NCBI RefSeq assembly: GCF_036417845.1
Contig: NC_089979.1
Coordinates: 115,539,415-115,603,414, forward strand
Direction: 5' to 3'
DNA length: 64,000 nt
Origin: Apteryx mantelli
Taxonomy: Eukaryota; Chordata; Aves; Apterygiformes; Apterygidae
A program made the position numbers and the translations under genes. The notes under the pieces were generated by a model. It worked only from the letters and a program-made list of their open reading frames with translations, made no database searches and was not told the origin of the DNA. This document shows positions 1 through 64,000 of this stretch, piece after piece. The stretch's first letter is position 1, and each line of letters opens with the position of its first letter.

Positions 1-74
1 CGGGGGGAAGGGGGGCTTGCAGACTACGACCCGAGGGGATGTGAACTAAAGCCTGCGGGGCTTGCAAGTCAAGC

Positions 75-215
75 CCCGGGGGGGATGCACCCCGGGCCCG
101 GGGGGGGGACGCAATCCGGACCGGGGGCTGGGTGCACACCGGGACCAGGGGGGGATGCACCCCGGGCCATGCAATCCGGACCGAGGGCAGGATGCACACC
201 GGGACCGGGGGGAGG
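75..215. repeat. G-rich minisatellite in FKBP9 intron 1
   Basis: A GC-rich imperfect tandem array starts about a dozen bases inside the FKBP9 intron 1 donor. Two sub-motifs alternate: GGGGATGCACCCCGGG (81 and 151, about 70 bases apart) and GCAATCCGGACC (111 and 171, 60 bases apart), with GTGCACACCGGGACC copies between them. The array probably continues off the left edge in degraded form. It explains the spurious long open frames on both strands here. Confidence 0.8.
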
Positions 216-228
216 CCGCAAGGCAGAC

Positions 229-485
229 CTGGAGTCGAAGCGGGTGCCGTCGGGGAAGGCGCCGTGGTAGTGGTAGCGCACGAAGTCGCCGCGGCGCACG
301 GCCCGCGGGCAGCGCTCGGGCACGAAGCGCCGCTCGACGCGGACGTCGGCGCCGTCCCAGGGCGGCTCGGCGGCGGGCACCGGCGGCGCCTGGCAGGCCG
401 CCCAGCTCACCAGCAGCGCCGGCAGCAGCAGCAGCAGCGAGCCGCAGCCGGGGCCCCGCCGCGGCACCAGCGGCGGCCCCGCCAT
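229..485 (-). CDS. FKBP9: FKBP9 first coding exon (partial gene)
   Basis: This exon encodes the N-terminus of FKBP9, an ER-lumenal peptidyl-prolyl cis-trans isomerase that in vertebrates has four FKBP domains followed by EF hands and an ER-retention tail. The ATG is at 485-483 and opens 85 codons plus two bases. Residues about 16-32 form a leucine-rich signal peptide ending near an AACQA cleavage context. Residues 51-85 begin the first FKBP domain with [21 protein letters not shown] and FPDGTRFDS, which match the start of FKBP9 domain 1 as I know it. The exon ends at 229 with CCAG|GTCTGC (donor at 228-227, phase 2), agreeing with the conserved split serine. The remaining exons lie left of the window. 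An upstream in-frame extension has no ATG, so 485 is the natural start. FKBP10 is less likely because of the ERRFVP/DECPR-type motif and the neighbouring genes. Confidence 0.92.
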
Positions 486-870
486 GGAGGGCGCCGAGCG
501 GGCAGGCACCGGCGGCGCGGCGCGGCGCACAAAGGCGGCGAGGGGACGCGAGGCGAGGCGAGGCGAGGCCCGGCCGCCCCCCCCCCCCCCTCCTCCTCCT
601 CCTCCTCCTCCTCCTCCTGCTGCAAAACTTGCAAACGTGGATGAGGCGCCGCCGGTCCCTTTCCCCCCCGCGCTCCCCCCGCCGGGGAGGGGCGGCGGCG
701 GCCCGGCCCCCGGGAGCCCCGGCCCCGGCCCCGGCCTGGGGGGAGCGGGCGCCGCGGCGCTGCGACGTGGCGCTGCCGGCCGCCCCTGCGCCGGCGGCCT
801 CGGCTCCCCGCGGGGAAGGAGGCCGGGCAGCCGCTCGTCCGACCCGCTGACCGCTAGGCAGTAGCTGGAG
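486..870 (-). promoter_or_regulatory. FKBP9 CpG island promoter and 5'UTR
   Basis: The sequence upstream of the FKBP9 ATG is very GC- and CpG-rich and contains a C-run followed by a (CCT)n tract at about 579-618, read as (AGG)n on the FKBP9 strand. The composition changes abruptly to ordinary AT-rich DNA after about 890, so the island spans about 240-870. It most likely holds the transcription start and 5'UTR. The long open frames in both directions are expected in such sequence and show no protein features I can defend. The exact start site cannot be read from the sequence. Confidence 0.7.
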
Positions 871-3800
871 CGGCTTGCAAAACGCCAGCATAACTCCTAA
901 TACTATTTCCTCATCGATGCTTTTTCTGTGCTACCCTGAACCCGCGCATTACTTTGAAGATTTGTAAGTTTAAGATCGTATTAAACATTTTCCAGCTTAC
1001 ATCAAGCATCCGAAGGGACATACTGCAAGTTTGCAATGGCAGCCCCTGCTTTACGCACGCCACTCACAGGCCTTTGCTCACCCTTTCAACACCCCATCAG
1101 TCGGGTAAAATTTGCAAATTACCCAGAGAGAAAAAATGACCTGACAAATACCTCCTAAGATACCAGTGTCCAAGAGGAATCAGAACTAAAATCTGTCACC
1201 CATCTGTTTTTTTTATCATTCTTTGATCTTACACACACTGCTAAGGAAGAACTTTTAGGTTGTTTCTCTGTTACTCTAAAGTGGTTTCAGTGATAAAAGA
1301 AAGCATGGAAAAGACAAGTATTTGTAGCACCAAACCCTGAACACAAAAAGATAAAGTTAAATAATACAGTATTTTTGAAAAAGCATTAAATTTTACAGCA
1401 TTAGTTTCCTGGTTAGAGAGATGCCTCCCCGAAATACAGCAAAACCTAAGAATAGCCTTTATTTAAGAAACACTGATTATAAACTTATTACTGATGATGC
1501 ATAAAGTAAGCACAACTCACATTGGTGGACTGCTCGCCTGCAAAGAACCTTTTTTCCCTGGCGTGGTGATAGACACCTGAGCACCTCAGCCGGGCAAAGG
1601 TTCGCTGGCCCAGTCCTCCATTCATTGCGCATCCAAGACACGCAGCTCTGCTATTCCAGCAACAGAAGGGATGCAGCCAAATGAAATGCTTTCAAAGTGC
1701 CTTCAGAAATGCTCTTGTATAGTATTGACACATTGCTAGGAAACAGCAGCTGCTAGATGACCTAACCAGTGAAAAAAGTAAGCACTCCGGCAGCTGTGTA
1801 AAGATAACCAGATTTGCAGTTACAGATCACATCCTCCTTGCCACAACAGTCACACTGCACCTTCCAAATCAGCACAGTAAAGTATCTTTTCAGACAAGCC
1901 ATTCAAATCAAATCAGTTAGCAGTTGCCTTGATTTAAATAATCTATTTTCATGTTGGTCTGAATGGGCACGCTTTATTTTCTTAAAGAAAACTCACTGTT
2001 CACCACGGGAACATGTTGATACAATATAAGATAAAATGTAGACTACATTTGGCACTTCTTTTTGCCAGCCAGTGACACATTCTTTATTTATGCCCATTTA
2101 TTTAAGAAATTCTATAGTTTTTAAAACAATTCCTTGGACTCTTAATTTTCATGCAGTTTTGTACTCCCTATTTATTATCTCTGTCAATAACTATTCTCCA
2201 CTTCTGATGTAGATTTCCATCAAGTAGTTCTCAACCAGGAAAATGCAGCTGCTTTCTGTCCTCCTTGTTTTGTTCAGGTAACACAAAGGGAGCAGAATAG
2301 AAAAGGGGGCTTCCATCATTTTTCTTTCTAAAGTTATTCTTAACATTTTGCTAGTTTTCAAAGCATATACTAAAAAAAAGAACAAAAAACAACAACAACA
2401 AAATAGAAGTCTTATTTATCTACTGGTTTGTTTAAACACTAAACCAGCTTCCCTGGAAGCATTCTGGGGGACGCTGATCACTATTGGATTGCCTGTTCTC
2501 CAGTCAGCTTGAAACACAGCAACGACTAATACAGTTTGAAGAGCAGGATAAGCACAGACATGCCTGAAGCTACTGGAGAAATCTGTCCTACAGGGAGGAT
2601 TATCCTTCCCAGACTTAAAAACACAGTACAGCTACAGACCATTCTCTCTTTGAAAATTTAGCTTTCAGGAATGTCACGGGTTAGACCCGAAACAAGGATC
2701 ATGTAGTTACCAGGGGACAGGAGTGCCAGCTCAGGAGCTGGGATTCAGTCCTTTGCACTCCACCTCCTTTTAGAAGATACCATGTGCCTCATGTAATGTT
2801 CAAGCTCCTAGCTTTGGGCTATGCTGTATCAAACTAAAATAGAACTCAAGGGTTCCATGCTGTCCCCACATCTTTTGAAAGGCAAGGAAGTAAAATACCA
2901 AGTTTCATTCTCTACCTGTGTATCTCAGTCACAGAGAGGGGAAATTCAACAGCTCAAGTGGCAAGAAAGCAGATATGAAAATTCCTTCATATGCTGCTGG
3001 TACAAATCACGTCTCAGAAGCATGCAAAAAGCTGAGGAGCATGCTGATGAGTCATCTCACACAAAGAAAAAGTTATGGTAACATCAGAAAAGGAAAGAAA
3101 GTTTCAGTTGGAGTTTGAGTTAGGCAAGATCCTGCCTATGTGTAACTTGAGATCCTGTTCTGTTCCTTGGAATGTGCCTGAAGCCAAGCACAAGGCAGTT
3201 ATGAGATGGTGGGCCTAATGCAAATTAAAACTTTTGCAGTACATTCATTCAGATAAATATAGGAGAGGTTGTGATTAGTGAAATATTCTGCTGCGTAGCC
3301 TTTGGACTCATCCAGTGTTTAACCACTAATTGTTCTTAACGACCCATCATACAGCTAAGATTACAGACCTGAAGATTCAGTCCCCTGATGCCTCAAGTAT
3401 GTATTGTGTTTTGATAGGCTGGTTTTCTAAAAAGGTGGCATATAAAGACAGAAAAATATAGACTGGATTTACGATGCTTTCTAAATACTCTATCAATTAT
3501 AGATCAAGAAAAACAGAAGTAGCCTTTTTTTCTTAGAAAGAAAATGTCAAACCAGCTTTAAACCATGACAAGCAAATTTAGAGAGTACTCTGGTAGATAC
3601 TGTAAGTAAAAGAGTGAGCAATGAGAAACAGCTTGATTTGAACTGATATCAAATCCGGTTAAAAAAAAAAAAAGTGTGCCTGTTTTTAATCATCTGGTAA
3701 TATTCAGAAAGATCACAGTGTAGTATTGGTTTTGGCAGTATAACTTACAGGGGGGTTGTGTGAAGGGACTCTGAATAATTTTTCTCCTCTACAGTTTTTC

Positions 3801-5309
3801 ACAGCCGCTCATCTCAGTAAGTACTCTCTTTAAAACTCTTAAGAAGCTCTTTAGAGAATGGTTCGTGGTTTCAACTAATATAAAAGAACCATACTGTTCT
3901 CCCTGCTGAGCTGTTCTCCCTTTCAAGTAAGGAAAATAAAACCTCAGTTATAACTCAGCACTAATTTCTCATTTAAAATATCTGTAAAGTTGTTGGAGAT
4001 TTTCAGATACTTTGAAACAACCACATAATCACAGGATATTAATACTGTTTCTATATATTAAATATGGCTAATGCATATCCAGGAAACATTCCCAATAAAT
4101 ACTGGTTTTAGTGAAAAGCATTTGAATAAATACTATTTTATTTTATATAGCTACATGGTAAATTCACAACACCTGCAATTAGAACTTTGTACACAAAATA
4201 TTTTAATACAAGTTCCACCAGTTATACATAATTTAATAGCAGTTTACTATCAACAGCATGACTCAACAAGGATTGAAATGACCCTAAATGCCTTAGGCAA
4301 CCAAAGTGACCCAGGTGACTTGGGCTTCTTCCTTGCTGGGTCATGAGAAATACTGTAACACAGAACCCTTTACTCTTCACAGAGGCTCATGCTGGACTGA
4401 TTGGCCACTTCCACTGTCTATTTAACATGCAGATTTTATTCTGATTTATTACCGACAGTGGCAGAGCAATAAACACAGAAGTGCTTAGAGTATGACAGAA
4501 ATTAATACACTTTAAATTGCTGATCCTGTAGCTAAATTCCACTTACCTGAATTTATCTTCATTTATCTCCATTCCATCTGTTACAGATATTCCAATGAAA
4601 GTCAAACAGATGTAGCAGGAAACACTGTGAATCAGCAGCCTCCTCCAGATCCCACAGTGCCAGAAGAAAGCCTTACTTGCACACCAGTACTCAGCATCTC
4701 CCCTGCTGGAGGTCACAGCATAATGAGATACACCCGTAGAAATGTTTTTGCAAGTGCTCCTCAGCCTGTCATTCAAAATGTGCCAGGCTAAATTATTATC
4801 AGAATGATTTAGTGAATCTGATTGACATAGGTTAGAGAGCACTTACAAAACGCCATCACCAGCAGAGATGAGGAGGCAGTAGCCTCCAACAGACAAACAA
4901 ACAGAAGGGTAGATTACGGCTGACTTTTGTCTTCCACCAGCGCTGCTGTTTGTAACGTAAATGGCTATCTACAACATAAGTCTAGATTGCACACTTTTGA
5001 GATATCAGTCATGCCTTCTTTTGTATTTGCATTTGTAACTATTGTATTTTTTACACTACTGGAATCAAACAAGTAATTGTAGCTAGCCAACTATCTCCTT
5101 CTAATTAAACTAGAACAATTGTTTCGGCTTCAGTGTAACTGTGCTGGTGCAAAACTGCAGGAAAACTACCCTATGCATCCATTGCCAAGAGAATTTTTCT
5201 ACTGTTTCTCTTACCTATATATTTAAATGCTATCAGTTTCCACAGTATCTGAGAACTTCCCCATTCAGTGTACTTATCCAGCAATATACATGAGTATGTG
5301 TTAAACATG

Positions 5310-5550
5310 AAAATGTCATTATTCCCATTTCACAAAAAGGACAGGGACACAAAGAACCAGGTTGTCAAACCAAATACCTTTGAAAATAGAGACCACAGAG
5401 GTTAAGACTCACTTTTCAAAAGAGCTGGAGTTTCAACAGAAATACTAACATTAGTTACCAGATTTTCAAAAAAGTTCATCTATGGACAGGCTAAAATTTC
5501 AAAAATCTGGTCATAAGTGACATGCCCAATGTAACATAGCTGGAGGCAAA
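5310..5550 (-). repeat. Ancient MIR-like SINE, interrupted
   Basis: At about 5315-5365 the sequence reads like the antisense of the MIR/CORE-SINE region (ATTATTCCCATTTCACA, then GGACAGGGACACAAAGA). At about 5514-5545 it continues with AAGTGACATGCCCAATGTAACATAGCTGG, resembling the next part of the same consensus. The roughly 150 bases in between hold inverted TTTTCAAAA motifs and look like an inserted non-autonomous element. This is pattern recognition from memory, so the call is tentative. Confidence 0.45.
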
Positions 5551-8500
5551 AAGGGAAATTTGTTGGATAACAAATTATTATAACTCATGTGAACTAAAGC
5601 ATATTCCAAATGTACTGCAGGTACTCACAAAGTCAAAGTACAGTTTTCAAATAACAGAGTGGTTATATTAAGCTGCAGAAAGACTTGGATATTCATAGGC
5701 AAAGGATACATGTGGCTAAGCCACTGGTTTTCAGCCTATGGTATGTGGATTTTTACAGGTTTATGAGCAAGCAGTAAGAAGGCCTACTGTACACTGGCCT
5801 AAACTCTCACTGAGTGGGGGTTCACATCTGTAATGGAAACATTCCAGGAGACTGCGAAAAAAAAGTAGAAAACAAGTGAGCTAAATTTTAGGCTTGTGCT
5901 TTACAAAAACCAGAAAATAGTGAGCCTCATTTAATTGTCAAATGCAACGTGCATGCCCTGCAAAACTATGTTGCTCAAACTGTGCAGAAACAGGTGTTTC
6001 CTGTAACAAGAATCCTATCTATTACACTGTTTTTCTGAATTGCATTAGAAACAAACACCATCAAAAAATAGCTGGATAGTTTGCCTACTATAAAAGGTCT
6101 TCACTGAATCAAAGGGAGCGCAGAAGCATTATACATCCATTTGAAGACTAGAAATTTTCTCAAGAAGCAGCATAGACGCTAAGGTCCAAAAGAGCAAGTG
6201 GTTAACTGGGTAATCTGTACTCTGTCTGTTACAAGTTTTATAGTTCTATAATCAAAAATTTTAAAAATTAAAAATTCTTTTAAGCAAAGCTGCCTGAATA
6301 AAGTTGGCCTGTAAATTAGGTGTGGATCATGACTCCAACCCAAAAAGAAAGAACCTTTTTTTTCCAAGTTTCAGCCCCCCTCCACACACACGCATACAAC
6401 CCCATCCCCAACCTACAGCATTTTGCTTATAGAATGGTTTCTGGAAGCTGTATGTGTTGGGAGGAGAAGAGGATACAGTTCCTCCTCAGACAACTCGGCA
6501 CAACATGAGCTATGCAAACTTTCCTGAAATGTGAGGGTATCTGCTCCACCAGAGGTAAAACTGACCTGCATTTTGAAATGAGCACACCACAAACTCACTT
6601 TGCATGTCTTGGACAAAAGGTCTATTTTCAGAGGTGATCAGAAAGAGAGAAGCTACGTCACTTCCCTGCATACCAGCACGGTAACTATGAGTGGCCACCA
6701 CTTAAGAAAACTGGAAATACAGCACCTTGTTATTTTTCCCCTGTGTCATTAATATTCATACATGTATCCCTTGGGAACTGGCCCACAGTGCATAGCTATT
6801 ACAGAATACTGCTAACTCATTCTTATAGTATTTGGAAACACAAAAGCATGTGTTTACCAGGTTTCCAGTGCACAAAGATCACTGTAGTCATCTCTACTGG
6901 TTAGTAGTCATTTAACAACTCTTGCATGATTTTTTGTTTACATTGTGGATCTTGAGAAAGAAAAATTGTATGTTTAGACATCAACTCTAACAGTTCACTT
7001 CTACTAGAAATTTGAACGCTATTATTTAGGAAACATATTCAGACAGATTCAGACAGATTCATAGGATATTAACTGCATTTCTAAACATCTCGTTTTTAAA
7101 CAAAGAGATTTTATTTCAGGAGCAACTGTAGGCCAATATTCCAATAACCTCTTTCAGGCATATAATCTACATACTGAAGAATAGTTTTAGGCCCAGACTT
7201 ACAAAATTAGGTGCTTCCAGGTCACACACCCAGATTTAGGTGTTTGCACACAACTGGTACGATTATACTGAGTGCTGAGCACTTTCTGATGCTATTCCTG
7301 TGCCGCTGGGCTGTCGCATTGCAAGTTGCAGCCTTTGCTGCCCACATTCTCCACCTGCTGTTGCATCTAAATTTTAACAGCCTGTCCTCAAGGTTGGGGT
7401 CCAGACTAAATATCTCATGAAATTTATGTGGGCGAAAGAAACACACCACACACACAAAGCCAAGAATTAAAGTCTTAGCAAATCAAAAAGTTACCATTAG
7501 GCCAGTTACAACAATGCTAACATTTACAGTCCAAATTAGCCAATTATTGCAGCTCATGCAATAACAATATAATTAAAACTACTATATACAAACTTCCTAG
7601 TATCTACCCCTCTCTCTGTATCATGCTCACCCTTCCACTGCCCCTCTGGGTCCAAAAGTCAAAGACACCAGTCTTCTTTAGAAAAAGTGAGGGCTGACTA
7701 CATGATTTGTCAGCATCCCAGGTTCTTCGTCATGATTACAATGTTAATATTCAGGGTTTCTTCTTCCTCTTTGTCAGGAGGAGAATAATGTTGATGTTGG
7801 GCATTTCTTCCTCCTCACTTTGGGTCTGCTTGGGGTCATTTTCATGTATTTGCTAACAGTCTGCTCACTTGCTATTTCTTCACTGGTTCACAATTCCATG
7901 TTATATCTCACTTTACTACATGTGATATGTTTTAAATACATTGCAGACTTGTTCTTTGTTCTCTCCGTTATCCCCAAAAATGGATTTACCCAGCTCCCAA
8001 GGCTTCATTCCTTTAGTAGCTTGTATTTGATCATTTGTGGTTTGTATCTATAGCCCTGAGGCCTCTGTAACTCTCTTGTGCTTGAATTTTCAAGGTCTCA
8101 ACTAGCCTTGTGCTTGTATTTTGGAGGCCCAAAATTCCCACAGCCTTCAAGCCGTAGTTTCCAGATAACTTAATTAATGTTTTATTAACACAGCCTAACC
8201 ACCTGCAGCTAATATCTAGTAGTTTTGGCAATATCACTGATGGATTATTAAAATTACTTTACAACCCGTCATGTCGTAGTTTATTCAGGCCTAACCAAAG
8301 AGCACCTCAGAAGGCTGACAGGAGAAAGCCCAAATGAAGGATGCTAAATTGAACTTTTTACTTATGCCACATGTGACATACAGGAGCATAGGCCAGGCAC
8401 AAATCTGCCTAAATGCAGATCGGCCTGGGAAAGAACATGTTAGAGAAATACCAACTAGATCATTATAGATGACAGCAACCTTCAACATTCCCTGTGAGGG

Positions 8501-10079
8501 AATGTTCTTGGTTATCATTCATAGCAAAACTAGTATAATGGGATAAAAAGATAGAAGCTCTTAGCCTGTCATTGCAGAGCGTTCTTTTTGCGTGTTTGGC
8601 GTGAATTTCAACACCCTGATATCCTTTCTCATTCCTGTTAGAGACGCTCTTGGGTCCATGAGACACTTGCTTAACATGGGCTTCATTACTGTACCACTCT
8701 GGTCCTTCTGTATTATCTTCTTGGCAGGGGCAGGAAAAGAAAGTGGTCTAGAACTGTGAATTTCCACTTATTTCTTTGCAGTTATCTAGAGAGAAGCTGC
8801 TGGTAACTTGACATATGGCAAATATGTTAAACTTAAAGAGCTGCAAACTTTGGATGGGTCTTGAAACAACTATGTTTAAATGGGTACAGCTGTTGTGCAT
8901 GGAACTAACTGATCAGCTATTTTAACAAGAGAAAGTCATCTTCCTGTTTAATATAGGTGGCTAACAGAACCAACAATCTTTGCCTTAAACCTTTTAGACT
9001 GTATTTTTCATTACTTTATTTCTGTTACTTCTGTGATCCATTCAAAAATGCTGGGGCCCTTTTAGGCGACTCCACCAATGCTCCACTGGAATGCTGGCAA
9101 TTCAAATGGGACATACCGAGGACAGATGCTGGCACTGAAGCTGAATTTGCCTATTTTACTTGATACACTGAGCATCATTTAAACAGGAACTGTTTTATCA
9201 GTCCCTATATTAAGGAATTTCAGGAGGTAAAGTTGAGAGAAGGAATCTGCTTTTGCAAGGCAAAAGTTCTTATGAATTGATCAGTGATTTCAGAATATTG
9301 CCAAAGCTCAGAAGGAGGAATTTCCTGCAGATGTGAAAAAAACTGGCTACCAGGAAAAGAGTCTGGCCTCAATCCCTACTGAAGTCAGTAGCGAAACTCC
9401 TGCTAACTTTGATGACAGTAAGACTACCCCCTTCAAGGGTAAAGCAGCAGTATATATAAATTTAATGCAAGGGGAGCATCCATTCTGGAATAATTATAAT
9501 TATAATCCCTCTAATAAGGGGTTCAAATTGCAGCAAGCCTGACTCAACCCGTCATCTGGCAGAATAGATAAACAGAGAATTATGGATTCCGTCGCATCTG
9601 GCTGTTTCTTACGAAACCAAAGTCCTGCTCACTGAGCCCGGGCACAAGCAATCCCACAAATGATGGTACATTTTATAAGAAGCTGGGAGACTGTCCAAGG
9701 GTTCTCAGCCAAAATTTCCCCTCCCTTGTATTGTTATATAATGTGCCATTAGCATTTGTGTGCTCCTACTACACAGACAGTTTCCAAATGTGCTCAGTCC
9801 TTACTGAGGCAAACTCCCTTGGAAACTAAATGAAGTCTTGCCTCAGTAATGACTTATATTGGGCCTTGTATTAATAGGAGATACTCTCCATCAGTATATG
9901 TCAGGAGAATGCAATGCTATATCAATACTGTACCACACAAATATACTGTCAAATAAAGCCCTGTTCTTCAAAAAAAGTCAATGATACTTAATGCAAAATG
10001 GCTTAGACTAAGTATAGTTATTTGTATTTATTTATAAAGATCAGAAAGCAAAGGGCAAAAACTCATGAAAAACATATGT

Positions 10080-10305
10080 TACTCAGTGATACTGTGCCTC
10101 TCAAGTTTTAAATTACTTAAAACAATGAAAAAAGATCAAAGATATATCATTTTCACTAAGTGGTAAGTCTCCATCCTTGGAGATATTCAAAACTCAACTG
10201 TACACAGTCCTGGACAACCTGCTCTAGGTGACCCTCTCTGAGCAGGGCCAGGGGTGGACCAGACAATTTCCGTTACAACCTCAACTATTCTGCGATTCTC
10301 AGATT
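10080..10305 (+). mobile_element. CR1 LINE 3' fragment, copy A
   Basis: This copy of the CR1 3' end contains GTCTCCATCCTTGGAGATAT, the CTGTACACAGTCCTGGACAA stretch and a diverged GGTGGACCAG. It ends in CAACCTCAACTATTCTG followed by short GATTCT-type repeats. It is 5'-truncated, as most CR1 copies are. Upstream of the hallmark segment it shares a further ~80 bases with copy B at 13803 (CTCTCAAGTTTTAA, then AGATCAAAGATA), so the two belong to the same subfamily. Confidence 0.85.
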
Positions 10306-12834
10306 CTTTGTAGTGGCGCAAAGAGATGGTAAGCATTACGCTTCTGACAGAATGGCCCACTTGACAGTACCACTGCAAGCTCCAAGTAATCGATATGGCA
10401 GTATCTCCACAGAAGGACAGAGGGAGTTCATCCATATAATCAACAACCAGAGGCTTGGAGGACAGAATCTACAAAAAGGAAGCCAATCATCTCTCTTGCA
10501 AGTACTAGCTTATCAGTCTTTGGGATAGATTCAATAAAAAGAGTTCAACGCCAAAAATGGGATGTAGCCGTATGAAGGGACTTTAATCTAAAATTGCAAT
10601 GCAAATAACTTTGCTCAGTTGCTGCCTAACCCTAATTTCCAAAGACAATTCCCTGCTCAACTGTAAAGCTTTTCTACAGATGCACATTTCTGCATGCCTG
10701 TAAAACCCCCGTCTTAACAGAAATGAAGAATTTAGTGCCTAGTTCATACCTGTGCTTGGTTGGGATCCAAAACTTTGTGTTCTTTGGCTCAAGTTTCCTA
10801 GAAGGCTTGCCCCTATAGACATTTACAGAGCCTTGGACACTGACAGGGTCAGGACTATACAAAATGCAGCTGTGGTCATCATTTTCTTTTAAATATGTGC
10901 TCCTTCACTCCCTTTATGTAATGGCCTATGGTAGTAAACACCACAGTAAAGGTTCAGCTGTGCAGGAACACTTTTCACTGCTGAATAGTGCCATTGTAAA
11001 TGTGAGATTACTCTGTCCAGGAAGTAGCAGCATGACATTGTCCCTTAGTGGTAATGGTGCTTATCAGGGGAGAATTGCACTCTGGGCTCTCTCACTTTCT
11101 GTTTGTTAAACTAATATACAAAAAGAAAGTGGCAGAACTACCACTTAATGCTCTTTCCACTTCTCCATAAAAAGGATGTCAGCACCTCTCTTCAAGGCTA
11201 AGGTTCCCAAGTGGATAGAAGTGTCACTGCTGTCTTGAGGGAGATTTCCTTGAGCTTAGAAATGGTCAAGATACCAAGCTCACATCTATTCTGAATGTTT
11301 CCTGTCAGCTAGCTTTAGGCAGCTGCAAGCTGACCATGCCGGACTTAGGCTGTCCTCTGCTCAGCCTGCTGCTTGTTCTGGATCCCATTATGAGGTGCTT
11401 CACTTCTGGATTCCACTCCTGTGCGTAATATCTGACACATAATCAGAAACAGATCCTGGTCCAACACTCTAGCCAGCCAAAAATGGAGAAAAACAGACTG
11501 GCTGACATTCCACCAGAGTTACATTCTCACAGACATACTGATGCCTATGGGATGACACAGATGTAAATTAATTTGGCCCCAATATTATCGCTTGTAGTTG
11601 AAACATTCAATTGTTTATAACAAAGCTGTAGTAGATATGAAACATACAGGTCTTTCAGATACTTCACATTGCAACAGCAATTGCAATGTTTGTACTCAGA
11701 TGTTTTGGTGAAGCCAGAACTGGAGCACCACGGTGGTCAGAGATCATGAAAAATGAGTTCCTGAAATGTCTGAAACACTATACTCAAATAAAGAAAAACA
11801 CCCTTCAAATAGATCACCTGCTAAATAGGAGGAACCAACTCCTCAGCTAATATAAACCCTTTAAAGATAACATTTAAGCAATTTACAGATCCTGAGAATC
11901 TTTGCTCCAGAATAAATAGGACTGAAAATAACCATTATGCTTTTTCTTCTCCCTCCTTGTTCACAGCTCATTCTGTATGGATCTTTCCTAATGACTGATA
12001 CTAAAGTAATCAGCTCCTTGGGCAAGTGTGCAACAATTGCAGGAACCCAGGGCTTTTCTCAGAAAACGAGGAAAAAGAAACTTTGGAGATATCTACAAGT
12101 AAAGCTTTAAATAATCTCCTTCTATTAAAAAATGAAAAAAAAGAGACTGTCCTCCATCCTAGGTACTTTGGAGCTGGGTACTTCCTCATGATAAAATTTG
12201 TTTATAAGATATATGAGGAAAACAACTAGAAAATTATCTATATCAAACTTAAGAAAGAGCAAGTTTAAAGCATCACTGCTGAGAAGAATTATGTACCTAT
12301 CTAATTTTACGTATTATGTGCGACATTAAGTTATGGGGGTAAAGAGTCATCCAGAGGCAAAGAATGCAGCTTCAGGGCAAACTTTATGGCTCGATGTCAT
12401 ATCTGCCTACAGATAAATCAGCAGTCTTGTGCTACAACACACAAAAAAAGGATCAAACACAAAATGTATGGAAATAAAGGAAGAGCCCAAAAGGATGGAA
12501 CACCCCTACCAAACAAAACTTATTTGTAACCTCTTGGTAACCAGCCTAGTGGTGTATGTACAGAGTGGGGTTCACTGTTGTGGGTAGAGTTTACCACCAT
12601 GGGGCCAGTAACAGAAGAAAATGAGTCTTACTGTCTCATCAATACTGATATTAGGACCTGCTCCTCAACTATAAAGCTAAAGCTGATTACAGGGATGTAT
12701 ATGAGTGACTAGCTGAAACTGAGTCATTATTTCAGATTTAATCCTGTTTCTAAACAATTTTTAAAGCTTGTAAACACTTAGGGGAAATATTACTATGTGC
12801 CAGTAGTTAGCCATGGGAGAATTTATTTAATTCT

Positions 12835-12985
12835 TTGGCTCTAAAACTTCATTTTTCTGTGCCTCTGATTATTCATCAATAAAATAGGCATATTTCTTGT
12901 TGTACTGAATGTTATGTACCTTTAAAGAACTTTGAGAGCCTCATATGAGAGATATTAAATACACGTATTTATTCATTCATATCAT
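12835..12985 (+). repeat. Ancient MIR/CORE-SINE-like fragment
   Basis: The run CTTCATTTTTCTGTGCCTCTGATTATTCATCAATAAAATAGGCA resembles the CTCTGTGCCTCAGTTTCCTCATCTGTAAAATGGG segment of MIR. It is followed by AAGAACTTTGAGAGCCTCATATGAGAGATATTAAATAC, resembling the tail of CORE-SINEs. It is old and diverged. Confidence 0.55.
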
Positions 12986-13802
12986 AATTAGTAATATCCA
13001 GTTTGCTTTCATCTACAGGAAAAGTATACCTTTGTCACTATAATACTGAGCATAATATCAGGAACACCTGCAATGGTTATTATACTCCGAAGGTTTTACC
13101 ACTTGGAGCTTCTATAGGTCCTTTTCTTGATAACACCACTGATGTACACTCCTTTCTCTTACTAACTATACAGTTTCCTTTTAAATTCTGTTAGATGTCT
13201 TTGTCAAGCAAAAATGTCACTCACCTGGCTTTAAGGCACTGAAAATGTAACTGATTCAAGGACCTGCTTTAGGATTCTGCAATATGGGTCAGCCTGCTTT
13301 GCTGAATGTAACCTAATGAACCTGCATGAGATCAGCAATAAAAGTACATTGCAGTTGTAGCATGATAACTCTTACCCATGTAAGTTCATTCTGGATTGCC
13401 CTTCTAAGTCTAACATCATCTTATAGAGGATTTTGCTGTCAGCATATATCTTAGGTCCCCAAAGCACCCTAAGTGCATGTCTGCACTACCAGTAAACCAC
13501 AAGCCAGGGCTTATTCTCAAGACCAGATTCATCCAGCATCCTCAGTGTAGCCATCAGGCCTACGCTAAAAAGGGGATCAGAGCTTTTCGATGCAGAGGTT
13601 CTAAGTACATATCCTCAAAAGTCTGGCCACTGCTTAGGCCAAGTGCACAGCAACCCATCCCCAGCTGAGATCATAAGCTCGGGCCTAAGCAACATTCAGT
13701 AGATGCTCCTTGTGCACACAGCAGTTGCAGTACAGTGAGCTATGTAAATGCTGTGAGGTTTGGGCCCACTTCATCTCACAGTGTAGCTCATGAAAAATCA
13801 AA

Positions 13803-14030
13803 GTCATTCAGTGACTTCATGTCTCTCAAGTTTTAAGTTAGTTACAACAATGAAGAAAGATCAAAGATAGATTATTTTCACTAAATGGTGAGTCTCCATC
13901 CTTGGAGATATTTAAAACCCGACTGCACACAGTCCTGGGCAGCCTGCCCTAGCTCACCCTGCTTGAGCAGTGGGGTTGGACCAGATGATCTCCTGAGGTC
14001 CTTCCAACCTCAACTATGCTGTGATTCACA
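13803..14030 (+). mobile_element. CR1 LINE 3' fragment, copy B
   Basis: This is a 5'-truncated CR1 3' end in plus orientation. It shows GAGTCTCCATCCTTGGAGAT, CAGTCCTGGGCAGCCTGCCC, GGTTGGACCAGATGATCTCC and TTCCAACCTCAACTATGCTG, and ends in a GTGATTCA tail unit. It meets copy C 3' end to 3' end at about 14030, creating an inverted repeat. It shares its upstream ~80 bases with copy A at 10080. Confidence 0.9.
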
Positions 14031-14550
14031 GAATCACAGAACAGTTGAGGTTGGAAGGGACCTCTGGAGATCATCTGGTCCAACCCCCCTGCTGAAGAAG
14101 GGTCATCTAGAGCACATTGCACAGGATCACGTCCAGGCGGGTTTTGAATATCTCCAGAGAAGGAGACTCCACAACCTCTCTGGGCAACCTGCTCCAGTGC
14201 TCTGTCACCCTCACAGGGAAGAAGTTTTTTCTCATATTCAATTGGAACTTCCTGTGTTTCAGTTTGTACCTGTTGCCTTGTGTCCTGTCGCTGGGCACCA
14301 CTGAAAAGAGTCTGGCTCCATCCTCTTGACACCCTCCCTTTAGATATTTGTATACATTAATAAGATCCCCTCTCAGCCTTCTCTTCTCCAGGCTAAACAG
14401 GCCCAGCTCTCTCAGCCTTTCCTCATAAGAGAGATGCTCCAGTCCCCTAATCGTCTTTGCTGGACTTGCTCCAGTAGTGCCACATCTCTCTTGTACTGGG
14501 GAGTCCAGAACTGGACCCAGTAACTGTAACTGTAATTGTGGCACCTCAAA
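14031..14550 (-). mobile_element. CR1 LINE fragment with ORF2 C-terminal remnant, copy C
   Basis: A longer CR1 copy lies on the minus strand. Its minus-strand reading retains the C-terminal part of CR1 ORF2: [20 protein letters not shown], then [45 protein letters not shown] and [20 protein letters not shown]. These are hallmark CR1 motifs. The 3'UTR part (GGTTGGACCAGATGATCTCC on the minus strand) runs to the tail at about 14031. The reverse transcriptase domain is missing, so the copy is dead. The remnant is still largely readable, suggesting moderate age. Confidence 0.93.
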
Positions 14551-16299
14551 ATATTTTTCCTGCCTCACTTGCTGCCTTAATATATATGATCAAGTAATGG
14601 ACTGATTACGATTTGACATATTACCACATATTAGCTGTGTCACAGTAGCAAAACTCTTAGCCTGCAGCAAACATCAAGTCATCTACTTAACCTACTCCAT
14701 AGTGGATTACCTTAAATAGCATTACATTTGCCTCATACAAAGCACAGGCAAACAGATATTTAACTCAGATTACCAGATAAACTGATTTTGCCTCTGAACC
14801 TTTAGCAAGATGATTTCAGTGAGTTTTGACCTGAGGCCAACTGTTATGATCTGGGATTTTAAGAGATGGCAACGACTCAGTCTCTAGCCTCAGATTAGGT
14901 CCCAGGAAAGGCTGTTAATAAAACTCACAAAAGGCCCACAAAGAAGCAAAACACACAAACAAACTACGGTCCCACTGAATGAATGACAAAGGTTTTCTCA
15001 CATCTTACCTGCCATTTCATGACATCTCAGCCAGATGGAAATGTTGGATTTAGTTTATGAAGAACAGAAGCTGCTTTTTTTTTTTTTTTTGAGAAATGTA
15101 TCTGCAAGATTATATTATTTTGTTGCTGAGTGCTGCTTTGTGGTGGAATGGTTGCTGCAGTCTTTCCATTGCCAGTAAACCTAAAAAAATTGGCGCATGA
15201 AATAAAAATCATCATAAATATTATACATCAGTGGCATGACATGCAAAAGCTAGATTATTTTGTTTAAGTCTTAAAATAAACACTCAATCTTTGCAAAATG
15301 CTATGACAATTAAACAAACAAAAATAATTTTCCAGGATCTGAAGTTACAATAGCAGCCATTTATCCGAATGCAAATGAGAAATGAGACATGATCTTTTGT
15401 CCCAAAGCAGTAAGATTTTACACAGTAGTGCCTAAAACAATATTGAAATAAATAATGCTTTTGAAATCATATTACATTGTTAAATAAATGCTAAAATTTT
15501 TAATCCTCTTGAAAAAGATAAGCCCTACATCAGTAGCTTCCAATGATTCCTCAAAGCGTAACTGGTGAAAACTTCAGAAACCACTACATGAACTAAGTGC
15601 AGTGAAAAACTCATATATGAGACAACACTGGCCTACAGATGCTTTCTTATGACTGCTTTAGTCTTACTCTACTTTAGAAGCATACAGTGCTGTAATAACA
15701 ATTACTCTAATCCTGTGCTTTTGACATGCATTTTTTAAATACTGACATGCTAATTACAATCACATTCAATTACCTGACCTCTCTTTCTGCTATGATTTAG
15801 TTTGTGCATATCACTCAGCACTTAAGCAATCCCAGAAATCTCAGGTACTCTTGAACTTCAGCATGAAGCTACAGCAGCTTCATTCTTCAATGTGTAAGAA
15901 AAAGATCATGGCTGGGGCAGCAAATTGCAAAAACCTGCCACCAGATTCAGCTTTCTGGTGGTGCAGGCACTCACACGTGGTGGACAAGTGCCTTGCCCAT
16001 TGTTTGTTGGGTAGCATGGCAATTCGGGCCCCCAAAACACAGCAGGAGCTTTGTAATAGCACAGAGGCAGATCTCTCCGGGCCTGCCCCACAGCCAACAC
16101 GTGCCTCCCTGGGCACCAGCCTGCCCTCAAAAAAAAAGGAAAAAAAAATTGTCCTTTGGATGTTGCATTAGCAGACACAGCCCTGAATTTAATCCCTCTG
16201 CCCCCAATGGACATGTATTTGGGCCTCTGGCAAGCATGGCTTGGTGCCTCCATGATGGCACACTAGGCCCCACGTGGAGGGGGCCCATCACCCCCCTCA

Positions 16300-16854
16300 C
16301 CCACCCCTGTGAGACCTGCGGGCCGCCCCCCGCACCCCTCAGCGCACCCGGGGGAACACGACAGCCTCCCTCCCTCCCTGCCAGGCCAGGCCGGGCCGGG
16401 CCAGGCCCGAGGCCTCCACCCCAGCCACCGCCATGTTGCCCCCGGGGCCTCACCCCTCCCTCGCAGCCCCGCTTTGTAAACCATTATGGCACTGAGCGGC
16501 CCCTCCTCCGTAGTGTTTTGAGGGCGTAACGCCCCACGCGTTATTTTCAAACCACCGGTGGGGGGGGGGGGCGTGTGTGTGTGGAGGGAAGGGGATGAGC
16601 CGCGGGCAGCCAGCTAGGGACCCCGCGCTCTCCTCCCGGCCGCGGCCGCGGGGAGGGGAGGGGAGGAGAGGGGAGGGGAGGGGAGGGCGGCGCGGCGGGC
16701 GGCGGAGGGGGCGCTGCCCGGCCCCGGCGCGCCCGGCGGAAGTCCCCGCTTCGGCGGCGATGGGAAGTGAAACCGAAATCCGGAGCGGGGGGGCGGGGAG
16801 CGAGGCGCCGCCGCGGCTTCGCCTGCTGCCGCCGCGGCCTGGCCCGCCGCGCCC
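16300..16854 (+). promoter_or_regulatory. RP9 CpG island promoter and 5'UTR
   Basis: GC content and CpG density rise sharply from about 16300 and fall after about 17290, so the island covers the RP9 promoter and first exon. A run of G-tracts (GGGGAGGGGAGGGG and similar) at about 16650-16688 is a candidate G-quadruplex on the coding strand. No TATA box is evident. The long open frames on either strand are composition artefacts. Confidence 0.7.
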
Positions 16855-19800
16855 ATGTCCCACAAGGCGCGAAGGGGGGAGGAGGAAGAAGAGGAGGAGG
16901 AGGAAGAGGAGGAGGAGGAGGAAGAGGGAGAAGCAGCGAGGAGCAGCCAGAAGCGGCACAAGAGCCATCACGAGCCGGCGGCGGGCGGCGGCAGGACCCA
17001 GGACCGGCATGAGAGGAAAAGGAAGAAGCGGGAGGCGCAGCAGCTCCAGAAGCTCCAGCACCTGGAGTCGTTGTAAGGAGGGGAGGCTGCCCGGGGCCCC
17101 GCCGCTCCGCTCCGCTCCCCCCTCCTCGGGGGCCGGGGGGCCCCGCCGGCCACTGCCCGGCCGCCTCTGTCCGTGCCCCCCCGGGGCAGGGGGCCGCGGA
17201 GCTGGGGCGCGGGGTTTCCGCGGCCAGTGCGGGCCTCGCAGCCGGGCGGGCAGCGGCTCTCCTGCCTGCCTTGCCCTGGGGCTGCCCGTTTGTGCTGACG
17301 CCGTTTTTACTGTTCCGCGGTGACTCACCTGCGTTCTGCGCAAATCCAGCGTTTCCTCGGTTTCATGCTGAAAGCTGCTTACCTCCGGAGCGCCAAATGC
17401 AGAAACTACCTTTTGAGCAGTAATAACTGCAGTGCTTTAAGTTCCCTTTGCCACACCACGTATTTATTGCGTGTTTGGCATGTTCTGGACCGCTCTGGGG
17501 GACGAGGCCGTCGTCGGCCACTCCCTGGGTTTGCTCAGGCCGCGAGGCCTTGAAATGGGCCTGTGCATCGCTCTTCAGCGGGGGCATTTGTCCCGTCTCT
17601 CCAAAACGCGGCCCGTTTTTATCCGTGACTAGGTGTGTGTTTCCTTTGCTGGCCTGTTGTGTCTGCCTTGTCTCTGTACCTGGCAGCATGGAAGTTTTAA
17701 GGTGTTACATTGTTCCGCTTGTCTCTGTTTCAAAGCGTCAGCTGCAAACCTCCTTTCTGACTTTATAATGATTTCTTGGGAAAAGGGAGTCTCTTCTTGC
17801 AAGTGACTCTTAGATGTCAGGGAGTTGGCAGCAGAGAAGCAGAAGTTGTTCAGCAGGTTTTTACTAGTGTGGTTTAAAAAAAAAAAAAAGATAAAAAGGT
17901 TTGAGATAAAAGACTCCATTAGTAGTCCACAGTGCTGTACAGTAAAGGGTATATGCCGTTTTATTGAAAGGGGTTGAATGGAATAGAAAGATCAGGAAGT
18001 TCACTAGAACATAATTTTATCCTTTCCTAGAGGAAGTCAAATTTGTTGTGAAATGCTATAAACAGCACTCAAAAAGCTGTCATTGTTAGAAGGTCAGTCC
18101 TGTTGTATCTTGGCATTTAACTCCTAAGTGCATACAGTTTTTCAGTTACTGTTTTACATAGCATCTGCTTGCTATTTAGATTTTAATAAATTTTATCTTT
18201 ACTGTCAGCTCCAGAGAAGTACTGCAGAAAAGATAGTAAAATTGTCAGCAAGATTCTATCTTTAGGTGTCTCATACAGAGAGAGGAAGAGATTTATTATT
18301 TTATACTAAGTTTGGCTGGCAAAGCTATATTTAAGGAACAACCTGATTTGATGTTTTCAGCTGACTATATCTGTGATTCAGCAGTGCTGGAGTAAAGAAA
18401 CTTGGATTAGTGAGATCTTGGGTGGGGGTGTGCTATAGCTACAGAAAAAGATGAGAGAACTGTGAATTTATGGTAACTGAAGCTGAATCAGATGCACGAC
18501 ACATTGCTGTAAAGCAGTGTGATTAAAATAGCTGGTTCCACACAAGAATATGAATCTGAAGGATGTTCGCAAAAGATGCGTGTTGTGATATGACAAAAAC
18601 TTGGCAGTTTGGAAACACTCTGGTTCAATCTACTTGCATTCAGGTATCCGTGTTGTGCTATAGTTCTTAATGATTATTGATTGAGTAAATTTTAAGGGAA
18701 AATGTGAGGTGAAAGTTTTAACACTATACCATTGAAATGCTGTATTTTGTCAAATTATTTGTCCGTGCTAAGTTGCAGAAGGCAGACTAACTATATTTTT
18801 ATTGCTTTTCAGCTATGAGAAACCTCCCCCAGGGCTAATTAAGGTTAGTAAATATATTTTAGTAAATTTTTAACATTACAAGGGGTTTTCACACAACCTG
18901 TCTTTGGCCATCTACCTTAAGTTAGGTTATCTATATAAATTACAGAGAGAAGTAGGTGCTCCCAGAGGACAATTCAGAACTCCTCAGTTACAAGCAGGTC
19001 AAGGGTAAGGAAAAAAAAAAATGAGGTAACATTACTGAAAGAGTCAGCTATTTTGGATCCTTTATGTGTTATAAGAAAAAGAAATGGTACAGAGAAAATA
19101 AGGTCCATATTAAATGAGGGCCTGTACACTTGGAGTATTAATTTTTATAAAGTTTTTAAAAAATGATTTTTATTGTCCCTATCTTTTTCCATAGGAGAAT
19201 GAAACAAAACCGGAAGACTGCATACCTGATGTACCAGGCAATGAAAGTGCACGAGAATTCCTGGCACATGCCCCAACAAAAGGGCTTTGGATGCCTTTGG
19301 GAAAAGAAGTCAAAGTTATGCAGTGTAAGGTTGAATATATTCCAGACGTTACTGGACCATCCTTTTACTCTGGGGGAGGGCAGGATGTCTGGCAGACAGA
19401 TGATGAGGTCCAGGTAGACTGGCATCATATTGGTATGAAAGCAACCAGCATCTTGAAGGCTGTAATAGCCTTACATTTTATGAAAGTTACATTTATCAAC
19501 ATAACACTTGTATCTCTGTATCTGTTCCAACAAAATTAAATATTTTCAATATAAATACACATTTTTTTTTTTTCTATTCTGAGCTGGCTCAGAGGTGCAA
19601 TTCACTGCTGCTTCTTTTTTTTAAAGGTTGGAGGTGTAAACGTTATGGACACAGAACAGGAGATAAAGAATGCCCATTCTTTATTAAAGGCAATCAGAAA
19701 TTGGAACAATTTAGAGTAGTGAGTACAAATACTGTAGTATTATTGCTTGTATTTTTAATACTGATGGGTAATTTTGCAAGTGAAGAGAAGCCTATTAGAT

Positions 19801-22651
19801 GATGCTCTATTAAGGACTTTTCCTCTGTCTCTAGTATAATATAGATGCCGAAAATCTTCTAATAAAAAAAAAAGCTACAGATGTGGTTGGATGTTTGACT
19901 ACTTTGCAGAAAATCTGCTCTTCGAGAGGAAAATAATTAATATTTACATTTAAACTGAAAATCTTTGAGAAGCTGTTTCAACCATTATATTCAATCAACT
20001 GTTACAGCATAAGTTTTTATCATAAAATATCAACATAACAAAAAAAAGTTTAGTCAAGCTTGAGCTGCCCACATTACAGCCGCTTCAAGCCTTCTGCTCT
20101 CACTGTGAACAACCACATCATGAAGCCTGTTGTCTAGGTCTGTAGTCCAGTCATTGTCTACAATTCTGATCTCTTGCTACATGAGGCTACATCTTAGTTT
20201 TGCAGATTCTTTCTGTGTTCCTGTGTCTTTAAATATATCTTTTCCTATTGTTCGGCACTGTTAAACTATATTTCAAATTCTCATCATTTTGTTTCTCATG
20301 TCCTGCTTTCTAGCCTTGAAAATGCAATCTGGACTCATTCTGGCCAATCATCATGCTACTGCCAATAGAATTTTTAGACCGTTCCCATGATCTATCCTTC
20401 ATTTTTTTTTCTCAGGCTTCTTCTCTCTTGCATCAAACACTTGCTTTATGTCCAAGGCCCCTCATGGTACTTTCCCAACATTTTTCATTTACTACTGAAA
20501 TTTCAGTGAACACTGTCAATCAGCATTTGACATCATCTCTTTTTTTTCTTTTGCTAAATTTCCAACAGAAATGATCACGCCTTCTTTTTGCTGCTTTCTT
20601 GCTTGGGATGAACTCACCTTAAATAGCTGCAAAGTTTACTTGCTATCTTCTTTCAAAACTATCTTTTGCTGCAATGCAAAATGTAAAAATTAAGAATGGT
20701 AGTAGGAGTGTCATAGGACAACTCATACCTCGTTACCTATTTGTCTTATATTCCCTGCTACCATATTCCTGCATGCTTGTATCCAAGCTTTTAAAATGTG
20801 CTATAAAGGCACAGCTGTTATTATTTCAAACTTCAATATTTATTCTGTGTTTAGCTATTCCTGTAGTATCTCTATAGGGATTTGTTAGTAATCTGTGATT
20901 GTAGAGAGAGAGGTAGCATAGCTAAGGAGAACCTCCTTCATCATGTAACTAGATAGGCTTTTTCTAAAGTAAAAAATTAGTCCAGATTAACCATAATGTT
21001 TGCCAAAGTCTGAGAATATGCTTGTTAATTAAGAGCTTGCTGAGTGTAATTCATCTTTTGATAAAAGCCTCTGTGTTAGGTTGCTTTTAGTTATTGTGTT
21101 GGTTTGTTTTTTCTTAAGAATTACAACAGTCAGTGATAAACCCTTTTCTTTACCAACACTGGATTTCTGTTTTCCACTTCCAAAGGCACATGAGGATCCA
21201 ATGTATGATATAATAAGAGAAAATAAACGTCATGAAAAAGAAATGAGGTGAGTCCCTGTAAAAGAAATGAGGTAAGTGCATCCCTGTAGTAAACTGCATT
21301 TTCAGTTTAAGTTTTGAACTTTGATAACATGTTACTAATTTAAAGTTTGTAGGTGAAATGTCATTGTAAGTTACTCACATCACTTCAGAACATCTTTTAA
21401 TGGGAGTTTCTTTATGTTAACAGACTGGTGCATTTCTACCTTCTTAATAATCTCAGTAGTATTTCCTACTTCTCTTTAATTCTATTAGCTTCTGTATTTT
21501 TTTTCCAAAACAAAATTTAAAGAGGAGTCACATTCATTTACACTGTAACTTTGAGGTACTTGGATTTTATTCCATTTTAGGCACCTAATAAAAACAGTCC
21601 AATTTTCATCAACTTCACTGAGATGTTTTCTAAAATTCTGTACACTAAGGTGCTTTTGGTAGACAGGTATGGATTTAGAAAGCTAGTTTCAGGCACCTGA
21701 TGATGCTCTTTATATGAAATCATTATTCAATAAACAGAATGGCAGAGTTTTTAACGCTTTCTTATCTGTTGTACTGCATCATTAAGAATACTGGACAACC
21801 TTTAAATTACAGGTAGCAGCACATACAGTGGTACTGCTGCTGCAGATAAGTTTTTTTTTCTTTTTTTTTTAAAGAAACAAATTCATGGATAAGATACTGA
21901 AGACAATAATAAAATAAGCAAGTAGTCTCTCCCTGTTTGCTAGGAATCCATGAAAGTACAAAGAATGTTGCCTCTCAAAGATACCTATGGATCTAAAGCA
22001 GACTCTACCCTCTGCTTCACTGACATTGTCTGTATCAGCAGGGCAATGAATTTTGTATCATAATCCCAGTAGGCATCCATGTTTGCATAAACATAGAACT
22101 TCCTATGGTGGTCTGATGATAGTTGTTGCCTCCGATGGTTTTGCATGCAAAAATTAAATTACATATTGGCCAATAACTTAGTCTTTCTTTGATATCCCAT
22201 GGATTGGAAAGTCTTTGAGAACAGGGTATATGCTTGTCTGAAAAGAGGTTGCTTGCATCTGTTTGTGAAAACTGTAACTAGAGTTGTAATCCAGCAAAAT
22301 AATGCAGCCCTTTGCATGCAGCTTCCATTAGTCAAGCTAGGAAGGGAACAGATGAAAGCTAGAATAAGTTATTATGTGTGGGAGAGTTAGAGAAGATTCT
22401 CATTCACATTTTTAAATGTACTCAGGATACAGCAACTGAAGCAGCTCCTGGAAGACTCTACCTCAGAAGACGATAACAGTGATGAGAGCAGTGAGGATGA
22501 TGATGAAAATAGCAGCAGCTCCACTTCCTCAGAATGTAGAGATAAACACAAGAAAAAAAAGAGAAAGAAAGAAAAGAAAAAAAAAGAAAAGAAGAAGAAA
22601 AAGAAAAAGCATAAATCTTCTAAATCTAATGAGAGGTTGGAATCTGACTGA
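16855..22651 (+). CDS. RP9: RP9 (PAP-1), splicing-associated, PIM1-binding protein
   Basis: Six coding exons give 252 aa: 16855-17072, 18813-18843, 19195-19324, 19627-19718, 21186-21247 and 22426-22651, all bounded by GT and AG. RP9/PAP-1 is a nuclear protein linked to pre-mRNA splicing and is a partner and substrate of PIM1 kinase; human missense changes cause dominant retinitis pigmentosa. Residues 9-24 are a pure glutamate run absent from the human protein as I recall it. QQLQKLQHLESFYEKPPPG spans the exon 1/2 junction and WMPLGKEVKVMQC ends exon 3. C127-X2-C130-X4-H135-X6-C142 is a zinc-knuckle-like motif formed across exons 3 and 4. DPMYDIIRENKRHEKEMR is in exon 5. Exon 6 encodes RIQQLKQLLEDSTS, an acidic/serine stretch and a lysine-rich tail ending KHKSSKSNERLESD. 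Human RP9 is 221 aa; the excess comes mainly from the N-terminus. Confidence 0.96.
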
Positions 22652-22763
22652 CAGCAGTTTGCTGCATGCTTATTGACCCCCTACTTGTGAACTGTAAGGA
22701 AACATCCAAAGAATGAAGAAGCTGCCACCGGAAAGGGCTTTATTAAACTCAGAACATAGAGAT

Positions 22764-22799
<36 letters not shown>

Positions 22800-23260
22800 C
22801 ATCCTACATTGGCTCTGCTTTTCTGCCCCTCTGCAATGCTGCAGCCAGAAAAGAGAGATGCATTAAACAATACTTTTACTCAATCAACCATATCTCTATA
22901 CTGCAGAACTGGTGCTAAGGGTCATCTAGCTAGGTCAGACTGGGCCTCTGCGTTGGCACATGTGACAACGGCCAGGAAACAGTGACTACCAAAGCATTGC
23001 TAAGAGATCAGCAGGATTCAGCAGACTGTCTACTGAAGTATGTTTTCTCCATGAAGTAATCTTATTATATACAAACCCTCATTGCAATGAGGACTGCAGT
23101 TTGCACTGTGCAAAGCATTGACACTTCATTTACAGTAATTATCAGGAGTAGGTTGAACTGTATTTTTTTTTCTGCATACTGCTATGTGCTGAAGTTCACT
23201 GTACTTATCCCAGCACTGGCAGTTGGGGAAATAAAAAAGCATTGCTGAAGGGGGGAGGGG
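22652..23260 (+). other. RP9 3'UTR with AT microsatellite
   Basis: After the RP9 stop the sequence is non-coding. It carries an (AT)n tract of about 33 bases at 22766-22798 and an AATAAA at 23230-23235 that is a plausible polyadenylation signal. An ATTAAA near 22862 is an earlier alternative. The true end cannot be decided from sequence alone. Confidence 0.5.
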
Positions 23261-26200
23261 AAAGTTAAACAAGGGGATTTACTTCAAGACAAAACTTGAA
23301 CTGAACACTGCAGTGTTAGCAAGACTTGTTTTTTTTAGGTATAGCAAAATCTCAACATCATCACCATTAAGAGAGTTTTGCAACACCTTAAGTGTTCTCC
23401 AAACCACAGAATTGGGGGCCAAGCATAAGAGTTGGATGTTAAATATTGTTTTACTGTACAGAACTAACTTTTAGCTAAGGAGGGGTGTTTCATGTTGGAA
23501 ATGAGAGAGAGATGCATTTCTAGATACACTTCAGTATCAGTTGTTTTGATACATCTTGATTTTTTTCCTTTATAAAAAGGTTTGGGGAAGTAAATCCCAA
23601 CTTATTTTGTACATTTAGTGGAGTTATTTTGTGTAGTAGTACTTTGAATCATACTGCAAGAAGAATATAAATACGTGGAAGGATTTCAAAAGGGGTTTCA
23701 AGTATATGCATGTAATCAACAGAATAGTAGCAGAGAACCTGCAAGCTGAAATTAGGGAAAGTTCTGTGTACTTCACTAACCTTGGGGACTGACAGCAAGA
23801 TTCTTTTCTAAATAATCTTGCAAGGCAGACTTGACTGAAAAGATTGATACAGCTATAAACTGCATTAGAGCAAGTGTCTCTTTTTGAAAGATCAACAATT
23901 AGTGATACAAATCTGTAATTTGAGGACCTAGATGTTTATAGGTACCTTGCAAAGGGTAAAAAGGAGTGTAGATTTGCTTTGAAAGGACTAGATCATGTTT
24001 GATCTTTTACAGAACCTAGTCTCTTCAGTTGCATTTATAACAAAATAATGCATGATAAAGCTCTAACATCACTGGCCACTAACAATGAAATTCAGGAACA
24101 GTAGACTAAAATGCACTTAAGAGCCTTTTTTGAGAGCTCTCTCAACCTTTGGAAAAGACGACAGGGAAAGTATATGTTGAAAATGTGTTTTCTCCCACCT
24201 TTAAACTCTTAAATGTCCAAAAGTAATTTAGTAAGAAACAAAGTCCCATACCTTGTCAGTCATTCACAGTACTTCCTGGGGAAAACAAGATGGACAAGGC
24301 CTACTTATAAAAAGATTCTTTACTGCTCTTTCCCCTCCATTGCTTTGGTGATTTTACATCTTGAATAAGCAATGGCAACAAAAGGAAAACCTGTTTGCTA
24401 GTGAAGCATGTGATTTTAGATATTGTTATATCCTAGCAACTTTATAAAAGGTGTATTAATCACAGCAGTAGCTTTAGGTCAAACTACTCATCAACTGTCT
24501 TATTTCCAGAGCTTGAATATTCTGGAGGGGTTTTTTTTAATCTTCCAGTGTTGTTATTTAGCAAATCTCCCTGTCATGGGATCGTCTCAATAGTGACTCC
24601 CAGCAGTTCTCTGTATCAGCATTCTCACAAACTAAGTAGAAGCTCCTGGCTCTTTCACCAGAAAAAGTTCTAACAGTTGAAATAGCATGAGAAGATTTAT
24701 AACAGCCTTGTACATCTGATGCTGAGGAAGTGTGCTTATAGCGTTGGTGATTGTTGAAAAGATGCTAGAAGCCACAGGTAATGAAGTATTCGCCTGGTAC
24801 ATTCCAAGAGACATCTTGCACAGAATTCACTAGAGCAGAGCTAACCCAAAGGCCTCTTTGGTTATTCTAGCTTTTGTTATTTAAGATTCTTCTGAAGCTT
24901 AGTTTAATTAAAACAAATTTATATTTTCCTTATAATCTTTCATCCCCCACGACCTGTTTTATAGAGTTTTACATATCAGAGTTCACTATTTGAACAATCT
25001 AGTAGAACACCTTAGAGGAAGGGCATTCTTTTTAGCAAATGCAATTTAAGAAGAATCTTTTGAAATACTAAATCCCCATTCTGTGTCAGACTAAAGGTCT
25101 TTTCCAGTGGTGGTCAATAGTAGATGCCTAGGCAACAGAACAGGGCAAGCTATAGTGATATTTCTCTTATTTCACCAAAATGCTGCCTCAGCCTCCACTG
25201 CTTGCAGTGCGGGTACTTTGAGTCATACATGTTTCCGCATTTAGTAGCCTTGTATGGATTTTTCTTTAACATCCAGTCACTTCTTGTAAACTCCAGTATT
25301 CAATTTCCTTCAGCAAGGAGCTCTGCAGATTAATTACGCAATGTAATGAAATATCATATTTTCAAACTGTCCCCTGCTCATTTCATATACTCTAATTCTT
25401 GTATTGTAAAGCATGTGAACTGATTCCTATTCATCTTCTCCATGCCATTTGCAGTTTTATAGATTACTGTCATATTCCCAGCCCCTCCATCACTCTTTTT
25501 GTGTTTGTTTCCTCTTTTTAGTCTTTCCTCATACAAGAGCTCTTTTGCGCATTTGAGCATTGTCTTCCCCTCTCTGCCATTTTCTAAACCTCCATGTAAA
25601 GATGATTTTTTGTAGGTCTCTGCTCAAGCTCATAAAAGCATAGCCAGTTCCAGCAAAGTTAGTTAGCCCAGTTTCAGTACAGTACAAGTTTTTAACAGTG
25701 GTGACTAGCAACCAGTGTTAGTGCTAGGAAGCACAATTCATTTCCTCATTTGGCATTTTAAAAAGTGCCAAAGCTGGCATTTAAGAGATGCTAGGTCTTT
25801 TAGGAATATGTAGACTATGAACAATAATAAATTCAAGAACCATTTATATTAATGGAAAATGATTCTATGTAGACATAAATCCAGAAAGCAGAAGAGGAAG
25901 CCATATTCTTGCAAGACTGATTAGCCTTATATTTAAGTCTTAACTATTGGACTACTTAACATATCTTGCTCAAAGGAAAGAATCACTAGCAAAAATGTTG
26001 GTTCTCTTTTGCAGGCTTGGTTATTTCCATTTGAAAGCCATACTGAAATTTGAGTGGTAATAATATTGTAATCATAGTCCTGTGAATCTACATAAATCTT
26101 GTAAAAGGGAATGTTTATGCCACACAGATGCTAGCAAACTGAAAAGTATAGAATTAAAACCTGACAAGCCAACACACCACTGGCTCCAGCTTAGCTATTA

Positions 26201-28070
26201 CACCCCACCCGCTTTGCCACAGAGGTTTTAGCTAAAATAATGCTTTAGAAATTCTGAGTCACAGACAATAAGTCTGTCCAACAAAACAGCCAGTATGGGA
26301 GTCTCAGAGGCCTCTACTGTTTGTTGCTGCTTTGCCAAGCAGCAAATAGATTCTTCAGCTGCCCTTCAGTAGATTTTGCAGAAGGCATGTGAAATCTTTA
26401 AGGACAATACAATACTGCTACAGTTAAAAGTTTATAATACTGCCAGTACTGCAGTTACTCATCACTGGGCTATCAAGCTTCACATGGAACAACAAACTGA
26501 CACATATATGTATCTCTAACTAGAGATTAGATCTCAGGAATCATTGTGGCTAGTTACCTGATTGAATGAAAGAGCCTGGGCTTTGATTCACAGCCTTTTA
26601 AAATACAGTTTGCAGCTCAGCCTTTCTGAATCATGACCATTTTATTCACTGAAATATTCCTTACAGGTTGTCATTTAGCCTCCAAGTTGAGCAGATTCCA
26701 GCACTCATTCTACCCATCAGAATAAAGTCTGGGAGAACTGTCTCCCCTCTAAGAAAAAATTACTTAGCCCTGTATTATTCAGGGCAAGGATGGTATGAAA
26801 AAGCTCTTTGCTTGAAGGAAACCTCTCCCCCCCCCTTTTTTTTCCCTCTCCTTTGAGGTTCTGATGCAATGCATATCCTTAATAGAAGGTTTATGCAGCA
26901 CAAAAGCCAAATAAGGATTTGTATTCTGTATTTTGTTGTGGTGTTCAGGGTGGAGGGGAAAATAAAAACTTAGTATCACACTGTTAATGTGGATCCTTTC
27001 CCCTAATAGCTTGGGGGAAAGGCTGTAATTACTATAGCTCTTTAACAAGTAAATCCCTACAAGTGCTATTAAGAAATAGCAAGAGCAAGGATCATTTGGG
27101 TGCAGGAGGGAAACCTCAATATTGCTCACTGACAGGAAATAAAGTGTAAGCTCAGTTACAGGTCAAAGTAGTAATAGGTATGCACAGAGTCTGAATGCAG
27201 CTACAGGAGATGCTACTTTTATCCCCATGGGTTATTCTAGGGTACAGACAGAATAAGTACATGGAGACAGGAGGTTGAGGAGGCAGAAGATAAGTCCTGT
27301 CCCCAGCCCCCATGTTAAAGAAAAACTAGTTTCTACAATTTCACTGTCTTCCTCACTCACACTACCACTTTATTCATTGTTCTCACATGGCAATACTACC
27401 TTCCATAGACTAAAGATAGTCAAGAATCATGAGCTATCCACTTCATCTAGGTAAGTCTGCTCCAGTTATTCATAATATAGCTCAGCAAGAGACCTAGTTT
27501 TATCTTGCTAGTACTACAGGAATGTCTATATATAGAGATCTGCCAAGGACAGTATCAAGGACAGTGATAGGAGTCATCAATAACAAGTCAGGGAAAGGGG
27601 GTAATGCCACTATTTAAAAACTTGCTTCACCTCCGAAGTCTACCTCTCCAGTTAGGTGTTTCCATGATTTAGCTATTCTTTTTCATAGAAAAGAAGGGGA
27701 GGGAAAGCACCACATCTGTTCAGTGCTAATTTTTTTTATAGTTGTCAGTCATGCATTTAAAGGTAAGTTAAGAGCTGAGGAACTGCCTTGAAATTGTAAG
27801 TCAGAACTTGACTTGCCACAGCTTTGAGTATTTTCCTTTATACTTCTGCAGAAACAACTTTACAAAAACCCCATTGATTACTGATGGAAGAAAATCTTGC
27901 ACTTACATCTACACCATACAGGCAAGCTGACTATGAGATGAGATGAACTAAGAGGCATCATAGTCCTGCAGAGCTTAACAGCAGCAGCAAGCTGGTATGC
28001 AATAATAGCATTGATACACATACATCCCTATCAGAAGCTTTTTTGCCTCCCTGTGTAGATGGAATACAAG
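23261..28070. other. Intergenic region between RP9 and bucky ball 3' ends
   Basis: RP9 and the minus-strand bucky ball gene converge here. I see no exon-like open frames with joining splice sites. The only recognisable element is an L3-type LINE fossil at 25085-25660. The rest is AT-rich unique-looking DNA. Confidence 0.6.
25085..25660 (-). mobile_element. Ancient L3/CR1-type LINE fossil
   Basis: Read on the plus strand, this stretch resembles the antisense of the L3 (CR1 clade) 3' end. It opens with GTGTCAGACTAAAGGTC, then GGTCAATAGTAGATGCCTAGG and AACAGAACAGGGCAAG. A region like the C-terminal LINE coding sequence follows, including GCCATTTGCAGTTTTATAGA, CTTTCCTCATACAAGAGCTC and CATTTGAGCATTGTCTTCCC. 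On the minus strand 25560-25378 reads LLYEERLKRG and NMTVIYKTANGMEKM, like the end of a CR1/L3 reverse-transcriptase polyprotein. It is strongly diverged and 5'-truncated, so it is an old amniote insertion. Confidence 0.7.
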
Positions 28071-28091
28071 TCTCAGTGCAATTCTATTAAA

Positions 28092-28097
28092 TTTATT
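28092..28097 (-). terminator. Candidate polyadenylation signal of bucky ball
   Basis: An AATAAA hexamer on the minus strand (TTTATT on plus) lies about 215 bases beyond the bucky ball stop codon at 28315-28313. It is the first canonical signal I notice at a reasonable distance and would give a short 3'UTR. Other signals further left are possible. Confidence 0.4.
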
Positions 28098-28312
28098 ATT
28101 TAAATAGTGGGTGTGCTATTTACAAAAGGTGGCTTAATTTAGTGTTAAATACTTCATTCCATTTTTTTAATAGCATCCTCAGTCTTTACAGTGTTACTTC
28201 TTACCCTTTAGGACTGCACAGCAACTTACAAAATATACAAGAGTAATTAACTTATGGATTTACAGAAACTTCAGATACAATTGCATTCCCCCTCCTGCCC
28301 CAATATTTGCAG

Positions 28313-31300
28313 TTATCTTTTCTTATAGAGTGACCTTCTGGTTCCACGTCCTTAAAGGAAAAAAAAGAAAAAAACAATCTTGAGTTACACACTCTGCCTC
28401 CAAACAATGTATGTCAGTTTGCTTCCAAAGGAAGACTAGACATCAATAACTGGCTTTTCTTATTGCAGGAGAGGACACTGGTGGTTGAGATTAGAACTAT
28501 GTACTCAACTTCCCAGCAAGGATGAACTCTGAAGGAAGGGTGCTGGACCAGTATAACAGAACAATAGGAGTTCCACATCAAACAAGCATGTTTTCAGTGT
28601 GCTCTGTAACTACACTGAAGTTTATGGAGGCATCCAAGACACATTGACTACTTCCAGGGAAAATATAGCAGATAATTGCATAATTACAAACTATCCCAGC
28701 TACTCTTACTAAAGGAGATGAGAAATTAAAGGTATAACACTGCCATTTAAATAATCAGACTTGAGGACTGACAACAATTTAGACTAACAGGACACTTCAG
28801 TCATTTTAAGTTGTTTCAGACTCTAGAAATATGAGTACTCCTCTGCTTAATATTGTGTTGACCGAGAAAAAAGGAGCATCTTTTCCTCATGTTATTTCCT
28901 CATTGGATATTCTAGTTAGCTTTAGTATGCCAAATTGTTCTTTCCCAGAAGAAAGTCTGATCTTTAAGTAGCTTCTTATGCATACTGATCCTTTTTGATT
29001 TATAGCCATTCTATAATCTCCCACAGATGCACTAAAAGCTTATTATTGAACCTACTTAGTCAATGTGATTTGCCCCTCCAATGTTCTTCACCTTCCTCTA
29101 AAATAGCAACAAGGTCCTACTCCATAAAGTTTAAGTTCTTTAGAACTATTTATACACATTTGTGATGCATCATATTGCAATATTTTGGCCAAGACAGTTC
29201 TGTAGTTTAGAGAAAGGCATGCACTGCAAGAAGTGACCTAGGACCCAACATTTCAGTAGTAAAACAATCTGGAAAGCAACTAGACCAAAATAATGTGCGG
29301 GTTTTTTTTTTAAAAACTGTAACACGTTCAATGCTACAACACTATTCACAGCAAAGTGAGTGAGTGTTCAAAGTTTAACTTTTTCTCTCCTTATTTTGTT
29401 TGCATATGCTGTCATTTCACAGATGATCCAATATCCTCACAGATCAAACTGAGAAACATTTTTCCTTGGGATGGTAACAAACTATTTAAGAGTCATTTTT
29501 GTAGCTATATACCAACCTTTGCGTACATTACTTTTAGGCATCTCCCACACTTCCATTTCTTCCACCTCACATCTTGTGTCTCTGCGTTTGGAAGGGGGCT
29601 TGCCTATTCTTTTCTTCTTTGGCTTAACCAAAGGCAGGCAATCTAAATAGCCAGATACAACCAAGTCACTAATAAAGCAAATTTAAGCTTGATTTTCCCC
29701 TATTGCTCTCAAGAAATAGTATTTTTTCCCTTCCCTGTATATTGCTCTGTACCCATTTCAGCAGCAGCTAAAACTGACATTACATCTGCCAAGCAAAAAC
29801 TTTATGTCTGCAATATTTAGTCACTATGTAACCATGACTCTGGCTCATTATATTTTGGGATATAACTTCCATAGACCTTAATGTGGCAGAAAGAGCCCAG
29901 TGAGGGTTGGCTAATTCCGCTCCAGTTCACCATTCAAGTGTTCAGGACTAACTGATTGCTGTTCAAGTCAAGTGACTCAATTCACCTATTGTCTTAATAA
30001 AATGACTTGCCACTCCGGATCTAAGTAATGCACTGCAAGTGTCCAGTTCTAGAAGTCAAATTTAGCATGTGATATCATTACTAAAGCAACATATTTTGTT
30101 TAGCCAGAACCCCTTACTTGAGGGGCACTTAATTTAAATTAACTTTGAAGAAACTACAGTCCTAAGATAAAAGCCAGGTTTTATAAAGGTAGTATTTTAG
30201 TGCTTCTGAATCTCAGGAAGTGAGATTCATTGGCATGAACACACCATTTGGAAGAAACGGATTCCCACTTATCTAAAACCAAATGCGATAGCTTACTCTG
30301 ACTACGCTGGGAAAGGAGAAAATAATGCATAGCCCAGCACCCTCAGTCTGCTCTATCATCTGAGACTTAAGAAAGCAAGGGACATGCTGAAAGTTAAGTT
30401 ATTTTACAAGCATTTTATTTTTATGAATTGCTGTAAGGAATTACTGAAAATTCTGCTAAAGTTGAGAGTTTCCAACTTTGATGGGGCAGACCAGCTTAAA
30501 AGCATTTTGATGAAGTCTGTACCAAATTACTAATACAGAAGGACATAAGCCTTCCCATGCAGGAGACAAACCCCAAACCCTTACTTGCTCAAGCAGGAAA
30601 GCAATACAGAGAAATCAACACTAAAGAATATTCTGCTGGGCAGTTGATGCAGGGACCCTGATGTATAATATCACTGAGCTAAGGCCAACAAGGGAAGAGA
30701 AATAAGTTATCAATCTATTCTGAAGATAACTTCATACTCAGTTACTTGATAGACTGGTCATGTAACACTTGAAAGCATGTGACCAAAGAGAATAGCAATA
30801 CTCAGAACAGGGTAAATGCTAGAGTTGTTCTAACAGCACTTAAGCTGAGAAATGCCTTTGAAGAGCATCTAGAAACAGAGATGAACTTTAAGTAGATCTT
30901 AATTACAAAGAAAAACATTCACTTTAGAAAAAAAAATCTATAACCTTTTACTTTTACAGAATAATTTTGACTTCTTCCTCTTTTCCTTAACCATATCAGG
31001 TAATGAATAATCTCAAGATAATTTGACAGGCACCAAACTATAAACTTAGGAGTCTTTAGAGTGATTAGAGATCAGTTAGCATGCCCACATACATTAAAAC
31101 ACACACATGAACTTGGATCTGTCAGTTCAAGACATCAAGACAACAGTGATTTCTTAATAGAGAGATTTGTGCTCAGACTTTTAGCAATAACGGGGCAACT
31201 GTTGGTCCACGCTAGTTTCTCTGAACATTAGCCTATGTAGCTATAACAGATGACTTGCTCTATGTTCTACTCATCAGGGTTTGGCAGTACCACTGTGAAT

Positions 31301-34300
31301 GCACTTAAAAGAAGCATTAGCTGGGTAAAGAATTAATACTACTGTTTATGCAATAGAAGCTTTGCACAATTAAAGGCTTGGCCACATCAAGATTTCCCAC
31401 AGTATCTTTAGAGACAAACAGCTGCAGTACATCGTTATTCATGTATTTGAGTTGGATGTGAAACATCCTGAGAAGTATTGGACTGACAGGCCTTTTCATC
31501 AATACCAGTGCAGTAAGAATTAGTTTTATTACCTTCAAATCTTATTAAATTGCAAGCTGTGGTATTTTGTATCATATCCTTTTGAATATTTAAAAAAAGA
31601 GAACAAAACACACTGAGGAAAGAAGTTGTACCTTGTTCTTTGCTCTTGGCTGGAGGTGAGAGACTACTATGTATTCTGCTGGTAAATTTGGGTTTAGCAC
31701 CACTTCTAATCCAAAACTCTTCAGCTGGTATCACCATGTTTTCCCTTAACAGTCTTCCTAAATAAGAAGAGTTGATTTCAGGTCAGTATCTAGTTTTGCT
31801 AGTATTAATACGCTATTTTAGCTACAATACAAGGTTAAACAAAGGCAACCACTGAATCTAATTTAAGTCTGTTAAAAACCAAGAAGATAACTTTCTAGAG
31901 ATTCCACTTCACAAAAATTAACAGCAGCTTCAGATTTAATTATAGAAAATAAAACTTTAAGAACACTAACCATGTTATTAGAACTGGACCAGCCTGTTTT
32001 AGATGCCTTTCACAATACAGGACAGTGTATGAGAACAGCAGCCACAAGTGCCTTAGTAACCAGTTATGAACCTTGACTATAATCCTGCCAATTTCAACTA
32101 ATATCCACCTTTTATTAAATGGAATGTTCTTTTCCAGACCAAATTTGATACAATTTCACACTGATTTTTATGAAAGTATAGCAAAACCTTTTGCTAACAG
32201 TGGAGCAGCAGTAGCCAAGATAAAGAAAAAAATAATGATTTGACACTCCAGCTGTAGAGAATATAAACTATACAAGGTATGGCCATCAGGTTACAGGGAA
32301 ACAAGCCCTACTTAACCCACCTAACATGGGTGTGGAATAAGACAGTCAGAATGTTTGTATAGATTTAGATGATCAGTGTCCAAGATACCATTAAACAAGT
32401 GTAGTTCAAGTGACCTGAAGCTTATCAAACAAATAAATTGCTACTGAAGTCAGCATGATTAATATACTTCTATCTGACTCAAAAGAGAGTTTGATGTTAA
32501 AATCTGTGCTTTAATTCTCTGCTGGTTGTAAAAATGCAGAACCTTCATGCAACAAGCAAACTGCAGCAAACCCCTTCTGCCTCAAAAAAAATTCTTAAGT
32601 ACTCCTGGCTCTAAGTCAAACCTGAAGCTACCACATTCTTTGATCATTACAATTTGGAGTTACAATTAGGAGTTCCTTGTGTTTTCTAACTATTAACCAG
32701 CACCTTTTCCTCAGTGATTAGCTTACCTCCCAAGAACTTCTGTAGTATTCTCTTGTGTTCAAATCCCTCTTTTTTTGCTGTAGGCCTCTTTCTTCCATAA
32801 TACCCATAGTCACTGTATCCAACTTCATCCTGTTCCTTCCCTTTTGGCTTGTAAACTAGACCAATATTTTCACCAAGCCCACTACTAGTTTTTATTTTCT
32901 CTTGAGCAGGCCAGCTAATTAGTTGAGCTGGTATAGCTTTTTTAGGTGGTTTCCAAAGCACCTTCTGGCCAACTTGTCGGTAGACGCTTCCTTTATTAGG
33001 TGTCAAGATTCCATATGGAGTAGCTTCTTGAAAGAAATATTCAATTTCATCCACATCATCATCCTCTTCTTCATCCTCTCCATCTTCATCCTCTTCTTCT
33101 CCCATCACATAGTATTCTTCTGAGTCCTCAGCTTCTGACAAACTCTTAGCAGCTTTTTTCTTGAGAGAAAAGATTTTTTTCCGGCTAGAAGACCTAGGAA
33201 GGGTTCCCAGCTTTCTACCTTTACTGGAAGCCTCTTTAATCTTCATGCCTGAAGATTTTTGGACATCCTGGCTATCAAAACTGTTGATCTGCTCCCTTCC
33301 TACCACTTCATCTTCATTAAGGGACCCACCACTTTTAATTTTCTCTTTCTCCAAGCCCTCTGTACTTTCCTGGAAAGTATACATGCTTTTCTGAAGCACA
33401 TAGTCAGGGACAAAATAAGACACTGGGGCATTATCAAGTGATGAACCTTCCTCTCTAGAGGACATCTCCTCAGAAGAAAGACTGAGTACACTTTGACATT
33501 TCCGTTGTGGCAAACACACATTGTAGTTGTAGTTTGTGTCCATATTGTCCAAACAAGCCAGCCAGCTGTTAGAAGGAACATACTTCTCAACTGACTCATC
33601 ACACCAAATACTTTTATCAGTTTGACTTTCATTGGTTGCACTGTGGCTTAGATTCAGCTTTTTCTGCTGTAAACTCAAGTCACTCATTACCTCCATACTA
33701 GATGGAAGTAGTCCTGCTTGTTGCATAAGGCTGGACTCTTCGTGAGAAGTTTTTGAGCCTGTAGTTCTTTTAGAGCTAGATTTCTTGGCTACTAGCACAT
33801 CCTGTCTTGCCACTGGTTGATCAATGCTAACAGATCTGGCCAACTCTGCTATTTGCACTGCCATGGCTTCACCTGGAGGGGATTTTGCCCTTTGACTTGT
33901 AGTCCCCTGCTTTCCTGCATCCAACTTCACTTCATTATTTTGGACCTCCTTTTCTTGCATACTTTCAACACACTGTTTTGAAGGCAGAACAGCTTTTCTC
34001 TCATCTATGTAAGTTCCTGGCACCAATTTCTCCCCTTCATGAGGGCCATATATCATTCCTTCACACGAACTAACAGAAAATAAGTCACGCTGCACTATAT
34101 TCTCTGGGACTGGTTTACCACTTGCCACATCATACAAAGGAATAGTTTCTTTAAAGGACTTCCACAACTGAATTGCTGGAGAGCCATTTCCATATTCTAT
34201 TCTCACTTCTTCCTTCTCAAAAGCATAGCTTCCAGAAGGAAGGTTTCTATACTGTGTAGAGCTGGAAGGGCTCTTATTATGAAACTCTCTGTCTACAACA

Positions 34301-35531
34301 ATGGAAGATCCAGACGAATCTTGTTTCTCTGAAGTACTTTCAGTCTCTGTACCTATACCAGAAGAAACACAGGCCATATTTCCTGCATCACAACCTTTTG
34401 TTTCTATATGGGTATCTTGATGCTTTTTTGGCTTGTTTTCAGGCTGTCTAGGATCAGTCTGCGTTTCCTTTGTCTCTGTTTTTTTCCCAGGGGTACTATA
34501 GTGTCTAAATCGTGTTGCATGATAAAACATAGGGGAAGGTGGGGGAGCATTAAAATAAGGCCTTCTGCTAATTCTTGCATGCATTGGATGCTGTGGAACA
34601 AAAAATCCAGGGTACTCATGGAGTGCAACAGAATAAAATGGAAAATATGGATTTCCACTTCGGAAGCCTAGACAATGGGGTTAAAAAGAAAGAAAAAGAC
34701 AAATGTATCTTCTTTCCAAAAGAAATTATTCTGATTAATAATTGCTTGCATACACAGGGACCTTCACAAGATCTGACCCTTAAAGTAGTACACTTCAACC
34801 ATCAACACTTGAAAGCAAGTCTTGCACAGAAACCCCAGAAAGGGTTCCTTGTTATGGAACAGCTTATCTGGGCAGCTGCACTCTGCAATCAGAGTTTGAT
34901 TTTGTCCCTGGAGCATGCACTGATCAGCTTTCCATATTTTCTGCTATTTTACCCACCAAGCCATAGTATTGTCTTTAAAAAGACAGCTCCAGTTACAGGT
35001 AGCAATTAGCTTATGTATACTATTTACATTATATATTTAACAATACTGTTTGTGTGCTTTATTTGTATTTACACATATATATAGTGTGTGTACATTTATG
35101 AAGCTCATTTACACACACATATTCATTCTTAGGCATATTCTACAACCCTGTAAGTTACTTAATATTTTGCTTAGCTTCCATTCTGCAGAAACAGATACCT
35201 TTCAATCGCACTACACAGTTAACTAACACAAAAATTGGATCTTTGAAGACTAAAAGATTACATTAATTCCACTCAACTCTCAAAAAGCTTCTAAACATAA
35301 AAGCATACACACACACTGATCTCCTCCCCTCTAGTACTAATTTACGAAGCATAACTACTTTAGATGGCTTTCATTTACCTTACCTGGTGCAGGTACACAG
35401 TAGGGATTATATGCATGACTGAGGTACCACGGATTTGGAAAAGGCTGTTGTGCTGTTGGCTGGGCATAAAAAAAGGGTCTTGTGTGGTTTGTGGAATATG
35501 ATCCACCTTCTGAAGCTGAGGCAGTGTTCAT
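28313..35531 (-). CDS. BUC: Bucky ball / Velo1 ortholog, germ-plasm organiser
   Basis: Five coding exons on the minus strand join to 792 aa: 35531-35384, 34667-32727, 31757-31632, 29642-29517 and 28350-28313. In zebrafish Buc is a disordered, self-assembling scaffold of the Balbiani body and germ plasm; Velo1 is its frog counterpart. The N-terminus (about residues 14-112) matches the BUVE region: NHTRPFFYAQP, then PYCVPAPGFRSGNPYFPFYS, HEYPGFFVPQHPMHARISRR and RFRHYSTPGKKTETKETQTD. The middle is low-complexity and Ser/Glu/Lys-rich. Residues 572-590 are an acidic run, followed by a conserved-looking block (EIEYFF, ATPYGILTPNKG, GQKVLWKPPKKAIPAQLISW). The C-terminal exons encode ENMVIPAEEFWIRSGAKPKF, a basic KPKKKRIGKPPSKRR segment and an end GRGTRRSLYKKR. 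The first coding exon starts 16 bases after an acceptor at 35547, so a 5' non-coding exon exists. Reading through the exon 2 donor (GGAG|GTAAGC) gives a false stop at 32686. The last donor (AAAG|GTTGGT) is weak. Identity is strong; the function in birds is inferred. Confidence 0.9.
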
Positions 35532-35547
35532 TTTTTCTTTTTAAACA

Positions 35548-36805
35548 CTGAAAAAGATAAGTGATAAGGATTAACCACTTCAACATATTCTGTGTGACTT
35601 GACAATTTCATGCCCTGTGAGAATTCAACAGATATTTCTCTCCCTATCCTCACCTCTAGCCCAATGCAAGCAAACCTTTCCCAGAAGAAAAAAGCTACCC
35701 TCTAAATAAGAGGTAGAAAACTGATATTACTATCAAGTCAAAGATTTTAGTTCTCCTTTACCAAACAAGCTTTTACATACAACTCTCAGTACTTCAATCC
35801 AACCTCCTTCGGGCTTCTCCAGACCCCCATTTTAAAGCCACAAAACAGTTATAGGACTAATAACTTCAATGGAGCCTTATAGGCACATGGCCATAGAAGT
35901 AGTATACCAACCAATTAAAAGCTAACATTTTATCAATCAGTCTTGATCAACAAGCCTCTAAAAAAATAAACAAACAACTAGATAGAGGAGTGGAATACTT
36001 CACACAGTCAAAGGTTTGGTGTTTCATAAAAAAAGTATTTGTAGATGCCAACACATATGTTGTATTTGAGCTCACAGTAAGAGCTCTATTGATTCAATAT
36101 TCTTACATTAGAAGATGCTTTAAAACAGAAAGAGCTAACATAATAAACAAAGTTTTTCAGCAACACCGCAACTCCCATGCTTAAACCTAGCAACAGGCAA
36201 CAGGAAAAGCAAAAATCCCTACATTTAAGTTCACATTAAGAGCCATATAAAAAATTCACAAGACAGAATCCTCTCCCACATCTATGTTTTTCTTCAGTTA
36301 ATTCATACAGCAAGTTTAGCCCATTCCAAGGAAAAGATACAATGCTGTCACATACAATTTATAAACAAGAATAAAAGTAATAGGAGAACAGAGAAGATTT
36401 AGTGTTCACATAGGAAAAAGGCAGCAGTTCAATTATTTGGAGGACTTAAACACTTTGAAGTTACAGAAGTAAAGTTGAAGTTAAGACCTCTTACAGACTG
36501 GCACACAGCTCACGCCTAGATGATTTTCAAAAAGCTTTCAGGAACATTGGAGTCCTCTTCAGTTTCCATCTAGAACAGTCTGCCCAGCTCACATAAGCAC
36601 CAAAACCCTACAGATTCCCCTCACTCTACTAGACCAATGCCCCCAAAATGACTTTGGCAAACAGAGAAGCAGGAAAGAAAAAGAAAAACAAAAAACCCTA
36701 CAAAAACAATCTACTCCTCCCCCATTAGGGCCCCTCAAAACAAAGGTCCATGCTGCTGCTGCTTACAGCCCAGCAAGAAACTAGCTAAGCCCTCTTTCAG
36801 CTCAC
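35548..36805 (-). other. Leader intron of bucky ball (putative)
   Basis: This AT-rich stretch separates the first coding exon of bucky ball (acceptor TTTTTCAG ending at 35548) from a candidate 5' non-coding exon with a good donor at 36805. No coding potential or repeat is recognisable in it. Confidence 0.45.
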
Positions 36806-36880
36806 CTTCTTTATGGAAGGCAGCTACTATGGTCCACTCCCTCTTCCACCTGAGGCTCATTTAACAGTGATTGGGGGGGG
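36806..36880 (-). promoter_or_regulatory. Candidate first exon and promoter of bucky ball
   Basis: On the minus strand AGAAG|GTGAGC gives a strong donor with the last exon base at 36806. About 60 bases upstream is CCAATCA (36874-36868), a CCAAT box, and a CAGGTG E-box lies at 36852-36847. CAGGTG is of the class bound by the oocyte factor FIGLA. The stretch is not a CpG island, which would suit a germline-restricted gene. The alternative is that bucky ball starts from the CpG island at 38150-39320. No transcript evidence is available to me. Confidence 0.35.
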
Positions 36881-38149
36881 GGCTTTTCCATCAATCAGTG
36901 GGAGGAACAATCCAAACATGGGGATAGGAACAGCAGTAAATGCCTTCATCCTGTGTGAAGAAAGCTAATAGTTTCATCTTGCAGACATTTAAGTTACATC
37001 CCTAAGTCATTCCAATATATCCAATCTTTAGGAATATTTGTAACATTGGAACTTACATTAAGAAAACCATAGGTTTCAAAGGAAATTGTTATCAATATTC
37101 CACTTAAAAGCCCACTGTTAAGGACATTGTTTGTAGAAACAAAATACAGAAAGTAGAAGATTAAGTTTACATCCATTTTTTAAGTTTATCAGCTGCTCAG
37201 TCTGATTACAAGAAGCGATGCTCTTCTATCCTCACACAACTAATTGGACGGGTGACTGTAATTTTCTTGTATATGAACAAGGGAAATATTCGCTCTAGCC
37301 AAATATACTCTACCACGTGTAAACATGAGTAATTCATGAAATACATGGTTATAATTTGAGTCTGCCTGGGCCTTACAGAAATGAGAATCTGAGTTGCCTC
37401 TTCACAACTTGAGATAACCTCCCTGAATGACAAAATGCTATGACTGCCATTGGTTTTGGGGGAGATGCCAAGGGAGGAACGCAAAACCAATGTGTGATGC
37501 AGGTAGGTGAGTAACAAGAAAAAGAAGTGTGGACACTTGGACATGGCTTATAAATCTAGGTTGTGAAATTACTAATTCTATTGTTTCTTTGCATAATGTT
37601 CAGATTAACCTTGTCCTTTGCACTAAGATACAAATTATGAAAGGGGCTCTATCAGAGAAGAATTATTGATCTTGCTGTTCTCAGACTTCCTCAATCAAAT
37701 CTTGTCTTTTCCTCTTATCTTGCACTTTGATATCATTTCTGCCATTTGCCTGGGATTTTTTAAACCCTCAACTCCTAGATTAATCTGATTGAGCTTTCAC
37801 CTATTTTGAGTTATATTCTAGCCTACCTCTTGGTGGACAAAAACTGGAAAACACAAATGGACCCAAAGGGAAATTAAAAAAAAAATTAAAACTCTGTAGT
37901 TTTTTAAAAGTTGATTATCTCAGGATTTTCCTTTTCCTTGGACTTCAGACTTCTCCCCTTTCCCTTGCCCTGTTGTTTCCTCCTGCTACCGACTCAACCC
38001 CTCAAAGTCTCAGGCTGCATTTGGTAAAGGCAAACCTGGGCTCTGCAACTCCGGCACTTGGCCAAATGACGTTTTAACTGTACGGTCTCTAGGCCCTAAC
38101 GAGGACCACAGGGGAAAGAAAAAAAAAAAAGAGGTTCTGGCAGGAAGAG
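36881..38149. other. Spacer between bucky ball and KBTBD2 promoter regions
   Basis: The sequence is AT-rich with no recognised exon, repeat family or RNA gene. It separates the candidate bucky ball first exon from the CpG island that probably starts KBTBD2, so the two genes are arranged head to head over about 1.3-2 kb. Confidence 0.5.
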
Positions 38150-39320
38150 AGGGACGATGGCGAGCGGAGCGGAGCCGCCTGCTCTCCCGCCTTCCGACCG
38201 CCAACCGTTAAGCGCGCAGCGGTTCTGGGCGCAGCGAGCCGCTCCGCCCAGCAGGGGGCCTCCGGCGCCGCCAGCCCGCCTGGCGCGCTCTGTTTGCCGC
38301 GCAGGCGCACTCGCCCCCTGCGGGGACCCTCTCCCGGCCTCGCCTCGGCGCGCTCCTGCGCAGCGCGCGGCGGAAGCGCCCGAGCGGCCGCCGTTGCCTT
38401 GGCGCGCGGGCGCTTGCGTAGGCAGGGGAAGCTCGGGGGAGAGGAACAGGAAACGGGGGCGGGCCGAGGCTCGAGACAGGGCGCGCGAGGCTCATTCCCC
38501 CCCCCCCCCATGGTCACCGCTCCGGGCATGCGCAGGGGAGGCGGGCGCCAGCGCGCGGCGCATCGTAACGGCCGCCGAGCGGAGGTGATGCTGCTGGCGA
38601 TGAGGAGGAGGAGGCGGAGGGCAGCGCGCCTGCGCGCGTAGTGGCCGCCGCCTCCGCAGCCCGGGGGGGACCGGATCCTCCGCCCCCTGCTTCCCCCCTC
38701 GCCCCGTGCCACCCGCCCTCGGGACGCTGAGGCCGAAGAGGAAGCGGCGGTTGGAGGTTTGTTTGGGGCGATGGCGGCGGCACCCGCGTCCCCCCGCGCC
38801 GCGAGGCGGCCGGCCGGCCGCCCCAGCCGGGCCCGGCCGCGGAGCCGTTTACCGTCTCGTCGCCCCGCGCCGCGGCCTGTTTGTGTGTGGCGGGGGGCCA
38901 GCCAGGCCCTGGCCGTGCGGCGGCCTCGCCTCGTCCCGCCCCGCCGGCGGGAGGCCCGCGGGGGCTCCGCGCCCGTCGTGCCCTCCTCTCCCCCCCCGCC
39001 CGCCTGGGCGCGGCTCCGCCGGCGGCCGCTGCGGCCCCAGGCCCCGCCGGACACCGGCGGAGACCCGCGAAGGGGAGGCGGGGGCGCCCTGGGGAAGGCG
39101 GCGAGGTGGTTGCTGCGGCCGCCTCGCCGCCCTTGGCCGGGGCCGGCTGCTGGAGCGCCAGAGCTGGGGAGAGCCCGGCCGGAGGAGGGGAGCGCGCCTG
39201 GCTGCCGGCGGTGCGGCGGCCGCCGGCGGGCCTGGCCCCCGCCGTGCGACGGTACTCGCGCAGCGGCCCCGCTTCCCTTCCTTAGGGTTGGCCGGGGAGC
39301 GTCTTGAGGAAGGAGGAGAG
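38150..39320 (+). promoter_or_regulatory. CpG island, probable KBTBD2 promoter and first non-coding exon
   Basis: This is a sharply bounded GC/CpG-rich block. Four NRF1-like palindromic motifs occur: GCGCAGGCGCAC (38299-38310), CCTGCGCAGCGCG (38355-38367), GCATGCGCA (38526-38534) and GCGCGCCTGCGCGCG (38624-38638). A YY1-like GATGGCGGC follows at about 38769-38777. Such a set is typical of a TATA-less housekeeping promoter. The KBTBD2 coding exons have an upstream acceptor at 45994, so a non-coding first exon is expected here; I could not fix its donor. The long open frames on both strands are composition artefacts. Confidence 0.65.
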
Positions 39321-39399
39321 GGAAGTGGAGAAATGGGGGGACGGGACGGCACGCCTGGGTACCGGGAAGGGGAAGAGCGTGTTCCTCCTCTAGTACTAT

Positions 39400-42300
39400 G
39401 CCGCGGGCTGGAGGGGACTGCGGAGTGCGTCCTGTGGTGGTGGGAGATTAGGGCTTCCAGCGTTGAGTTCTCCTCTTCGGCCCAGCACGTAGGGATGCTT
39501 GTAATGTGAATGTTTCTAGAGATGCCCGAAAGGGCGGATAGGATGTGGTCTTCCAGGAGAACAGCGCTGCAGTGGGCACTGCTGTTTCTTATAGTTGACC
39601 ACCTTTTCTTGCCGATATGTCTAGATGTGTGTACGTATAGTATTAGGATCCATAGTGACTTGGGTAGGGGGTTCAGTATGCGTGGATTTGAAGATTAAAA
39701 TAATTCGTGGTGAACTTTTATAGACTGAACATATGTGTAGTAGAGAATGCAAGATAGCTTTGAAATCAACCTTTTGCATGCATAAAACTTTCCAATATTC
39801 AGTATTTCTGTTATTAAAAACACTTACTATAGGGAATAGATACCTGCTGCTTTTGAAATAACTTTAGTTATGATTTAGAAATAGATTTGGGTAGCATTTA
39901 GCACCTGCATTTTTAGAGGTTTCCCTGCAAAACCATGGCGTGGTTTTTTTGCACTACTTCATGATCACAGTGGACCTGAATGGTATTCCCTCCTCCCCTT
40001 CAGTTTGTCAGTTTGTTTCAGAAACTCCAATGCCTGCCTACAGTGGAAATTTCTGTGAGTGACTGGAGTTCATCTAGGATTATTTCCACTTGAATTTTTT
40101 TAAGATGGTGCAGTTAGATCATTCAAATACCTTATCAACTTAGTTCAGTTTTTCTGAAGTGTATTAGGGGAAATAGATAATTTTCAATATTTCAGATACT
40201 CAGATAAATCATGTAACCTCACAATCTGGGCACAGGCATTGCACCTCTTATCTAATGATTTTTGCATGTGGAATAAAAAGGCCCAGTTATACAGGGTGCT
40301 GTGTAACTCTAGCATCTTTCAGGAACAGACCAAAAGTGAGGAAAGGACTTTACTGCTTATTTAGTTATTTTGACTAAATTTTGGACTTTTTTTTTTGAGG
40401 CATGCTTTTTAATTTTGGTCATGGGTTTGTGAAATTGACCAAAACTGGTGCAAATCTTAAAATGTCTTGTCCTTAATTTAGTAGCTGTTCCATTTTGAGA
40501 ATAAATGGATGTGAATGAGGTACCCATTATATGACTCTAACCTTTCAGGAAATAACTTATGATTACTTAAGCTACACTAATTATTAGCCTAATTTTTTAA
40601 TTTAGAGATGCTTGAATTTGTAGTTTAAATATTCGCTATGAAACAGTGTGATGATGTTCTAGGGAATGCTGTACACTTGTGAATTGAAATTGAAGTTGTT
40701 AAAGGAAAAAGACTCGCTTTACTAACATTCTAGAGTTCAGTGAAAATGCACTTGTTCTGTACATTCATGATATATGGCTGGACCTTATTAGAGACATCCA
40801 TGGCTCACTTTTTTCAAAGGTTAATTTACCAGTGCAGGTCAATTCTTTCCACAAGACAGAAATGCCCTTGGGGATGGAAACTGTTCCTATGCTCTACTTG
40901 GAAGGCCAGGTGCCAGGTTAAGTTGTTGGTTTATCTTGTGCTAATTTTATTTCTGGGCAGGTTTTCCCTTTACTGTATAACTTCCTTTAGTAGCAGAAAA
41001 ACAGGAAAAAAAACAGGTACTGAGGAGTGCACTGTGACCAAACATGTTGTTAGCCTGGAGTCTGACACTTCCAGTCTCTAGTTTCTGTCTAGTTTCAGGA
41101 AGGTCATCTACCTTGAAGTCGTAACTCCTGTCCCAAGCATAATATGTGTTGAAAAACTTCCTGTATGAAATGAAAAGTAATTTTCAAGATAAAAACAGTG
41201 TAGGAATAAGCTTGTCCTTTCTGAGTTTTTTGAGATTTCGTGTCATTGTCTTATCAGATATAATCTCCTTGATACCCTCAAGTTTCTGGATTCCAGTGTT
41301 TCAATGATAGCTTTGATGGCTTCAGAAAAGAGAAAAACTTCCAAGTCTGAAACTGCTTCATCAATTACTTATTTCTTTTTCACTACCAAAGAGGCAAATT
41401 TGATACATTACTTGGGAACGTAGAGCTTCCAACTCCTTTTTCTCCTTTATTTCCCATCTTTGAGATCTGTTGGCTAGGTGTATTGATTTAAATAATTGTT
41501 TTTAATCTTTCTTAGCATTTGTATACCCCCTTTCCTCATGCCGTGAGTTTGTATACACATTTTGAAACACATTGATTTGTAATTCAGCATAGCCTTAATA
41601 CTAAACTTGGTACTTTTATTGATAGCTGGGAGGATCACTGTCTCTACACATTTGAATGCTTGTGTAGTTTGGCATATGGTCGTTCAGTTCTTAATTCTGA
41701 CATTTTATTGTGTTAAAAATAGTGAATGACTCACTTCTGTAGACATGTTTTTACTTGTGATTTGTATGAAGCTGCGCTTGGATGGAAACTGGAATTTGAT
41801 TAAAAGTGCACAAAAGTACCATTTAGAACTTTTTATTAGTTAAAACTTGCTTAAATGAGCTGGATATCCAGGCAAATAAGTCCCCCCCCTCAACAAAGTG
41901 GTTTATTGAAGTGTTAATCGTAGTTAGTTAAGTTAGTTTCAGAGGTGTTTAGATGGTTGAAGATGCGGATAGGAACCTGCCTGTGGAACTTTAATTAATG
42001 TCTTTGTTTCCCAGAATTTTATTGGAAGTTAGGCATCTAATCTGGCTTATTCAATAGGATCTTTAGAGGAACGTATTTCTTTTCCTACTATCACAATATC
42101 TAAGTTATCTAAGGAAATGCATGTCTACACATCTCTGTTCTGCCCTTCTTATTACTTGGAAAACTAAAGTAATTTTTTTTGTTTAAACCATAAAAAAGCT
42201 TAAGATGACTGTAGTTCAGTTGAAGATTATATTATATCTATGTCTTTCATATTTCCCTGCTATTCAGATAGGAAATAATCGATAATTTTTTTCACAACAT

Positions 42301-45300
42301 AAATTGAAATATAGCACTAACACTTCCATGTATGTAGTGCAGTATGTATTTCTGTTTATAGAGTTATATCTCTGTTTATAAGTCTTTGTCTGACCTTAGA
42401 AGATAAATGGATTCAAGAAAGGCAATTAATAGCACTGTGCCATAACTCATTAACATTTGATGATTTGATATTTGGAATGGCCTATTTCAGATTTGAACTA
42501 CATGTACCAGTGTTAAAGCCACCTCATTAAAATGACTTACTCTAAAAGGAATAATTATGTAAAACAAAACAAACCCTTTTATCCACTTGTGATTTAATGT
42601 TGTTCTCCAGCTTGATATGGAGTTACTTTGGATCACTGGGTAACATTTTGGTTCAGTTTGCAATCCAATACTGTTGTGGCCTTCCAGCTGCTCTCTACCA
42701 GCCCTACTTTCGATAGCAGTCTTTCAAGAAGTTACCCAGGACAAGGTGGCATAAGAGGTAGGTCATTCCAGTGGCACAGTAGTACTGAGGGAAAAGTCGT
42801 CTTCATAGAACTTGTATTCAGGGAGTATTTTTACTCTGTTAGCATCATATGCTGAACTGAAATTCTAATTTCAGCCATCTGTATCTTTTCATCCATAAAT
42901 GACAAATATCTACTTCTGTGTAGTTGTTAGAACTACAGAAGACTGTTGATCTTTTCAAGTTCATAACACCATCAGTGCCACTGTTTTTCAATTAGTTGAG
43001 ATTTAAGAGCTGTATGCCAACCAAGCATAGTGTGGTGGGTGACGTTAGATTGGGACTTGTGAGAACTGAGCCTCTTACAGTTCTCCTTTGGCAAGTCTGT
43101 GGCTTTGGACAAACTGCTTCTTATTTCAGTGGGTCAGTTTTTCAGCCTCTAAGGTGAGAGGGACATTGCCTTTAAAAATTGTCTTGAACTCTTCAGGGAG
43201 AGGTGTGAGAGAGTCAGGTAGTCTTGGATGACTTTCCGTGCACAAAATGATGTTAGTACACCACTTACCCTAATGTTTTGAACAAATTCACTTCTCTTTG
43301 TCAAATGTTATAGAAATAACAGTAACTTTAGAACAAAAATTCAGAGATCGTTGACAAATTGTTCTTCTAGGAGAATTTAGTATCATTCTAGTAGAAGGGA
43401 GCGGGATGGGACTCCTGGCTTCTGTGACAGATATGACATTTTATGTTCTTCAGCAAACAATTATCACTGTCAGCAAAACAGTATAGATGTAGAAAACAGG
43501 ACCTGCGTACTTAACGTGTGCTTGTTCCTACCAACAGAAGACCTCCCTAATGCACAACATTGAAAAGAGACTCTTTCAGATTAACTGTAAGCCAAGGAGA
43601 CCAGCTTTGTGAATTCACAGTTCAAAGGTGGTTCACATCCACATAAACGTTCTGCATCAAGACTCCTGTCATCTCAATCTTTTCTGTCACTGAGGGTCAT
43701 ACTCAAATGTTCCAGCTATTTATAGTAATTAATTTCACAGCTTCAACTTGTCTTCTGTTGGACAGGTCTGCTTTTTCACTTACCCACTGTCAGCCTCATG
43801 TTGCCAAAACTGTCTTTGCTCTTATTAGCAGGTGTATATCAATTTCTCCATGGGATCTTTTAGTTCTGTTAGTCAATGACTAAAACTCTGTATGTTGAAG
43901 TTTTTTTCCCTGTTTCTAAAGATTGATATTCTTTAAAATTACATTTAATATGAAGTTATGATATCAGTGACTTCTTAGATCTTACTAAGCTTTAAAAGAA
44001 GCGATACTGAAGTTCTGTCTGAACAAAGATTAATCCACCAGTTTGTTTTTCCTGGCTTAGAGTACAGTTTTAAGAATACAATGCTGTGGATAGACCCTGG
44101 ATACCAGCAGAGCCATGAGCTATTTATTTCTATGGAGCTAACACACTTAGGAAGTCTGCGTGTCCTTGAAGCCATTTAAGGTTCAGTGCAAAATCTGTCA
44201 ATGGATTAGGTTGCATGTTAAGCTGTTATCAGATAACCAGGATAGCAGTCAGTGAGGTAGAGATTGGATACGTATTAATTTGGTGAAAAGAAGCTGTGAC
44301 TTGAAGAAAAAAAAAAAAGTAATTGCTTTAGATAAGCCAGTTCCTTGATGCACTTCTAGTTTTGTGACTTTGGTGTTTAACGGCACTTGAAACTCGGGTC
44401 TGTATGAGGGCAGGAATTTCATGCTAATAGATGTTATTACAGGAGACAGTAGTCTCTCCTTCTTCCCCTGCCCCAAAATATTAATGCCTTTTCTGTTTTT
44501 TTCTTAATTAACTGGCTTCACCTGAACAAACTGAACACTGATGGCTTTGATTATTTTGATTGTTCTCCAGTTAAACAACCAGTGAAAACTAAGAGTTTGA
44601 GTATGTGTGTATATTTTCTCTTTGTGTATATCTCATCACTGGAAAAAGAATTAGATCAGTGACACTAAATTAGTAGTAATTAAAATGGCATTAATTAAGC
44701 ATATCTGCTTTAAGTGAGTGAGTTTAAAAGACAGCTGTCCTTGAATTGTGTTACAGGCAGGGCTCTATTGAAATAGCAGATCTTTGACATGGCTGGCAGG
44801 TATTTCTACAGTGTTCATCGTACACTAAATCGTGTAATTTTGCTTGGAACTTCAAGTATGTCATTTCAAATAAGATGGATTTCTGCATTCCCCATTCTTT
44901 GTGAACTACTGATGGTGACTTAGACATTAGACAGATACATCACTGGTTGTTCCTAAATTTGGGAATGCAAAAGAACAGTGCAACATTAAATAAATCTTGA
45001 AGTACTTGACAGATGTGGTACTCTGTCCTTTATGATAGTGATTTTATTGTCAAAACTCTCCCATTCTTAGTTATGTTTCTGTGTTCACATGTAAGGTAAG
45101 ATAAAAACCTGACCCTTTTTTAAGAGAGGAAATGTCCAAACAAGAAAACAGACTTTGGTAGCTTGTGGTTGCTTTATAACCACTTTGTAAGTATTTTGAC
45201 TGCTGCTATTCAATCACCCCTTTGCTGCTGTTATCTGTTTATTTTTTTTTTCTCCCACCTATAGTGGTAGCACTTGTCTGGCTGCATGGAAATTATTTGG

Positions 45301-45994
45301 AACAAAGGATAAAGTTGAATGTTAATAGATGAAGCCCTTCCGGAGAGAGCTGATGAAGCAAATAAGCTTTGGAAAGATAAATTGTCAGGTTTTTTAATCC
45401 TTAGCTCAGGTTCTGCTTGCTCTATAGTAAAATACCAGGGGTGATAGGTGGAATAAATAGGTTTTTGGAGATGTTGGGAGTTGAGCTAGAAAGTGATGGA
45501 CTGTTTAGGAAACTGTATCTATTCTTAGAAGACCTCATATTGATAACATTAAGTAGACAAAAATGTATGGGCAATAAGAGCTGCTTAATATGGGAATGAA
45601 AAAAATGTGGCTAACTTATCAATGATTGAAGGAAATATACAGGTGAACTCAGTGGAAAACTGGGTAACTGCTGTAGTAGGAATAAAGTCTTTTCAAAACT
45701 TGTTTAAACTCTTCAGAGTTAGAAGCTGTGCTGATAGAAAAAAATATCTTAATTCATGGATCTAGGTCTTGATGGAATTCGTATATAAGCTCTTCTGCTT
45801 TGCACTTCTTTGGGATATTTTTATTGTTTAAATTTTTCTCTTTTCTCTACAAGGATTTCTGTGCCAGTACTTAAGTACTAATGTAGAAATAATTCTTTTA
45901 GGCAATCACTTTAAAAAAGGGTAACTATAAAAGGGAAAAAAATTTTTTGGAATAAGTACTAATGTGTAAACTAATTTTATTTTCCTGCTTTCAG
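39400..45994 (+). other. KBTBD2 intron 1 (putative)
   Basis: About 6.6 kb lies between the CpG island and the acceptor TTTCAG ending at 45994, which opens the KBTBD2 start-codon exon. It is AT-rich with no open frame that resembles a known protein. A weak MIR-like stretch lies at about 43065-43180 (GGCAAGTCTGTGGCTTTGGA followed by CAGTTTTTCAGCCTCTAAGG). Nothing else is recognised. Confidence 0.55.
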
Positions 45995-46022
45995 TCACTC
46001 AAGTGCAGCCATTGATCACGAG

Positions 46023-46115
46023 ATGTTACCACGAAATCTACCTCAGACTTTGCTTTTGCTCATTCATTTGCTGCATCATTATAAGTCTCAACAGGAACTC
46101 CGCAGACGCTCTTGA
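46023..46115 (+). promoter_or_regulatory. Upstream ORF 1 in KBTBD2 leader
   Basis: The start-codon exon of KBTBD2 begins at about 45995. Its first ATG, at 46023, opens a 30-codon frame ending in TGA at 46113-46115, with a leucine-rich centre and an arginine-rich end. A three-codon ATG ATG ACC TAA frame follows near 46151. Such frames usually lower translation of the main ORF. Confidence 0.55.
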
Positions 46116-46343
46116 AAGTCTCTGAACAGATTGTAATATCACGTCAAAGCATGATGACCTAACAGTAGGTCAAAGTCTAAAACATTGATTCAGCAGTCCA
46201 AGATAAACTGCCTTTTGTTATCAGTATTGCTTCTGAAGGCTACAGACCTCCTGCCGTTTCTTCCCTGGTTACTTCAGAAACGTTCAACTGACCTTTTTCT
46301 GGCAGACAGATCTTGACTTTTCTCTCTGGTCCTGGAAACATTA

Positions 46344-46433
46344 ATGGAATACAGTCATGTCTACCCAGGACGAGAGGCAGATAAACACCGAATATGCTGT
46401 ATCCTTGCTGGAGCAGTTAAAATTGTTTTATGA
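46344..46433 (+). promoter_or_regulatory. Overlapping upstream ORF 2 in KBTBD2
   Basis: An ATG at 46344, only 13 bases before the KBTBD2 start, opens a 29-codon frame in a different phase that runs through the start and ends in TGA at 46431-46433. A ribosome starting here would bypass the main start, so leaky scanning would be required for KBTBD2 translation. Its context (TTAATGG) has A absent at -3 but G at +4, so it is moderate to weak. Confidence 0.55.
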
Positions 46434-48489
46434 ACAGCAGTTGCTAACTGACATAGTATTGATTGTTGAGGGCACTGAATTCCCCTGCCATAAGATGGTT
46501 CTTGCAACATGTAGCTCGTATTTCAGGTAAGTATTCAAAGCAGTATCTATTAATTCAAGTAAACTATGATATCTGTTTTTGAGTGTAATATTACTTAATT
46601 GATTAACAGTTAATGTGTTGCAGAGCATTTTAGAGATCAATGAAGCAAGTAATAAAAATCTAAACCTTAATAGCAAGCATCAAAAGAGTAAAATAAATTT
46701 TATAGCATTTTGTGACTTACTCTGGATAAATATTGTAGTTTTCTACAAAAGTACAGAAAGAAATCACTTGTGACTGTTAGTTTTCTTTAGGGAGTTAATT
46801 GAGTCTGAATAATGTGTAAATTTCCAATTCTTCATACTTTTCTTTTTTCTAGAAGAAATTGATCTTTAGGTATTTGATCTTCTCTATTTTCCAAGATAGG
46901 GTAATTAGGTTATATTTTCTTGGCTATGGGAGTTCCATTGTGATTACTTTATCTGAAGTGTCTTAGCAGAAGCCTCTGCTAAGAGTAGGGATTGCTGTGC
47001 AAATTCATGGCTTTCTGTTCTGAATCATCTGTTTTTCTCTATTCAGCAAAGAAGCCAGAAACTCTGCTCTTGCCTGAGAGTCTTGCTGCAATGCAACAGT
47101 GGTGGTTTTTTTCCACTGAGATGCTGTTGCAATTTTTAATTCATTAGCTCGTTTTCCCAAGTGTCCTTTTTTTTTTTTCTTTTAAAAAGTTATGTTAATG
47201 AGATCTATCCATACTACTTTTTGCAGATAACTTGATAATGAGTCCTAGAAAATGAGGCATCATGGATTTTCAGTGATTAATCATTTGTGTTAGCATCACA
47301 GGAAAATTAATCTGCTTGCAGGGAAGGAATTGTAAAGCCTTGAAACCACTTTTGGTGACATTCATGGATATTTTATCTTCCTAATGCATTGTGAATTATA
47401 GCTTTTCTTTCCCAAAGAAGGTTTGCAAATTCTGTTTTCTTGCTGAGATGGTCTCTCCATACAGAACAGTGTTTCAAAGTGTTTTCTATATTTTGTCTAC
47501 TTTCTTTTGTTAGAGTGTAACTCTTAATGCAACAAACTATTCAAGGGTTAATTAGATACTTTCACATAAATATTTGCCACTTTTTTTTTATGTTTGTCTT
47601 TTCTTTTTTTAATCTCAGATGAATCTGGTACAATTTTTAGCAACAAATAGCATATGATCACTAGATAGTGATTATTGGTGGTGGCCTGCAGATGACATAG
47701 TTCCAACAATCTGTACAGTAACAGCCACTGGAAATGTGATCAGACTTAGTGTGGGTGGCTAATCATAAAGCTGGAAAGCTGTCATGAGTCCATGGAGTGT
47801 GCTGCATTAGAATATGCAGTCAGATCGCTTATTCTTATGTATTTATTATTTATGGAATGGAGTTCTGGCACTGGTTAAAAGAAGTATCAAGCTTGTGGTT
47901 TTGACATGCTCTGTTTTTCTTCCCTGCTTTGGTTTACAAAAAGATGTTCAGTTTCCTAAATTTAGCTTTATTATGAAAAATTGATAGCCCTGAAGGAGAC
48001 TTTGGGGGGGAAGGGAAGAATATCTCCTAGATTGATCCAGCATTGTGTATGAATATGGACAGCTTACCTTTTGTCTTTGTACTTGAGCACTGTGCTAGCA
48101 GCAGCTCAGCTCTGGCACATGCTGCTCAGCTGTGCCTAAGTGTGCAGTACAGCCAGATTCTGTAACAGCTGCCCCTTACTTTCTGTGAAGAGGAGAATCT
48201 CTCCAGGTACCCGTACTGTCTTGCTCACCTTCAGAAAGCTGCCTGGCAAGTTGAGACAAGATACTCACTTGGCCAGTCAATGACTCTTCCTAAAATGCCC
48301 TCGCCCTGAGTAAAGAAACTTAAAAGAATGCAGAGAGATAGGGCACTACTTCTTATTTTTATCAGGTGCTTTATGGTATGACTTTTTTGAAGGCGTGTAT
48401 CCCCATGTCCCATTCACCTATGTAATAATTAGAGGCAGGACTACAGGGAGCACCCACCATCCTTTCTAACTCCTCTCTTACCTGGTTTC

Positions 48490-48528
<39 letters not shown>

Positions 48529-51497
48529 CAAATTTTCAATATGACTGTTAATATTAAATTTGAATGCATATAAAACTCAAAATGAATTTCACCCATTTAA
48601 AAGAAAATATCAAGTACCCGATTTACAGTATCAGAATCCAGTTAGTTCTTAATTGTGTTGTGATTAGAAAGCAGAATGGGTGATAAGTATACAAAGCATT
48701 ACAAAAAAAAACCCTTTCTTTTTAAGTTACCTTTCTACATTTCAGAAAGATGTAATAAGGATATTCAACGATTCTTTCAGAACAAGTCTGATACAGTTTT
48801 TTCTGACACTTGATTTTGTCTAGAAACTTGACATTTACTGCATATTGTTAAGAATGGTGTATAAGAAATGCTTGATGTAGTGTTAGTGCTTGTCCCTCTT
48901 TCTGGGCAGGCTTTTGCCTTCGCTTACAGCATGCCTTTTGATAAAACTAAACTGTTAGTTGTGTAAATCTGCTTCTTTTGTTTTAGAATCTAAGATCTGT
49001 CTGCATATGTCTAAGCAGTATTTTCTGAAGGAGGTTTCTTCCCTCGTATCATTACCTAACATAGCAAAGTTTGAAATTTCAATCATTACAGTTCTCTGCT
49101 GATTAACATAAAATAGTATGCATAAATATAAAATACTCCTATCGAAGGCACTGATGATACTTTTTGAATGTTCTATACAAATGCTATTTTAAATGCTAGA
49201 TGGAAGCCTAAGGTAAATAACTACTCAACTCCTGTAAATACACAAGCAAAAAAGAATATCTTTTAGAGTAAAATCACTGAAGACTTACAGATGGTATTTA
49301 AGATTGCAGTGTTTATTATTGGTCCTTGTCTTAATATGTATATTTCTCTTCAGAGCCATGTTCATGAGCGGGCTGAGTGAAAGTAAACAAACACATGTAC
49401 ATCTGAGGAATGTGGATGCAGCCACTTTACAAATTATAATAACTTATGCATACACGGGTAACTTGGCAATAAGTGACAGCACGGTAGAACAGCTTTATGA
49501 AACTGCCTGCTTCTTACAGGTAGGAAGGTTTATTTTGAGTTTGAAATAACTGCTTCTAATTTCTAAACTAATTTTTATTTAATTTCTCTTAGACGCTCCT
49601 TGCTGTTTAGTTGTTTCAAAATACTCTTGTTCAGTTTGCTCAGTAGTGTGGACAGCACTCGCTTGGCAGATATATTTTGCACGTGTGTCCCTCCTGACTT
49701 TAAGGTCCTTTTGGAGGGTGGAAGTAAAACAGTGCACTCCTAACATTTAGATAATTATTTTCTCAAAGGGACATCATCATGAGATGTACTTAATCTGTAT
49801 GATTCAGTTAAGTCACCCCTGTATTCTTGTGTGTGTGTAGTATTCCAGGCTTAAATTTGGTTGTTTACTTCTAAGTGTGGGTATTTTTACCTACTGCTGG
49901 TAAGCAAAGGAATAGATTGTATGCAGTAATACTTAATGTGTTTTTTTTCTTTGTGTTATAGGTAGAAGATGTGCTACAACGATGTAGAGAATACTTAATC
50001 AAAAAAATTAATGCAGAAAATTGTGTGCGTCTGTTAAGTTTTGCTGATCTCTTCAGCTGTGAAGAGTTAAAACAGAGTGCTAAAAGAATGGTAGAGCACA
50101 AGTTCACAGCTGTGTACCACCAGGAGGCTTTCATGCAACTGTCTCATGATCTACTGATAGATATTTTAAGCAGTGATAATTTGAATGTGGAAAAGGAGGA
50201 GACAGTTCGTGAAGCTGCTATGTTATGGCTGGAATACAACACAGAATCACGATCACAGTATTTGTCCTCTGTTCTTAGCCAAATTCGAATTGATGCACTT
50301 TCAGAAGTAACACAGAGAGCCTGGTTTCAAGGTTTACCGCCTAATGATAAATCAGTGGTGGTGCAAGGACTGTACAAATCTATGCCCAAGTTTTTCAAGC
50401 CCAGACTTGGTATGACTAAAGAGGAGATGATGATATTCATTGAAGCTGCTGCTGAAAACTCTGGTAGTCTTTATTCTTCTGTCTGTTACAGCCCACAGGC
50501 AGAAAAAGTTTACAAACTCTGCAACCCTCCTGCTGATTTGCATAAAGTTGGAACGCTCGTAACTCCTGATAATGATATCTATATAGCAGGTGGGCAAGTT
50601 CCTCTGAAAAACACAAAAACCAATCACAGTAAAAGCAGCAAACTCCAGGCTGCCTTCAGAACTGTGAATTGCTTTTACTGGTTTGATGCACAGCAAAACA
50701 CCTGGTTTCCAAAGACGCCAATGCTCTTTGTTCGTATAAAGCCATCCCTGGTCTGCTGTGAAGGATACATCTATGCAATTGGAGGAGACAGTGTAGGAGG
50801 AGAACTCAACAGGAGAACTGTGGAAAGATACGATACTGAAAAAGATGAATGGACCATGGTAAGCCCATTGCCGTGTGCATGGCAATGGAGCACAGCAGTA
50901 GCAGTTCACAACTGCATTTATGTAATGGCACACAACTTGATGTATTGTTATTTTCCCAGGTCAGATGCTTGGGTAGAAATGGCTATGAGACAAACAAGTA
51001 GATGTTTTGCTTCAGCTGCCGCTTTTGGTGATAAAATATTCTATATTGGAGGATTGCATATTGCCAGCAATTCTGGTATAAGACTCCCAAGTAGTACTGT
51101 AGATGGGTCTTCCGTAACTGTGGAAATCTATGATGTGAATAAAAACGAATGGAGAATGGCAGCTAATATCCCTGCCAAGCGGTATTCTGACCCCTGTGTT
51201 AGAGCCGTTGTCATCTCTAATTCTTTATGCGTCTTTATACGAGAAACCCACATGAACGAGAGAGCAAAGTATGCTACCTATCAATATGACCTGGAACTTG
51301 ATCGCTGGTTTCTAAGACAGCATATATCAGAACGTGTGCTGTGGGACTTGGGGAAAGACTTCCGGTGCACTGTAGGAAAGCTGTATCCATCTTGCCTTGA
51401 AGAGTCCCCGTGGAAACCTCCAACGTATCTCTTTTCACCAGATGGAGCTGATGAATTTGAGCTGGATGGGGAGATGGTTACTTTACCACCTGTATAG
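46357..51497 (+). CDS. KBTBD2: KBTBD2, BTB-BACK-Kelch CUL3 adaptor
   Basis: Three coding exons (46357-46526, 49354-49519, 49962-51497) encode 623 aa, the same length as human KBTBD2. The protein is a substrate adaptor of CUL3-RING ubiquitin ligases; the known target is p85alpha (PIK3R1), which ties it to insulin and PI3K signalling. The BTB domain occupies about residues 25-130, with [29 protein letters not shown] and [15 protein letters not shown] follows at about 133-235 ([20 protein letters not shown]). The Kelch part shows repeats with glycine pairs at 322-323 (IAGG), 386-387 (YAIGGD) and 475-476 (YIGG), and tryptophans in DEWTMV and NEWRMA. The protein ends GEMVTLPPV. Exon 1 ends AG|GTAAGT in phase 2 and exon 2 ends CAG|GTAGGA in phase 0. 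The gene is tail to tail with AVL9. Confidence 0.98.
46527..49353 (+). other. KBTBD2 intron 2
   Basis: This intron runs from the GTAAGT donor to the TTCTCTTCAG acceptor. It is AT-rich with several T-runs and one long A-tract, listed separately. No gene or transposon is recognised. Confidence 0.85.
48493..48527. repeat. A-tract of 35 bases
   Basis: An uninterrupted run of 35 A residues lies in KBTBD2 intron 2. No retrogene or SINE body is visible on its 5' side, and there are no flanking duplications I can identify. It is probably a mononucleotide microsatellite, and its length may be affected by sequencing. Confidence 0.85.
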
Positions 51498-52670
51498 CTC
51501 CCAAATTAGACTGCACAACCAATTCTGTGCTCAGTTACCCTGAAAGAAATAGTCGTGAGAGAACAGGTCTGGAAATAGAAATGTTAAACCTGTCCTTCAT
51601 GAGCTGTATTTTTATGCCCTACCTAACATTTGCAGCCATTCAGTATAAATCAGTGAAATGAGCAGATATGCTTCCATAATCTGAAATACTATTATCTGAT
51701 AATTGAGAAATATATGTATATCACAAGCTTAAGCATCTGACTTGTCTAAAGAATTAATTTCTAGTTCTATAAAGTCTCAGTTCAGCAAATTAGCTTCAGA
51801 AAAGTAGTTACTGTTTCTAGGATAATAAGTCACAACTGTTCTGAAAGTATCTTCCAGTTATATTTGAACTACTTCTGGATATCCTACTTAAGTGCTAGTT
51901 ATGTAATTGTCAGTGTGGCCTAATTAATGGACTGTGCTGCACTTAATACTAATATCCACGTTGGTATAGTAATGCCATTAAAAGAAAAAGAAACAAATCC
52001 CATGGATCTACCTGTGGTAGGAAGGGTAGATCTTCCATTGTATGGTAACATGCAGAGCAAAATGACTGCAGGTTCAGTCAAGCTGTATTATTAGGTGCAT
52101 GTGTTCTATTTTCACTAACTTATACCTGTCTATTTAGAATACAGGTCTTCCAAGCAGCTGGTAGTTTACCAGGTGTGGACTTAAGTTGCTGGGCTTGCAA
52201 TAGGAATTGTCAGCCCTCATAGTGCGGGTCTATGTGGAGCTTTAATCAGTAAATGTCTCCACATTCTGTATTACAGTATCATTGGCTCATGTATATTACC
52301 TCCTGCTGCTGATGTATTTTTCCATTGTAAAACAAAGTTTTAGTGTGGATTAACCAGGTCTTTATTTTCTGTTAATTTAATAACAAGCATTACTGTAGTG
52401 TGATTGTGTATAGATATCCCTTAGCTATCAGGTTTTTTACTTTTTGGGGGGGAGCAAACTGTTCAGGAATATCCTGTGCTCTGTGTGCAGGAGAGCAGAT
52501 GACTAGTGCTGCTCTGGCATTAATCCCAGGAACCACTAGCAGTAGTGGGGCGCCGCCAATCTAACATGAACACAGGTGCTTCATGACAAACCTTACTAGC
52601 ATGTTCAGCTGCATCATGTTCTGGCACTGTATTTTGAATGACATTAATTTATTAAAAAAGACTGAATCCA
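51498..52670 (+). other. KBTBD2 3'UTR with candidate polyA signal
   Basis: The sequence after the KBTBD2 stop is non-coding. An ATTAAA at 52651-52656 is followed within 20-50 bases by a GU-rich stretch (GCTGTGCTTGGGTGTGC), the usual arrangement of a cleavage site. This gives a 3'UTR of about 1.17 kb. Longer forms are possible. Confidence 0.5.
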
Positions 52671-55600
52671 GCTGTGCTTGGGTGTGCTTTCTGGTTGAAG
52701 TTGATACAGTTATAGCCCCCTCCCCTACCCACCCAAATTGTAGAAAGTGGTTTGTTGAAGACCATTTCAAATAGTTCAGCTGCAAGAGGCTTGGAGACAT
52801 GTCTGTTAGTTGCATGTGCTCGCTGGTTGGTCAAGAACTGGAAATTGAGCATACATGTCAAGCGGAGGATTATGTAGGACTGACTTACCCCAATAGCAAG
52901 ATTTCTGTAACTCATTACTTCTCCAATCATGGGACAAATTCTGCTCTACTAAAAGTGGAGGGGAAGGAGCATTACAGGAAGTAATAGGGAGACTTTTACC
53001 TAAAATCAGAAGATAGGTCTCCTAGTTTCACCAGGAGTTTCACTAGTTGACTTCATGCTCAACTGCAAATTTATTTGCTTCATATTCCAGATAACTGAAT
53101 TTTACTTAATTTATTATCCTAGTAAATACAACTGGAGCTTTTAACATGGAAGGCACATTTTTGCAGTTGGCTGTGGGAAAGGGACCTTAGACAGATTAGC
53201 AACCTGCCCTTTATAAAACTTCTCATACTTCGGCATTTTGCAGTGTAAGGATTTAAAATAATGAGGTAGTTCCAAGTGAGAAAAAGGCAAACTACTCATT
53301 TTTACAGGTGAATCACATGTTTGCATTCTCTGCTGCATCAAACTGTTTTTGACACCTGAATTGCTTAGATAAGAGCTGAGAAGTGACTCAGTGGATCCTT
53401 GGAAACTGGAAGTTGCCTGCCAGTGGTTCTGTTTATGTTGCTTTCCTGTGGTCTGGGACATCAGGCTGTGAACCTGTTCTGTTTAAGGGAGTACATGTTA
53501 GAAGAAAAGCAGCTGAACAGTGATGCTGCTTTGTAGTGCAAGTTGGAAAAATCACACACCTCAAGTAAAAGTATCAGTAGTGTCTTGGTAACTCCAGCTT
53601 GACTGGACTGCTGAACTAAGTGGGTCATCCTCACATTAGCTGACTTTATCAAGCTGCACCCAACAGCAGTAGGCTCTAGGTTACTCCTAAGTTCAAGTGT
53701 ATATGATCCATAGCTAATGACAGCACACAGTAGCGTTGTTTTTGACAACTTTCAACTTGTTTGAATAGGAAGTAGCTGACCAACCTTATTTTTGGCAAGA
53801 AGCTATGCATGAGATCTTAAGTGTAGCAACTATAGGTCACAGTTGTCCTGCAGAACCGGAAAGGCAGACTATGCTTGATTTTATCCATTTAGGAGCATCC
53901 TTTAAAATACAGAAGGTCTACAACACTTCTTGCTAGTTTGCATTTTATTACTTTTTAGAGCATTCTGTTAGGTTGTATAAATCCATGTGGTACCTTACTT
54001 AGGGTACTGTTTATAATACAGTGCTGAAAGGTAAGAAAGACTAGTCAAATCTCTGACAGTTCTCCAGTGATTTTTTTTAAAGAAATCCTATCAGTTCACT
54101 TATGCAGTTAACAATCACTGCAGTCAATATTCAGCTCCAAAGGAAAAGAGCTGTCAAAGGCTACTGTCACACCTAAGCTCTTTCCTTGTATAAATTGGAA
54201 AGGAAACTGCAGGCAAAGTACTGCTATATGCCTGAAAATGGTCACTACCAGCAGATTTAGAGAAATATTTCTGTGGGAACAAAGAAAACAGCTGAAAAAA
54301 TGCTGTTTTTATTTTATAAATAGAGCAAAGATGATTAAAGCATTCACACAGTTCTAAAATAGTATCTTATGATGAAGCTTCAGTCTAATGTTAGACTACT
54401 GTTCAACCTGAGCTTGGCTTTGAAGTGCATTTACATGCAAGTTCAAAGGAATCAGTTTTGTTACCTCCTCAAGCATTGCCATATATGCTAAAAGTGAGCT
54501 TGCCTCTTTTCTGGTAGAAATACTTCAAATTTTAAACAATTTCTATTCTTCTCTTCCCTCCCTCCCCCCCCCACTAGAAAAAAAGAAAAGATCTGGCCTC
54601 CACTAATGATTTTCAATGCATTCACTTATTTTTTACAGTTAAGGCTACATCCCTAACTGCAAGTTTAATTTCTATTCCAAGGGGAATAAACAGGGGTAGT
54701 GAAGTGTGTCCAGCTTTATAGAGAACAGATAGAGGGATACTTAATCTTTGGGAATAATATTTTTAAAGATAATTTTTTTAAAGTATTTTAAAAGCACTAC
54801 CTGGTACTTTTCTTCACAATATTTCTCCTTTCTCTTCTTAAAGCCTCTGTTAAGACATACCAGCACCTGTTACATTGTTCCTTAGCGCTAACTGCACCTG
54901 CAGACAAACAATATCACCACTAAACTCATTACCAGACTAGTGTTCTTCCTCCTCCATTTTCCATTTACAACTACCTTTGGATTGTTTTTCTCTATTTCTG
55001 GATCCGCATTAGAGCACGAAAGGAGGCTGGGGTAGGCTTGCTCTCAAAACAAGTTTCTTTCCACTTTTTGCCCACCATTAGCCAGACACAAAGTTTTATT
55101 TAAAATATCCCTCCTACAGCACTTGCCAGAAGTACCATTCAGCAAGGCAGGAGCTCTTAGCAAGCTTACAACCTCGAGCAGGAGTATTATTTGGCTGAAT
55201 AAAGCCCAGAGTTCACACACAGTGCAGGGAGACAGGTTGATTAAAAGTCTGTACATCCTCAGACACCTCCCAAGTTCAGGTGTGAAAGATGTTGCTAAAC
55301 AGCCCAGGGCAGTAGGTGAGGGGAAGATCTGGGCCAGTACTGAGCCACAGACACTCTGGCACACAGGGGAGGACTAGTGTAGAAGATGGGATGGGCAAGA
55401 GCAAAACAGAGCAGTAACTACCTCTGTGTGTGCTTTTCTCCCATTCTACTCTAAAACACATAGATCACACTATAGAAGAGTTGGCTATTCTAATTTGTAA
55501 AATGAGACACCTGTGTTTCAGCAATGAAATGGTTTAAGCATTGTGCACACAGCCCAGGACTGAAGTGCTAAAGCATGACTCTTCACCTGAAGTGTTAAGT

Positions 55601-58600
55601 CACCTAATGTCTTAAAATGGCAAAAGAAATGCATGCAAGCATTCTTAAGCACCTCCACTGAATTAATATGACTGAAGATCTAGTCAAACAGGACAGTAAG
55701 GGAAAGCATACTAAGATGATGAAGATGATGTAATGTAGACCTTAAAGTAAATTCAGAGTATGTACTAAATACCAAGGTAAGTCTTCCTGCTGAGATTTTC
55801 TTTAAAAAGTGCAAGACGTATTGTACTGCTAGCTAACTCTTAGCGCTGAGCACTTGTTCTTACTGAAGTTAAAAATTTGAGTTTCACAATATAAGTATAC
55901 ACAGACATACGCTTCAGTCAACTTTAAGCACAGCATGAAATATTTCAACACACGTATACACAGTTTATTAATAGCAGCAAAGGCCAGTGACTACAGGCTG
56001 TATTAGGCAATATGTTAGAGCTCACTTATTTTTTTGCCACTTTCTGGGATGCCTCTGCTTTTAAAGTTCTCCACTGTGTTTCTATGTGCTTTTCATAAAG
56101 TAGCTGAATTTAGAGAGAAGAGATCAATCAAGTTTGCTCAGTCAGTACTTTTAGTCTGTTTCATGTGACATGCAAATGATATTGTTCCCCCCGTCATTTT
56201 TAAGACAGAATAACTCTGTGTCTGCCTTCACTTTAGATAACTATTCTTCTTTCAGTCTAAACATGCTTAATTCATTTTCTTCATGCTTGCCTGGTCTAGA
56301 AAGCACTGCTACTTTCCTGGTAATCTAGATTCAAACAAGGAAAGAGGATTTAGTAGGTGTTCTCTACTACTGTTGAAGCAAACAATAAATATGCCTTTGT
56401 CAATACTGGTCAGTAAATTCAGGCAGGGAAGTAACAAAACAATTTTATTTTCTATCAATTACTTTTGGAATGTAGTATTACAACAGGAGCAGTCTATGAT
56501 TAAGCAATGATTTTATTTTGAACACACACAGAAGTACTCAACAAGCTAGCTAGACTTCCAAGTCCCATCACAGCAGAGATTAAGCTTTGTACAGATGCTA
56601 TACAGATGTATCACATCACAGGGAATAAAGTAATCAGAGTAAAATTAAGCATTTTAATGACACTGATAGAAGTAAAACATCCGCAAATTGTTTTACAAGT
56701 CCAAACAGTACTTCTAATGTTTGATAAAGAATGGGGTCAAGACCACAAACCTGTCAGAACTAAAGTTCTGTGCCTGTTCTTTTTAAGTCAGTTTCTCTTC
56801 CACTATAGTATTAAAGACTCAAAACACCATGAAGCAACTCTCCATAAATCTTTAATCACATTACAGTAATGCAATGTTTCTGCCTTTAATGAATACTCTC
56901 CATGTTGCCCTTTTAGATAAAAACTAAATACCTGCAAGAAAGCAAAATTACATCATGTAAATGACACAATGCAAGTTTGTTTTTCAAAGTCTTTAAACAA
57001 CTACTTGCATATGATCAGAATAGTAGACAAATGCAACATTTTTTTTTCAAAATATAAGCTCTATCTAATTCACATTTGAATATTACACAAGGAGGTTAGT
57101 TTGTTCCTACTGGAAAGAGTGATTTAGCAAATCATTCTCAGCTAGTTATGGTGGAAAAATTAGAGTAAGAGTTTTAAAATCTTTAATGTATAGCTCACTA
57201 TTGCAGAGAGCTAGATACATAGCAATTAATTTACTCAGCATCCTGATTTTGACTAGATGCCACAATCCACATTAGATAAAACTGTATAATTTTAAACTAG
57301 ATTAAACGTCAAAATAATATGCATTTAAAGTTCCTACTGATGTATGAGAAGTCTATCACCTACCAAAGACTTACCATTTCATAATGAATAGTACCCAATG
57401 GGGAATATTCATGGGGGGGGGGGGGGGGAAGGTTACACTACATGATCCACTTGTCATAAATTTGCAAAAGCAACATCCATAGCGAGTTTAAATGGAATAC
57501 AAGTTTAAAAAAGACTGACCATGCATTACAAGCAGCTACCAGCATTAAAACCAGATACCTACAGTTTCTTCTGTATTAACTTCTTAAAATAAAACATCTT
57601 TTTGAGCAGACAGAGCTTTGAACAGGCTGGATGTATTTATTTTCAAGCAGCACAAGAGAAATCAAATACATTACTTGTATTTTCATTTATCAAATAACAG
57701 TTTCTATATTTAACAACTGCATTTACACCTTCACTTTCACAATTAAATACTGCCACATTAGTTTCTCTGCTTGGTAATAATTTTTATGGAAGTAAGAAGC
57801 TTGTTCAGGCAAAATACTGAATTTAATTACAAAGGTGCTTGAAACAGATGTACAAGGTTAAACAAGTGCAATTTATTAGAACACTGATCTAAAAATGATA
57901 CTTGTGATATATAACATTTGAGAAAAAACGGTGTCTGGTGTGCACAAGAATTAAGGTTATGACATTAAAATGATTAACAAAAAATGCTGAACATTTTAAT
58001 CCGATCAAATATTAGGTCATCCATACTTTGTCTTATGGGTTTTTGGGACCTATATCTTGTATTTATGTACACTCAATAGGCAGTTCCCCAAACCCTGGCA
58101 CATACAAAAAGCAGAAGTCGATGCTTTTCACTCTAGAAAGTCAGGAGAAAGAGGTACTATTGTACTAACAGTAAATCAGTTATAACTGTGCAGTGACAGC
58201 CGGAAATACCTTTGCAACATGCATCATGACTGAGGTGTAACAATAATTTCAATGCTTAGCCATCATAGGCAATGTCACCAATTCATTTAGGACTCCATAT
58301 TCCTTGCAGTGGAGAAATGGATGTCAGGGTCTTTGAAATGGAAGTTCAACTGCATTAATCTTTAAGGATAAGTAATAATACTTGTATTGGAAATTTAAAA
58401 ACAGAGAGGAGAGGAGAGGAGAGGAAAGTAATAGGCATTTCTCTTGGATTTATCTAGAGAGGTTACAACAATTAAAGTAAGAAGAGAACTATAAGAGCTC
58501 TTATTAATCTCAGTGGCTGCATGCCCAACCGTAGCTCAAAGAGCAAGCATATGCATTAATTAAGATCACTTATTATGAAGAACACTTCACCATCCACTGC

Positions 58601-61358
58601 AACAGTATGAGTTTACATCTCAGCCCAACTTGCTAGCAGAAAGCTGATTCTTAAAAAGATAGAAAACTAATACAAGTTTCTTATTTACCATTTGTTAAAT
58701 GTAGAATAAAAGGGAAACACTCTTTTTATCAGGTTGCATATGTTTGTCTCTGCAACAGAGACAGCTGGGAGAGTAGGAAAGAGACTGCTGAAAGATCTGT
58801 TTAGTCTTCCTGCCTGTTGAAACACTGTGAAACATCATAATAGACTCCCCATACAAAACAGCAAGCAGCTAGGCATCTGCCGAGCACTGCAGAGGGCACC
58901 TCACTCTACCTTTCCTCAGATGAATCTGAACAATCCTGACGTTTCCAAAATCCCTGGGCCAGTGAGGGAGTTTGTGGGAGTGAGGGGAATGCAAAGAGCT
59001 AACAAATCAGCTATACCACTTTGGGGCAGAGGGGAATTCTACAGAAGGAATTAGAGTGAAGAGGTGACAGAAATAAGGATATTAAAAAGGACCCTGCAAA
59101 TCCCTGTTACTTTACCATGTACATGTAAATCCCAACTACTTGCCTAGCTCTTGGAACTCACCAGCATGAGCTCTTAAGCCTAGGCTTACCTAGTGTGCCT
59201 TAGGTTGCTGAGGTTAGTTTTATAAGTGCTTAAATCCTCCAAGCCGTATTCAGTCTTCACTACAACATGAAGCCTGATCACCTAAAATCCAGCCAGCAGA
59301 TAATACAAAGTAACTATTTCACAAAAGCAAGTAATTATTTTCTTATCTGCATGCTGAATCAGAATGCTCTAGAATCATCATGACTAATTGCATCCCTATT
59401 CCGATTTCACCAGAGCTCTTCCTGCATATCAAGTATTTCTTAGTCTTTAAAAAGATATAAATGTCTATTACAGAGTTGTGGACTAGAACAGAAAAGAGCA
59501 TCAGTCATTTTAAAAGATACACATATATACACACAGAGACCAAAAGCAACAGTTACACTTCTACAGGTACCTTTTACTTGTATGTCAGAAGCAGTAGATT
59601 AGTAGCGCTTTTTAGACGCATTATTTGCCCCTTTCAAGTAAAACTATTTAGACTAGCAGTACACTTTCAGGTTTTCCATGGCTGTTCTATCTGTAGCTTG
59701 CCCTGGAAAAATAATGAAGGCTTTAAAATAGATCTTGTGTTTTCAAATTCAAATTGTTTTTTGAAGCAATAAAGCTGAAAATTAAGTTGTTGGATAGGAA
59801 TTACATGATACAAATTTGGCTTTTCTATTAACTTTTCAAAAGCACCTAAAGAAATTAGAAGTGAATTTCTTAAAACAAGTTGCATTAGGATCTTCCTAGT
59901 TACCTCTTGTACAGCTGCTGTATTTTGTGCGAGGAATAGAAGAAATAACTATGACTTGAAATCTTGGCCCCAGAAAAGAGCGTGGCAAAAAGCTGACAGA
60001 TACCAATGAGGCAATAAACAAAGAATGTCTTTTACTGTATAAAGCTGGAATATTTGCTAATGTAATATAGAAAGCAGTAACAGCTACCACCTGGGGATGT
60101 TAGAAGGCATATAGGGGAATACACTTTAAGAAACAGGAAATAATCTGTTTCAGAAGCAGGAAATGTATGAAGTAGAATATGCTTGCAGACAGAAGACACT
60201 GTATATATGCACTTATAGATGAAATACAGCATTATGCCACATCTTTTCATATAAACGATTATATTTCTTCACACACAGATATGAACTGGGCTGTTCCAGC
60301 TACTCTCTCAATTCTGATGTTCCTTTCCTTATGAAAAAAGTAGTTATCTGAATAGAACATTCCCTGAGTAGACACAGAAAATCTATACAGCCAATTTTCA
60401 TTTGAAAGAGTCTTCATAACTTTACTGGCAATAAAAGTGTTCAGAGTTGGCTACTGTGCTAGTTTTAGGTAATTTTAATACTTTGTATTTATATGCATGT
60501 AGTTACATTTATGGTGTAATTACATCCTAATAGATGATTCTATCCCAATTTGGGAGAACTGGTTTTTTAAATACTTTTTCTGAAGAGGTCTCTCTAACTG
60601 GAATCCTACTCATGTCCCAGGGTAAAACACAGCTGAAACATACGTAAAGTTAAGGCAGCCTACTGCGTAACACCAAGAAAATACTGATTTCACAGTCGTC
60701 ACACAGATTTGCAGACACAAAGAGTTAGAGATAGATTAATCTAACAACTGTATATGGCTACAGAGGAGAAAAAGAAAGAAAAATCTCAAGTCAGCCACAG
60801 TGTCACTTTTCACCTGCAAATTAAAATCAGCATGATGCAAGCGAGAAGGCTCCAGCTGCCTTGGAACCTTTTAAGGGTTCCCACCATATACTTTTTGCAG
60901 ACATGCTCTCAAATCTAACCTGAAAAAGAAATCAGTATTCATACTCTGGTTATTTTTAACAAGAATTCACAAACATTTGGCTATCTGAATTGAAAAATAT
61001 AGCTAATTTACATAAATATCTTCAACATCCAAGAAAATGTACAAATCTGAAGTTAAACACATTTGGCTTGCAACAAGCCCTGTTTGCTAATGTCTTTATA
61101 AAGGCTCAGATTTAAAGAAAAGTAGTCATTTTAAACCAATATGCTGCAAATGCCATCCCATTGCATGGAGACACTCACCATTCTTCTATACTTCTAGTGA
61201 AACTGCATGATAACATTCCACATTTGTTTGCAAGCAACATATGCCTCATTTTGGTCCTGGACTGTTAGTTTCCACTCCTATGTTTTGAAGCAGTCTTTTC
61301 ATAGCTCAGAGAAGCCACTGCACCTGAAATATTCAGCAGCACTGTGCAATAGCATTGC
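52671..61358. other. Interval between KBTBD2 and AVL9 stop codons
   Basis: The two genes converge over about 9 kb here. The right part is expected to include the 3'UTR of AVL9 on the minus strand, since the last AVL9 codon is at 61361-61359. Several TTTATT hexamers (AATAAA on minus), for example near 55968, could be its end; none is decisive. A run of 16 G lies at 57413-57428 and a short GGAGA repeat at about 58405-58425. No other gene is recognised. Confidence 0.5.
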
Positions 61359-62383
61359 TTAGTCCCCAAGGTTTTGTGTTGACTGCGTAAAAGTGGAAAA
61401 CCATGACGACATGGCCGATTTTGCACTTGTGAAGGCTCCTCCAACTGACTGACCTGCATTATAAAACAAAAGAAAGAGGATCAATAATTGTCATGTTTTT
61501 GTCATCTTGTCATTACTATGCCATAAAACAGCACAATCGGTTGTCTAATTTGGGATTTAAAAATGCAAGTCCACAGTCTGTGTCATAAAACATTCAAAGA
61601 ACTTGAACATAGTAGGTCAGCAGAAATGGCCTATGTTTTCCTTTGTCCTGGAGGACCTGCTAAGGTTTAGTATAGAAAAGTGCTCCTGGCCAGAGTACAC
61701 AGCAGCAAAAACAGGAGCAAGACTCCAGTGCAAAGACCAAGCTAAACAGTTTTCAGCAAAGCTACTACAGAGCAGCTATAGGACTCTTCAGCTGGTGGAC
61801 TCATGTTCTCTCACACTGCAAGGTGACAATCTCCTGAAGGTGCCCCTGTTCAAGTGCAGAAACTGCTCTTCCAGAAAACTGCAGACTATTGCAAAACCTA
61901 CAGAGACTGACACAAAGTCTTTCAGTGATTTCAGCCAGCTCTGGATAGCTTCAAAGTGATACAAGAGTGAAAACAACTGAATGCAGAAGGCAGCGTGGTG
62001 GTCTAAGCATTTATAGAAGACATGAAAAGCTTTTAAGCAAACACCTCCCTTCCCACGTTCCTATCCAGCTCACACTGGAAAAGAAATTAGTTTCTTTGGC
62101 CTAACTGCTTCTCTTTCTACTATCATGCAATATACAGGGCCTCAATCAGCAGCTTTGCTTCTCAAAACATTGCTCTATTTTGTATGCATGTTGTAAAGCA
62201 TACTTCAACTAAAATGAAATATAAGTGAGATATAGGATGCTTCTACAAGATAGATGGTGCCGAGATCCAAGCTGGCTTTCAATAAATTTCTTACCTACAG
62301 CTTTTCCTGTTTGTACAACGTTTCGGCTAGTGGAAACCATCACATTTCCAATCTTCTTTCCACGTTCACTATTTTGCACTGAG
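61359..62383 (-). CDS. AVL9: AVL9 last two coding exons (partial gene)
   Basis: Two minus-strand exons, 62383-62295 and 61453-61359, encode the C-terminus of AVL9, a conserved late secretory pathway and cell-migration protein with a DENN-like fold. The first reads SVQNSERGKKIGNVMV then STSRNVVQTGKAV, nearly identical to human AVL9 as I recall it, and ends GTAG|GTAAGA in phase 1. The second, after an ATGCAG acceptor, reads GQSVGGAFTSAKSAMSSW, then FSTFTQSTQNLGD and TAA. The last residues differ from human, which as I recall continues to an EPPDEKP end. The acceptor of the first exon is chosen at 62384 because it restores the preceding phase-2 histidine expected from the family; CTCAG five bases further in is an alternative. 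The upstream exons lie beyond the right edge. Confidence 0.9.
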
Positions 62384-64000
62384 CTAAACAAAAGGGATGC
62401 TGAAGACTGTTAGTCAACTGACATATTATCTCTAATTGTAAATAGACTATCAAGTTAGAAATATTTTATATATATAAAAACATATTTGTAGCATAGGAAA
62501 TGTATGGGCTTGATTATATATAAAAGCCTATATCAGAAGTATGCATCTCATCCACACAGATCAGTTAGGCATAGAACAAATAAGAGCAAGCAGCAACAGT
62601 TCATTCTTATAAAACACACTACTACCTTTCACAAATACTTCTATTTTCTAAATTATAAAATCAAATTAATAGAAATTTTGGAAAGTTTTAGCTCTGATCT
62701 GTAAGTCTTCAAGAAGAAATATGTGTTAATGAATAGTCATTCATTTCTCTAAATAGGGTTTACTTTGCATTTTGCTTTTAAGATGTAATTTTTGATCAAG
62801 TATAATTTAACTCTCATGCTTTTGTTAAAAAAAAAAGTAAGACGACGACAGACACTACCATCATTTGGAAAGGACTGCACAAAAGCAATCAGCTCTATTG
62901 CACAAATGCAATCACTTGAAAATAGTCTCATTTAGTCTTAAATTATAACATTAAAGTTTCAGACTCATTTCATACTCTGAAAACCTATTTATGTAAAACT
63001 CGACAACACAGCTATAGAAAAGCATGCCACATTCTCTTCCACCTCACAATTTTCTATGTTAACTTGTTGAATACTTTCAAAATCTTCAGTGTAGATGAAA
63101 AGCAGAAAGAACAGAGTACCTCTCAAGAACAAGTTCAGGTACAATTTGCAAAAAAGTAAGTAATTTTGATGAGTATCTGACAGGCAAATTGCTTCTGAGG
63201 AATAAAGATACTGTTGTAAAAATATTTTTATTATTAGAGACAGCTACTGATAATTTCACATTTGTTTCAGAATACCAGAAAGTGTTAACATCTCCCCTTT
63301 AAAAAAAGGAAGGGGTGGGGGGACACACATTGTAGACATCCCTGCATCTTTCAGATTATTAAATCTTTCTACAAAGGCTACAAACCACAATAATAGTAAG
63401 AGCTGCTATCAGCATGTGCCTTTTGAAGGCAATTACCTTGAGATACATCTTGATTTGTTTGCAATTCTCAATCTCCATCACAGAAGTTTAATCTGTCATT
63501 GGTCAGCAGAAGCAACAAAAAGATTCAGTGGGCTGAAGTCTGAACCTTTTTATTCCTCAAGCTGCCCTTTTATGTTAGCACGTATTTTAGGTCTACTCAA
63601 AGTGTGTAACAGTTTACAGCCAAGGAACATGCAGAATTAGCAGTGCATATGCACTGCTGATTTAACAGGCATCTTATAGAACCAGTCTGCTTAAATGTCT
63701 ACAATAAGTCAACTATATAGGTGGCACCACCAAATTTCAACAAATCCAGTGACTTTTATTAAAGAATAAATTTCACAGTCAACATAGCTAAGTAAGAGAA
63801 AACAACCTATTTTGCTTGATGGCTGAACAAAAGGAAACAGTTAATTGCAACTGTAAGACTGAATTTTGGCTTTAGTTAAGAACTGTACCGCTGCGAGAAT
63901 AACACGTGCCACTGAAGCCAGTTTTAGACTTGAATATTATAGGTAGGAACTGACAGAACTTAAAGTTCGGGCATAGTTCAGTGCAGCAAGAAGTTACAGA
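62384..64000 (-). other. AVL9 intron sequence (putative)
   Basis: No further AVL9 exon is recognised here. The expected preceding peptide (a VSDMKLRFS-like motif) is not found in any minus-strand frame, so the region is taken as intron running past the edge. It is AT-rich and shows no repeats I can name. Confidence 0.55.

Follow-up and report, generated by a model that had tools for sequence, protein, structure and literature searches.

Structure of the gene

The window (the whole 64-kb stretch of DNA analysed here) carries on its minus strand, at 28313..35531, what we hold with very high confidence to be the avian bucky ball (Buc/Velo1) gene, the direct counterpart of chicken LOC420748. Five minus-strand exons, as originally predicted, join to 2379 nt encoding 792 residues and a stop codon, and all four introns have GT/AG borders and lie in phase 1. 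Splice sites were ranked among the 477 donors and 614 acceptors of the region with a simple matrix of splice-site frequencies.

35547..35549, minus strand: acceptor-like site, 16 nt upstream of the start codon (rank 11 of 614)
35384..35531, minus strand: coding exon 1, 148 nt, start codon at 35531, in-frame join (donor GTAAGG, rank 1 of 477)
32727..34667, minus strand: coding exon 2, 1941 nt, bulk of the protein, no in-frame stops (acceptor rank 72 of 614, donor rank 2 of 477)
31632..31757, minus strand: coding exon 3, 126 nt, phase 1, in frame (acceptor rank 8 of 614, donor rank 60 of 477)
29517..29642, minus strand: coding exon 4, 126 nt, phase 1, in frame (acceptor rank 61 of 614, donor rank 23 of 477)
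28313..28350, minus strand: coding exon 5 with the stop codon, 38 nt, in frame (acceptor rank 2 of 614)
28092..28097, minus strand: AATAAA, possible polyadenylation signal (pattern match only)

The coding frame of exon 2 is free of stops, whereas each of the other five frames contains 17 to 73, and the probability that a random frame of equal length and base composition would stay open is approximately 1.3e-20. Of the eight splice sites, four score near the top for the region, and the others (the acceptors of exons 2 and 4 and the donors of exons 3 and 4) are of middling rank. Because several sites are weak, exons 3-5 rest mainly on the agreement in length with the chicken Bucky ball cDNA, which measures 2379 nt (Klein et al. 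2022, PMC9546911); the sequence by itself does not prove the small exons. The acceptor-like site at 35547 hints at a non-coding 5' exon upstream of the Buc start, and a second possible polyadenylation signal (ATTAAA, likewise a pattern match only) is found at 28171.

Genomic neighbourhood

The gene is placed next to KBTBD2, the neighbour that is diagnostic of Buc/Velo1:

49962..51497, plus strand: main coding exon of KBTBD2 in an open frame (511 residues match chains 113-623, 1138.8 bits)

Skugor et al. 2016 (PMC5080839) report that buc adjoins kbtbd2, avl9 and lsm5 in the elephant shark, and they describe the region as conserved in teleosts, gar and coelacanth as well as in most tetrapods. 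In zebrafish, rnf31 and rnf152 flank the buc gene, which represents the buc1 copy, and the kbtbd2-adjacent copy is absent (PMC5080839). The zebrafish buc copy is therefore not located beside kbtbd2, whereas the window gene is beside KBTBD2 and thus in the ancestral setting, which makes it a co-ortholog rather than the one-to-one partner of zebrafish buc; co-orthology is at best the relation between the two.

Elsewhere in the window, a GC-rich stretch at 46-930 on the minus strand holds exon 1 of a gene for an FKBP-type isomerase, which we take to be FKBP9 (FKBP_C 21.2 bits at a cut-off of 21.1, FKBP2 E = 0.00078). Gene pieces at 16771-19802 on the plus strand, which we assume to resemble RP9, matched a zinc knuckle only weakly, under the cut-off of Pfam (E = 0.0053), and CIR1 likewise weakly (E = 0.0018), and the zinc-knuckle piece had no match in NCBIfam. 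Open frames at 13949-14589 on the minus strand had no match in Pfam and presumably represent the end of a CR1-type retroelement. A CpG island at 38001-39500, between Buc and KBTBD2 (GC 0.69 to 0.80, CpG observed/expected 0.87 to 1.00), could be the start of KBTBD2 and perhaps that of an upstream non-coding Buc exon. A tandem second Buc copy was looked for in the 64 kb and rejected; the only other tblastn match had E = 7.8. Rfam and tRNA scans found nothing.

Features of the predicted protein

The N-terminal region, for which we use the motif name BUVE from the original prediction and the literature, and the acidic centre of the protein are encoded as follows:

35466..35489, minus strand: NHTRPFFY, residues 15-22, beginning of the aromatic N-terminal region
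34453..34470, minus strand: KETQTD, residues 116-121, closing the N-terminal region
33016..33135, minus strand: acidic stretch, residues 561-600 (57% D+E, no K or R)

All the protein features that had been predicted were located, namely the motifs HTRPFFY (from residue 16), PYFPFYS (56), YPGFFVP (68) and KETQTD (116), the acidic centre and a basic C-terminal tail (residues 701-792, 28% K+R). Residues 1-104 differ in composition from the rest of the protein (21% Y/F/W, 17% P, 2% D/E and 7% K/R), so that the N-terminus appears, judged by composition only, prion-like, aromatic and charge-poor, which is a feature of Buc/Velo1. Such a composition fits the N-terminus of Velo1 and Buc, which has been described as prion-like (Krishnakumar et al. 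2018, PMC6219760). The zebrafish BUVE motif comprises residues 23-136, with conserved parts at 24-84 and 114-128 (PMC6219760), and the blocks at residues 15-22, 56-62, 68-74 and 116-121 of the window protein are spaced about like these parts when positions, not letters, are compared. The aromatic N-terminus is shared with zebrafish Buc, which has 639 residues compared with 792 here; Xenopus Velo1, a named Buc homolog with a prion-like BUVE region, is likened to the window protein by description only. A match of the N-terminal motif letters to literature text returned only a paper naming the BUVE motif. No Pfam family was assigned to the 792-residue product at E up to 1, and its best match among solved structures (E = 0.18) was unrelated.

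A charge-hydropathy analysis placed the protein narrowly beyond the boundary towards disorder (0.401 vs 0.416). An AlphaFold2 model of exon 2 alone (646 of the 792 residues, no alignment) had a mean pLDDT of 37.2; none of its residues reached a pLDDT of 70, and it showed no helix where the candidate Vasa-binding motif described below lies. Since alignment-free models are often poor, this is weak support for disorder. On these predictions, we count disorder over most of the protein length among the Buc-like features of the product.

Candidate Vasa-binding motif and comparison with Tdrd6 docking in zebrafish

One segment of the central part of the protein was picked out by the residues and spacing of D379, R384, E386 and S389 of zebrafish Buc:

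33424..33492, minus strand: candidate Vasa-binding motif, residues 442-464 (D changed to E)

In zebrafish Buc, Vasa binding maps to residues 372-394, for which D379, E386 and S389 are named, and R384, in a stretch that reads RDEM, served as a non-conserved control residue (Perera et al. 2021, PMC8533965). The residues E449, R454, E456 and S459 form the sole place in the window protein with the published spacing; three of the four are identical, including the one corresponding to R384, and the fourth is a D to E exchange, while the M and F following RDE in zebrafish are replaced by G and S. The pattern [DE]xxxxR[DE]ExxS, which was chosen after the candidate site had been seen, turns up in 0.8% of 5000 shuffled versions of the window protein, and looser forms do so in 5% (R.E) and 16% ([RK].E). 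The fit is suggestive, not proof, of a Vasa-binding motif. The motif is reported to be conserved in chicken (PMC9546911; PMC8533965) and to be present in Xenopus Velo1 (Perera et al. 2021, PMC8533965).

A difference from zebrafish Buc concerns the arginines used for docking to Tdrd6:

28343..28348, minus strand: sole RG dipeptide, residues 782-783 (1 in 792 residues)

The three Tdrd6-binding arginines of zebrafish Buc reportedly lie in RG pairs, whereas the window protein has a single RG dipeptide. According to a review passage, binding of zebrafish Buc to Tdrd6 occurs via three symmetrically dimethylated arginines. Tdrd6 docking is not a defining feature of the Buc/Velo1 family. If other birds share the single RG, Tudor docking in bird Buc may be reduced or may work otherwise. 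It is a tentative and rather doubtful idea that Buc in birds, with its one RG site in the tail, dispenses with the three-arginine Tudor dock of the zebrafish protein and that its condensates would be tuned otherwise, for example by the acidic stretch at residues 561-600 contacting the basic tail.

Comparison with chicken Bucky ball and identity of the gene

In chicken the gene has already been sequenced and cloned, and its product localised. Chicken Bucky ball (LOC420748, printed as LOC420478 in the title; XP_040518588.1) has, like the window gene, an intact frame of 2379 nt (the length was compared, not the letters), and its cDNA was obtained by RT-PCR from intrauterine embryos (Klein et al. 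2022, PMC9546911). The locus number is printed in both forms in the chicken papers (PMC9546911, PMC11557578), and a name search can miss the gene. The first of these papers describes N-terminal and central conserved domains and the Vasa motif (PMC9546911), and the two together report condensation, co-localisation with Vasa, Balbiani-body staining and first siRNA tests (PMC9546911; Klein et al. 2024, PMC11557578). The protein was found with Vasa in the Balbiani body and in cleavage furrows (PMC9546911; PMC11557578) and also in granulosa cells; siRNA lowered chicken Buc expression, with the authors' remark that the mRNA data need verification (Klein et al.). The expectation that such a gene would be easily missed is not supported, as chicken Buc was cloned in 2022 and localised in 2022 and 2024 (PMC9546911, PMC11557578). 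Literature searches returned nothing on a zebra finch buc, and among the matches listed (turtle, lizard, quail, duck; avian since 2023) there was no avian Buc literature beyond Klein et al. 2022 and 2024. Since the chicken gene is known, the contribution of the window is at most a gene model and a further case for comparison.

The window itself shows the gene, with its frame, its location and the features of its sequence. We accept its identity as Buc on the intact frame, the cDNA length, the KBTBD2 neighbour, the N-terminal composition and the Vasa-motif fit; what decides the matter for us is the 2379-nt length, which equals that of the chicken cDNA, together with KBTBD2 in the neighbourhood. 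Frame, length and place next to KBTBD2 likewise bear out the original prediction of an open and well-spliced Buc/Velo1 gene. Given the weak sites at its tail (the donors of exons 3 and 4 and the acceptor of exon 4) and a frame of exon 2 that stays open past the donor until a stop that ends at 32686, exons 3-5 might be misjoined, or an isoform with another end might exist, in an otherwise correct Buc gene; the complete five-exon model matches the published chicken cDNA length exactly, which makes such an error very improbable. The presence of some weak splice sites would also be in keeping with a decaying or recently dead copy, but 792 codons without a stop (approximately 1e-20 by chance for exon 2 alone) and a length equal to that of the expressed chicken cDNA leave this reading with next to no probability, and we reject it.

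Possible role in germ plasm

Published work describes Buc/Velo1 as condensing via its N-terminus, binding and activating Vasa, and organising the Balbiani body and germ plasm. By analogy with fish, frog and chicken, the 792-residue product would be a mostly disordered scaffold whose aromatic N-terminus makes it condense in the young oocyte, and whose central block would bind and stimulate the helicase Vasa (DDX4). In the Balbiani body, the condensate would collect RNA and proteins of the germ plasm, and it would later be handed to a few embryonic cells. For the window gene, we infer condensation, Vasa contact and a germ-plasm role from these papers, and a role of Buc as germ-plasm organiser in birds appears likely.

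The suggestion that the gene is a candidate germ-plasm organiser thus stands, but not on the open frame that had been offered as evidence for it. Turtles retain buc yet use the inductive route of germ-cell formation, and some mammals keep the gene as well, so that an intact frame alone does not predict germ plasm. The accompanying statement that mammals lack a functional copy is right for primates, which have a pseudogene, and probably for rodents as a group, which appear to have lost the gene, but not for the Tasmanian devil, opossum and kangaroo rat, for which complete buc genes are reported (PMC5080839). An intact Buc gene could therefore be retained in the source bird for another role, germ-plasm organisation not being its main job. 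In line with this, functions outside the germ line are inferred by the authors who report the complete mammalian genes, expression of the buc genes of salmon is not confined to the ovary (PMC5080839), and chicken Buc is seen in granulosa cells (Klein et al.). That chicken Buc accompanies Vasa in the Balbiani body as well as in cleavage furrows (Klein et al.) speaks against such a retention for another role, which we regard as unlikely, and is in keeping with the germ-plasm role favoured here.

A single RG dipeptide, if common to other birds, would make the Tudor-docking mechanism of fish testable in birds. The question whether birds, like fish, have their inherited germ plasm organised by one disordered protein is of practical weight for germ-cell work in poultry.
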